From: Candidatus Omnitrophota bacterium | GTDB lineage: Bacteria; Omnitrophota; Gorgyraeia; Gygaellales; Profunditerraquicolaceae | Reading direction: 5' to 3' | DNA: 32,929 nt | Assembly: GCA_022013085.1 (NCBI GenBank) | Contig: JAKLQX010000004.1 | Location: 1-32,929, forward strand | Part shown: one piece after another, positions 1-32,929 of the stretch | Layout of the letters: each line of letters starts with the position of its first letter | Position numbering within the stretch: position 1 is the first letter of the stretch | The notes under the pieces: model-generated | Seen by the model: the letters and a program-made list of their open reading frames with translations, nothing else | The model's database searches: none | What the model was told of the DNA's origin: nothing | Program-made: the position numbers and the translations under genes

Positions 1-455
1 GCAGGATTACTCCCGCCGTCCTCTCACACCACTGTACGTACGGTTCCGTATACAGCGGTTTCTGTCATCTTCTGCTCTTTAGCCTCAATGCCTGCGCCAT
101 TTAACCGCCCATTCATAACTCAGGGATTCCGTCCCTTACTTTTGATTGTGGCTTCCTTGCGGAACTTCTGGTCATGGCTTCAGAATTTTAGCTCAGCTTC
201 TTATAACAGATTCAGCCCTTCATCATCTTGCGACAATTACTATGGCTTCTGCTGACTTCTGCTGTTCATCCCATCACCTTACGATAATAGTAGCCTTACG
301 GCAAACAAGCAGACCTCCCCGGGTAATGCGCACTTACCTTCCCGCTTATGCCCGCCACATCTACGTCCACGCTTTCCGGATAGGATTTGGGCTTTAGAGA
401 TATATGACTCCTCACCCAGCATGTCCGCCTCTATGTGATTCCTGTTCGTCGAGCA
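1..455 (-). mobile_element. Group II intron remnant, RT ORF deleted (3' end outside window)
   Basis: Read on the minus strand, this stretch has the character of a bacterial group II intron. It starts just behind a terminator, passes through a 5' structural region, reaches a short start typical of intron reverse-transcriptase ORFs (ATG near 265, reading MNSRSQQKP then stop), and ends with a domain V hairpin and the beginning of domain VI. Only about 400 nt separate the 5' end from domain V, far too little for a reverse transcriptase (normally over 1.2 kb), and the residual frame is broken by stops. It therefore looks like a deletion derivative that could move or splice only with proteins supplied in trans. 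The exact 5' boundary (about 455) is approximate, and the 3' boundary lies beyond base 1. Confidence 0.72.
28..59 (-). ncRNA. Group II intron domain V hairpin
   Basis: The minus-strand RNA folds into a 9-bp lower stem (59-51 with 36-28), a 2-nt CG bulge on the 3' side (38-37), a 4-bp upper stem (50-47 with 42-39) and a GAAC tetraloop (46-43). A 34-nt-class hairpin with a two-nucleotide bulge and a tetraloop is the hallmark of the catalytic domain V. The lower stem carries CGC where many introns have AGC, which would fit the group IIC type. The subclass call is tentative. Confidence 0.75.
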
Positions 456-459
456 ATAA

Positions 460-492
460 ATAAGGGCAACCTTTATTAAGGGTTGCCCTTAT
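460..492 (-). terminator. Intrinsic terminator downstream of aroD
   Basis: A 12-bp perfect stem (460-471 with 481-492, core AAGGGCAACC) with a 9-nt loop lies 25 bp after the aroD stop. It is followed on the minus strand by a short T-rich tract, TTATT. The T tract runs straight into the group II intron, the usual insertion position of group IIC introns. Confidence 0.75.
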
Positions 493-517
493 CCCTGAAG
501 AATCTCAATTGAAACTA

Positions 518-1261
518 TCAAGCATACTCAATGGTACGTGACTTTATTATATAGTATTCATTATACTTAGGATAATATGCTCGTAAATGTTCCCGTAGCT
601 CACTCAATGCTCTTTGACCTAATCCTGATGGTCTATTAATATAGGCATAAGTAATCAATGAACCAAGCCCCGGAAAAGTTAAGCGGGAAATACTGCCTAT
701 TTCGCCCAAGGAAATGGTAATTATATTTTTAGATTTATTTTCTATCGTAAACCTCATAAGCCTATGAAGATCTTCTGCTTTATTGGCTTTAACTGCAATT
801 TTAACTAAATTAGCACCGCTTTTTTTCGCTTTATTGAGAATATCCTTTAGCATTTTATCATTCGGCGTCATCTTAAAATTGTGCCAAGATACAATGGCTA
901 CTTTCTTATTTTTTCTTGCAATCTTTATAACTTTCGACAGAATCGGTGATCTTAATTCTATATCAATAGCATCAACTAATGGCATACATTCTTTAAATAT
1001 ATTTAGTTTTAACTCATTAGAAATATCTTTTTGTCCGCCTTCCTCTTTACTACGAACTGTTAAAATTAAAGGGGCCCCGATTTTTCTACTTGTTTTAACA
1101 ATATTCCCTACATAAAGAGGATCTGTTTTCTTGAATTCATCTACTCTAATTTCAAGTATATCAACAAAAGCAGATTTAATCAGCTTACTATCTTCCCGAT
1201 CATTAATAGCTATAGCTATTCTCGGAATCTTACCTAATTCTGTTTTCCCTATTTTTATCAT
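518..1261 (-). CDS. aroD: Type I 3-dehydroquinate dehydratase
   Basis: This 247-residue protein is a class I dehydroquinase, which dehydrates 3-dehydroquinate to 3-dehydroshikimate (third step of the shikimate pathway, cytosol) through a lysine Schiff base. Visible motifs are EIRVD (37-41), the TVRSKEEGG loop (69-77), the general-acid/base histidine in SWHNF (H127), the Schiff-base lysine in LVKIA (K154), and the C-terminal SLGEIGSISRLTFPGLGS block (184-201) with R193, followed by PSGLGQ. Length and motif order are those of the family. It stands alone here, with no other shikimate genes alongside. It is closed by the terminator at 460-492 and probably has its own promoter upstream. The first 13 residues are extra relative to many homologues but plausible. 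Confidence 0.93.
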   Translation of the reverse strand: MIKIGKTELGKIPRIAIAINDREDSKLIKSAFVDILEIRVDEFKKTDPLYVGNIVKTSRKIGAPLILTVRSKEEGGQKDISNELKLNIFKECMPLVDAIDIELRSPILSKVIKIARKNKKVAIVSWHNFKMTPNDKMLKDILNKAKKSGANLVKIAVKANKAEDLHRLMRFTIENKSKNIITISLGEIGSISRLTFPGLGSLITYAYINRPSGLGQRALSELREHLRAYYPKYNEYYIIKSRTIEYA

Positions 1262-1298
1262 TTTGAGATTAAAATAAACAATATTTTTCCCTTTTATA

Positions 1299-1327
1299 AG
1301 GATATAATATTTTTATTAACATTGCAA
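1299..1327 (-). promoter_or_regulatory. Possible aroD promoter
   Basis: TTGCAA (1322-1327) and TATCCT (1299-1304) are separated by 17 bp and lie about 38 bp upstream of the aroD start. An alternative is TTGACT (1417-1422) with TAAACT (1395-1400) at 16 bp. The DNA from 1262 to 1493 is AT-rich and holds no convincing gene. The choice between the two promoters cannot be settled by eye. Confidence 0.3.
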
Positions 1328-1493
1328 TGCTACTATTCGATACGTGGATTTTATCAATTTTGAGGTTTTTTATATAGATTCAGCCCAGGTATATAGTTTA
1401 ACTAATGGAACAAAAAAGTCAAGAATAATATTGACTAGAAAATTGCCTAAAAGGGTTGAACTGGATAAAAACAAAACCATCCCGGCTCTTTTA

Positions 1494-3026
1494 CTACTTC
1501 AATTCCGGCAGGGACAATTCATCCAACACCCAATCAATATTTAAATCTAACCCTCTATCCTTATTCTGCTGCTCGATGCCCTTTAAATGTTGCTTCATCA
1601 GCTCAATTAGCTTTGGCCGCATTTGCGGGTCAACTGCCGCGGCGCGGGGAGTCATCTCATCCAAGGCCGGGATTTTATCTTCAAGAAATATAGTATAATG
1701 CCGCTTGTAGAATTTTTGCATAAGCTCGCGCTCTACTTCTGGCGGGATGCCTTTAGTATCACTCTTCTCTTTATTTGAAATTATCTCCCGAGCATAACCT
1801 TTATAATCAATCTCCATTTTCCCGGCCTGCTGTTTGGCTAGATCCACCACCACTTCATTCTGTAACAAAAGATTCTCTCCGAAAAACTTCTTAACCATTC
1901 TTTTAGCAAAGGAATGTTTTTGCTTAGTAAAGGCCTCTACAATGAGTTTATCCGGAAAAAGGCTGATATTTCCTACGGTGCCCACGCCTTCATCCTTTTC
2001 CTGCCCATGCCGAAAATGCGCCGGCATATTTTTTTCTAAGGCTTTGGATTGGCCGCGGCGCAACCAACTGTAATAATACACCCCCGGGAGATCCTGCTCG
2101 TCCGGATGCCTTTCACGCTGCTCAAAATCCGGATTTTTATCCAGGATTGCCTTAATCTCCCCATAATTCCCCTTAATTTTATATATTGCCCGGCATTGAT
2201 GCAGATCCATCCTCTTCAATACCGCAATACTTCTCTCACGGCTTAAATCATAAATCAGGCTGCCAAATACGCCGAAGTTCTCTGAAAGGTAATCTTTTAT
2301 TACTAGTTCCTTGTGTTTGCGGTTTTCTTTCCTAAACGCATCGCGTAAACTATCCATAAACTCGGCAAACGCAGAATCCGAAAGCTCTACACCATTATTA
2401 GCGATGCGGCTAAAATAAGGGTAGTGCGCCAGCCAGGTTAACATCCGCGTCCAACGCACTGACCTTGCGGCAGTGGCGCGATCAATTAATACGAAATTCC
2501 CTTTTTCCGGCTCTAATAAATCAATACATTCCATGCTCTGATGATCCAATACTTTCTCTATTTCAATAACTGTAGCCCGACAACTAAAGCGGTACTCCAT
2601 CATAATACGTTCGTCATTATTAAGGCCAACCCATCCTTGCGTCTGCCACTTCTGGGCTAAAGTGCGGCCGTCGGCATCGCGCTTGACAAAGAACAGATAA
2701 TACACCGCTGCGCCCTCTGCCGTTCCAACATCCTCTTCTGATATACCGCTGGCAAAACGCATATGTTCAACCATCTCTTCAAATTCACGGTAGTTATAGG
2801 AAGACTTAAGGTAATCAAGCTTTTTGCGCACCAACCCTTCATCTACCTTCAGCCATAAATCGTATCCTGTCACGCCAAAGGGAAAGTAGCCGCAAGACGG
2901 GATACAGTGTATCTTGCTCCCGCGCTCTGAGCCACAACAGGCCGGGCAGATTATCTTTTCCAAAGCCGGGCAGATTCCCCGCGGCTTCCTGCCACAGATA
3001 GCGCACTTTAGAACTGTTTTATCCAT
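1494..3026 (-). CDS. Unknown protein with N-terminal Cys-rich (zinc-ribbon-like) module
   Basis: I do not recognise a named family for this 510-residue protein. Its first 45 residues hold eight cysteines (C8, C11, C19, C27, C30, C31, C41, C45), with CxxC and CPACCG patterns that look like a metal-binding module. The middle is soluble, mixed alpha/beta and without membrane segments. The C-terminus contains TPRAAAVDPQMRPKLIELMK and ends with a DxNIDWVLDELSLPEL motif. I have the impression that similar tails occur in other bacterial metal-binding hypothetical proteins, but I cannot name the domain. There is no clear Shine-Dalgarno before the ATG. It probably forms its own transcription unit between the accessory region and aroD. 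A nucleic-acid or chaperone-related role would be a guess. Confidence 0.8.
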   Translation of the reverse strand: MDKTVLKCAICGRKPRGICPALEKIICPACCGSERGSKIHCIPSCGYFPFGVTGYDLWLKVDEGLVRKKLDYLKSSYNYREFEEMVEHMRFASGISEEDVGTAEGAAVYYLFFVKRDADGRTLAQKWQTQGWVGLNNDERIMMEYRFSCRATVIEIEKVLDHQSMECIDLLEPEKGNFVLIDRATAARSVRWTRMLTWLAHYPYFSRIANNGVELSDSAFAEFMDSLRDAFRKENRKHKELVIKDYLSENFGVFGSLIYDLSRERSIAVLKRMDLHQCRAIYKIKGNYGEIKAILDKNPDFEQRERHPDEQDLPGVYYYSWLRRGQSKALEKNMPAHFRHGQEKDEGVGTVGNISLFPDKLIVEAFTKQKHSFAKRMVKKFFGENLLLQNEVVVDLAKQQAGKMEIDYKGYAREIISNKEKSDTKGIPPEVERELMQKFYKRHYTIFLEDKIPALDEMTPRAAAVDPQMRPKLIELMKQHLKGIEQQNKDRGLDLNIDWVLDELSLPELK

Positions 3027-3065
3027 AGATATGAAGTCTATTTCTTTTTTCCATGTAACGATTTT

Positions 3066-3236
3066 TTAAATTTCTTCTGCTTTTATCACTTCTGTCTCAT
3101 CAGTTAAAGCTTTTAACTCAAGACTTTTTATCTCTGGCAATGATGCGCCAATAATCCCCTGCATATCTCCGTACATCCTGGCTGTACTAGTAATCACTTT
3201 CTTAATCTGCTGCTCTCTCTTAGCCCAAAGTTTCTC
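3066..3236 (-). pseudogene. C-terminal remnant of a DUF2130 protein
   Basis: On the minus strand an open frame of 56 codons reads WAKREQQIKKVITSTARMYG, then DMQGIIGASLPEIKSLEL, and ends at a natural stop (3066-3068). This is the characteristic C-terminal end of DUF2130 proteins. An in-frame TAG directly upstream (3237-3239) and the absence of a start show that the rest of the gene is gone. It lies between the BRO-family gene and the Cys-rich gene. DUF2130 function is unknown, though members contain a nuclease-like fold. Confidence 0.75.
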
Positions 3237-3258
3237 CTATGAATTCACGGCACCGTAT

Positions 3259-4086
3259 TTATTCATTTTTCAGCAGTTTATTTTGAGGCTTTGCCAGATA
3301 ATTATCCCGGCTTACAACCTTTTTCTTTGTTTCTTGCTCCAGTTTTTTTCGCGCCACTCCCGCGACATTGCCACCACGGCGAGAGACATCCTTATTTTCC
3401 TCAAAACCACTGGGATGTTCTACTTTAGTAATTTGAGTTGTGGACGCTTCGCCAAGCATAGAAAAAATAAGCTCAAGATCAGTCATATGATCCCTAAGAT
3501 TCTGCCGCTTCAAACCTTTAAGTTTTTTGTATTGGCTCGGCGTCAGGCCAAAGGCGGCTTTGGATATCTCCGCGGTCAGAATTTCATATTCTTTGTTTTT
3601 TTCAACGCCGTGCTTCTTCCACTCATCAGTCAGCTCCTCGCGAATAGCAATTCCGCGTATCCGTTTTTCAATCCAATTGTCAGAATACCCTTTGAGCTTA
3701 TAGAGCATCCTTGTTCGTTTGGTTGCCAGCTCCGGATTTTCAATTTCCTGCACGCGCTCATAACCTACTTTTGCCAGCCAACGCTTTAGTGGCTCAGCTT
3801 TTGGAGATGGAATAGATTGAACTATCCTAAACATTCCCTCTGTATTAGCGCAGTCAGTCTCATATTTCTTACCGTCAGAAGCCTCCAATTTCAGTTGTCT
3901 ACAAATTGTAGATAACTGAAATCCATCGTCACTTTTTACACGAGCTTTCATAGCGTTCCAATAAACGCGTGGATTGTTACTATCTGTTAAAACCGCTATA
4001 ACGTCCACGGCCGAAAACCACCATTCATTATTATAAATGATTTTTCGTATCCCTTGTCCTTTAAATACCGCTATTTTTGTATCCAT
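3259..4086 (-). CDS. BRO-family N-terminal domain protein (phage antirepressor-like)
   Basis: This 275-residue protein belongs to the Bro-N/phage antirepressor-like family. The N-terminus (about 1-110) carries the typical IRKIIYNNEWWFSAVDVIAV start, the CANTEG segment and IQSIPSPKAEPLKRWLAKVG. The longer bacterial version continues with IEKRIRGIAIREELTDEWKK, FGLTPSQYKKLKGL and NLRDHMTDLELIFSMLGEA, and ends with a basic GGNVAGVARKKLE region. The Bro-N domain binds DNA in viruses, and the bacterial long form is of unknown role. A strong RBS (GGAGG, 8 nt before the ATG) supports the start. The gene lies in an accessory patch with DUF2130 and ORF6N remnants. Before the insertion sequence arrived it would have been the next minus-strand gene after the c-di-GMP riboswitch. 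Confidence 0.88.
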   Translation of the reverse strand: MDTKIAVFKGQGIRKIIYNNEWWFSAVDVIAVLTDSNNPRVYWNAMKARVKSDDGFQLSTICRQLKLEASDGKKYETDCANTEGMFRIVQSIPSPKAEPLKRWLAKVGYERVQEIENPELATKRTRMLYKLKGYSDNWIEKRIRGIAIREELTDEWKKHGVEKNKEYEILTAEISKAAFGLTPSQYKKLKGLKRQNLRDHMTDLELIFSMLGEASTTQITKVEHPSGFEENKDVSRRGGNVAGVARKKLEQETKKKVVSRDNYLAKPQNKLLKNE

Positions 4087-4201
4087 ATACTCTCCTCCTA
4101 CGTTATTATTATTTTCATCCTGCTATAACAGACGCAAGAAAGCCTAAAATCTAACCAAAAATTTATCACTAACACACAAATCAAATGATGTTTATTTAAA
4201 A

Positions 4202-4219
4202 ACAGCAGTACTTTGTTAA
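4202..4219 (+). repeat. Left terminal inverted repeat of the IS
   Basis: It matches the reverse complement of 5654-5671 at 17 of 18 positions. Confidence 0.8.
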
Positions 4220-4394
4220 AAAATATTTTTCTTCCCGATTATTTTTAAAAACTGTCTTTATGTAACTTTTGAAAATACATAACTTACGTCATTTCAATGC
4301 GTTGCGTCAAAATTCTTGTTGATTTTCCTTCCTAACCCCTGCTATTATATACCCATACGAACAATTATTCCACCTTTAACAAGGAGCAACGCTT

Positions 4395-5657
4395 ATGGCA
4401 CATTTTAACGCTCGCTTACGTTTTATCGACCAATTTCTCGCGCGTTTTAATTCTGTATTTTCAAATACTCAAATGTCCGCCTTACGCGGCCTTGTCTATG
4501 GAATGTTCTTTGACTACAAGCGCCTATCCTTATCCGCCATCGCCAGAAGAACAAATATTCATTATCAAAAACTCCAATATTTCTTCTCTGATTCTTCCTG
4601 GGATATTAATAAACTCAATGACGTCCGCCTTGGTATTCTTCAAAATCAATCAACAACACGCGCTACACCCAACGGTGTCTTCGCCCTTGATGATACCGGC
4701 TGCCCTAAGCCTTATGCCCATAAAACCGAAGGCGCCCAATTTCAATACTGCGGCTCTTTGGGCAGAAAAGAAAATTGCAATGTCGCCGTGGCTTCCTGTT
4801 TTGTCTCCAACACCAAACACTTCCCGATCAATTTTAAATCTTATATCCCCGTGCAAGGCCAGCCGCCTGAAAGTTTTAAAAGCAAACCTGATCTAGCCAA
4901 AGAGCTGATTAGCGAAGCTGTCGCTAAAAATATTCCCTTTTCCAGTATCGTCTTTGATGCTTGGTACACTTCCTCCGAGATGATTGAATTCATCGCCTCA
5001 AAAAATTTAGTTTTCGTCGCTGAAACAAAAATTAACCGTTCCATCTACTTTGCTCATCCCAAAACAAAACAACAAGCGTATATGCGCGCTGAAGAGATTA
5101 TTCCTTTGATCAAACAATTCTATGCTCACCGCCTAAAACATGTTGAGATCCTTCAGCAAAATGGTAAAGTTAAACACCTCTTCACTTACGCCATCAAATC
5201 CAAACTCAAGGATTGCTCTACCCCTTTACAAATCTTCTTTATCTTTGACAAGTGGAGCGATACCGATGAAAAAGATGTTCATGTTCTGATTACCAATAAC
5301 CCCGCGATGTCCGTTAAGACTGCCGTTGATACTTATCTTTTACGCTGGGGTATTGAAGAATCATTCCGCGAACTTAAAGACAACTTCTGCTTTGACCAGT
5401 ATCAAGTCCACGACCAAGAGCAGATCCAACGTCATTGGATTATTTCATTCTTGGTCTGGTCATTGACTTACTGGATTAAGCAGAACGCCTGTCTCTCCAA
5501 GATACTGCAAGACTCACCCGCTTCTCTCGGCCAATGTAAAGAGGCTATTGCCGCTCTCATCATCATTGACTCTACCTGCCTCTTATCAAAGAACAAAACT
5601 ATCGCTGAAACCTTAAAAATCAAATCCCAGAGGCTTATCCAACGCCTTGAAAATTAA
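4395..5657 (+). CDS. DDE transposase, IS701/IS4-like
   Basis: This intact 420-residue transposase catalyses cut-and-paste movement of its IS. The DDE residues can be placed. The first aspartate is in VFALDDTGCPK (D99/D100) and is followed by FQYCGSLGRKENCNVAVASC, a block typical of IS701-like enzymes. The second is in SIVFDAWYTSSE (D188). The glutamate is in LLRWGIEESFRELK (E321/E322). An N-terminal helical region (1-75) would bind the ends. AAGGAG lies 8 nt upstream of the ATG, and the 175-bp leader inside the element includes a TATTATA box near 4351. Codon use is rich in C- and T-ending codons. The complete frame and near-perfect ends suggest recent activity. Confidence 0.9.
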   Translation: MAHFNARLRFIDQFLARFNSVFSNTQMSALRGLVYGMFFDYKRLSLSAIARRTNIHYQKLQYFFSDSSWDINKLNDVRLGILQNQSTTRATPNGVFALDDTGCPKPYAHKTEGAQFQYCGSLGRKENCNVAVASCFVSNTKHFPINFKSYIPVQGQPPESFKSKPDLAKELISEAVAKNIPFSSIVFDAWYTSSEMIEFIASKNLVFVAETKINRSIYFAHPKTKQQAYMRAEEIIPLIKQFYAHRLKHVEILQQNGKVKHLFTYAIKSKLKDCSTPLQIFFIFDKWSDTDEKDVHVLITNNPAMSVKTAVDTYLLRWGIEESFRELKDNFCFDQYQVHDQEQIQRHWIISFLVWSLTYWIKQNACLSKILQDSPASLGQCKEAIAALIIIDSTCLLSKNKTIAETLKIKSQRLIQRLEN

Positions 5658-5671
5658 CAAAGTCCTGCTGT
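5654..5671 (-). repeat. Right terminal inverted repeat of the IS
   Basis: TTAACAAAGTCCTGCTGT is complementary to the left end at 4202-4219 with one mismatch. It overlaps the transposase stop codon (TAA, 5655-5657). Confidence 0.8.
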
Positions 5672-5792
5672 AGTATTAAATAAAATATAAATATTTCCCC
5701 TTACCCCAAGACTTTTCATTTTTGTAATGAATCTTCTTTGCATAAGGTTACCAGATTACTAAAACGTTTTTAAAATTTTTTATTAAGTTCTT

Positions 5793-5822
5793 AAATAAAA
5801 AATGAGTTGTCAGCTCCAACTT
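5793..5822 (-). terminator. Candidate riboswitch-linked terminator
   Basis: Directly after the aptamer, the minus-strand RNA can form AGUUG/CAACU (stem near 5821-5805, 7-nt loop) followed by a run of uridines (CATTTTTTATTT). The stem is short. A competing hairpin, CCGAC-GAAA-GUUGG (5829-5816), overlaps it and could provide switching. Confidence 0.45.
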
Positions 5823-5824
5823 TC

Positions 5825-5926
5825 GTCGGTACTGGCAACCCGGCTGTCCTTGAGACTATTTCTTGATTTTAGGATCCGTGGCTTTGTGTCCTTAGATTAC
5901 TCTAAGTTTACCTTTTGCACCTTTTC
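5825..5926 (-). ncRNA. Cyclic-di-GMP-I (GEMM) riboswitch
   Basis: The minus strand follows the c-di-GMP-I aptamer consensus. It has GGUAAAC, then a hairpin CUUAGA-GUAA-UCUAAG with a GNRA tetraloop, the conserved ACACAAAGCCACGG linker, a second arm opening with AUCCUAA (a tetraloop-receptor-like segment), and the closing AAGGACAGCCGGGUUGCC. Order and spacing match the well-known Vc2-type RNA. These RNAs sense the second messenger c-di-GMP and commonly control motility, pilus or matrix genes. A strong promoter sits upstream and a terminator-like hairpin follows. No intact gene follows on the same strand until the BRO gene beyond the IS, so the regulated gene is lost or displaced. Confidence 0.87.
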
Positions 5927-5938
5927 TATTTACACTCA

Positions 5939-5996
5939 AATATAACACCCCGGATAGACGCTGTCAAGTAGAAAATACACTTATTTTGGTAGCGCT
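5939..5996 (-). promoter_or_regulatory. Sigma70 promoter of the riboswitch with upstream AGCGCT palindrome
   Basis: A near-consensus promoter has TTGACA (5962-5967), a 17-bp spacer and TATATT (5939-5944), placing the start just before the aptamer. GAAAGCGCTACC (core AGCGCT, 5991-5996) lies exactly 23 bp upstream of the -35 box. The same arrangement precedes the pilin operon at 14770-14827. Confidence 0.75.
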
Positions 5997-6089
5997 TTCT
6001 TTTCAAAAAAATCATGGTATCAGTGTATCAAAAAAACAGAATATTAAGGTGTCAATGTATCATATAAAGTGTTAAATTTAGATCCTTGA

Positions 6090-6168
6090 GTCATTGCGAG
6101 GCTGCCGTAGGCAGCCGAAGCAATCTCGCTTTTAGGGATTGCTTCGTCGCTACGCTCCTCGCAATGAC
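6090..6168. repeat. REP-like inverted repeat (GTCATTGCGAGG family)
   Basis: A 79-bp element is bounded by GTCATTGCGAGG and its exact complement CCTCGCAATGAC, with nested inner arms GAAGCAATC/GATTGCTTC and a small hairpin GGCTGCC-GTA-GGCAGCC. This palindrome type is a common dispersed repeat in many environmental bacteria. It carries no coding potential. Confidence 0.8.
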
Positions 6169-6176
6169 GAGTTAAT

Positions 6177-6238
6177 CTGATTGGACAAATATCAAGCCAG
6201 AGTGGACAATAATATGTATTAATAATCCAGACTGGACA
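6177..6238. repeat. Three copies of a CAGANTGGACA motif
   Basis: The copies are at 6177-6187 (CTGATTGGACA), 6198-6208 (CAGAGTGGACA) and 6228-6238 (CAGACTGGACA). Related copies lie at 14910, 32328 and 32458. Iterated, spaced motifs like this often mark transposase-binding ends. Confidence 0.5.
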
Positions 6239-6242
6239 TAAA

Positions 6243-6329
6243 TTAATTCATCCCAAACCTCGGCTTTGGAGGCTCATCCGGCGGCTCAAGTAATTTCTTA
6301 ATCGCCTCAAATATTACCTGGATATCTAT
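6243..6329 (-). pseudogene. C-terminal remnant of an ORF6N-domain protein
   Basis: The minus-strand frame reads DIQVIFEAIKKLLEPP and ends KPRFGMN-stop, closely resembling the tail (IFEAIKQLM-PPP) that closes ORF6N-domain phage-like DNA-binding proteins. An in-frame TAG (6330-6332) cuts it off upstream, so only about 28 codons remain. Confidence 0.6.
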
Positions 6330-6440
6330 CTAGGGAGCCCGAGAAGTATTCAGCCTAACTGCTGAGGAAAAAGGCATCTTTAAAAAATAATGCATAATTT
6401 TTATTTATCCTTTATAGTCATAAAAATAGTCATTTTGTTC
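6330..6440. other. Non-coding stretch before the toxin-antitoxin promoter
   Basis: No gene is supported here. A short plus-strand frame (REVFSLTAEEKGIFKK then stop, near 6347-6397) might be the tail of a decayed gene, but it has no recognisable family. Confidence 0.4.
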
Positions 6441-6469
6441 TTGACAACTTTAGAATTATGATTTATACT
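6441..6469 (+). promoter_or_regulatory. Promoter of the phd/relE operon
   Basis: TTGACA (6441-6446) and TATACT (6464-6469) are separated by exactly 17 bp. GGGAGG lies 8 nt before the antitoxin ATG. Autoregulation by the antitoxin is known in this family, but I see no clear operator palindrome. Confidence 0.75.
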
Positions 6470-6508
6470 TTAAATGGTAAAAAGAGAAATATTTAGGGAG
6501 GTAAAGAT

Positions 6509-6778
6509 ATGACTACGTTAACTGTTACCGAAGCAAAGGCGCATTTTTTAGAGCTTATTAGAGATTCTGACAAAAGGCTTGAAAGATTTATAATAACTAA
6601 GCGGGGAAAGCCAGCCGCGGTAGTAATGAATGCTGATGAATTTGAAGGATGGCTTGAAACTTTAGAAATAATGTCCGATAAAAAAGCTTTAGGAGAAATT
6701 AGAAAGGCAAAAAGAGAATTAAACCTTGGTAAAACCAAAAGCTTTAAAGAAGTGATTGGCAGGCTGCAAGGAAATTAA
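6509..6778 (+). CDS. Phd/YefM-family antitoxin
   Basis: This 89-residue protein is an antitoxin of a type II toxin-antitoxin pair. It opens with the Phd/YefM signature MTTLTVTEAKAHFLELI and continues with RFIITKRGKPAAVVMNADEFEGWLETLEI. This DNA-binding N-terminal fold (1-60) represses the operon, and the C-terminal tail (60-89) would wrap the toxin. It is driven by a consensus promoter, has a strong RBS and overlaps or abuts the RelE/ParE toxin start, so the two are co-translated. Such pairs stabilise accessory DNA or act as stress modules, and this one sits in a patch rich in mobile remnants. Confidence 0.9.
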   Translation: MTTLTVTEAKAHFLELIRDSDKRLERFIITKRGKPAAVVMNADEFEGWLETLEIMSDKKALGEIRKAKRELNLGKTKSFKEVIGRLQGN

Positions 6779-6779
6779 T

Positions 6780-7037
6780 GTGAGCTATCCTATCAGATTT
6801 TCGAATATCTCCTCAGGTCAATTCCAAAAACTCAAAGATAAAAAACTTAAAGAAAGGATTGCTTCAGCATTAGAGTACATTGCCAGCGGCCCCCTTATAG
6901 GTAAACCCTTACAGGCAGAATTCAAGGGCTGCTATTCATATCGTATTGGTGATTACAGAGTAATATATTTCTTTTCAAAGACAGAAAAATATATCGGCAT
7001 AATTAGAATTGATCATAGAAGAGAAGTTTATAGGTAA
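6780..7037 (+). CDS. RelE/ParE-family toxin
   Basis: This toxin of about 85 residues is paired with the upstream antitoxin. The frame can open at ATG 6756, but GTG 6780 is preferred. It sits right behind the antitoxin stop (TAATGTG), has AAGGAA 6 nt upstream, and gives the usual family length and the typical opening YPIRFSNISSGQFQKL. The core includes LIGKPLQAEFKGCYSYRIGDYRVIY and ends IIRIDHRREVY, the RelE/ParE pattern (GDYRVIY, HRxxVY). RelE-type members cleave ribosome-bound mRNA and ParE-type members poison gyrase, and sequence alone does not decide between them. The catalytic-site Arg/Tyr/His residues look intact, so it is probably functional. Confidence 0.9.
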   Translation: MSYPIRFSNISSGQFQKLKDKKLKERIASALEYIASGPLIGKPLQAEFKGCYSYRIGDYRVIYFFSKTEKYIGIIRIDHRREVYR

Positions 7038-7068
7038 ATAATTGAGGCTTACGAAAAGCAATAAGTAA

Positions 7069-7108
7069 TACGACCCTATTTCCTAACCAATCGGGAAACA
7101 GGGTCGTA
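7069..7108. terminator. Long hairpin after the toxin gene
   Basis: TACGACCCT (7069-7077) pairs with AGGGTCGTA (7100-7108), and after one mismatch the inner TTTCC pairs with GGAAA. It lies about 30 bp after the toxin stop. It could end transcription, although the following T tract is weak. It belongs to the same style of hairpin as 14855-14897 and 32563-32608. Confidence 0.5.
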
Positions 7109-7162
7109 TTCTCCTAACGTTTACGCTTTTAATGGGTAAAATATGGCAACTTAAAAGTATAC

Positions 7163-8383
7163 TTATAAAAGAAATCTTGAAGCGGATAAACGGAAGGCGT
7201 TCTTCTTCTCTTGGGAGGCAATGTTATTCTCAAAACATATTTGGACAACCGGAATACCGCCTAAAATATGAGAAATAGCGATATGGTGGTTTTCTATTGG
7301 CGAATCGGAGTATTTTACCTCAATCATAAGCCAGGGCTTGCGTTCTTTTAATATAAGAAAATCCGTCTCCCGCTTATTCTTATCGCGAATATAAGCCAGA
7401 GCAAACTCCATACCTGTCAAATCCTGCCAGGCCGAAAGCCGCGAATTTAACTCAACCGCGATATAATTCTCAAAGCGCTTATGAGGATCTCTAATCCGCG
7501 CCCAATCATAGAGATACCATTTAGAGGCCTTCAAAAGAGACCTCTTGATATTGCGGCTATAAGGCATAATCTTAAAGGCAAGGTAAAAATCCTGTAATTT
7601 CTTAAGATAATTCTTGATCGTAACCGGATTGCTTTCTAAATGGCCCGCCAGAGAATTTTCTGAAACAGGGCTTCCAATCATCTCTGGAAGCAACTGATAC
7701 AAATCATGGATTTTTTCGCGGTCAGTAATGCGGGTTAAGAGCCCGATATCCTCGGTAATTACGCGGTCCAAATAATCACGTGACCATTTCTTTTGAAACT
7801 CTTCCTTACCGGCCAAAAATGGCTCCGGAAATCCACTATAAGCCAATAATTGTTCTAAGGCGCCCTGTTTGTCCTTAGCCTGATGGTTCATTTTTCGCAA
7901 AATAAAATCTAAGGCATTATCGCATTCCGATTTTTCAATCCGCGGCTGGCCGATAACTTCCTTTAAGGTCAGCGGAAAAAGCTGAAAGGTAAAATAGCGG
8001 CCGGATAAACTATCTCCTGCTTTCCTGAAAACATCCAGCTTCGAAGAACCGGTAATAATAAATTGGTAATGTTCCTGCGTAGCGTCAAAGACGCCTTTTA
8101 GGATATTTTTCCATCCTCTAACTTTGTGAATTTCGTCAAAACATACCCACTGTTTAACGCTTTTCTGCGGAGGAGAATCCGAAGTAAAAAAAAGTTCAGC
8201 TTCTTTATAGCGATTGCGCACAGAACGCAGATCCCAGAGATAATACAACTTCTGCGCGCCTGCCTCTTTAAGCTTTATCTTGGCAAGAGTAGTTTTACCT
8301 GACTGGCGGGGCCCGGTGATAAAACGCATCTGCCGCCCCCAGGAAGGGCTAAAAGCAATGTGGAAAAGGGATCTTTCTAGCAT
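7163..8383 (-). CDS. AAA-family ATPase with DUF4143 C-terminal domain
   Basis: This 406-residue ATPase has Walker A GPRQSGKT (24-31), a Walker B-like WVCFDEIHK (D83, E84) and a sensor-like IITGSSKLDVFRK, followed by GRYFTFQLFPLTLKEV. The C-terminal half has the DUF4143 layout, including a winged-helix-like segment (SENSLAGHLESNPVTIKNYL) and a nuclease-like ending (RETDFLILKERKPWLMIEVK). Such proteins are abundant in uncultivated bacteria and archaea, and their physiological role is unknown. A candidate promoter (TTGACT, 16 bp, TAAAAT at 8390-8395) lies so close that the message would be nearly leaderless, and no Shine-Dalgarno is visible. It is not obviously linked to the pilus genes that converge on it from upstream. 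Confidence 0.88.
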   Translation of the reverse strand: MLERSLFHIAFSPSWGRQMRFITGPRQSGKTTLAKIKLKEAGAQKLYYLWDLRSVRNRYKEAELFFTSDSPPQKSVKQWVCFDEIHKVRGWKNILKGVFDATQEHYQFIITGSSKLDVFRKAGDSLSGRYFTFQLFPLTLKEVIGQPRIEKSECDNALDFILRKMNHQAKDKQGALEQLLAYSGFPEPFLAGKEEFQKKWSRDYLDRVITEDIGLLTRITDREKIHDLYQLLPEMIGSPVSENSLAGHLESNPVTIKNYLKKLQDFYLAFKIMPYSRNIKRSLLKASKWYLYDWARIRDPHKRFENYIAVELNSRLSAWQDLTGMEFALAYIRDKNKRETDFLILKERKPWLMIEVKYSDSPIENHHIAISHILGGIPVVQICFENNIASQEKKNAFRLSASRFLL

Positions 8384-8454
8384 AAGACTATTTTAAATAG
8401 ATATTTAAAAAAGTCAAGTAAAATTTAAAGGTGTATTTAAAAAAGTCTATTAGT

Positions 8455-9336
8455 TTAGAATTTCATCATCCCGCCCTGGGTAAACTGGATCAGGATGGGG
8501 CCGGCGACAATGATTAAAACCACTGGAAGGATAAATACGAGTAAGGGAAATAACAGCTTAATCGGAGCTTTTAAGGCCATTTCTTCGCCTCTTTGGAACC
8601 AGCGCAGGCGGATTTCCTCTGACTGCATCTTCAATGCCTCGCTAATAGGCGAGCCGATCCTGTCTGCCTGTAAAAGCGTCCTCACAAACGAACTAATCTC
8701 AGGGTTATTGATGCGGGTGGACATATTCTTTAACGCGTCACGCCGGGAACTGCCCATTTGTATTTCGTGGGCCATTATCTTCATTTCCTCAATAAGCGCG
8801 CAGGGCCTGAATTCCTGAATTACCCGGTTAACTGCCACCATAAAATCCAGGCCTGCCCCTACGCAGATATTCAAAAGGTCAATTACCAAAGGCAGGTCTC
8901 TCACAATCAAGGCGCGCCTTTTCTTAATCAGGTTATTCAGCCAGATGTCCGGTAAGATAAAACCAACGCCGGCGCAGATAACCAGTATCAGGAGTTCTGC
9001 GTGAACAGCAATAAAGGCGCCTAGCGGCACTGCCGCGGCCATGAACAATTTTAATATCATAAACTGGCTGGCGCTCATTATATTATTTGAGGAAGCTAAG
9101 CGTTTATGCAAATCGCTCGGGGACAAAGAGAGCATGGATTTGCCGAACAGGCGCTCGATAAGGCTGACTGGCCCGCTTAAAATATTTTTTAAATTAAATG
9201 CCTCCAGCCTTGAAGCCGCCGGCCCGGTAATTTCGGAAGGCAAATGCACCTCTTCCACCAGTTTACGGTTAGAAATATGATAGGCCACAAATCCAATACT
9301 GATAAACAACAATAAAATAATCAGCGCGAGTTCCAT
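8455..9336 (-). CDS. tadC: Tad pilus inner-membrane platform protein TadC
   Basis: This 293-residue protein carries a type II secretion F domain. It starts with a membrane helix (about 3-18), has central hydrophobic segments (FMILKLFMAAAVPLGAFIAV, LILVICAGVGFILPDIWL), then a cytoplasmic block typical of TadC (LPLVIDLLNICVGAGLDFMVAV, LLQADRIGSPISEALKMQSE, RWFQRGEEMALKAPIKLLFP) and a final helix. TadC and TadB form the platform at the inner membrane on which the TadA ATPase drives Flp pilus assembly. It is the last gene of the pilin operon and follows tadB with essentially no gap. Confidence 0.92.
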   Translation of the reverse strand: MELALIILLLFISIGFVAYHISNRKLVEEVHLPSEITGPAASRLEAFNLKNILSGPVSLIERLFGKSMLSLSPSDLHKRLASSNNIMSASQFMILKLFMAAAVPLGAFIAVHAELLILVICAGVGFILPDIWLNNLIKKRRALIVRDLPLVIDLLNICVGAGLDFMVAVNRVIQEFRPCALIEEMKIMAHEIQMGSSRRDALKNMSTRINNPEISSFVRTLLQADRIGSPISEALKMQSEEIRLRWFQRGEEMALKAPIKLLFPLLVFILPVVLIIVAGPILIQFTQGGMMKF

Positions 9337-9337
9337 A

Positions 9338-10183
9338 TTATATCTCCACCCGGCTTAACTTCCGGATCAAAACTATCCCGATTACTTCGGAAATCACCGA
9401 CCAGGCAAGCAGCATCTGGCCGGTTTTATCTTTAAGCATGATGTCAAAATTACCCGGGTTAGTGAAATACATGAAAACCCCGAAGGCAATCGGCAAGAGG
9501 CCCATAATCGCCCCCTGCAGCCGCCCCTGCACAGTGAGTATCCTTACGCGGTCGTCTAATTTTCTTTTTTCCCTGATGGTATGCACTAAATTTCCGAAAA
9601 TTTCAGTCAAGTCGCCTCCGGTTTCCCGGGAAATACTGATGGCAGTAGTTAATAATTCCAAATCATCTAAAGGTATTCTTTGCTTAAGATGCGCCAGGCA
9701 ATCCTCTAAGCTTACGCCCATTTTATTTTCTTTGATCACCAGGGCAAACTCATCGCTGATGGGCGCGGGCATCTCTTCGGTAAGCACCTCAAATGCCTGA
9801 GGTAAACTCATCCCTGCCTTAAGCGAGCTGGAAAGAAGCATCAGCGCATCTACCAGCTGCTTGGCGAAATTATTCAGCCTTTTTCGGCCCATATTTTTAA
9901 TCCATATCCGGGGCAATAATAAACCCAGGCCTGCGCCTGCTAAAACACCCAGTGGATTATGTAAGATCATAAATCCCAGCGTGCCCAGCACCAAAGGCGT
10001 AATCGTAAACACAGATAGTAAACGGCGCTTTTCAGTATAAATAAACATCTTATGCAGTTCTTTAGAGGCCTTTTCCATACGCTTACCCTGGAGCTGAGAA
10101 TAACGGCCTAAAAGCAAGGGAATTAATTCATAGGCCAAACCAGCGATGGAGCCGAAAATAAGTAAGATAATTATTAGTCTCAT
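9338..10183 (-). CDS. tadB: Tad pilus inner-membrane platform protein TadB
   Basis: This 281-residue type II secretion F-domain protein has an N-terminal helix (1-20), a pair of helices around 60-95, the family motif QLVDALMLLSSSLKAGMSLP, a conserved ETGGDLTEIFGNLVHTIREK block, and two closing helices (LQGAIMGLLPIAFGVFMYF and the last 20 residues). It pairs with TadC as the pilus assembly platform. It lies 3 bp behind the last small prepilin gene and directly before tadC. Confidence 0.93.
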   Translation of the reverse strand: MRLIIILLIFGSIAGLAYELIPLLLGRYSQLQGKRMEKASKELHKMFIYTEKRRLLSVFTITPLVLGTLGFMILHNPLGVLAGAGLGLLLPRIWIKNMGRKRLNNFAKQLVDALMLLSSSLKAGMSLPQAFEVLTEEMPAPISDEFALVIKENKMGVSLEDCLAHLKQRIPLDDLELLTTAISISRETGGDLTEIFGNLVHTIREKRKLDDRVRILTVQGRLQGAIMGLLPIAFGVFMYFTNPGNFDIMLKDKTGQMLLAWSVISEVIGIVLIRKLSRVEI

Positions 10184-10185
10184 TT

Positions 10186-10392
10186 TTACATTGGTGGTAA
10201 TCCGCCGCCGCCTGATAGCTGCGGTTTTAGAAGGGTCCTGGACGTTTGCCTGCCAAAACCAAACACGTCCCCTGCTTCCTTCCAGCGTCCGCTTACAGCC
10301 CGTTTAACATAAACCTGCATTGCCAAAAGCCCGGCGATTACAATCGCAATCAGCAAACTATATTCTACCACGCTCATCCCTTTTTTTCTCAT
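10186..10392 (-). CDS. Small class III-signal prepilin, Gly/Pro tail
   Basis: This 68-residue prepilin has a basic MRKKG leader followed by MSVVEY, where the Flp-type peptidase would cut after the glycine. Next come a hydrophobic helix (8-27) and the motif MQVYVKRAVSGRWKEAG shared with most pilins of this operon. The mature part is short and ends in GGGGLPPM. It is probably a minor subunit of the Flp pilus. It lies between the TadE-like gene and tadB. Methionine rather than glutamine at the +1 position is unusual for this set. Confidence 0.82.
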   Translation of the reverse strand: MRKKGMSVVEYSLLIAIVIAGLLAMQVYVKRAVSGRWKEAGDVFGFGRQTSRTLLKPQLSGGGGLPPM

Positions 10393-10397
10393 TTTAT

Positions 10398-10649
10398 TTA
10401 TTTCGGCAGCTCTTCCGGTTTACCGAATATGTTTAAATTCTTAGGCGTATAAAAATCTATCTTTGGAGGCGCGGTGGTGCCATCAGCCGCTACGGTCGGG
10501 CGCGTACTTTCATACTGCTTATGCCGTTGCACAATATTATTCCCGAACCAGACAAATATTTGCGTGGTTGCCACCAAAAAAAGAATCAGGCAAATGAAAG
10601 CAGTAGTAAATTCAAGCGCGACCTGGGCTTTTACTTGGTAATTTTCCAT
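10398..10649 (-). CDS. TadE-like minor pseudopilin
   Basis: This 83-residue protein begins MENYQVKA, then QVALEF (cleavage after the alanine), followed by a hydrophobic helix (LILFLVATTQIFVWF) and a hydrophilic tail. The ALEF/FxxxFxxL style is that of TadE-like pseudopilins, which are processed by the same peptidase and act in pilus initiation. Its start overlaps the end of the preceding gene by 19 bp, implying translational coupling. The tail ends NIFGKPEELPK and has no recognised domain. Confidence 0.78.
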   Translation of the reverse strand: MENYQVKAQVALEFTTAFICLILFLVATTQIFVWFGNNIVQRHKQYESTRPTVAADGTTAPPKIDFYTPKNLNIFGKPEELPK

Positions 10650-11632
10650 TCTGATACTCTATTCCTTTCAAAAGGAGAATTTATATTTTCCACCCCCGAT
10701 CTACTCCTAATTTTATGAGTAATTGTCGTGGGATTTCCGGCTTCATCCTTAAAACTGTATGCGGCGGTACTTGCGCTTGTCCCGGGAGTTTCTTCTATGG
10801 TCAGCTTGCCGCTGCGCCTGATATTCTGCTCATCCTCCAATAATAGCCCTTGAATATTAGCGGGAGTTACGTCAGGAATACCATCATTATTAACGTCATT
10901 ATTCAACTGCGTATAATTAGGATTGATCTCACCTGAATCCGGGCTTAATAAATTCAGGCGGGTAAGCAGATCTCCGTTAACAGCACTATCAGGGCCTACG
11001 CCAATAACCTGATATTTTACAAATGAGATCCCTCCCCATTTTAAATAAACTTCGCTGATTATTTCTTTTTGTTTGTCGGCATCAGCTGCTTCGGGATTTA
11101 ATAAAATCATTGCTTGTTTAGGTGAATCTTCGGTGGGTTGATAACAACGCAGTTTATTCCAAGTCAGAAGCTGCGGGTCGGGGTTATTGGGAAACATTAC
11201 ATAAAATTGATTGGCAGGACTGGTAATAAAACCAAAACCCGCGGTCCTATATTCGTATTCTTTACCGTTAATCACATATTTCTTCCGGGGCAAAGTCGAA
11301 TAATCGGTAAGGTCGGTATATTTATCCTGTAGAGTATTGCCCCAGATTACCTCAGCGCTGGCTTGCACCGGAACAACACTACCCGCGCCAAACATATCGC
11401 GCGGATCGGGTATATGCTTATCCTTAAGCAACACAACCGAAGCTGAGGCATCCGGCCGGGCAGGCCCATTGTATGCTTCAGATAACGCCGTGCGAAAAGC
11501 AGCCATCTGCATATCCTGCTGGTAATTATAGCGCACTCCGTAACTGATCAAAAAAGACAAAACCAACAAAAGAATCGAACCAAAAGTTGCCAATTCCGTT
11601 AAGGTCTGCGCTTTTTTATTAAAATAAGCCAT
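10631..11632 (-). CDS. Large TadE/TadF-like pseudopilin with Ca-loop-like motif
   Basis: This protein of about 333 residues is anchored by a class III-type signal (NKKA, then QTLTEL) and a hydrophobic helix (about 15-33). A long periplasmic or pilus-exposed domain follows. That domain contains NDVNNDGIPD, a DxNxDGxxD loop of the dockerin/thrombospondin type that commonly binds calcium. The rest matches no family I know. ATG 11632 is preferred over TTG 11638 because GGAGA lies 9 nt before it. It overlaps the next gene by 19 bp. A minor subunit or tip component of the Tad pilus is likely from context, and an adhesive role is inference. Confidence 0.78.
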   Translation of the reverse strand: MAYFNKKAQTLTELATFGSILLLVLSFLISYGVRYNYQQDMQMAAFRTALSEAYNGPARPDASASVVLLKDKHIPDPRDMFGAGSVVPVQASAEVIWGNTLQDKYTDLTDYSTLPRKKYVINGKEYEYRTAGFGFITSPANQFYVMFPNNPDPQLLTWNKLRCYQPTEDSPKQAMILLNPEAADADKQKEIISEVYLKWGGISFVKYQVIGVGPDSAVNGDLLTRLNLLSPDSGEINPNYTQLNNDVNNDGIPDVTPANIQGLLLEDEQNIRRSGKLTIEETPGTSASTAAYSFKDEAGNPTTITHKIRSRSGVENINSPFERNRVSEWKITK

Positions 11633-12008
11633 CTTCAAATTCTCCTAATGTTTCTTTTCCGCTTTTCTGGGTAGTCTCATCAATACTTGCCTCTGTCTTC
11701 ATTCCGTAGACAGGCAAACCATATTGATCAAGCAAAGGTTTGCCGTCCTTGTCCAAGGGAACTAAAGATTGTATTATCCCTGTGGTGGAAGTTGTTTCTG
11801 TGATAATTTTTGACTCCACATTCAACGGTGTATATTGTTCGCCTAACTCATCTCCTGCCTGCCTGAGTTTACCCTGCACTCCCCGCCTGAGGTAAAACTG
11901 CATCCCTAAAAGCGCTGCCACTACGCAGGCAACTACCATGGCGTATTCCAATGTCGATTGCGCGCTTGCCTTAGCTGAGCCATATTTTTTAATTTGCATT
12001 GTCATCAT
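11619..12008 (-). CDS. Class III-signal prepilin with DKDGKPL tail
   Basis: This prepilin is about 129 residues from ATG 12008. A longer frame to 12083 would lie inside the previous gene and is unlikely. The leader ends KASA and is followed by QSTLEYAMVV, a helix of about 20 residues and the shared block MQFYLRRGVQGKLRQAG. The mature tail carries EQYTPLNVESKIITETT, like the QYxP tails of its neighbours, and LDKDGKPLLDQYGLPVYG, which resembles the DxDGxP loops of the large pilin upstream. The start lies 8 bp behind the previous stop, and the RBS is weak, suggesting coupling. Probably a pilus subunit. Confidence 0.8.
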   Translation of the reverse strand: MMTMQIKKYGSAKASAQSTLEYAMVVACVVAALLGMQFYLRRGVQGKLRQAGDELGEQYTPLNVESKIITETTSTTGIIQSLVPLDKDGKPLLDQYGLPVYGMKTEASIDETTQKSGKETLGEFEDGLF

Positions 12009-12015
12009 TATTTTA

Positions 12016-13122
12016 TTATGGAGTGCCGCCGGGTTTACTTGCCTTACCCTTTTGCTTTTCCAACGCGCCGAATGTGCCTGCACCCTCTAATTTATAAGTT
12101 GCTTCCCAAGCGCCGGTAGTCTGAGCCGTGTCCTTATCTATAATCTTGGTTCTCATCGGATAGGCAACCGTTGCCGGACCGATGCTGGGAGACACAGAAC
12201 TTATTGTTACTATCTCATGTTGCCCATAAATATTGCCGTCGCTACCGGTTACCCCCACAATTTCCTTAGTTACCGGATCAATTACATAACCGCTGTATGT
12301 CCTAAGTACTGTGAGCTTGCTATCTACGGTTGATACCGGAAAGCCATCCGGGTCAAATCCGGTAAAATCACCTGTGCGGGCGTCCTCTCCGCCGACAAGT
12401 ATTCTGTCTTTAGGGTCAGTGGTAAAGGTATAGTAATAAACCTTACTGCCTTTTATTTCTGTTTGAATAAACCCCTTGATCTTATCTTTTTCCATTCTTT
12501 CTTTATACGCTGTCATTGCCGGATGCCAATCCGCTGGCGCTAAACTTTTCGGCCCGCTATACTTTGAAAGAGTATCCACGGTGATTTTTTTGTCTGACTT
12601 AAACACTAAAGGATTTTTAGGATCTTTATATTCGAATTTAACTAATCCGGACTCAACTACTCCTTGTTGAACATAGGCGGCTCCTTGAACCCCTGTCAAA
12701 GCTTTGCCATTTTTATCGTAGACCACCGGCAGAGGATTGCCGTCTATATCCAGACTAGTAAAATTACCCGTAGCAATATCTTCTATGCCAATGCCGCGGT
12801 CTTTCTTTATTTTCGTTGGATTATCGGGATCCTCGATATAAACATTATAATAAAAACTATTGCCTGCCCGCTCTCTTATAAAGAACTCTCCGGCTATCAA
12901 TTTATCTTTGTATGCTATTGCCAGCGGATGCCACGCCCTGGTTGCTTCATCCACCTCGATTCTACCCTCTGTTTGCTCTCCGGCTAAGGTATCGGCAGAG
13001 GTTTTGACTATACCCTGTATGCCCCGCTTAATATAACTCTGCATACCTATCCCGGCTAAGGTAACCAGGACAATTACCAACACATACTCATTTATACTCT
13101 GGCCCATTCTGCGCATTTTCAT
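12016..13122 (-). CDS. Large class III-signal prepilin with two internal repeats
   Basis: This prepilin has about 368 residues, several times the usual Flp size. The start at ATG 13122 directly follows the upstream stop. A frame from 13173 is possible but would place 17 residues inside the previous gene. The leader MKMRRMG is followed by QSINEY (cleavage after Gly), then a hydrophobic helix and the shared MQSYIKRGIQG block. The exposed part contains two homologous units (about residues 64-134 and 199-264). Each opens WHPxxxAYK, passes through a Y-rich strand and TGxFT, and ends in DxDGxPV. The unit matches no domain I know. It may be a tip or minor adhesive pilin, an inference from size and context. 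Confidence 0.78.
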   Translation of the reverse strand: MKMRRMGQSINEYVLVIVLVTLAGIGMQSYIKRGIQGIVKTSADTLAGEQTEGRIEVDEATRAWHPLAIAYKDKLIAGEFFIRERAGNSFYYNVYIEDPDNPTKIKKDRGIGIEDIATGNFTSLDIDGNPLPVVYDKNGKALTGVQGAAYVQQGVVESGLVKFEYKDPKNPLVFKSDKKITVDTLSKYSGPKSLAPADWHPAMTAYKERMEKDKIKGFIQTEIKGSKVYYYTFTTDPKDRILVGGEDARTGDFTGFDPDGFPVSTVDSKLTVLRTYSGYVIDPVTKEIVGVTGSDGNIYGQHEIVTISSVSPSIGPATVAYPMRTKIIDKDTAQTTGAWEATYKLEGAGTFGALEKQKGKASKPGGTP

Positions 13123-13123
13123 T

Positions 13124-13459
13124 TTATTGCACACCCCTTTTGGCTGTGCCTTTGACGACTGTGCTATCCTCAAGAGAATCCCGGGTTGTTAGGCCTTCAT
13201 ATTTTACATCTTCATTAACTATTTTAGATTGCTTAACTGTAAATTCGTCCTGGACATAGTATGGCTCATATTGTTTGGGGCTTGCGGCCTGTTTAGCCGC
13301 GTGATCTACCAATTCCCGGTATCTTCCCTGTAAGCCCCTTTTTACATAAAGCTGCATGCCTAAAAGCGCGGCTAAAACTAATGCCAGACAAATGCTATAT
13401 TCAGCCACGCTTTGTGCCCTGCTTATTCTCGATATTTTATTTACTATACAAATCCTCAT
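13124..13459 (-). CDS. Class III-signal prepilin, QYEPYY tail
   Basis: This prepilin is about 111 residues from ATG 13459, which has AAGG/GGGG just upstream and overlaps the preceding gene by about 20 bp. A longer frame to 13534 lies within that gene and is not favoured. The signal ends ISRA and is followed by QSVAEYSICL, a helix, and MQLYVKRGLQGRYRELV. The mature tail has KQYEPYYVQDEFTVKQS, then a Lys/Glu-rich segment. The QYEPYY element is shared with the 116-residue pilin at 13796. Context and signal make it a pilus subunit, and which one is dominant cannot be told. Confidence 0.8.
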   Translation of the reverse strand: MRICIVNKISRISRAQSVAEYSICLALVLAALLGMQLYVKRGLQGRYRELVDHAAKQAASPKQYEPYYVQDEFTVKQSKIVNEDVKYEGLTTRDSLEDSTVVKGTAKRGVQ

Positions 13460-13781
13460 CCTTACCCCAGGCCTCAATCTTTTCATCAGCCAGGCTTTCT
13501 TTCTTCTGCACGCGACCGGCACCGGAACCATCACCTAAGTCAATATACTTTTGAGTTGTAGCTCTGTTTTTAAGAGTCTGTTCTGTATAACTCTTACTGG
13601 TTGTTTGGAATTTTCCGGTATGTTTGGTAGGGTCATATTGCTCGCCAATATCATCGCTAGCTGACTTTAATCTTCCGGCATAACCATGCTTCATATAATG
13701 CTGCATCAGCAAAAGCCCGGCAATGATCACTGCGGTTATCAACGCATATTCTAATGTGCTCTGGCCCTTTTTGTTAAACAT
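13437..13781 (-). CDS. Class III-signal prepilin
   Basis: This 114-residue prepilin has the signal MFNKKG then QSTLEYALIT, a helix of about 20 residues and MQHYMKHGYAGRLKSAS, a diverged form of the operon signature. The tail has EQYDPTKHTGKFQTTSKS, aligned with the QYxP tails of its neighbours, and a charged C-terminus. A strong RBS, GGAGG, lies 9 nt before the ATG. The 17-bp region ahead of the ATG is identical to that of the next pilin upstream (13796-14146), which suggests recent duplication of the gene start. Confidence 0.85.
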   Translation of the reverse strand: MFNKKGQSTLEYALITAVIIAGLLLMQHYMKHGYAGRLKSASDDIGEQYDPTKHTGKFQTTSKSYTEQTLKNRATTQKYIDLGDGSGAGRVQKKESLADEKIEAWGKDEDLYSK

Positions 13782-13795
13782 CTTTGTTCACCTCC

Positions 13796-14146
13796 TTAAT
13801 CAGCGCTGGTTGTGCTCAGGACTGTCTCAACCCCGCCTGCATCAACCTTGGTTTCCTCTTTTACGTTACTACGAGTAATCGCACCGCGATTCCCCAGTGC
13901 CTCATCGGCAGTTCTCTCGCTTCTTACTTTTGTAACGGATTCCGCGTAATACGGCTCATATTGATTACCGGTAAAGTTTAAATTAACGCCACCCACATCT
14001 TGCGATGTACCGGTGTGTTTAACCGCTTCATGAATTCTACCCTGCAAACCCCTTTTAACGTAGGTCTGCATTCCTACTGCTGCGGCAATTATCAATGCGA
14101 TAAGAATCGCATATTCCGCTGTATTCTGGCCCTTTTTGTTTAGCAT
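13796..14146 (-). CDS. Class III-signal prepilin, QYEPYY tail
   Basis: This 116-residue prepilin has the signal MLNKKG then QNTAEYAILI, a helix, and MQTYVKRGLQGRIHEAV, the clearest copy of the family signature. The mature tail contains NQYEPYYAESVTKVRSERT and a Val/Thr-rich end. The RBS GGAGGTGAACAAAG is identical to that of the following gene. It lies between the canonical short Flp-like genes and the longer pilins. It is likely a pilus subunit processed by a TadV-type peptidase not encoded here. Confidence 0.85.
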   Translation of the reverse strand: MLNKKGQNTAEYAILIALIIAAAVGMQTYVKRGLQGRIHEAVKHTGTSQDVGGVNLNFTGNQYEPYYAESVTKVRSERTADEALGNRGAITRSNVKEETKVDAGGVETVLSTTSAD

Positions 14147-14171
14147 CTTTGTTCACCTCCCCTAAATAAAA

Positions 14172-14339
14172 TTATTTTGGTAATTGATCTGTAGCTTTAT
14201 TAATAGTTTTAGCAGCATCGTCTAACCCCTTATTCACCGCGGGTTTAATTAAATTAGTCGCTGCTAGAGCAACCGCTATAACTATCACAGTTAGCACAAT
14301 CACATACTCCAAAATACTCTGGCCCTTTTTCTTATACAT
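14172..14339 (-). CDS. flp: Short Flp-type prepilin (55 aa)
   Basis: The 56-codon frame reads MYKKKG, then QSILEYVIVLTVIVIAVALA, then a short amphipathic tail (NLIKPAVNKGLDDAAKTI). Size, signal (G|QSILEY) and tail match classic Flp major pilins better than the other members, and it lacks the MQxYxKRG block. GGAGGAGAG lies 5 nt before the ATG, the strongest RBS in the array, which would suit a major subunit. It is only 19 bp from the previous gene. Confidence 0.82.
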   Translation of the reverse strand: MYKKKGQSILEYVIVLTVIVIAVALAATNLIKPAVNKGLDDAAKTINKATDQLPK

Positions 14340-14358
14340 CTTGCTCTCCTCCTTTTGA

Positions 14359-14502
14359 TTACGGCGTATTTATCTGCTCTTCGATAATATTAAAATTTGC
14401 CTGCACCGAACGCTGCATATACATATTCATCGCGATAAATGCTGCCGCGACAATAGCAATTAATAATGCGTATTCGATTGTGCTTTGCGCCCTGTTTCTC
14501 AT
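14359..14502 (-). CDS. Very short class III-signal prepilin (47 aa)
   Basis: The 48-codon frame reads MRNRA, then QSTIEYALLIAIVAAAFIAM, then NMYMQRSVQANFNII and a short acidic end. Cleavage after the alanine would leave a mature peptide of about 42 residues, nearly all helix. MNMYMQRSVQ is a weak version of the operon signature. The ATG overlaps the preceding stop (ATGA), so it is translationally coupled. It is a candidate minor or truncated pilin. Confidence 0.78.
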   Translation of the reverse strand: MRNRAQSTIEYALLIAIVAAAFIAMNMYMQRSVQANFNIIEEQINTP

Positions 14503-14696
14503 TTTACGATCTCCGCGACTGAACGATTAAAGGCATCATCGCAAGATTTTTTTATAGCATCAAAATGCGGCCCAAAAATTAAAACAGTCGCCACTACAAC
14601 CGCCGTTAAGATTACGTATTCAAATATCGATTGCGCTTTACCAACAGAGAATTTTCTTGGCGCAAGATAGCTTCTATCGCCCTTTTTAAAAGCCAT
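14499..14696 (-). CDS. First prepilin of the operon (65 aa)
   Basis: This 65-residue protein starts at ATG 14696, with AGGGTG 7 nt upstream. A GTG at 14705 is a less likely start. The leader of about 20 residues is basic and unusually long for the family, ending VGKA before QSIFEYVILT. A helix and an amphipathic tail (FDAIKKSCDDAFNRSVAEIVK) with one cysteine follow. It resembles Flp pilins in size. It is promoter-proximal, with a leader of about 65 nt containing a hairpin, and overlaps the next gene by 4 bp. Confidence 0.8.
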   Translation of the reverse strand: MAFKKGDRSYLAPRKFSVGKAQSIFEYVILTAVVVATVLIFGPHFDAIKKSCDDAFNRSVAEIVK

Positions 14697-14723
14697 TATA
14701 AACACCCTAAAATAATTCGTCCA

Positions 14724-14750
14724 GCGTCTCTAACTATCGTCGAGAAACGC
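14724..14750 (-). promoter_or_regulatory. 5'-UTR hairpin of the pilin operon
   Basis: In the minus-strand leader GCGUUUC pairs with GAGACGC (7 bp including one G-U) around a loop of about 13 nt, 30 nt before the first start codon. It could stabilise the message. It resembles no riboswitch I recognise. Confidence 0.4.
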
Positions 14751-14769
14751 ATTTTTATTTTACATTTAA

Positions 14770-14827
14770 AGATTACCACGCAGGATAGTGCTTGTCAAGT
14801 AGATATCCCTCATGAAAAGAAAGCGCT
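14770..14827 (-). promoter_or_regulatory. Pilin-operon promoter with upstream AGCGCT palindrome
   Basis: TTGACA (14793-14798), a 17-bp spacer and TAATCT (14770-14775) precede the first prepilin. GGAAGCGCTTTC, a near-perfect 12-bp palindrome (core 14822-14827), lies exactly 23 bp upstream of the -35 box. The elements TCTACTTGACA and CTATCC in the spacer are also present in the riboswitch promoter at 5939-5996. Confidence 0.78.
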
Positions 14828-14854
14828 TCCAATGCCTTAAACTTGCAGAAATAA

Positions 14855-14897
14855 AGGGACCGTTTCTATTTTTTAAGAAAAAATAGAAACGGTCCCT
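14855..14897. terminator. 20-bp perfect palindrome between the two operons
   Basis: A 20-bp perfect stem with a 3-nt loop (outer arm AGGGACCGTTTCTATTTTTT) lies between the DUF192 stop and the pilin promoter. Its inner T/A runs allow it to terminate in either direction. It closely resembles the dispersed REP-type hairpins often linked to REP-associated tyrosine transposases, so it may be a repeat reused as a terminator. Confidence 0.65.
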
Positions 14898-14925
14898 AGA
14901 TTCTTTGCACAGATTGGACATTTAT

Positions 14926-15267
14926 TTATTCGATTTTAATGCTATTCCCTAATTTTGTTTGAGTAAGCTGGAGGGTGCCTGCCGGCAGTTCAATGGCTAA
15001 AGACGCGCCAAAATAAACCGGGCTAAAGCGAAAAGGCCTAAATACGGAAAGTAAGCCAATAACCTCGTTATTTTTATCCAGAAACAGCACGTCTATGGAA
15101 AAACGCATAAATAGGGTATGGATACTGGAGCAGGGCTTTAAAATCAAGGCTTCTCCTTTTTCCAGGGAGTTACGATTAAGTAGCCCCACCAGCCGCTTAT
15201 AAAACGTATCCGCCACCCTTGCCCTATCCGCCAAAACCGTGTTACTGCTTAGATTAATAATTTTCAT
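14926..15267 (-). CDS. DUF192 family protein
   Basis: This 113-residue protein matches DUF192 (COG1430). It has the typical ADRARVADTFYKRLVGLLNR opening, the EALILKPCSSIHTLFMRFSIDVLFLD core and the AIELPAGTL segment near the end. The family has a small beta-barrel fold of unknown function and is often found near Tad/Flp loci and in extracellular settings. No signal peptide is visible here, whereas some members have one. Its start overlaps the GT2 stop by 4 bp, so it is the last gene of a three-gene unit (radical SAM, GT2, DUF192) just upstream of the pilin operon. Confidence 0.88.
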   Translation of the reverse strand: MKIINLSSNTVLADRARVADTFYKRLVGLLNRNSLEKGEALILKPCSSIHTLFMRFSIDVLFLDKNNEVIGLLSVFRPFRFSPVYFGASLAIELPAGTLQLTQTKLGNSIKIE

Positions 15268-15998
15268 TTTCTAATTACCTTAATCTTATATTCCGGCTTA
15301 TGATGTTCCATTAAGTTATGAACATCATATAATGAAATGCGTAAAAAAACAAATAAACACTCAAACAATCTATTGTGTATATTGTATTTTGACTGTCCAA
15401 ATCTTCTTGGACGGTGATTAACTTTAACTTCTCCAATCTTATATCCCAATTTAAGCATTAGTAAAATAAAAAATCTATGCATTCCTTTAGATAAATAAAC
15501 ATTCTTTAAGGCCTCTTTTCTTAAGATTCTCAGGGAACAGCCAAAATCATGGATATCCTGCTTTACCATCAGCCGAAGAAAAAAAGAAGCAAGATGGGAA
15601 ATAATTACTTTACTCCGGGGGTCTTTTCGGTTATACCTCCAGCCACAAACAGCATCATAACCATCTTTCAACTTATCCCATAGGCGGGGAATATCCTCAG
15701 GATCGTTCTGCAGGTCTGCGTCCATGGTAATGATAAACTCTCCTTGGGCAATATCAAACCCCGCTTGCATAGCCGTAGATTGCCCCCTATGTTTATCTAA
15801 GTCGACAATGATTAAATCCGCCGGGGTTAAGTTAATACTCCTTAGCCTATCCGGGCTTTTATCGGTTGAACCGTCATTTACAAAAATAATCTCATAGGAT
15901 TGCCCTAATTTATCCATAACTTTCTTTAAAGAATAGTAGAGCGGGATGACTGTCTGTTCTTCATTGTAGGCCATAATAATAACCGAAAATTTAGGCAC
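15264..15998 (-). CDS. Family 2 glycosyltransferase, dolichol-P-mannose synthase-like
   Basis: This 244-residue GT-A fold enzyme has the VIIMAYNEE start, FVNDGSTD (40-46), the metal-binding ITMDADLQNDPEDIP (DAD at 93-95), and the polyprenyl-phosphate sugar transferase features KHRGQSTAMQAGFD and CSLRILRKEAL. There are no C-terminal membrane helices. Such enzymes transfer a hexose from a nucleotide sugar to polyprenyl phosphate at the cytoplasmic membrane. The neighbouring GT39/ArnT-like membrane transferase would be a natural user of the product. Whether the target is lipid, wall or pilin cannot be read from the sequence. Confidence 0.88.
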   Translation of the reverse strand: MPKFSVIIMAYNEEQTVIPLYYSLKKVMDKLGQSYEIIFVNDGSTDKSPDRLRSINLTPADLIIVDLDKHRGQSTAMQAGFDIAQGEFIITMDADLQNDPEDIPRLWDKLKDGYDAVCGWRYNRKDPRSKVIISHLASFFLRLMVKQDIHDFGCSLRILRKEALKNVYLSKGMHRFFILLMLKLGYKIGEVKVNHRPRRFGQSKYNIHNRLFECLFVFLRISLYDVHNLMEHHKPEYKIKVIRK

Positions 15999-16013
15999 CT
16001 TAACCGTCCTTAT

Positions 16014-17087
16014 TTAACTAAAAATATTTTTGATGATGTCACCGGTATATATCCCATTAGGAATAAGTTCACATTTTGCCAGGCAACCTGAGCACCTACG
16101 GATATCCTGCCGGTATTTTTCAATATTTTTATTCTTTAACCAGAATTTTTTAAAATTCAACTCTTCTAATAAATTTCCTACAATCGCAGGATTATACAAA
16201 CACACCGGGACATCGCCATTCGGAAGTATACGTAAGTGGCTGCGCAAAGCAACGCATTTGGGTTGAGTATGGTTTTTCCTGCACGATAAATACTCATGTA
16301 ATTTCTCAAGATAATAACTTGCAGTTATCTTTTCAGCAAAGTTATCCCATCCTGAGATGTCCTTCTTGAATGCATTAAACATCTCTATAATTTGCTGGTG
16401 AGAAAAACTCCCAAATACGCTTGTTTTACATTTTTCCTGATTTTCAGCAGAATAATTATCCGCTGCATAAAGCGGCGGGTGAGCATAGGCCAATACCGGA
16501 TATAATTTTACATGGTATTTATTACAGATCTCTTGTAAACCGTTATAATCATCCCGGCATTCCGGCGAGACTATTGTTTGATTGACTCCCAGATAAAATC
16601 CGTACTTTTGTTTTAAGCCGGATAACTCGGCTAAGGTTAGCATCGCTTTAGCGTATGAATCATTAACTCCCCTTACCCGGTTGTGCTCTTCTCTCAACGC
16701 ATCAATGGATATCTTGATATGGATGTTACGCGGATTCTTAACCTTTCTGATAAAAGACAGTATCTTTTCTGTCAGCGTGCCGTTGGTGGTAATATGGACT
16801 ATTGGAGATTTTGCGTATTTATTTATAATACCTACGATCTCGGCAAGGTCATTTCTTAAAAATGGCTCTCCGCCGGTAATCCGCACAACATCCAGCGGCC
16901 TTAACCGGCTGAATATACTGTTGACTTCATCTAATGTCACCTCATAATTCTTTTTCTTTTTCCAGATGTTGCACATTAAACACTGCTGGTTACACCTCCA
17001 AGTAACAATAAAGGTAATATAGGACGGATAAGGAATAACACCTACCCGGTTTTTTAACAGAATAAAAAGGAATTTTAAGTAGTTCAT
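16014..17087 (-). CDS. Radical SAM protein with C-terminal Cys cluster (SPASM-like)
   Basis: This 357-residue radical SAM enzyme carries the CxxxCxxC 4Fe-4S motif (CNQQCLMC, C32, C36, C39), GGEP at 72-75 and further family signatures (VHITTNGTLT, ISIDA). The C-terminal region has CVALRSHLRILPNGDVPVC followed by CSGCLAKC, as in SPASM or twitch auxiliary-cluster domains. These proteins modify peptides, cofactors, lipids or sugars. No precursor peptide is evident. It begins a unit with GT2 and DUF192. Its start lies 47 bp from the divergent membrane transferase, so both share a small regulatory region. Confidence 0.85.
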   Translation of the reverse strand: MNYLKFLFILLKNRVGVIPYPSYITFIVTWRCNQQCLMCNIWKKKKNYEVTLDEVNSIFSRLRPLDVVRITGGEPFLRNDLAEIVGIINKYAKSPIVHITTNGTLTEKILSFIRKVKNPRNIHIKISIDALREEHNRVRGVNDSYAKAMLTLAELSGLKQKYGFYLGVNQTIVSPECRDDYNGLQEICNKYHVKLYPVLAYAHPPLYAADNYSAENQEKCKTSVFGSFSHQQIIEMFNAFKKDISGWDNFAEKITASYYLEKLHEYLSCRKNHTQPKCVALRSHLRILPNGDVPVCLYNPAIVGNLLEELNFKKFWLKNKNIEKYRQDIRRCSGCLAKCELIPNGIYTGDIIKNIFS

Positions 17088-17096
17088 TATTTAACT

Positions 17097-17124
17097 TGCG
17101 CTAACCATAAATATCGGATAAAAT
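17097..17124 (+). promoter_or_regulatory. Possible promoter of the membrane glycosyltransferase
   Basis: TTGCGC (about 17097-17102), 16-17 bp, then TAAAAT (17119-17124) lie only about 10 bp before the ATG at 17135. The message would have a very short leader, and no Shine-Dalgarno is visible. Confidence 0.4.
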
Positions 17125-17134
17125 CAATTTTATT

Positions 17135-18763
17135 ATGCGGCGCTTTTTACCTCTGTTTTGTTTCTGCGTTATCCTAATTGCCCTATTCTTTATAGTAAAA
17201 TCTCCCGCTAAAGAAACCTTTGAATTTATCCCGAACGAAGGGAACGAATTGATGAAATCTTCCCTTTTTCTAAAAGGGTTTTCTCTTTATAAGGAAATCT
17301 GGAGCGACCAGCCCCCCTTATTAACGGTTATTCTTTCCTATTGGCTTAAACTATTCGGCCCGTCTGTCCCTGCCGGCCGTATCTTAATATTCGTTTTTTC
17401 AAGCCTGCTGCTCTGGGCGCTTTATCAAACCGTTAAAGGCCGGCAAGGAGGTTTTTGCGCGCTGATGGCAATTATATTTTTGGTTTTATCCGCTACTTAC
17501 CTACGCCTGAGTATTTCGATTGCCAACGACCTGCCGGCTTTGAGTTTCGCCATGCTTTCAATTTATTTTATAAATCTTTATAATAAATTTTATTTAAAGT
17601 ACTTTTTAGTATTATCGGGAATGATCATGGCTCTTTCTTTACAAATCAAATTAATTACAATTTTTCTTATACCACTCATTATATTAGAAATTATTCAAAT
17701 TGAAAAAGTAAATTCAAAAAACAGAAATCATCCCTTTTTACCTGTTATCCTGTGGGCAGGGAGTTTCCTGATAATTTACTTTGCTATTATTATAACATTT
17801 TTCCATTTTAATTTTTATATGTTAATTCAGCAATTAATTAATCCCCATTATCTTGCAAGCAAAGGGGTAATCCCCGGGTACAGCCAGGATACGCTTCTGG
17901 CTGTTTGTAACAAGGTGCTCCTGCGGGACTGGGATATTTTTTTGCTTGCCCTGATGGGCATAATCTTTCTCGGCAGAGAAAAGAAATACCGGACTTTTTT
18001 CCCTATCTTGTGGCTAGCGATGGCTTTGGCTATCCTGCTTAATTATAAACCTGTTCGGCAATATTACTACCTTCTTCTTTCAATTCCGGCGAGTTGGCTG
18101 GCGGCAATTGGTTTTAAAGAATGCTTTCTTGCCGCAATGAGAAAGAAAAAATGGATCCGTTGGTTAATATTAAGCGCGATAATCCTGGTCTTATTGAGAT
18201 TGCCTTTTAAATGTAGCGGCATACTCACGGACTTAAAAGATACTCCAAACACGGAAGAACACAAAGCAGTTGAATTATTGTCAGGTTACAGCCGGCGCGT
18301 GCGCTGGGTATTTACCGATATGCCGATATTTGCTATTTATGCCGGTATTCCGGTGCCGCCTGAACTGGCGGTTATATCCGCTAAAAGAATATTTACTAAA
18401 AACCTGCAGCCGGCTTATCTTCTAACTATATTAGAAAAGTACGCACCGGAAATTATACTCTTAGGTAGATTTCAGAATAAAAAAACTGAGGCGCAAAAAG
18501 AAAGTGAACTAAAAATAACGCCCTATCTGAATAAATATTACCTGAAAATCGCCCGCTATACACCCCAGGTCCTTCCTCCGCCATCCTATCTTATGCCTTC
18601 CTTTAAGGGAAAATCATCTTTTTTTAAATGGCTTAACAATTTTTTATGGCACCGCAAATTAGCCGTTATGCAGATGCTTAAGGTGCCTGAGCGCTCCGAT
18701 ACAGAAATAGACGTCTACCTAAGGAAAACCGTTACGCCTAATTTACCTTTCTCTCCCGGATAA
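17135..18763 (+). CDS. GT39/ArnT-like polytopic membrane glycosyltransferase
   Basis: This 542-residue protein has about ten hydrophobic segments after an N-terminal helix (5-23). The first loop holds acidic residues (FIPNEGNELMKSS, 32-44) and the SDQPPLL motif. This corresponds to the Asp/Glu-containing first periplasmic loop of the GT-C families (PMT/ArnT, GT39/GT83), which transfer sugar from a polyprenyl-phosphate donor on the periplasmic side. A C-terminal soluble tail of about 120 residues follows. Acceptor and sugar are unknown. It is the only plus-strand gene in the pilus half of the window, is divergent from the radical SAM gene, and overlaps the TPR gene end by 21 bp tail to tail. 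Confidence 0.82.
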   Translation: MRRFLPLFCFCVILIALFFIVKSPAKETFEFIPNEGNELMKSSLFLKGFSLYKEIWSDQPPLLTVILSYWLKLFGPSVPAGRILIFVFSSLLLWALYQTVKGRQGGFCALMAIIFLVLSATYLRLSISIANDLPALSFAMLSIYFINLYNKFYLKYFLVLSGMIMALSLQIKLITIFLIPLIILEIIQIEKVNSKNRNHPFLPVILWAGSFLIIYFAIIITFFHFNFYMLIQQLINPHYLASKGVIPGYSQDTLLAVCNKVLLRDWDIFLLALMGIIFLGREKKYRTFFPILWLAMALAILLNYKPVRQYYYLLLSIPASWLAAIGFKECFLAAMRKKKWIRWLILSAIILVLLRLPFKCSGILTDLKDTPNTEEHKAVELLSGYSRRVRWVFTDMPIFAIYAGIPVPPELAVISAKRIFTKNLQPAYLLTILEKYAPEIILLGRFQNKKTEAQKESELKITPYLNKYYLKIARYTPQVLPPPSYLMPSFKGKSSFFKWLNNFLWHRKLAVMQMLKVPERSDTEIDVYLRKTVTPNLPFSPG

Positions 18764-19294
18764 TCTCTTCAATTGCTCAAGGAACTCAGGATGAAGCTTT
18801 TCTCCTAACGCTTCTAATCTATGGACATCTTCCCAGCATTTATTGTATTCCTGCTTTAGAAAATATACGGAGGCCCGGTTATGATAAGCCCCAACTAATT
18901 TAGGATCCAACTCTATGGCCTTGGCGTAGTCAGAGATGGCTTGATCAAGATCGCCCTTTTTAGCATAGGCAAGGCCGCGCCGATAATATGCCTTTGTATA
19001 ATTAGAATTAAGCTCTATAGCCTTGGTATAGTCAGAGATGGCTTGATCAAGATCACCATTTTCAACGTAGGCACGGCCCCGGTGATAATAAGCAGCGCCG
19101 TAGCGCGGCTTAATCTGAACGGCGGTATTGAATGCGCTAATTGCCTTGTCGTACATTTTACTTTTAAAATAGTCATTGCCTTTATCAAACATCTCCTTTT
19201 CCGGGTTTTGGGCATAGGCATTGGCGGTAATAAAAAGTAAAGCTGCAAAAATATTTATACTCACCTTGCGCAAATTATATCTTTTAAAGTTCAT
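18743..19294 (-). CDS. Secreted TPR protein (TadD-like position)
   Basis: This 183-residue protein has a signal peptide (NLRKVSINIFAALLFITANAYA, cleavage near 28) and at least three tetratricopeptide repeats (YFKSKMYDKAISAFNTAVQI, AYYHRGRAYVENGDLDQAIS, AYYRRGLAYAKKGDLDQAIS) plus a degenerate fourth. The second and third are near copies at the DNA level too. Tad systems have a TPR lipoprotein, TadD, that helps assemble the outer-membrane secretin. This gene closes the second Tad operon and is the best candidate for that task, but it lacks a lipobox. Its ATG overlaps the previous stop (ATGA) and GGAGGGG precedes it. Confidence 0.85.
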   Translation of the reverse strand: MNFKRYNLRKVSINIFAALLFITANAYAQNPEKEMFDKGNDYFKSKMYDKAISAFNTAVQIKPRYGAAYYHRGRAYVENGDLDQAISDYTKAIELNSNYTKAYYRRGLAYAKKGDLDQAISDYAKAIELDPKLVGAYHNRASVYFLKQEYNKCWEDVHRLEALGEKLHPEFLEQLKRLSGRER

Positions 19295-21941
19295 TCTACC
19301 CCTCCATTTAAAAAGGATTTTCTTTTTCTAAAACAGTTTCGGGATTTAACTAATTGATAGTAGATCTGATTTGGGATATTTGTCCTTAAATGCTCCCAAT
19401 TACTCTGGCTGCGGTGTTGAGTCAACGACTTAAAAGCAATCTGATGAATTGTTTTATGTTCCGATGAGATATATTCTAAAGGATTAATTTTAAGTTGGCT
19501 ATCTGCCGTATCCTCTTCATTACTTATCGAACGTTGATAAAACTTAAGCGGCTGCCAGGGCAGCAGGCCGTTCCTAATCATCGCAGGATAAGCTTCCGGG
19601 TCGCCGGCTAAATCAAACGCCTCTTTGGCCAGCATAACTAAAACCCGGTGCTGGCCAGATTCTTTGGGATTTGCGTCATTGTGCCTGGTAATAATTATCT
19701 GCGGCCTAATCAGGCGGATAAAGTAAACTAATTTTTCCAAGGTATCTTTTCTTCCCCATTTTTCAAGTGTTTCATCGACGGAAAGAGTGTAACCGAAATC
19801 TGCCTTGCCTAAATAATAAATCTTTTTTACCCCTAAAATAGAGGCGGCTCTTTCCATCTCTTTAGTGCGCAGGAACCCCAATTTTTCATGAAGAGCAGTG
19901 TTGATCTTATTCCTTCCTCCTTCTCCCCGGGTAGCCAAAAGCGCGTAAGTTTCGCAATTCAATTTCTTACGGAAATATACAAGCGCGTAGCCATCTTCGT
20001 CATCGGGATGCGCGGCCAGGCAAAGAACACGGGCCTTACTTTTACCGCCCTGAATTACGATTTGCTTTGTCCTTTCAAACTCTTTACCGATGACATAGGG
20101 GCTGCGGGTAAAAATCCCATATTGGCTGACTCTGCCGCCTTCGTGCTGGCCGACTATAAACATGGGTATCTTGGCCCCCATTTGCGCTTCTTTTATAATC
20201 TTTAGGTTATCGTGAAGATAATACATTCCTCCTAGATTATATTTTTTAAATATGCCGGTATCTTTATTGCAATCAAAGATAAGCTTCTGGCAAATCTTTT
20301 CTTCAATGGGCATATCTTTTAAGAGATGTTCCAGGGGGATGGCAAAAATTTTCTCTTTTTCTTTGAGTATCCGCGAAACCGACGCATCAATATCTTTTTC
20401 ATTAAGGAGGCCCTTTCCTACCGCCTCTTTTACGGTATTGATTATACAAGCGGCAGTTCCTTCTACTTTATCCTCAGCCGGATAAACTATCGCCATATCT
20501 GCGCCTGCCTGGAAAGCCTCAAGCACGATTTCGCCGCTATACGGTTCATTAATTCCCTGCTTAAGAGCGTATTCTTTCATTGCCCGCATAGCCAGTAATT
20601 CATCTGCCACGATTATACCCTTAAACTTTAATGCCTTACGCAAGAGCTCGGTTTGAATCTTATAAGATAAAGACGCGGGCTTATCGTCCAAGGCAGAATA
20701 AATCGCATGATCAACCATTATCCAGCTATCGGGGTATTTTTTAATAATTTCCCTGAAGGGAACCAGGTCTTTGTTATAGAGTTCTCTTTCAGAAATATTC
20801 ACCTCAGGCAGGGTAAGATGCGTATCAGCATAAACTGCGCCCAGGCCGGGGAAATGCTTGATTACAGGTATGATCTTACCTTTAAGCATCCCTCTAACCG
20901 CCGCAGAAGCCAGCTCAGTAACAATTTGCGGGTCATCTGAATACATCCGTTGTTTTTTTACTAAAGGATGGGTTAGGTCTTCAATATTATCCGCTACATC
21001 AACCACCGGAGCAAAATTTACATTATAGCCGTTAGTGCGCATATATTCGGCTATATTTAACCACTCATCCTCAATCTGCCCAAGATACGCCTCTTTATCC
21101 GCCGGAATATTCCAGAATAGCTCTTTATCTTTAATAAAAGTTTCAAAAAGGTCCTTTTCTTTTTTTACGTCCAATTGCGTGGCATAAGAATTCAAAATTC
21201 TATTTTTAAGTTCTTTAAAATAGGCAATATCTTCGTTGAACGCGGGCCGTTGAGAAAAAAGAAAGGGTCCTTTTAATGCGGGATTATGGATTAGATAATA
21301 AGATACCGCAGCCTCGGGGTTTAATTTCTTCAAAGCGAGATTTAAAAAAAAGGCGGTTGCCTGATGGTCCGCGTGAGTATCTGAAGGATGGGGCGCGTAT
21401 ATCCTTTGAGGATTATATTCCTTAATTATGCCTTCTATGTCCGAAAGCAGGTTTTCCCGGCTGTACCCCTTCTTTGCCCGCTTATAGGTTATCCTATAAG
21501 GAGAAGAGCTTGCTCCGGTTGTAGGAGATTTATAATTTTGGTTGTATTCTTTTTTCCAGAGATAAGAAAGCCCCTGGTCCGGATAACTTAAAAAAATTAT
21601 GTACTTTGCCTCCAGGCGCATTTTTTTGGCTGCTTGCAATGCCTCTCTTTGGCGTTCTTTTCCAAAGGTGATATAATCCTTTGGGCTAAGTTCCTCCGGT
21701 TTCTTTTTAAACCAAACAGCCGCCGCCTGAGAAGATGCATCACCGTTGGTCAAAAAAACTATTTTTACTTTTTTATTTTCCTGGAGTGCCTTAAGAATGG
21801 TCCCGCCGCAGGCAAGGGTTTCATCGTCGGGATGGGGAGAGAAAACGAGGATATCAACCGCGGATTCTGCCTGCGTTAAATTGACGTTGAAGATAAAAAA
21901 AAATATAAAAAAATGAGAAAAATATATTTTTTGTTAATCAC
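19291..21941 (-). CDS. PIG-L deacetylase / permuted GH3 / PIG-L multidomain enzyme (frameshift near start)
   Basis: A reading frame of over 870 codons fuses three catalytic modules. PIG-L/LmbE domain 1 has SPHPDDE and HPSDTHADHQA zinc motifs. A GH3 C-half follows (NFAPVVDV, IIPVIKHFPGLG, catalytic DTH dyad, nucleophile Asp in VADEL), and then a GH3 N-half (MPIEEKI to VGQHEGGRVSQYG), so the halves are in reversed order. PIG-L domain 2 has AAHPDDE and RHNDANPKESGQH. Together they suggest deacetylation and cleavage of N-acetylhexosamine polymers outside the cytoplasm. A GTG at 21941 overlapping the previous stop gives a good signal peptide (MINKKYIFLIFLYFF) but in another frame. One extra T in the T9 run (21903-21895) joins them. 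In-frame translation without this change could only start at TTG 21753, losing the first zinc motif. Confidence 0.8.
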
Positions 21942-24198
21942 ATTTGGTCTCGGCTATATAAATATCGCTCTTTTCCGGGCCGTAATGCGCTGTGCTACAA
22001 CTGGTAATGGCATCAGTTAAAATCGCATTAACAGAACTCTGGGTTGAATCTATCTTAGCGTTATCCTGAGCATCCCTCACTATATTCTCTAATTGCTCAA
22101 GGGAAAATTCAGCAGCAGCGGGCGCTTTTCTGCGCTTTAACTTCCACCCTCCCTCAGCCGTTTTCCCTACACCCGTCGGCTGATCCTGGTCGTAACGCCA
22201 GACTATTATTTTAAAATCTCCTGCGCCACTTTCTAGCTTCCAGCGCTTTTGTAACCCTAACCACTCTACAGTTTCGCTAATATAAGGAAGCTTTTCTGGA
22301 TAACCTTCTATCGCCACCTGCACAAAGTGGGAGAATTGTTGCCCCCCATCTACCTTAGGCTTATCCTTCCAGGCATAAACAATTTCGTTTCTTATTTTAG
22401 AAGCACATGGTAATCCTGGCAAACACGTCGGAGTAACATGTTGTATATACGCATCTACATACTCCTCGATACTCTTTTTTATATTACCGATATCGTAATT
22501 CAAGGCTCGTAGAATTTTCAGCGCTTGCTCAACTTCGGTAGGGCCGGAGGTATTATCGTGTGCCAACTGGCCTTGAAAAAGGCGCGCATCATCGCCGCAG
22601 TCAAATGAATGAACACTACATCCGCAGTTACTATGGCAACTGGCTTGATCTTTATGGCTTGCGCACCAACCGGGTTGAATTCCATACAAATCTCCGTCGC
22701 TACATACGGGCGGATTCTCACAACAGGTATAATATGTTCCTTCCCAGGCACAGGGTGATTTTTCTGACGACGGATAACAACAGGTATTACAACAACAATC
22801 GGAGCAATCGCTGCCGCAACAGTGACAATCGCATTCAGGAGTACTACAACCGTATTGCGTATAACAAGTACTACTAACTGAAACGCCCCTGCCCCAGGTG
22901 CATTCTCCGTGTTTACTTTTTATATCCGGGACAACAGTGGTATTATTTAAAGCTTCTAACTCCGTAATCCAAGTATTAATATTATTTTGGTCGCGGGTTA
23001 AGCGCTCATAAGCGTCGTCTTCTAAATCCCCGTCTATACTGCTTTTATCCAGATTATGCTGATTAGAATCGTAAAAAAAGGGAAGCCATTGTGTTGTGTT
23101 GTTTAATGCTGCAGTCATAGGCATATCCACAAACTCTTTGCTTCTGAATAAAAACATCCTCAGGTCTTCAATTAACTTATTCACATCGCTACAGGTTACC
23201 GTTGCTGTGGTACAGGGATCTGACGAACTACAAAAGCTTAAAGAAGGATACGCGCATTTTAACCGTTGCAACAAACTGATCAGCTTATCTGTTAAAAATC
23301 CGCCGGTAACCTGGCTTGGCCCCTCTGGCTGAGTTGCGTCTATTTTCATTATTGCTATTTGTTTACTCGTAACATTTTTAACCCAAGCCGGGCAAGAAGC
23401 GCTGGAAGTACAGGTAATTTCGTAATTAGCCGAATCTTCCTCCAATCCCGGTTCAATAAAATAAGAAAACTTGTTAATCTTCCATTTTTCACTATCCCAT
23501 CCGTCTTCAACGTCGATAGCAATGAACCTTTTGAGCCCGCTTTTAAATGTATCCAGGGCCTGTTTTAAATCGTCATCACTCACCAACGGTAGCCGTAAGG
23601 CATAATACCAAGCAGCGAATCTGCCTACTTTATTTGCATTGCGCATTTCAGGGATAGCGCTTAAATCATAATCTTTGCCGGTTGCCTCGTCGCGAAAAAT
23701 GCTTACTCCCACTCTTTTCAACTCAACATCGTCGCTCTGTGTAGAAAGCAATGCCCCAAACAGAGCACTCTCTCTTAAGGCATCGTGTGTAGTCATCTCT
23801 TTATTAAATCTATCGGTTATACCTCCAAGCATAGATGTGGACATTGACATCGAAACTAACAAGCCCAATCCGGTAAGAAGAACTACCGGGCTTATTAAAA
23901 TCCCTCCTACAATGGAGCCGACTAAAACTAACACCAACGCCAGCCAACCATAACCAGTTTTCTCTGTTTGCCCACCTAACACCTCATCCTTATAATAATG
24001 GCTCATGCTGCCCAACTGCGAGGCTAAACTCAAAGCGACCTTATCTGCTGCTTGCGAGGTTGAGGTTTTAATCTGGATCACTTTGCTGATATTTATAAAT
24101 ACGGCGGTAAATAAAATTATCACCGCGATGACAAAGGTGATAATCACGGCGATCTGGCTGCGGCGGTTTAGCGGTAGGTTTTTGCGGAAGAAATTCAT
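21934..24198 (-). CDS. TadG-like pilus assembly protein with Cys-rich insert
   Basis: This 754-residue protein starts with the TadG/TadE-type module (NRRSQIAVIITFVIAVIILF, then a helix and QAADKVALSLAS, 12-60), plus a second hydrophobic stretch (85-125) unusual for the family. The long extracytoplasmic region is not recognisable as a von Willebrand A domain. Residues 433-534 contain 22 cysteines (for example CDCHCCGSDCSDCCCNTCC), implying dense disulfides or metal binding. TadG is a putative minor pilin or adhesin-like anchor of Tad systems. Its ATG overlaps the TadZ-TadA stop by one base (TAATG). The Cys-rich part is the most unusual stretch of the operon. Confidence 0.78.
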   Translation of the reverse strand: MNFFRKNLPLNRRSQIAVIITFVIAVIILFTAVFINISKVIQIKTSTSQAADKVALSLASQLGSMSHYYKDEVLGGQTEKTGYGWLALVLVLVGSIVGGILISPVVLLTGLGLLVSMSMSTSMLGGITDRFNKEMTTHDALRESALFGALLSTQSDDVELKRVGVSIFRDEATGKDYDLSAIPEMRNANKVGRFAAWYYALRLPLVSDDDLKQALDTFKSGLKRFIAIDVEDGWDSEKWKINKFSYFIEPGLEEDSANYEITCTSSASCPAWVKNVTSKQIAIMKIDATQPEGPSQVTGGFLTDKLISLLQRLKCAYPSLSFCSSSDPCTTATVTCSDVNKLIEDLRMFLFRSKEFVDMPMTAALNNTTQWLPFFYDSNQHNLDKSSIDGDLEDDAYERLTRDQNNINTWITELEALNNTTVVPDIKSKHGECTWGRGVSVSSTCYTQYGCSTPECDCHCCGSDCSDCCCNTCCYPSSEKSPCAWEGTYYTCCENPPVCSDGDLYGIQPGWCASHKDQASCHSNCGCSVHSFDCGDDARLFQGQLAHDNTSGPTEVEQALKILRALNYDIGNIKKSIEEYVDAYIQHVTPTCLPGLPCASKIRNEIVYAWKDKPKVDGGQQFSHFVQVAIEGYPEKLPYISETVEWLGLQKRWKLESGAGDFKIIVWRYDQDQPTGVGKTAEGGWKLKRRKAPAAAEFSLEQLENIVRDAQDNAKIDSTQSSVNAILTDAITSCSTAHYGPEKSDIYIAETKCD

Positions 24199-26312
24199 TA
24201 CTCTTTCTTTGTTCCTGTGGTTTTAAACTCTCCCTGAATTTTTCCCTGGCTGTCAATACCGGACTGCTTAAAAACAAACAGGTCATTTAATCCGATATGC
24301 ATCTCATCAACCATGCCGGTAATTTCCGTGATCTGGGTGATCTTTCTTGAGCCGTCGGAAAAACGGGCAGTATGCACAATCATATCAATGCTGGAGGCAA
24401 TCATCTCGCGGATTGCCCGCAGGGGAATCTCGATACCGCTCATCAGGATCAGGGAATCCAGGCGCGCTAAAACATCCTGCGTGGAGTTGGCATGAATGGT
24501 AGTCATCGAGCCGTCGTGGCCGGTATTCATTGCCTGAAGCATATCCATAGTTTCCTCGCCCCGGCATTCTCCGATAATAATCCGGTCCGGCCGCATGCGC
24601 AGGGAATTACGGAATAAATCACGCACGAAAATCGCCCCTTTTCCCTCAATATTCGGGGGCCGTGACTCCAAGCGTATCCAGTGTTGATGGTCGAGCTTTA
24701 ATTCCGCCGCGTCTTCAATAGTAATTACCCGTTCTCCTTCAGGAACAAACTCCGAGAGCACGTTCAAAACCGTGGTTTTTCCCGAGCCGGTGCCTCCGGA
24801 AACGATGATGTTTTTACGCGCTAAAACGCAGGCCTTGAGAAACTCCCCCATAATCTTATTTAAGGCGCCCAGCCGCTCTAAATCATTAACTTTCAGCCGC
24901 TCCTGGCTGAATTTTCTAATCGTCAACGTCGGGCCGGTAAGGGAAAGCGGAGGAATAATCGCGTTGACCCGTGAGCCGTCGGAAAGCCGGCCGTCAACCA
25001 TCGGCACCGACTCATCTACTCTCCGGCCTAAGGGCGCGATAATCCGCTCGATTATCTGGCGCACCTGTTCATTAGATACAAAACGCTTAGGAACTAACTC
25101 GAGCTTACCATGTTTTTCGATGTAGATCTGGCTCTTATTGTTCACTAAAATATCGGTAATTTCGGGGTCACTAATCAAATCTTCTAAAGGGCCCAAGCCC
25201 AAAATCTCGTCACTGATCTCCTTGATCAGCCGCTCCCGATCCTGGCGCGAAGAAATAAGCGCCCCTGCTTCATCCATGAGCGCGGTATTGATCGCTTTCA
25301 TTGTCTTCCGGCGCAACTCCGCGATTTTTGCCATATCCCCGGCTACATGGTCGAGGCGCCGTAAATCCAATTCCTGAATAACGCGCTTATGCACCCGTTG
25401 TTTTAAATCGTCTATTTTCTCTTCGCCGGTGAGTTTTCTCTCTGTGGGCTTGCGGCCGCCTAAAGAAAGTGACTCCAGAGAGGAAGTATCCTCTTCTAAA
25501 AATTCTCTTTTTTTTTCCGTAATCGGAACAGCTGCTTCTAATTTTTTATGGGAGATAAAAAAATCGGGGTGAGTGAGTAAATCCTCGGCTAATTTATTCA
25601 GCACAATACTTACGCGCGAACGCGGGCTATCCAGCACCACGGGTATCCCGCGGTTCAAGGCAGAACCAACAGCCTTGCCCTCCGACGGGATGCGGCTGAT
25701 TATATCGCAGGGCAAAGCCGCCCTTACTTCCTGCCAGGATACCGCTCCTGTGCTTTCCGCGCGGTTTAAAACCACGCGCATCATCTTGGCGGGAAAATAC
25801 AGTGACTGCAGCATTTTAATGTCTTCTTTCGCCTGATAAACCGAAAGGACATCGGGGTTAATCGCCAATAAAATCAAATTTGTCTGCTCCAGAATCGCGA
25901 TCAACGCTTTGTTAAATGTCCTGCCGCTGTCGCAAACAATAAATTCGTATTCTTTGCTCAAATCATTCAGAACACAAGAAATAAACTTTTCATCAACATA
26001 GGGCCTTTCTTCGGCAGTTAATATCAAAGGCAACAGGTCCATATTCGCGGCGGGATAATGAAGAATATATTCGCCAATCTGTGAAGGGGAATAATTGCCT
26101 TTCTGCCAGTCGGGAATAAGGTCGGCCAAGGGCTTTTTCGGCTTTAAATTCAAAAGCATCGCCATATTGCCCGGCAGCTGCAAATCCGTATCAAAGAGCA
26201 AAACCTTTTTACCTTTAGTTAATTTCTGGGCTAAGGCAACCGCAAGGTTGGTGACAATAAACGTCCTTCCTACGCCGCCTTTAGTGCTAAAGATAGAAAT
26301 AACCTGGGCCAT
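24198..26312 (-). CDS. tadA: TadZ-TadA fusion: localisation ATPase joined to pilus motor ATPase
   Basis: One 704-residue polypeptide combines two Tad ATPases that are normally separate. Residues 1-250 are a MinD/ParA-like TadZ/CpaE domain, with a P-loop KGGVGRT (11-17) in which the second lysine is arginine, and FDTDLQLPGN (40-49). After a linker, residues 310-704 are CpaF/TadA, with Walker A GGTGSGKT (506-513), Walker B RIIIGECRG (577-585), His box and Asp box (ITIEDAAEL). TadZ places the complex and TadA powers pilus polymerisation. A single frame through the junction and a clean linker argue against an assembly artefact. It lies two bases from the secretin stop. Confidence 0.92.
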   Translation of the reverse strand: MAQVISIFSTKGGVGRTFIVTNLAVALAQKLTKGKKVLLFDTDLQLPGNMAMLLNLKPKKPLADLIPDWQKGNYSPSQIGEYILHYPAANMDLLPLILTAEERPYVDEKFISCVLNDLSKEYEFIVCDSGRTFNKALIAILEQTNLILLAINPDVLSVYQAKEDIKMLQSLYFPAKMMRVVLNRAESTGAVSWQEVRAALPCDIISRIPSEGKAVGSALNRGIPVVLDSPRSRVSIVLNKLAEDLLTHPDFFISHKKLEAAVPITEKKREFLEEDTSSLESLSLGGRKPTERKLTGEEKIDDLKQRVHKRVIQELDLRRLDHVAGDMAKIAELRRKTMKAINTALMDEAGALISSRQDRERLIKEISDEILGLGPLEDLISDPEITDILVNNKSQIYIEKHGKLELVPKRFVSNEQVRQIIERIIAPLGRRVDESVPMVDGRLSDGSRVNAIIPPLSLTGPTLTIRKFSQERLKVNDLERLGALNKIMGEFLKACVLARKNIIVSGGTGSGKTTVLNVLSEFVPEGERVITIEDAAELKLDHQHWIRLESRPPNIEGKGAIFVRDLFRNSLRMRPDRIIIGECRGEETMDMLQAMNTGHDGSMTTIHANSTQDVLARLDSLILMSGIEIPLRAIREMIASSIDMIVHTARFSDGSRKITQITEITGMVDEMHIGLNDLFVFKQSGIDSQGKIQGEFKTTGTKKE

Positions 26313-26313
26313 A

Positions 26314-28005
26314 TTATTCTAGTTTATAGACAATGGGGATAACTATGCGGAGTTCTTTTTGATTGAGCTCCGCAGGGAACGGGGGATAAGGAGATATCTT
26401 TTTAACCATACTCACTGCGTCCTCATCAAATATGCTGTATCCCGATGATTGTTTGACCTTCACCTCTAAGAGCGCGCCCGTAGAATTAAGCCGTAAATCT
26501 AATCTTACCAAACCTTGCATTTGGCCTTGTTTAGCTGCCCAAGGATAAACTAAATTATCCTGTATACGCTTGGTAATTCTACCCATATATTCAGACATCG
26601 CCTGACTGGTTAATTCGGCAGGAGAGATCACTTTGGTTTCATCAGGCATAGGCGTTTCAATTTTAGCGCTTTCTCTGATTAGAGGTACCTTGGCTGCTGC
26701 TACTGGGATTGCTGCTACTGGAAGAGGCAATTGTGTTTTCACTACTTCTTTAACAAGCGCGGGTTCTTTTATAATTGTGGGAGTAAGCGTAATCACCAAC
26801 TCTGTATCGCCTCTCTCTCCCGTACCGCCTCCGGCTGTAGTTGTTTTTTTCCTGAAAAATACACCCAACACCGGTATATCCCCCAAGAAAGGAGTTTTGC
26901 GGATATCTTCCTCGGACTTTTGCTTGATCAGCCCGCCGATAGCCATCATCTGGCCGTCATTAAGAAAAAGCTGCGTGGATGCGTTGCGCTTGCTTAAAGG
27001 ATAGGCCTTGGCCGTAGTAGTCGTAGTCGAGCCGCCCGTTGAACCAATGGTATCCGCTACGCCCACATCGCTGACTTCTACACTCAATGCCAACTTAATC
27101 TGCTTATCTTCGGTTATCGTGGGTTTTATCTTTAACTTAATACCGTATTCTTTATATTCTATATTTGTGCCGCTGGCTCCGGTAGAAGCCGCGATACTGG
27201 TATTAAATATCGGTTTTTCTCCGCCGACTAACAACTCCGCTTCCTTGCCGCTCTGGCAGGCAAGCCGGGGTTGAGAAAGGATGCGCGCCTTTCCTTCTTG
27301 AACCAAGGCGTCTAATTTAAAGGTAAACGGATCGGCGCCGGCAGAAGTACCCCGCTCTAAATTTAAAACTTTAAATAAAGTCGAAAATTTCGTGCCCGCG
27401 GCGGCAATACCGGGAGAGCCTACTTCCATAAGGTTTAGAGCTCCCGGAAAGGTAAATCCCAACGCCTTAGAAGCATCTTTATTTAATTCCAGAACTTGCA
27501 CATTAATCTCGACCACTGCCCTTTCTTCCATTAATTGGATAAGATTGGTGGTTTTCCCTTTAAGTGAACTTAAGGCAACATCAATACGCTCTAAATCCGA
27601 AGGCGTCTTTACGCTTCCTAAAAGTAAAACTTTGCCTTCACTATCCGACGGCCGCGTAAAAACCTTGGGAAAATTCAATTCCTTTAAAAGGGCGTCTATT
27701 CTTTTTTTAATCAAATTCATATCTTCCTGAAAAACCTCTACCTGTAATGTGTGCTGGCCCGCTGCATCCCACCAGACCAAATTGGTTGCGCCCGGGCTTT
27801 TGGCCACCAAAATCATATCAGCCTTGCTTACCGCGGTGACATCAAGGATATTCGGGTTATTAATTACTATTTTGGTTGGGGTATTTACCGGAAAAACTTT
27901 GATTTCTGTAACGTATAAAGTTATAAGTTTTAGCTCTTCAGCATAGGCTCCCGCCGCGGATAAAATAAAAAACAGTAAAAATGTAAATTTAAGCATGGCC
28001 TTCAT
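26314..28005 (-). CDS. cpaC: Tad secretin (CpaC/RcpA) with C-terminal TonB domain
   Basis: This 563-residue protein has a signal peptide (about 1-22) and a pilus-type N-terminal domain (PTKIVINNPNILDVTAVSKA to WWDAAGQHTLQVEV). A BON-like module and a secretin domain (ILSQPRLACQSGKEAELLVG, GQMMAIGGLI, TPFLGDIPVLGVFFRKK) follow. A Pro/Ala-rich linker then leads to a TonB C-terminal-like domain at about 473-563 (VYPWAAKQGQMQGLVRLDLR, VKVKQSSGYSIFDEDAV, PYPPFPAEL, IPIVYKL). The secretin forms the outer-membrane pore of the pilus. The TonB-like tail is not part of CpaC/RcpA and is notable. It overlaps cpaB by 4 bp (ATGA). Confidence 0.9.
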   Translation of the reverse strand: MKAMLKFTFLLFFILSAAGAYAEELKLITLYVTEIKVFPVNTPTKIVINNPNILDVTAVSKADMILVAKSPGATNLVWWDAAGQHTLQVEVFQEDMNLIKKRIDALLKELNFPKVFTRPSDSEGKVLLLGSVKTPSDLERIDVALSSLKGKTTNLIQLMEERAVVEINVQVLELNKDASKALGFTFPGALNLMEVGSPGIAAAGTKFSTLFKVLNLERGTSAGADPFTFKLDALVQEGKARILSQPRLACQSGKEAELLVGGEKPIFNTSIAASTGASGTNIEYKEYGIKLKIKPTITEDKQIKLALSVEVSDVGVADTIGSTGGSTTTTTAKAYPLSKRNASTQLFLNDGQMMAIGGLIKQKSEEDIRKTPFLGDIPVLGVFFRKKTTTAGGGTGERGDTELVITLTPTIIKEPALVKEVVKTQLPLPVAAIPVAAAKVPLIRESAKIETPMPDETKVISPAELTSQAMSEYMGRITKRIQDNLVYPWAAKQGQMQGLVRLDLRLNSTGALLEVKVKQSSGYSIFDEDAVSMVKKISPYPPFPAELNQKELRIVIPIVYKLE

Positions 28006-28904
28006 TTTTCTTTGTTTGCTGCTGATAGGGGAACAATTTCTTTTTGCAAGCCGCGATAGATCTCCACTACCGGCTGGCCTTCCAAGCCTATTTTCTCACC
28101 CTGGCTGGTGGATAAATAATTCAACAAGGTATCCCAGTCAACCGGTGCAACCGGGTCAACCCCGGTATCCTGCGAGGAACGCAGGGCTAATTTGATCTTG
28201 CCGTGTTCCTGAACAAAAGAAAGCAATACCGCTTCCTGGGGCGTAAGCGCAAAAGTAACGGGTTGCGCCGCGGCAGAGCCTTCTTTTGTTTTATATTTTG
28301 AAGCAACCATTTCATTTCCCATGGCTAATACTTGAATGCCTTGAAAAAGTGAGATTAAACGCGGGGCGGAACTTTCCGTTGCTTGCGGAGCGGCCTTCTT
28401 AGGTAAAGCAATAAGCGCGAATATATCCACGTAATCGCCGGGTTTTAGCAAACTGGCGATACCGGAAAGGCTCTCCGCTGAAACCGTTATCGCCCTTTTG
28501 CCTTCGGGCGTAATTTCCGAAAGAGTCTTGCCGATATTTCCGGGAGGAAGAAGTTTACTGCTGAGTATCTGCTCTTCGGCGGCAATCGGGCCGGAGGCAA
28601 TCTGGCCCATAACCTGCTCAAAAGAGGTAACTGCGCCGGGCTGGATATATTCCACCGGCACCTGTTTAAATGTAATGTCTTCGGCAGTAATCGGAGTTTG
28701 CGCCGGGATATCTTTTTTCGCCACCATCACCACTCCCATGGTTACTTTCGGTTTGGCAGCCAGGGCCTTTTGTTCCTCCTGTTTCATCCTCTCCCAGATT
28801 TCAACTTCTCTTTTTCCAAGATAGAGGTTTAACAATATTATCGCCGCAATCCCGCAGACAACCGCGATAATCAGAGGGAATTTTCTTCTTAATTCTATTT
28901 TCAT
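28002..28904 (-). CDS. cpaB: CpaB/RcpC pilus assembly protein
   Basis: This 300-residue protein has an N-terminal membrane anchor (PLIIAVVCGIAAIILLNLYL) followed by a SAF domain (VVMVAKKDIPAQTPITAEDI, AEEQILSSKLL). The RcpC-type segment follows (RAITVSAESLSGIASLLKPGDYVDIF, VTFALTPQEAVLLSFVQEHG). CpaB/RcpC sits in the periplasm, binds wall or glycan through its SAF fold and aids the secretin. It is co-translated with neighbours: its ATG overlaps the lipoprotein stop (TAATG) and its own stop overlaps the secretin start. The C-terminal 45 residues are an extension of modest length. Confidence 0.93.
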   Translation of the reverse strand: MKIELRRKFPLIIAVVCGIAAIILLNLYLGKREVEIWERMKQEEQKALAAKPKVTMGVVMVAKKDIPAQTPITAEDITFKQVPVEYIQPGAVTSFEQVMGQIASGPIAAEEQILSSKLLPPGNIGKTLSEITPEGKRAITVSAESLSGIASLLKPGDYVDIFALIALPKKAAPQATESSAPRLISLFQGIQVLAMGNEMVASKYKTKEGSAAAQPVTFALTPQEAVLLSFVQEHGKIKLALRSSQDTGVDPVAPVDWDTLLNYLSTSQGEKIGLEGQPVVEIYRGLQKEIVPLSAANKEK

Positions 28905-29812
28905 TATTTTATCAAATCCTGGTATAGGACTACTTTGGTTTTCTTTAACAAGCCGGTGGTTATCTCTTTTAATTTTTGCTGCTGTTTAAGAAACAGAACA
29001 CTTCTTTTAATCTCATCCCATAACTCTGATAAAACCCTTACCTGGCCCCCTTTTATCGCTTCTACCTTTATTATATAGTAACCGTTCTTTTCTTTAAAGA
29101 CGGTGCTGAGTTGGCCGGCTTCTAATAAACGTGAAAAAGCTATTTCGTCAAAACGGCTGTAATCCGCGCCGCGCTTGCCCTTTTTGATAAAACCTAAATC
29201 CCCTCCGTTTGCGGCGCTTTGCGCTTTTGAACGCTGCGTCGCCAAGGCGGCGAAATCCGCGCCTTTGAGCAGTTCGATAAGCACATCTTTTGCTTCCGCC
29301 TCGCTATCCAAAACAATCTCCCGGATTTTTCTTTCCTCTTCCTGACGGTACTGATCTTTAAAAGTATTGTAAAATTCTTCAATTTCCGAGGAAGTAACCG
29401 TTATGTTGTCTATTTCGTCATGGAGAATCTGGCTGGCTAAAACATTAATCTCCAGGTTCCTCAAGAGTTCCTGGGGTTTCGGCTGCTTATCCAGGCCCCT
29501 GGCTTTTGCCTCTAAATACAAAAGGTAACGCCGGACTAACTCTTCGTTTAAGTAAGCAATTTTTTGCTCGCGGGTATTGATTTTGGCTTCGGGGTTATCC
29601 GTGGATTCATTATAACTGCGGATTTCCTGCTCTAGCTGCTCTAAAGTAATGGGCAGGTCATTGACGTAAGCAACCACCGTGCCCTGCGGCTGCCAGGATT
29701 TAGCTTTGGAAGAAATTTTTAACTTTTTATCAACCTGCTCGCACCCGGATAAGCATAAAAATAAAAACAATAACACACAAGCAAGGGGAACCGACGGGTT
29801 TTTACGTCTCAT
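28904..29812 (-). CDS. SurA/PrsA-like peptidyl-prolyl isomerase lipoprotein
   Basis: A lipoprotein of about 302 residues. Signal peptide and lipobox LCLSGC (cysteine near residue 24) anchor it, and a SurA-N-like chaperone part follows (VAYVNDLPITLEQLEQEIRS). A parvulin domain at about 150-260 has RKIREIVLDSEAEAKDVLIE, the GGDLGFIKKGKRG motif and FKEKNGYYIIKVE. It would help fold exported proteins, here probably the secretin or pilins. ATG 29812 is chosen because GGAG is 8 nt upstream. The GTG at 29818 overlaps that site. It is the first gene of the second Tad operon, an unusual but sensible partner. Confidence 0.88.
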   Translation of the reverse strand: MRRKNPSVPLACVLLFLFLCLSGCEQVDKKLKISSKAKSWQPQGTVVAYVNDLPITLEQLEQEIRSYNESTDNPEAKINTREQKIAYLNEELVRRYLLYLEAKARGLDKQPKPQELLRNLEINVLASQILHDEIDNITVTSSEIEEFYNTFKDQYRQEEERKIREIVLDSEAEAKDVLIELLKGADFAALATQRSKAQSAANGGDLGFIKKGKRGADYSRFDEIAFSRLLEAGQLSTVFKEKNGYYIIKVEAIKGGQVRVLSELWDEIKRSVLFLKQQQKLKEITTGLLKKTKVVLYQDLIK

Positions 29813-29859
29813 CTGCACTACTCCTTCGTAAAAGTTATTTCTTGCTCGATAACCTATAA

Positions 29860-29893
29860 TTTATACATTATCAAATAAAGCGGTTCAAGTCAA
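29860..29893 (-). promoter_or_regulatory. Promoter of the second Tad operon (two overlapping candidates)
   Basis: TTGACT (29888-29893) with TAATGT (29865-29870) has a 17-bp spacer. TTGAAC (29883-29888) with TATAAA (29860-29865) also has 17 bp. Either gives a leader of about 45-50 nt. AGCGCT occurs at 29926-29931, but its distance (32 or 37 bp) does not match the pilin and riboswitch promoters. Confidence 0.65.
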
Positions 29894-29916
29894 TATAATT
29901 TAATAAATAATTAAAA

Positions 29917-32319
29917 TTATTTGGGAGCGCTTTCAAACCAAAGTATCTCTCCATCAGCTGTATTTAACTGCCGCTCATTCAACCGGCAGTTAAGATATTC
30001 TAAATCTTTCAGGAATTGATAATCCCAACTGACCAGCATTCTGACTTTGACTTTATTTTGCCCGGAAATAAGTTTTACCGGAAGATTATAAAAACATTCA
30101 CTGGTAAAGCTTAAGTCTTTTTCGGTATATTCTACCGGTAAAAAATGCCAACGCAAATAAAGATCCAGCATTTTGATATAATTCCTGAAGATATCCGCCA
30201 AGCCTAGATCCAATTCTTTCGCGTCTATCTTGAATCTATCCCGGGAAAGGAACTTTTGTTCGTCGCCGGCATAAGAAAAAAGTTCGATTTTACGGCTGAA
30301 ATCATGAAAGGCCTCCTCAAAATTAGGCCAATGGCTTAAATAAGTTGAGGCTAACTCTTCCAAGCTCATTGCCTGAGCATCGGTGTTCAAAACAACCAAA
30401 CGAATTTTTTCCTGCAGGTTAGTCTTTATCGCGCAGCCCTTTAAAGAAAGCCTCTGATTCAAAGATACCAGCAACAGATCGATCTCGATCTCTCCTAAAT
30501 ATAGGTCCTGATCTATTCCGGCAACGTGTTTTAGAGAAAACTCTCCAATTCTCTTTACTTTCCGGCCGGAGGTAAATTGCCAGGGCCAAAGCCCAAAAAC
30601 TAAAATACATCTATGCTCAGGATTTAAAGGTATCTGCTCCAACTCTTCTAATTGATTTCCAAATAAAGTTAAATTTTCCGGATAATTATCTTTTGAACCG
30701 ATATTCAAAAGCAGGTTAAAAAAATCTTTGGGAAAGATATCGTAACCAAAAGGAGAAAATAGAACTAAAGGTTGGCCCTGAAGAAAATGTTTATTTAACT
30801 TATTTTTCAGGTCATAAACGGTGTTAGAAAAATCAAAGGGGAAACGGGTAGCCGGCCAACTCGAATGCAGCTGGCCGTCCAAATGGATAACACTTCTGTC
30901 GATAAAATGGACTTTTACTCCTTTGGCCTCGACAAAAACATTGGAGATAATCCCGGCAATTTCTGACTTTATATTATTAATCTGCTGGACCTGCGCGTAA
31001 TAACTGTCCAGTTTTTCTAAAGAATACTGCCTGCCAATCAAATCCCCAAGCGGCGGGAGATTGCCTTTGCCAAATAAAGGCCTAAAAATCAACGCTTCCA
31101 CAAGCTGTAGGGAATCTTCGGATTGGCTGCCCAACCCTTTACAGATAGCCGCATTGATTTGTTTGCTGCCACCGATCATCTGATCCAATATTTTCAGTAA
31201 TATCGCGCCTGAACAAACCCTGTCTTCCGGCAGAGAACTAATGCTATCCGGCTCTTTTCTTGACGAGGCCGGCCCTTCCTTTTCTTTCTCTTGTTTAGCC
31301 TTTAGCTCTGATTCAGCAATCCTGGCCCATCTCTCTCTTTCAATTTTTAATTCTGCTTCCAGTGTAGCTTTTTCTCCTTCCATCTTACGGGACTCTTCTT
31401 CACGCTTTCTTTTTTCTTCGGCTGCTTCCTGAGCAATTCTTTCTGACTCAAACTTCTTTGCTGCTTCCTCAGCCTTGATCCTGGCTGCTTCCAGCGCAGC
31501 TTTTTCTTCTTCCAGTTTACGGGACTCTTCTTTACGGGCCTCTTCTTCTAAACGCTTATTCTCCACTACTCGTTCCTGAATGATTTTTTCCAACTCAGAC
31601 TGCCTGGCTGCTTCCTCAGCTTTGATCTTGGCTGCTTCCAGTGCAGCTTTTTCTTCTTCCAGTTTACGAGCACCTTCTTCTAAACGCTTACTCTCCACTG
31701 CCTGTTCCTGAGCGATTCTTTCCGACTCAGAGTTCCTGACTGCTTCCTCAGCCTTGATCCTGGCTGCTTCCAGCGCAGCTTTTTCTTCTTCCATCTTTCT
31801 TTTTTCTTCGGCTGCCTGATAAGCCTCTTCTAGAGCGCGTTTGTTAGCCTCAATCTCGGCCTTGAGTCTTTGTTTTTCAGAGCTCAGTTTTTCCTCTATC
31901 CTAATACGTTCCTCTTCCTGTAATTTTATAGCCCATTCTTCTGCTTCTGTAATCCGTTTTTCCTCTAAACTAATTTCTTCTTTTTTCTCTTCCTTAATAA
32001 TTCCCTCTTTAACTGTTTTTTCGGTTATCTCCGGTTCTATTCTTGGTGGCTCGGTAACCAGCATGATAGCTCTGGTCCCTTCAATGACCGGTAAAGCAGG
32101 CAGATTAAACTTTTTTCTCTTTTGTTTCCGCCTTCTACCAATAGGCATACTTAAATTGTTTTCTTTAAAAATAGCATTAATACTGGATTTTGAAACCTTG
32201 ATATGAAACTGCTCAAGAATTAACGCAGTTAAATAGCGGCAACTTAACGCGGGGTTATTCTGTTTATTTTGAATAATAGAGCTTAAAACTTCAGGTTTAA
32301 GCTTATGTACTACTCCCAT
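29917..32319 (-). CDS. Transposase-like protein with HTH and long coiled coil
   Basis: This 800-residue protein has a helix-turn-helix-like head (residues 5-60, VSKSSINAIFKENNLSMPIG) and a basic segment (RRRKQKRKK). Residues 108-348 are a highly charged coiled coil with recurring KLEEEKAALEAARIKAEEA units starting near 175, 219 and 268. The C-terminal part (365-800) resembles IS4/IS1634-like transposase cores (FIDRSVIHLDG, YLSHWPNFEEAFHDFSRKIE). I cannot assemble a convincing DDE triad, so it may be inactive or domesticated. It has its own consensus promoter and GGAGG site. The family is not one I can name. A DNA-binding role is likely and transposition uncertain. Confidence 0.7.
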   Translation of the reverse strand: MGVVHKLKPEVLSSIIQNKQNNPALSCRYLTALILEQFHIKVSKSSINAIFKENNLSMPIGRRRKQKRKKFNLPALPVIEGTRAIMLVTEPPRIEPEITEKTVKEGIIKEEKKEEISLEEKRITEAEEWAIKLQEEERIRIEEKLSSEKQRLKAEIEANKRALEEAYQAAEEKRKMEEEKAALEAARIKAEEAVRNSESERIAQEQAVESKRLEEGARKLEEEKAALEAAKIKAEEAARQSELEKIIQERVVENKRLEEEARKEESRKLEEEKAALEAARIKAEEAAKKFESERIAQEAAEEKRKREEESRKMEGEKATLEAELKIERERWARIAESELKAKQEKEKEGPASSRKEPDSISSLPEDRVCSGAILLKILDQMIGGSKQINAAICKGLGSQSEDSLQLVEALIFRPLFGKGNLPPLGDLIGRQYSLEKLDSYYAQVQQINNIKSEIAGIISNVFVEAKGVKVHFIDRSVIHLDGQLHSSWPATRFPFDFSNTVYDLKNKLNKHFLQGQPLVLFSPFGYDIFPKDFFNLLLNIGSKDNYPENLTLFGNQLEELEQIPLNPEHRCILVFGLWPWQFTSGRKVKRIGEFSLKHVAGIDQDLYLGEIEIDLLLVSLNQRLSLKGCAIKTNLQEKIRLVVLNTDAQAMSLEELASTYLSHWPNFEEAFHDFSRKIELFSYAGDEQKFLSRDRFKIDAKELDLGLADIFRNYIKMLDLYLRWHFLPVEYTEKDLSFTSECFYNLPVKLISGQNKVKVRMLVSWDYQFLKDLEYLNCRLNERQLNTADGEILWFESAPK

Positions 32320-32347
32320 ATATCCTCCAGATTGGACATTATCAACT

Positions 32348-32376
32348 AATATAACGCTTATTTATGAAGTTGTCAA
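32348..32376 (-). promoter_or_regulatory. Promoter of the transposase-like gene
   Basis: TTGACA (32371-32376) and TATATT (32348-32353) are separated by exactly 17 bp. The -35 box is partly inside the palindrome at 32373-32406. Confidence 0.78.
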
Positions 32377-32406
32377 AGAAAGTTTTAACCTAAAAACTTT
32401 CTTTGA
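32373..32406. promoter_or_regulatory. 14-bp inverted repeat overlapping the -35 box (operator candidate)
   Basis: TCAAAGAAAGTTTT (32373-32386) is perfectly complementary to 32393-32406, with a 6-bp centre. Its overlap with the -35 element fits an operator, for example for autoregulation by the HTH protein. It could also terminate transcription coming from the right. Confidence 0.5.
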
Positions 32407-32497
32407 TCCTGAGGCTAACCGCCGAAGGAGCTAATATAATTTCCTATGCTATCAAGTCAGATTGGACGCCTACGTTGTCAAGAACTCTGCCGACTTT

Positions 32498-32527
32498 CAG
32501 TAGGGGAGGTTTAAACCTCCCCTACTG
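32498..32527. repeat. 30-bp perfect palindrome
   Basis: Bases 32498-32527 (half-site CAGTAGGGGAGGTTT) are fully self-complementary. It is probably a dispersed repeat or a bidirectional terminator. No T tract follows closely. Confidence 0.65.
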
Positions 32528-32562
32528 TAATTGATAAAAGTCTACAGGGTTTATTATTGCTA

Positions 32563-32608
32563 AACAGGGACAGTGGCCATTATCTAAAGAATGTTCACTG
32601 TCCCTGTT
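32563..32608. repeat. Inverted repeat (GGGACAGTG family)
   Basis: AACAGGGACAGTG (32563-32575) pairs with 32596-32608 over 13 bp, with further pairing CATT/AATG inside. It lies 14 bp from the tRNA 3' end and may terminate it. In style it matches the hairpins at 7069 and 14855. Confidence 0.6.
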
Positions 32609-32621
32609 TCCTAAATACTAT

Positions 32622-32696
32622 TAGCCCCAACCGGATTTGAACCGGTGTTTACAGCCTGAGAAGCTGACGTCCTAGACCAGGCTAGACGATGGGGCC
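32622..32696 (-). tRNA. tRNA-Glu (anticodon CUC)
   Basis: The cloverleaf is complete. The acceptor stem GGCCCCA pairs with UGGGGCU, including a terminal G-U pair. It is followed by U8-C9, a D-arm GUCUAGCCUGGUCUAGGAC with the conserved GG, an anticodon loop UUCUCAG (CUC), a variable AAAC and a T-arm ACCGG-UUCAAAU-CCGGU. The anticodon stem has one U-U mismatch at its outer pair. CCA is not encoded. The form matches bacterial glutamate tRNAs (same U8-C9 and D-arm). Confidence 0.88.
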
Positions 32697-32929
32697 AAAA
32701 AATTATTTAATATTCAACATACTGGCCTGATCATAGACCAGGCTTCCCGTTTCTCTAGATTTTGTATTTTGGAAACGGGATCCCGCCTTGACTCTAATAT
32801 CCAGGCGGGAAGACGATGGGGCCAAAAAATTATTTAATATTCAACATACTGGCCTGATCATAGACCAGGCTTCCCGTTTCTCTAGATTTTGTATTTTGGA
32901 AACGGGATCCCGCCTTGACTCTAATATCC
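32684..32929. repeat. Tandem repeat, 127-bp period, starting in the tRNA 5' end
   Basis: Bases 32684-32802 recur exactly at 32811-32929 (119 of 119 by eye), where the window stops, so the number of copies is unknown. Each unit begins with the first 13 nt of tRNA-Glu (complement of GGCCCCATCGTCT) and holds three inverted repeats: GCCTG/CAGGC, TCCCGTTTC/GAAACGGGA and TCCCGCCT/AGGCGGGA. Confidence 0.85.

Follow-up and report, generated by a model that had tools for sequence, protein, structure and literature searches.

The analyzed window, the whole stretch of 32,929 nucleotides from a small, uncultured Candidatus Omnitrophota bacterium, carries a Tad (type IVc) pilin operon in which eleven prepilin-type genes lie head to tail on the minus strand, between positions 10186 and 14696 and directly before tadB and tadC (Table 1). 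Judged from its sequence, this operon would most likely serve a filament made from several pilin kinds at once, with p9 at the tip, a reading to which we give about even chances. In the usual picture of a Tad pilus, the shaft consists of one small pilin and carries a tip; if a large uncultured lineage with a predator among its members keeps a conserved set of many tailed pilins transcribed together, then a Tad shaft can itself be mixed and present several surfaces.

Results

Organization of the array and of the Tad locus

The first-pass annotation had described eleven consecutive class III-signal pilin-type genes in a single Tad operon, a description borne out by the motif scan, its controls and the gene spacing. 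All eleven open reading frames share a short basic leader, a G or A before the cleavage point, an E at +5 and a hydrophobic helix (motif and hydropathy scan; 11 genes in the array with the looser hydrophobicity cut-off and 10 with the stricter one, which misses p5), and the same scan returned no prepilin pattern in the rest of the window on either strand. The array as a product of chance is ruled out by 100 random stretches of equal length from a first-order Markov model, which gave a mean of 0.03 and a maximum of 1 match per stretch. Every member is an intact gene with its own start, and no silent partial cassettes were seen within the array. The intergenic spacers (-23 to +25 nt) fit one operon, and the eleven genes are therefore probably made together. 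The promoter and terminator scans gave counts near their shuffled means (20 vs. 15.4 and 10 vs. 7.3, respectively), so that no claim is made on either, the one exception being a perfect inverted repeat.

Three kinds of prepilins are present: short Flps (p1-p3); a paralogous tailed set with a core helix and a Ser/Thr-rich tail (p4-p8, with p11 as a short-tailed member); and TadE/F-like proteins (p9 and p10). In two details the array departs from the first-pass annotation. The proteins p9 and p10 are TadE/F-like and not Flp-like in position and pattern, and the long tail of p7 is partly an internal duplication. The tails had been called very different, which is true in part only, as p4 and p6 align over most of their length and p5 and p8 over part of it.

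The Pfam matches of T2SSE, T2SSF (both proteins), Secretin and RcpC are all above their cut-offs, so that a Tad ATPase, platform, secretin and RcpC are all identified. A single Peptidase_A24 prepilin peptidase is encoded in the genome, on contig C103, outside the locus. The locus resembles known Tad/Flp (type IVc) systems in its TadA-type ATPase, TadB, TadC, RcpA secretin, RcpC, ParA/TadZ-type domain and G/A↓xxxxE[YFL] prepilins, but differs from them in having eleven prepilins per operon, most of them tailed, in the fusion of TadZ with TadA and in prepilins that fall below the Flp_Fap cut-off.

Table 1 Features of the array and of the Tad locus in the window (↓, cleavage point)
Feature	Coordinates	Strand	Remarks
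tadC-like	8455..9336	-	T2SSF, 56.6 bits
tadB-like	9338..10183	-	T2SSF, 65.2 bits
p11, short-tailed Flp, 68 aa	10186..10392	-	KKG↓MSVVEY...MQVYVKRAVSG
p10, TadE/F-like small pilin, 83 aa	10398..10649	-	KA↓QVALEF
p9, large TadE/F-like minor pilin, 333 aa	10631..11632	-	predicted long helix 4-54, then beta-rich domain (pLDDT 76)
p9 mosaic segment	10808..11348	-	window groups with L061, not with sister L060
p8, tailed Flp, 129 aa	11619..12008	-	related to p5
p7, tailed Flp, 368 aa, 317-aa tail	12016..13122	-	internal repeat, BLASTP E 2e-11
p6, tailed Flp, 111 aa	13124..13459	-	related to p4; overlaps p5 by 23 nt
p5, tailed Flp class B, 114 aa	13437..13781	-	GEQY boundary; strong ribosome-binding site, -13.4
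p4, tailed Flp class A, 116 aa	13796..14146	-	MQxYVKRGxQG core, QYEPYY, Ser/Thr-rich tail; strong ribosome-binding site, -12.5
p3, short Flp, 55 aa	14172..14339	-	strong ribosome-binding site, -11.6 kcal/mol; within mosaic block among relatives
p2, short Flp-like prepilin, 47 aa	14359..14502	-	RA↓QSTIEY; overlaps p1 by 4 nt
p1, short Flp-like prepilin, 65 aa	14499..14696	-	GKA↓QSIFEY
754-aa protein	21934..24198	-	N-terminal hydrophobic segment; TadG-like by position only; no Pfam match
Fused TadZ-TadA	24198..26312	-	ParA/MinD-type domain (5-209); T2SSE ATPase (372-646, 214.5 bits)
RcpA/CpaC secretin	26314..28005	-	140.5 bits; C-terminal TonB_C domain, 57.6 bits
RcpC/CpaB	28002..28904	-	75.9 bits
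SurA/PpiC-type peptidyl-prolyl isomerase	28904..29818	-	Rotamase_2, 54.2 bits

Profile and structure searches

Flp_Fap (PF04964) matched two of the ten pilins p1-p10, both below the cut-off of 32.2 bits (p2, the best match, with 20.7 bits, and p5 with 13.4), and the profile search gave no Flp_Fap match for p11; 3 of the 91 p4-class members in the survey of relatives reached E 0.01 or better. The TadE profile (PF07811) matched nothing across the whole genome and one of 44 p9-class members (E 0.0048). Naming of the pilins with Pfam and NCBIfam yielded sub-threshold matches only; as most pilin genes lie below curated family cut-offs, automatic annotation likely leaves them unnamed.

The p4 and p9 profiles, compared by sequence with solved structures, had uninformative best matches (geopilin domain 1 at E 0.19 and E 0.39, respectively). 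The structural model of p4 (pLDDT 61.5) was judged too weak for a fold search, and the fold of its tail is accordingly unsure. For the p9 model, no fold match among 406 reached E 0.001 and none of the 995 aligned chains reached a Z of 5, which is not evidence for a new fold. Since p9 is without a solved fold match and the TadE profile without a match in the genome, position and pattern are the grounds for the TadE/F and tip labels.

Ribosome-binding sites, array size and selection

In the strength of their ribosome-binding sites, classes p3-p5 stand above most of the others. Across the survey, in which the class labels p1-p11 are best-match labels to the window genes and not a phylogeny, the median energy was -11.8 for classes p3-p5 (n=209) vs. 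-6.2 for classes p2, p6, p7 and p9-p11 (n=310), the former being stronger in 80 of the 82 loci that have both groups. The site of p8 is weak in the window, and its class is mixed (survey median -10.2).

Arrays of 7-13 such genes are usual in this Omnitrophota class. The count covers the 79 named loci apart from 27 whose array lies close to a contig or fetch edge, and it uses the stricter hydrophobicity cut-off, by which some genes go uncounted (in the window, p5). For this lineage eleven genes are nothing unusual, yet they are far above the few Flp genes described in other lineages; a passage of a 2017 report terms the four flp genes of Bdellovibrio the largest known complement (PMC5430801).

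Orthologues of all eleven genes were found in the same order in three related species (L060, L061 and L042), and all eleven are under purifying selection there, with pooled dN/dS values of 0.12-0.16 for the cores and 0.20-0.36 for the tails of p4, p5, p6 and p8. The latter values led us to reject hypervariability between close species for these four tails, and most tails are conserved slot by slot in the close relatives of the window. Being intact, in order and under purifying selection, the eleven genes look like a fixed set and not a store of alternatives. This selection and the strong ribosome-binding sites of p4 and p5 would argue against only the short Flps being expressed or processed.

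Cores, tails and mosaics

Paralogue statistics were obtained from 87 non-duplicate loci of 100 examined (tails under 20 aa left out; 500 sequences kept). At a core DNA identity of at least 0.95, the median tail identity was 0.33 for 6 within-locus pairs (4 of the 87 loci) vs. 0.93 for 8 between-genome pairs. In four relatives, paralogue DNA is near-identical from the leader or ribosome-binding site through the helix, and the tails then diverge sharply; in three of these loci the common tract begins close to the ribosome-binding site and in L093 at the leader, and its end lies at or just past the EQY/EQF codons. The p5/p8-like cores of L086, L116 and L093 have their closest match within their own genome, and the p4-like cores of L086 and L116 and the cores of L100 show no grouping by genome. 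Pure tail swapping as the cause of the core-identical pairs is weakened: the best tail match was in another genome for 8 of 11 core-twin members, and the twin was the better match for the other three, so that some pairs also stem from duplication followed by rapid divergence of the tails; in L048 the likeness between the two tails is still visible. The core DNA pairs of the window itself are all less than 0.60 identical, short of the near-identical cores of the Haloferax PilA type, and core homogenisation is therefore not recent here.

The middle domain of p9 is mosaic among close relatives, 108 vs. 28 informative sites joining the window to L061 over L060 (log-likelihood 88.8 vs. a maximum of 9.5 in 100 shuffles), with the foreign allele in L060; a smaller mosaic block lies at p3. 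The exchangeable surface domains proposed by the first-pass annotation are thus borne out in part: the middle of p9 is the one clear case, most tails being slot-conserved in close relatives.

Discussion

The suggestion that the array serves a pilus of mixed composition gains indirect support from the eleven genes kept in order under purifying selection and from the near-identical cores with differing tails in 4 of the 87 loci. We propose that p3, p4 and p5 would be the most abundant pilins and build the shaft, in which packed helices would be interchangeable and the Ser/Thr-rich tails of p4 and p5 would point outward. The weakly translated p1, p2, p6-p8 and p11 might be occasional subunits or adapters, and p9, a tip candidate by position and pattern, could form a tip complex with p10 and perhaps the 754-aa TadG-like protein, the middle domain of p9 being swapped from lineage to lineage with changing targets. 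Gene conversion may keep the core alike in some relatives, allowing the subunits to still pack together with tails that stay slot-specific. Extended to the whole class, the proposal would be a co-polymer pilus with several tailed Flps per shaft in set proportions, a helix, leader and ribosome-binding site gene-converted in some lineages, slot-specific tails and a swapped p9 tip domain; we advance this tentatively and hold it at less than even chances. If true, the co-polymer shaft would display a range of surface chemistries together, which might help to recognise prey or host cells. With their related cores and distinct tails, the pilins offer a direct way to tell the part that governs assembly from the part that governs contact.

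A classical Tad pilus, in which the short Flp p3 would make the shaft and the other ten would be minor pilins (priming subunits, adapters and tips) in the manner of Kil, is possible, also at less than even chances. The strong ribosome-binding site of p3, a candidate major pilin, would suit it, as would the exchanged middle domain of the large pilin p9 among close relatives; moreover, Herrou et al. (2025) describe the Kil system of Myxococcus as having one major pilin, KilP, two short Flp adapters and four tip complexes that can replace one another and consist of large and small minor pilins (PMC12075869). However, the sites of p4 and p5 are as strong as that of p3, in classes that are strong survey-wide, which is odd for tip subunits, and some relatives have paralogues with near-identical p5/p8-like cores. 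The likeness to M. xanthus Kil lies in a Tad pilus rich in pilin genes, among them several short Flps and a large minor pilin whose domain varies, and in a predatory context; compared by description, Kil tips come from separate clusters of three minor pilins, unlike the one operon with repeated medium-length tailed Flps found here.

Alternative pilins, each with its own filament or used under different conditions like PilA1-PilA6 of Haloferax volcanii, are an unlikely explanation. Core-sharing paralogues do occur in this lineage also, and in some relatives the hydrophobic core is near-constant and the remainder differs, as in the Haloferax paralogues; the PilA genes are archaeal and reportedly not co-regulated with pilus-biosynthesis genes (PMC4371748), unlike the array packed into a Tad locus. 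Against this explanation speak the tight packing of the eleven genes, their slot order kept in three related species and a genome with two arrays and two RcpC genes, one near each. Improbable to a greater degree is a contingency array with tails quickly reshuffled to vary the surface, as in antigenic variation: the mosaics of the p9 middle domain and the p3 block among close species and the core-identical paralogues with unlike tails would fit it, but most tails are slot-conserved under purifying selection in the relatives of the window, and the array is made of intact genes with their own starts and shows no silent partial cassettes.

A literature search of titles and abstract openings on Omnitrophota pili, Flp pilins and pilin gene conversion gave no description of such an array among the matches listed, and no match for Omnitrophota with Tad pili as a joint topic. 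The same array type is present in the Tad locus of Ca. Velamenicoccus archaeovorus LiM (L073), which the G131/G058 coordinates would place in the same Omnitrophota class. Passages of Seymour et al. (2023) describe TadBC and RcpA of LiM, with the pilin array unmentioned in them, and report that the Tad locus, which contains the array, was expressed in co-culture (PMC10066038). The array type is widespread in a lineage that includes this known microbial predator, and its likely use would be attachment to other cells, as has been proposed for the Tad pilus of this predatory relative.

Eleven consecutive prepilin-type genes in the Tad locus

The eleven consecutive open reading frames of the array (p1 to p11, in gene order) each encode a short basic leader, G/A at -1, E at +5 and a hydrophobic helix. 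In a mechanical scan of the 32.9 kb, this prepilin pattern was recovered in all eleven genes at the looser hydrophobicity cut-off and in ten at the stricter one, with no occurrence in the rest of the window on either strand; length-matched random sequences from a first-order Markov model gave a mean of 0.03. Inspection and scan thus confirmed the eleven consecutive prepilin-type genes proposed in the first-pass annotation. The array directly precedes tadB, which is followed by tadC, and upstream on the same strand lie genes for a SurA/PpiC-type isomerase, RcpC, the RcpA secretin, a fused TadZ-TadA ATPase and a 754-aa TadG-like protein. The prepilin peptidase is located on another contig of the genome.

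Positions of the features described in the window
Feature	Position	Strand
AAA_14/DUF4143 ATPase	7163-8383	
Prepilin-type array, p1 to p11	10186-14696	-
Mosaic block of p9	10808-11348	
Second mosaic block	14093-14279	
Perfect 20-bp inverted repeat, terminator-like	14855-14897	
Genes interrupting the Tad locus (about 7 kb)	14926-21753	
Fused TadZ-type ParA domain and TadA ATPase, 704 aa	24198-26312	-
Pilus secretin with C-terminal TonB_C domain	26314-28005	-

Pairwise comparison, together with the pattern, separated the pilins into three groups: (i) the short Flps p1, p2 and p3, (ii) paralogues with the core MQxYxKRGxQG or near it, followed by a tail (p4 to p8 and the short-tailed p11), and (iii) the TadE/F-like p9 and p10. 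Since p4 and p6 can be aligned across most of their length, and p5 and p8 across part of it, the earlier description of "very different tails" fails for these pairs and is partly wrong. The p7 tail contains an internal repeat, and p9 is predicted to fold into a long helix followed by a beta-rich domain (pLDDT 76, pTM 0.73), a model for which structure searches found no clear solved counterpart. Pfam and NCBIfam searches of the array pilins gave sub-threshold matches only. Ser+Thr make up 26% of the medium-class tails (307 tails), compared with 11.5% for six proteins of the Tad machine, and Cys is nearly absent from these tails.

Distribution and conservation of the set

Homologues of p4 were present in 42 of the 58 genomes searched among relatives (own genome counted), and p4 was 100% identical in the nearest named record, Candidatus Omnitrophota bacterium KR13_N1.mb.50 (L059). 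A phylum-wide search matched 36 of 117 genomes; 30 of these had at least four matches and, as read from the table, all fall within the window's class or a narrower shared group; the five matching genomes from elsewhere in the phylum had one weak match apiece. Scanning the GTDB r220 collection yielded 151 relatives, of which the best 80 were retained, representing 79 distinct loci; 70 loci bear Omnitrophota-type titles (including Zapsychrus and Gygaella, which we take to be such) and nine bear other or unspecific ones, although titles can mislead, as for locus L093, titled Planctomycetales, whose genome likely belongs to the window's own family. For the 52 named loci whose arrays lie clear of a contig or fetch edge, the median was eight prepilin genes per array (range 3-13), with at least seven in 48 and at least eleven in nine. 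Ten further prepilin genes form a second array in the window's own genome, on another contig (L043, G000:C27, 198-6531), with a separate RcpC and an ATPase that may be fused too, as its open frame comprises 720 aa.

In the sister locus L060 and in the relatives' loci L061 and L042, all eleven orthologues are present in the same order. Pooled dN/dS values across these orthologues were 0.12-0.16 in the cores, and the tails of p4, p5, p6 and p8 gave 0.20-0.36; values for individual genes vary, and the p9 and p10 tails evolve faster in some comparisons. By best-match labels, arrays in the survey generally start with short Flps, continue with p4-like and p5/p8-like genes that often alternate, and end with p9-, p10- and p11-like genes.

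Constant cores and variable tails

Among 500 tailed pilins from 87 loci, core DNA at least 0.95 identical was found within a locus in six pairs from four loci, with tail identities of 0.26-0.53 (median 0.33), and between genomes in eight pairs, six of them window-L060 pairs, with tail identities of 0.65-1.00 (median 0.93). Base-by-base inspection of five of the six within-locus pairs showed that the identical tract starts approximately at the ribosome-binding site in L048, L116 and L086 and at the leader in L093, and stops at or just past the EQY/EQF codons in all five. The neighbouring p5/p8-like pilins of L116 (7387 and 8156) are also alike at the 3' end, with a divergent middle of about 100 nt. 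In L086, L116 and L093 the p5/p8-like cores have their closest match within their own genome, but the p4-like cores of L086 and L116 and the cores of L100 do not. For 8 of 11 core-twin members, the best tail match by alignment score came from a different genome; for the other three it did not. Taken together, these data fit gene conversion of the cores with slot-specific tails, plus some recent duplication. Such a process is not recent in the window, since no two of its cores reach 0.60 DNA identity.

Identity between the window and L060, in 150-nt bins across the array, was mostly 0.83-1.00, dropping to 0.53 in mid-p9 and 0.77 at p3. In the p9 block the window shares 108 sites with L061 and 28 with L060, the opposite of the rest (best log-likelihood 88.8; the highest value in 100 shuffles was 9.5); the second block, at p3, gave 34 against 8 sites. 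Because L060 is the odd sequence in both, the replacement took place in its lineage. Among five other close pairs, p9 tails were in some cases among the less conserved parts, and no single clear swap was seen.

Composition of the putative pilus

Predicted pairing of ribosome-binding sites with 16S rRNA was strong in classes p3, p4 and p5 (median -11.8, n=209) and weak in p2, p6, p7, p9, p10 and p11 (median -6.2, n=310), the former group being stronger in 80 of the 82 loci containing both; p1 (seven members, median -8.7) and the mixed class p8 (median -10.2) were excluded. Window values were -11.6, -12.5 and -13.4 for p3, p4 and p5, and -1.7 and -1.9 for p8 and p11. This pairing strength points to p3, p4 and p5 as the abundant subunits, though it describes the sites and not protein amounts. 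Our best reading, at an even chance, is a Tad pilus built from several kinds of pilin: p3, p4 and p5 would lie in the shaft, and the tip would comprise p9/p10, perhaps joined by the 754-aa protein. The main rival is a shaft of one pilin with many minor pilins, a pattern described in passages on the Kil system (PMC12075869), and we regard it as possible but rather doubtful here.

As a Tad pilus, the system belongs to a known kind, from which it departs in how many pilins it has and in its tailed pilins. A description of the array was not found in the titles and abstract openings listed by the literature searches, a scope outside which the key paper on the predatory relative Ca. Velamenicoccus archaeovorus LiM falls. 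A constant core with a varied remainder is known in archaea, from passages on the Haloferax PilA pilins (PMC4371748). In LiM (L073), its array sits inside the Tad locus, which passages of Seymour et al. (2023, PMC10066038) report as expressed with Methanosaeta. From matching coordinates of genomes G131 and G058 we infer that LiM belongs to the window's class, and the lineage would point to a predatory or attachment role.

Surroundings of the array

The inverted repeat lies upstream of the array, and its palindrome type occurs at two further places in the genome. The genes interrupting the Tad locus have, by eye only, the appearance of DUF192-type, glycosyltransferase, radical SAM, TPR and fused glycosidase-deacetylase genes. 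On the downstream side, tadC is adjoined by the AAA_14/DUF4143 ATPase.

Follow-up and report, generated by a model that had tools for sequence, protein, structure and literature searches.

A conserved Omnitrophota protein with the halves of a NagZ-type GH3 domain in swapped order between two PIG-L domains

Families GH13 and GH70 differ by a natural circular permutation of a glycoside hydrolase barrel, and in PgaB a deacetylase and a glycoside hydrolase are carried on one chain. The protein described here is encoded in a stretch of 32,929 nucleotides (hereafter the window) of a Candidatus Omnitrophota MAG (1.39 Mb, 108 contigs) whose near relatives carry the same name. Like the GH13/GH70 pair it appears to be permuted inside a TIM-barrel glycosidase, although in a different family and at a different cut site. 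Its likeness to PgaB is a functional analogy only, in that a single exported chain would both de-N-acetylate a glycan and cleave it; the domains are unrelated and we claim no membership. With NagZ-type GH3 enzymes (B. subtilis YbbD/NagZ, T. neapolitana CbsA, M. tuberculosis LpqI) it shares the sequence of both halves, the Asp nucleophile, the His-Asp dyad and the KHFPG motif, whereas it differs from them in being permuted, in having Gln at the Asp of DxEGG, in its two flanking PIG-L domains and in scoring below the cut-off of the NagZ NCBIfam equivalog (NF003740; 116.8 bits against 207). Both of its PIG-L domains have the HPDDE and downstream His motifs of the PIG-L/LmbE proteins (CE14; diacetylchitobiose deacetylase, BshB1, MshB, Mca); in contrast to those proteins, two diverged copies flank a glycosidase, and the scores lie below all equivalog cut-offs. 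The GlyA1 subfamily of GH3 is also rearranged (PMC5104943), but there whole domains are reordered, with the sandwich and FnIII domains before an intact barrel, whereas the cut in the window protein lies inside the barrel. In the literature searched we found no natural circular permutation within a GH3 barrel, the known permuted GH3s being those that reorder whole domains.

Domain order of the window protein

The gene had been predicted at 19291-21753, with no strand given. An open frame is indeed present there, but it lies on the minus strand (the plus-strand frame has 27 stops) and extends further, to 21933; the start at 21753, a TTG taken from a mechanical ORF list, would lose the first HPDDE motif (Table 1). 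The encoded protein reads PIG-L, GH3 strands 4-8, GH3 strands 1-3, PIG-L, and its gene is the sole GH3 gene of the genome. This is the order given in the original prediction, and it is borne out by Pfam, by profile evidence and by the same order in relatives, as are the two flanking PIG-L domains with their metal-site motifs.

Table 1 Features of the permuted-GH3 gene and its surroundings in the window
Feature	Position	Strand	Basis or remark
PIG-L / permuted GH3 / PIG-L protein, open frame stop to stop	19291-21933	-	880 codons at 19294..21933; same architecture in relatives
GTG overlapping the end of the upstream gene	21939-21941	-	
Likely signal-peptide region	21880..21941	-	GTG and T9 tract
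T9 tract (A9 on plus strand)	21895-21903	-	Long ORF in -1 frame after it
PIG-L domain 1, residues 29-197, HPDDE at residue 34	21343..21849	-	PF02585
GH3 C-half, residues 287-527, barrel strands 4-8	20353..21075	-	PF00933 positions 105-314
Linker from old GH3 C-terminus to old N-terminus, residues 528-535	20329..20352	-	Spacing constant in the nine full sequences
GH3 N-half, residues 536-624, barrel strands 1-3	20062..20328	-	Profile evidence
PIG-L domain 2, HPDDE at residue 642, His 762	19618..20025	-	PF02585
TadG-like membrane protein directly upstream of the gene	21934..24198	-	Named from N-terminal segment
Tad locus core	24198..29818	-	Pfam
CpaE/TadZ-TadA fused ATPase	24198-26312	-	Pfam
Secretin, C-terminal TonB_C domain on same chain	26314-28005	-	Pfam
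RcpC/CpaB	28002-28904	-	Pfam
PPIase	28904-29818	-	Pfam
TadB/TadC-like T2SSF proteins and run of Flp-like pilins	8455..14146	-	

Both PIG-L domains exceed the PF02585 cut-off of 28.2 bits (112.1 and 64.7 bits), the second being matched at residues of about 637-772. The HPDDE motif of the second domain is found in 10/10 family members, and that of the first in every member extending that far, except G214. The homologue in this genome (L063 4277-8128) has lost both the HPDDE and downstream His motifs of its first PIG-L domain, while its second PIG-L domain and its GH3 catalytic residues are kept. BLAST gave no full-length alignment between the two domains of the window protein, and an origin of the pair by tandem duplication of an N-half/PIG-L/C-half unit was rejected, the local alignment being weak.

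Pfam readily identified the C-half, with Glyco_hydro_3 (PF00933) positions 105-314 matching residues 292-523 (E 2e-49; 169.1 bits against a curated cut-off of 27), whereas the first 104 positions were unmatched at their expected place. The segment that follows resembles a GH3 N-terminus (MPIEEKI ... GGMYYL ... IPMFIVGQHEGG) and ends after QHEGG and a TRS..GKEFE segment. Searched alone against Pfam, this N-half matched neither GH3 nor any other family, and profile methods were therefore used. A profile built from ten family members and compared with all PDB sequences gave the N-terminus of B. subtilis NagZ/YbbD as its sole significant matches (E 4e-5), and hhalign aligned the N-half with ordinary Omnitrophota GH3s at 96.6% probability and a score of 65.8, whereas none of 60 column-shuffled profiles scored above 20.3 and the reversed profile reached 13.4. 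Across 384 genomes of the phylum, the N-half profile recovered the members of the family and, in G278, a single ordinary GH3 (E 2.5e-6), in which the N-half stands upstream of the C-half in normal order. On these profile comparisons, the N-half is the N-terminal part of the GH3 barrel, with its DxEGG strand, placed after the C-half. The complementarity of the halves, which had been predicted, was recovered as template columns 18-102 and 124-346 of 367, and together the pieces would thus supply eight strands, which we take to be strands 1-3 from the N-half and 4-8 from the C-half on the basis of the alignment and of what is generally known of NagZ. Duplication of a helix at the permutation point was unsupported by the alignment.

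Conservation and origin of the swapped order

A search for relatives of the same order, as the original prediction had proposed, found the permuted arrangement in nine distinct proteins and one partial protein from 11 genomes, spread over several genera, four families and two classes and 46-65% identical. The members are G006 (100%), G019 (65%), G020, G016, G028, G043, G214, G065 and G313, with the partial protein in L027. Misassembly at the half-domain junctions or relatives of ordinary order would each have spoken against the prediction; neither was encountered, and the relatives are permuted in independent assemblies. The window is one MAG contig, on which a chimaera joining half-domains could in principle arise, but independent assemblies produced by several studies carry this order in proteins that are 46-65% identical, which leaves an assembly chimaera a vanishingly small chance, and misassembly was ruled out on this ground. 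The recurrence of the swapped order throughout the phylum confirms that the rearrangement is natural and did not arise during assembly.

In a tree of C-halves, the nine distinct permuted sequences formed one clade with support of 100/100 against 17 ordinary GH3s. A single origin is therefore enough, with loss or transfer explaining the patchy spread. All GH3s found in the sampled genus and order were permuted, and genomes without the permuted gene had zero GH3. In the simplest route, a GH3 domain would have been duplicated in tandem and the outer N-half and outer C-half then lost, which would place strands 4-8, with the nucleophile and the His-Asp dyad, before strands 1-3, the old termini being joined by a short linker. 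The permutation probably arose a single time, either ahead of the divergence of at least two Omnitrophota classes or with transfer between them afterwards.

In most relatives, some 145 additional residues separate the N-half from the second PIG-L domain, and several also have an extra C-terminal domain; the window protein is without both. The insert is present in L024, L026, L025, L066, L063 and L065 and absent from the window, G019 and G065. A Syntrophaceae protein (L028 4878-) has no GH3 but joins a domain like the second PIG-L domain to this extra C-terminal domain and to a cyclic-nucleotide-binding-like tail.

Catalytic residues and the predicted barrel

The C-half contains K359-H360, the dyad D370/H372 and the nucleophile D444. 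The nucleophile Asp in an (S/T)DxL motif, the Asp-His acid/base dyad (D-S/T/P-H), as defined for the NagZ subfamily (PMC6572805, PMC5104943), and KH are each present in 9/9 family members, in agreement with the retention of dyad and nucleophile that had been predicted. The DxEGG motif presents a different picture. Its -1-subsite Asp is Gln in 10/10 family members (Q596 in the window protein), whereas the same position is Asp in the ordinary GH3s aligned; in the GH3 enzyme GlyA1 the residues of subsite -1 include Asp-532 (PMC5104943). The replacement argues against plain NagZ specificity, and the sugar recognised by the permuted GH3 probably differs from that of NagZ. It could mean changed specificity or weak activity; because the remaining catalytic residues are invariant, we infer altered sugar recognition and not lost catalysis.

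The same Gln, with the part played by Asp-532 in GlyA1, would also suit a folded permuted barrel that serves as a lectin-like sugar-binding module or carries out a new catalysis (phosphorolysis, or action on a different glycon), the PIG-L domains doing the chemistry. An invariant nucleophile and acid/base dyad would be unneeded for pure binding, and we regard such a role as unlikely. Even less probable is that the halves are degenerate remnants of tandem GH3s, homologous to GH3 and forming no working barrel, with the region serving as a spacer between deacetylases. The N-half is strongly diverged and about 14 residues shorter, and it lacks the -1-subsite Asp and, for the most part, the Arg after it. 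AlphaFold2 also gave only low-confidence models (pLDDT 48.7 for the full protein; 46.6, with pTM 0.43, for residues 276-638) from alignments of 4-5 rows; a scan of viral contigs for extra GH3 rows yielded one weak match. A Foldseek search with the low-confidence domain model returned GH3 matches at TM about 0.2 that are sequence-driven and are not counted as fold evidence. However, every member, in both classes, retains the two halves together with a linker of constant length, and decay would not preserve an invariant dyad, nucleophile and KH. The sequence is compatible, too, with halves that complete each other between two chains in a domain-swapped dimer, but a short linker of unvarying length joins the strand 8 region to the strand 1 region, as would be expected of a directly fused permutant, and we give the dimer little credence.

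We consider it likely, with the residues and the spacing both conserved, that the protein carries a NagZ-type GH3 barrel in naturally permuted form between two PIG-L deacetylases, and that it is exported, encoded beside Tad-pilus genes in several genomes and active on amino-sugar glycans. The PIG-L domains, of the zinc type (CE14), would strip amino-sugar residues of their N-acetyl groups, and the GH3 domain, predicted to close into one barrel, would split off a terminal beta-linked (amino) sugar through a retaining mechanism with the Asp nucleophile and His-Asp acid/base. The predicted substrate and site of action would be an envelope or pilus-associated glycan, either of the cell itself or of an attached partner cell. 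The original prediction, in which the Tad-pilus setting did not figure, likewise had the halves make one complete barrel and took the protein for a self-contained enzyme processing N-acetylated glycans; we treat both points as proposals.

Leader, T9 tract and Tad-pilus setting

An N-terminal hydrophobic leader is present in every member extending that far, and the protein is most likely exported. How the leader is joined to the long frame is less straightforward in the window protein, G019, G020 and G016, where no ATG, GTG or TTG precedes HPDDE in the long frame, bar a TTG after the leader in G016. In these four, a GTG at the upstream stop opens a frame for a Lys-Lys-hydrophobic leader, and a T9 tract lies exactly 38 nt after the GTG in 4/4, the long ORF continuing in the -1 frame. 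Homopolymers of at least nine are rare, with one or two per 18-33 kb stretch. Between G019 and G020, 5/6 codon changes before the T9 tract are synonymous in the GTG frame and 1/6 in the long frame; in other pairs the changes were uninformative. These observations make the tract a candidate site of programmed frameshifting or slippage within the signal peptide. No RNA stem-loop that might act as a frameshift stimulator was found after the tract, and transcriptional slippage therefore fits better than a structured frameshift site.

Gene-context analysis shows that the permuted gene lies within a Tad locus, flanked by a TadG-like gene and a TPR gene. The TadG-like neighbour has no Pfam match. The gene is inside a Tad-pilus locus in four genomes, the arrangement of the window being common to G019, G020 and G016, and in G028 and G214 a TadG-like gene, named by eye from its N-terminal segment, stands upstream. 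Linkage with Tad genes is conserved except in G065 and G313, where no Tad genes were found in the stretches read. Within the genus, the TadG-like protein was found in 4/4 members with the permuted gene and 0/15 without it, although the 19 genomes sampled are related and do not count as independent observations. In Omnitrophota, Tad complexes have been discussed as devices of attachment and predation (PMC10066038).

Several other features of the locus were observed. The ORF at 24198-26312 joins CpaE/TadZ-like (CbiA/AAA_31) and TadA-like (T2SSE) ATPase domains, and at least five paralogous Flp-like pilin genes, several of them overlapping, lie at 10631-14146 on the minus strand. PMT-like and GT2 glycosyltransferases (15264-18763) adjoin the Tad locus and are near the gene in several relatives too; protein or pilus glycosylation is a possible role for them.

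A secreted, Tad-associated enzyme for amino-sugar glycans is the most likely reading. A more specific proposal, that a GH3 permutant that evolved once by a cut within the barrel is a dedicated Tad-pilus enzyme of Omnitrophota, with the Gln-for-Asp change giving new specificity and with export in one genus-level clade needing slippage at the T9 tract, we put forward tentatively and hold to be rather doubtful as a whole. A conserved permuted family that can be paired with ordinary GH3s of its own phylum provides a clean natural test of the tolerance of a TIM-barrel glycosidase for new termini, and through the link to Tad a step of glycan processing becomes testable in this uncultured phylum.

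Follow-up and report, generated by a model that had tools for sequence, protein, structure and literature searches.

The C-terminal domains of the TonB family (TonB_C) are known from work on inner-membrane motors, whose tips they form, and an ordinary TonB or TolA C-terminal domain (CTD) caps an inner-membrane-anchored transducer that is driven by ExbBD or TolQR. These CTDs bind through beta-strand addition (PMC12204202), and peptidoglycan binding by the TonB CTD has been proposed (reviewed in PMC9022066). The secretins of Tad pili, such as RcpA of P. aeruginosa (8odn) and CpaC of Caulobacter, consist of a pilus-secretin domain and a channel domain and are encoded in operons with CpaB and CpaE/TadA. 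RcpA forms a ring of 13-14 subunits, and its final four residues bind the pilotin TadD, essential to secretin formation (PMC10499894). RcpC/CpaB binds the N-domain of the secretin in P. aeruginosa (PMC12307814). Two secretins are linked to the cell wall by other proteins, and both are possible functional parallels to the case described here. In Dickeya the secretin is tied to peptidoglycan by GspB/OutB (PMC9239104), a separate inner-membrane protein that sits on the secretin N0 domain and in which TonB_C has not been reported. In Caulobacter, an OmpA-like, peptidoglycan-binding collar of CpaD surrounds the Tad secretin CpaC; density connects the secretin to peptidoglycan, and the link through CpaD comes from tomography and modelling (PMC13170226).

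In the uncultured Omnitrophota, Tad systems have been connected with both predation and symbiosis (PMC10066038). That study, the main survey of the phylum, covers Tad and RcpA, and the words secretin and TonB are absent from its text; a 2025 paper on the evolution of TolA/TonB makes no mention of secretins either. No secretin-TonB_C fusion was found described in the open-access papers searched.

The window (the whole stretch of DNA that was analysed, 32,929 nucleotides) carries such a fusion. The open reading frame at 26314-28005 is a Tad (CpaC/RcpA-type) secretin joined by a disordered linker to a complete TonB_C domain, so that where RcpA ends in a short coil, the Omnitrophota secretin ends in a linker and TonB_C. 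The source genome is 91% complete with an estimated contamination of 5.13%, and the secretin sequence is identical in genome G006. The gene and its parts are as follows.

26314..28005, minus strand: secretin-TonB_C fusion gene of the Tad CpaC/RcpA type, 563 aa plus stop (Pfam, NCBIfam, 63-member alignment)
27940..28005, minus strand: probable signal peptide, residues 1-22, MKAMLKFTFLLFFILSAAGAYA (by eye; helix 2-20 in the model)
27733..27921, minus strand: N-terminal pilus-secretin domain PF13629 (T2SS-T3SS_pil_N), residues 29-91 (Pfam 4.3e-12)
26767..27309, minus strand: secretin channel domain PF00263, residues 233-413 (Pfam 5.2e-41)
26623..26766, minus strand: flexible linker with Pro/Ala, residues 414-461 (pLDDT, column conservation)
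26317..26622, minus strand: TonB_C domain, residues 462-563, helix-helix-strand-strand-helix-strand (AlphaFold, Foldseek; Pfam core 484-562 = 26320-26556)

The sequence-only reading had recognized the CpaC/RcpA-type secretin, the Pro/Ala linker and the TonB-C tail, all of which Pfam, NCBIfam, AlphaFold and Foldseek bear out, and the motifs that it listed (YPxxA, SSG, PYPPFP, IPIVYKL) occur in the protein and are for the most part conserved. Its interval, 26314-27800, located the fusion gene but ended too early, omitting about 69 N-terminal residues.

The tail belongs to the TonB_C family, and the whole protein to the Tad secretin family. Pfam TonB_C (PF03544) matches residues 484-562 over model positions 2-79 of 79 (E=1.8e-15; 57.6 bits, cut-off 24.6), Pfam TonB_2 also matches the tail (2.2e-9), and NCBIfam TIGR01352 (tonB_Cterm) gives 53.6 bits (cut-off 27.1). 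In the AlphaFold2 model residues 462-563 form a separate domain, with 10-residue pLDDT blocks mostly of 93-98 and of 85 at the extreme end, and the domain modelled by itself has a mean pLDDT of 93. Most of the linker at 421-461 has a pLDDT below 50 (63-sequence alignment). Foldseek with the domain alone places the H. pylori TonB CTD at the top and, to E ~0.03, returns solely TonB, HasB, FusB and TolA domains, with probability 1.00 against 6sly, 5lw8, 2gsk and TolA entries; a profile of the 63 relatives also matches the H. pylori TonB CTD in the PDB by sequence, at ~5e-13. Because the profile, AlphaFold, Foldseek and PDB sequence matches agree, the domain is real. A different domain at the C-terminus is ruled out by the Pfam, NCBIfam, PDB profile and Foldseek results, none of which gives a confident match to another kind of domain there, and the tail shares both sequence and fold with the TonB and TolA CTDs (PF03544, TIGR01352; 6sly/5lw8; TolA III).

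Across the relatives, TIGR01352 matches 63/63 proteins and Pfam TonB_C 62/63, while PF00263 is found in 63/63 and PF13629 in 62/63. The NCBIfam model NF038079 (MxcH-type TonB-dependent receptor) matches 20/63 of the TonB_C domains, and these matches suggest a precedent for a TonB_C-like part on an outer-membrane protein; MxcH, however, is a siderophore receptor and the Omnitrophota protein a multimeric secretin.

The fusion is found in many Omnitrophota. Elsewhere in the same genome, at an independent locus (L005:11371-12990) with its own Tad cluster, a paralogue has the same architecture; TonB_C is absent from the four further secretins detected in the genome. All 97 relatives' genomes give a secretin match, and many of the matches align over the full length, TonB_C included. 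In at least 146 of 384 Omnitrophota genomes, an even sample of the phylum for which this count is a lower bound, a single open frame runs across the secretin end and TonB_C; nearly all of the genomes compared are metagenome assemblies, with few exceptions. The best 80 named loci comprise 77 under the label Candidatus Omnitrophota and three whose label says no more than 'bacterium'. A Tad secretin that seemed to be without TonB_C, a 403-aa frame in genome G010, is in fact cut by the contig end.

Mean column conservation is 0.59 in TonB_C, close to the 0.60 of the N-terminal domain, and 0.13 in the linker, which varies from 17 to 79 residues (median 31, counted over residues 414-469 in the 63 relatives). 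Distances between TonB_C domains track those between secretin cores (Mantel r 0.64, 0 of 2000 permutations). Since the domain is strongly constrained relative to the linker and has co-evolved with the secretin core, it is functional and anciently fused; the sequence comparison points to an old fusion maintained by selection. In a plasmid collection, 844 records gave a secretin match; no record reached 80% coverage of the query, and the listed secretin matches stop by residue 421; nor was a TonB_C tail found among solved secretin structures. TonB_C as a general feature of Tad secretins is therefore not supported by either set.

TonB_C is not confined to Tad secretins in this phylum. GspD-type secretins of 550-720 aa end in a TonB_C-like domain in many Omnitrophota, and TolC/OEP proteins carry TonB_C between the N-terminus and the channel part. 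In another Omnitrophota class (family f56), a spacer of 140-165 residues, 53-59% K/E/R/Q, precedes TonB_C in the Tad secretin of the same operon. In two of these proteins, of 1016 and 1068 aa, another 129-213 residues (~75% K/E/R/Q) separate this domain from a second TonB_C.

L175-L182, L185-L190, L193, L194: GspD-type (T2SS-like) secretins with a C-terminal TonB_C-like domain
L183:6588-8399, L184:52-2115, L191:7110-8978, L192:6617-8548: TolC/OEP channels with TonB_C near the N-terminus
L232:3809-6856, L233:4394-7597: long-spacer Tad secretins with two TonB_C each
L234:1-2508: long-spacer Tad secretin, cut by the contig end

In L185 the neighbours of the GspD-type fusion are GspK/L/M-like and ExeA-like genes. 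In a tree of 73 TonB_C domains, built on ~100 columns and weakly resolved, 27/27 Tad-secretin domains fall on one branch (93/88), which also holds one long-branch TolC row and one fragment labelled GspD; 14/16 of the GspD-labelled rows make up a separate branch (98/95) that is nested among free-standing TonB-like proteins. Three TolC-type domains lie apart. The better reading of these sequences is that TonB_C was probably gained separately by Tad secretins, GspD-type secretins and TolC-type channels.

The gene order around the fusion is conserved in the named loci: lipidated peptidyl-prolyl isomerase (PPIase), CpaB, secretin-TonB_C, CpaE-TadA fusion, DUF192 protein, long coiled protein and pilins. 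The Tad genes of the window include the following, the TadB, TadC and TadG-like assignments being sequence readings.

28904..29818, minus strand: lipidated peptidyl-prolyl isomerase with lipobox LSGC (PF13145 3.3e-14)
28002..28904, minus strand: CpaB (RcpC), inner-membrane alignment protein (TIGR03177 3.7e-47)
24198..26312, minus strand: CpaE (MinD-like)-TadA ATPase fusion, 704 aa (PF01656 / PF13614, PF00437, TIGR03819)
21934..24198, minus strand: TadG-like protein of the Tad cluster, 754 aa (sequence reading)
11619..14146, minus strand: run of Flp-pilin-like small ORFs (repeated prepilin-like N-termini)
8455..10183, minus strand: TadC and TadB platform-like proteins of the Tad cluster (sequence reading)

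CpaB adjoins the fusion gene, and the lipidated PPIase heads the operon, in 58/58 named loci with sufficient upstream sequence; the CpaE-TadA fusion follows the secretin in 67/67 with sufficient downstream sequence, and at the paralogous locus CpaE and TadA are likewise one protein (L005:9210-11366 (-)). TadC/TadB-like homologues lie downstream in 10 named loci. A lipobox is present in all PPIase homologues with a readable N-terminus, and this enzyme is possibly a folding factor for the secretin or a pilin; Asp or Glu directly follows the lipid cysteine in most of the homologues. No TadD-like TPR gene is conserved in the 80 loci, and a TPR protein of the window, used as query, gave only 6 matches in these loci.

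By secretin topology, TonB_C should sit on the outer-membrane pore. The C-terminus should lie on the periplasmic side, because the C-terminal tips of RcpA bind its pilotin, and since secretins are rings (13-14 subunits in RcpA, PMC10499894) whose C-termini are periplasmic, beside the outer membrane, a single pore would present some 12-15 TonB_C domains, the arms being flexible or, for the other class, long and helical. The reading that we tentatively prefer is that these arms tether the channel to peptidoglycan or to a peptidoglycan-bound protein. They would bind the peptidoglycan layer, or a protein fixed there, with the ring giving avidity; the tether would keep pore and inner-membrane Tad machinery aligned under the forces of pilus extension and retraction, and the arms may also help the secretin to settle into the outer membrane. 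The arrangement would amount to a reversed TonB or TolA, anchored in the outer membrane, reaching inward, and passive rather than motor-driven: the ordinary CTD is carried to the periplasm from the inner membrane, whereas the Omnitrophota copy is on an outer-membrane ring.

A common ligand, either peptidoglycan or a protein bound to it, is the best explanation for the joining of TonB_C to Tad, GspD-type and TolC-type channels. All three cross the outer membrane and have to hold their position with respect to both the wall and the machinery of the inner membrane, and the two wall-linked secretins described above achieve this through other proteins; on these grounds an anchor is favoured. The Caulobacter CpaD is a separate lipoprotein. 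No CpaD (PF09476) was detected in the source genome, and Pfam found no known peptidoglycan-binding domain in the ten window proteins scanned, both of which are in keeping with an anchor on the secretin itself. The long spacers and paired domains of the other class argue that the arms there cross the periplasm rather than return to the outer membrane; a 160-residue spacer, if helical (as judged from composition alone), would be ~240 angstroms long. Against the anchor, peptidoglycan binding by TonB CTDs has the standing of a suggestion in the cited literature, and TonB and TolA CTDs are best known as protein binders that act by beta-strand addition (PMC12204202). The median tether of ~31 residues would, moreover, leave many of the domains near the outer membrane, and the four secretins of this genome without TonB_C mean that the module is not obligatory even there. 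Of the three partners named by the sequence-only reading (peptidoglycan, CpaB or a TonB-box pilus partner), peptidoglycan is the favourite.

A broader and somewhat less secure proposal is that the TonB/TolA CTD may serve in Omnitrophota as a general, motor-independent periplasmic anchor in reversed orientation, added separately to Tad, GspD-type and TolC-type channels, with helical spacers and tandem domains in one class. Here the outer-membrane channel itself bears the TonB_C fold, which is conserved in many families of the phylum and occurs on channels of three unrelated types. The fusion offers a natural way to ask whether, independently of ExbBD, a TonB/TolA CTD has peptidoglycan or some other part of the envelope as a ligand, and it bears on how Tad secretins with no obvious pilotin or CpaD anchor stay in place.

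In the main rival, the arm captures one particular protein of the periplasm or outer membrane, pairing by beta-strand addition with a TonB-box-like or TolB/Pal-like peptide, and so recruits that protein to the channel, peptidoglycan not being the direct ligand. This is possible, if on the unlikely side. Beta-strand addition is the known mode of TonB and TolA CTDs (PMC12204202), which also makes a TonB-box partner conceivable; the closest folds in the Foldseek search include TonB complexed with TonB-dependent receptors (TBDRs) and TolA complexed with TolB; the C-terminal strand LWIDIPIxY ranks among the conserved parts of TonB_C in the 63-member alignment; and OmpA/Pal-like proteins are present in the genome. 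However, with three unrelated channel types and separately acquired domains, the same partner or several would be needed. TBDRs themselves are poor candidates for a TonB-box partner: the PF00593 barrel was detected in 82/97 relatives but gave no match in ten fusion-bearing genomes, five of which are >=90% complete and <=5% contaminated (G054, G062, G074, G080, G086), so TBDRs appear not to be needed.

It is doubtful that TonB_C has an assembly or targeting role in place of the pilotin TadD, even though it occupies the very end that binds TadD in RcpA (PMC10499894), and the locus has a lipidated PPIase instead of a conserved TadD-like gene. In the other class TonB_C lies 140-165 residues from the barrel, a pilotin could be encoded elsewhere in the genome, and Caulobacter manages without CpaO (PMC13170226). 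The TonB_C fold is not known to have a lipoprotein-like targeting function, which also counts against this role.

Bridging by the arm to CpaB or another Tad component, which would couple the secretin to the inner-membrane complex, is improbable. It draws on the constant adjacency of the CpaB gene, on the long helical arms of the other class, which could span to the inner membrane, and on the Caulobacter model, in which CpaI forms the bridge between secretin and CpaB (PMC13170226). But the secretin N-domain, which is the CpaB/RcpC site in P. aeruginosa (PMC12307814), is intact in the Omnitrophota protein, and CpaB plays no part in the GspD and TolC versions; CpaB is thus a less likely one among the suggested partners.

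Energy coupling, with the secretin gated or powered via ExbB/ExbD or TBDRs, is very improbable. ExbD and TBDRs do occur in most relatives, and a TonB-ExbBD system in the same genome, but there the ordinary TonB is a separate protein next to ExbB/ExbD. The N-terminus of the fusion protein looks like a cleavable signal peptide, with secretin domains after it, and because the protein has no inner-membrane helix able to meet ExbB it cannot be an ExbB-driven TonB; an ordinary TonB energy transducer is ruled out by this and by the fusions in genomes with no detected TBDR. Finally, an artefact of annotation or assembly, or a decaying passenger domain, is a negligible prospect despite the metagenome-derived contigs and the estimated contamination, given a continuous, strongly conserved frame in the paralogue and in more than 140 genomes, and assembly fusion or frameshift is ruled out by the same recurrence at a second locus and in many genomes.

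Several other features of the loci are recorded here. The Flp-pilin-like ORFs of the window are overlapping and tandem, with differing C-terminal tails, and similar arrays occur in 43 named loci. The TadG-like protein, which gives no Pfam or NCBIfam match, has a dense Cys-rich stretch (CDCHCCGSDCSDCCCNTCC). An 800-aa protein at 29917-32319 (-), with a 645-aa paralogue at L005:6653-8590 (-), has an HTH-like start, a long K/E-rich coil and an unmatched C-terminal half; it has zero Pfam/NCBIfam matches, yet homologues are found in 47/80 named Tad loci. Omnitrophica bacterium 4484_171 (L097) has the PPIase-CpaB-secretin-TonB_C-CpaE/TadA block; Tad complexes have been reported absent from family 4484-171 (PMC10066038), to which this isolate may belong. 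Another secretin of the source genome (L239, G000:C95:1235-2647) has a 916-aa frame that runs into Ala/Lys-rich tandem repeats. Within the window, an 820-aa ORF at 19291-21753 (-) combines a glycoside hydrolase family 3 match with two PIG-L deacetylase matches.
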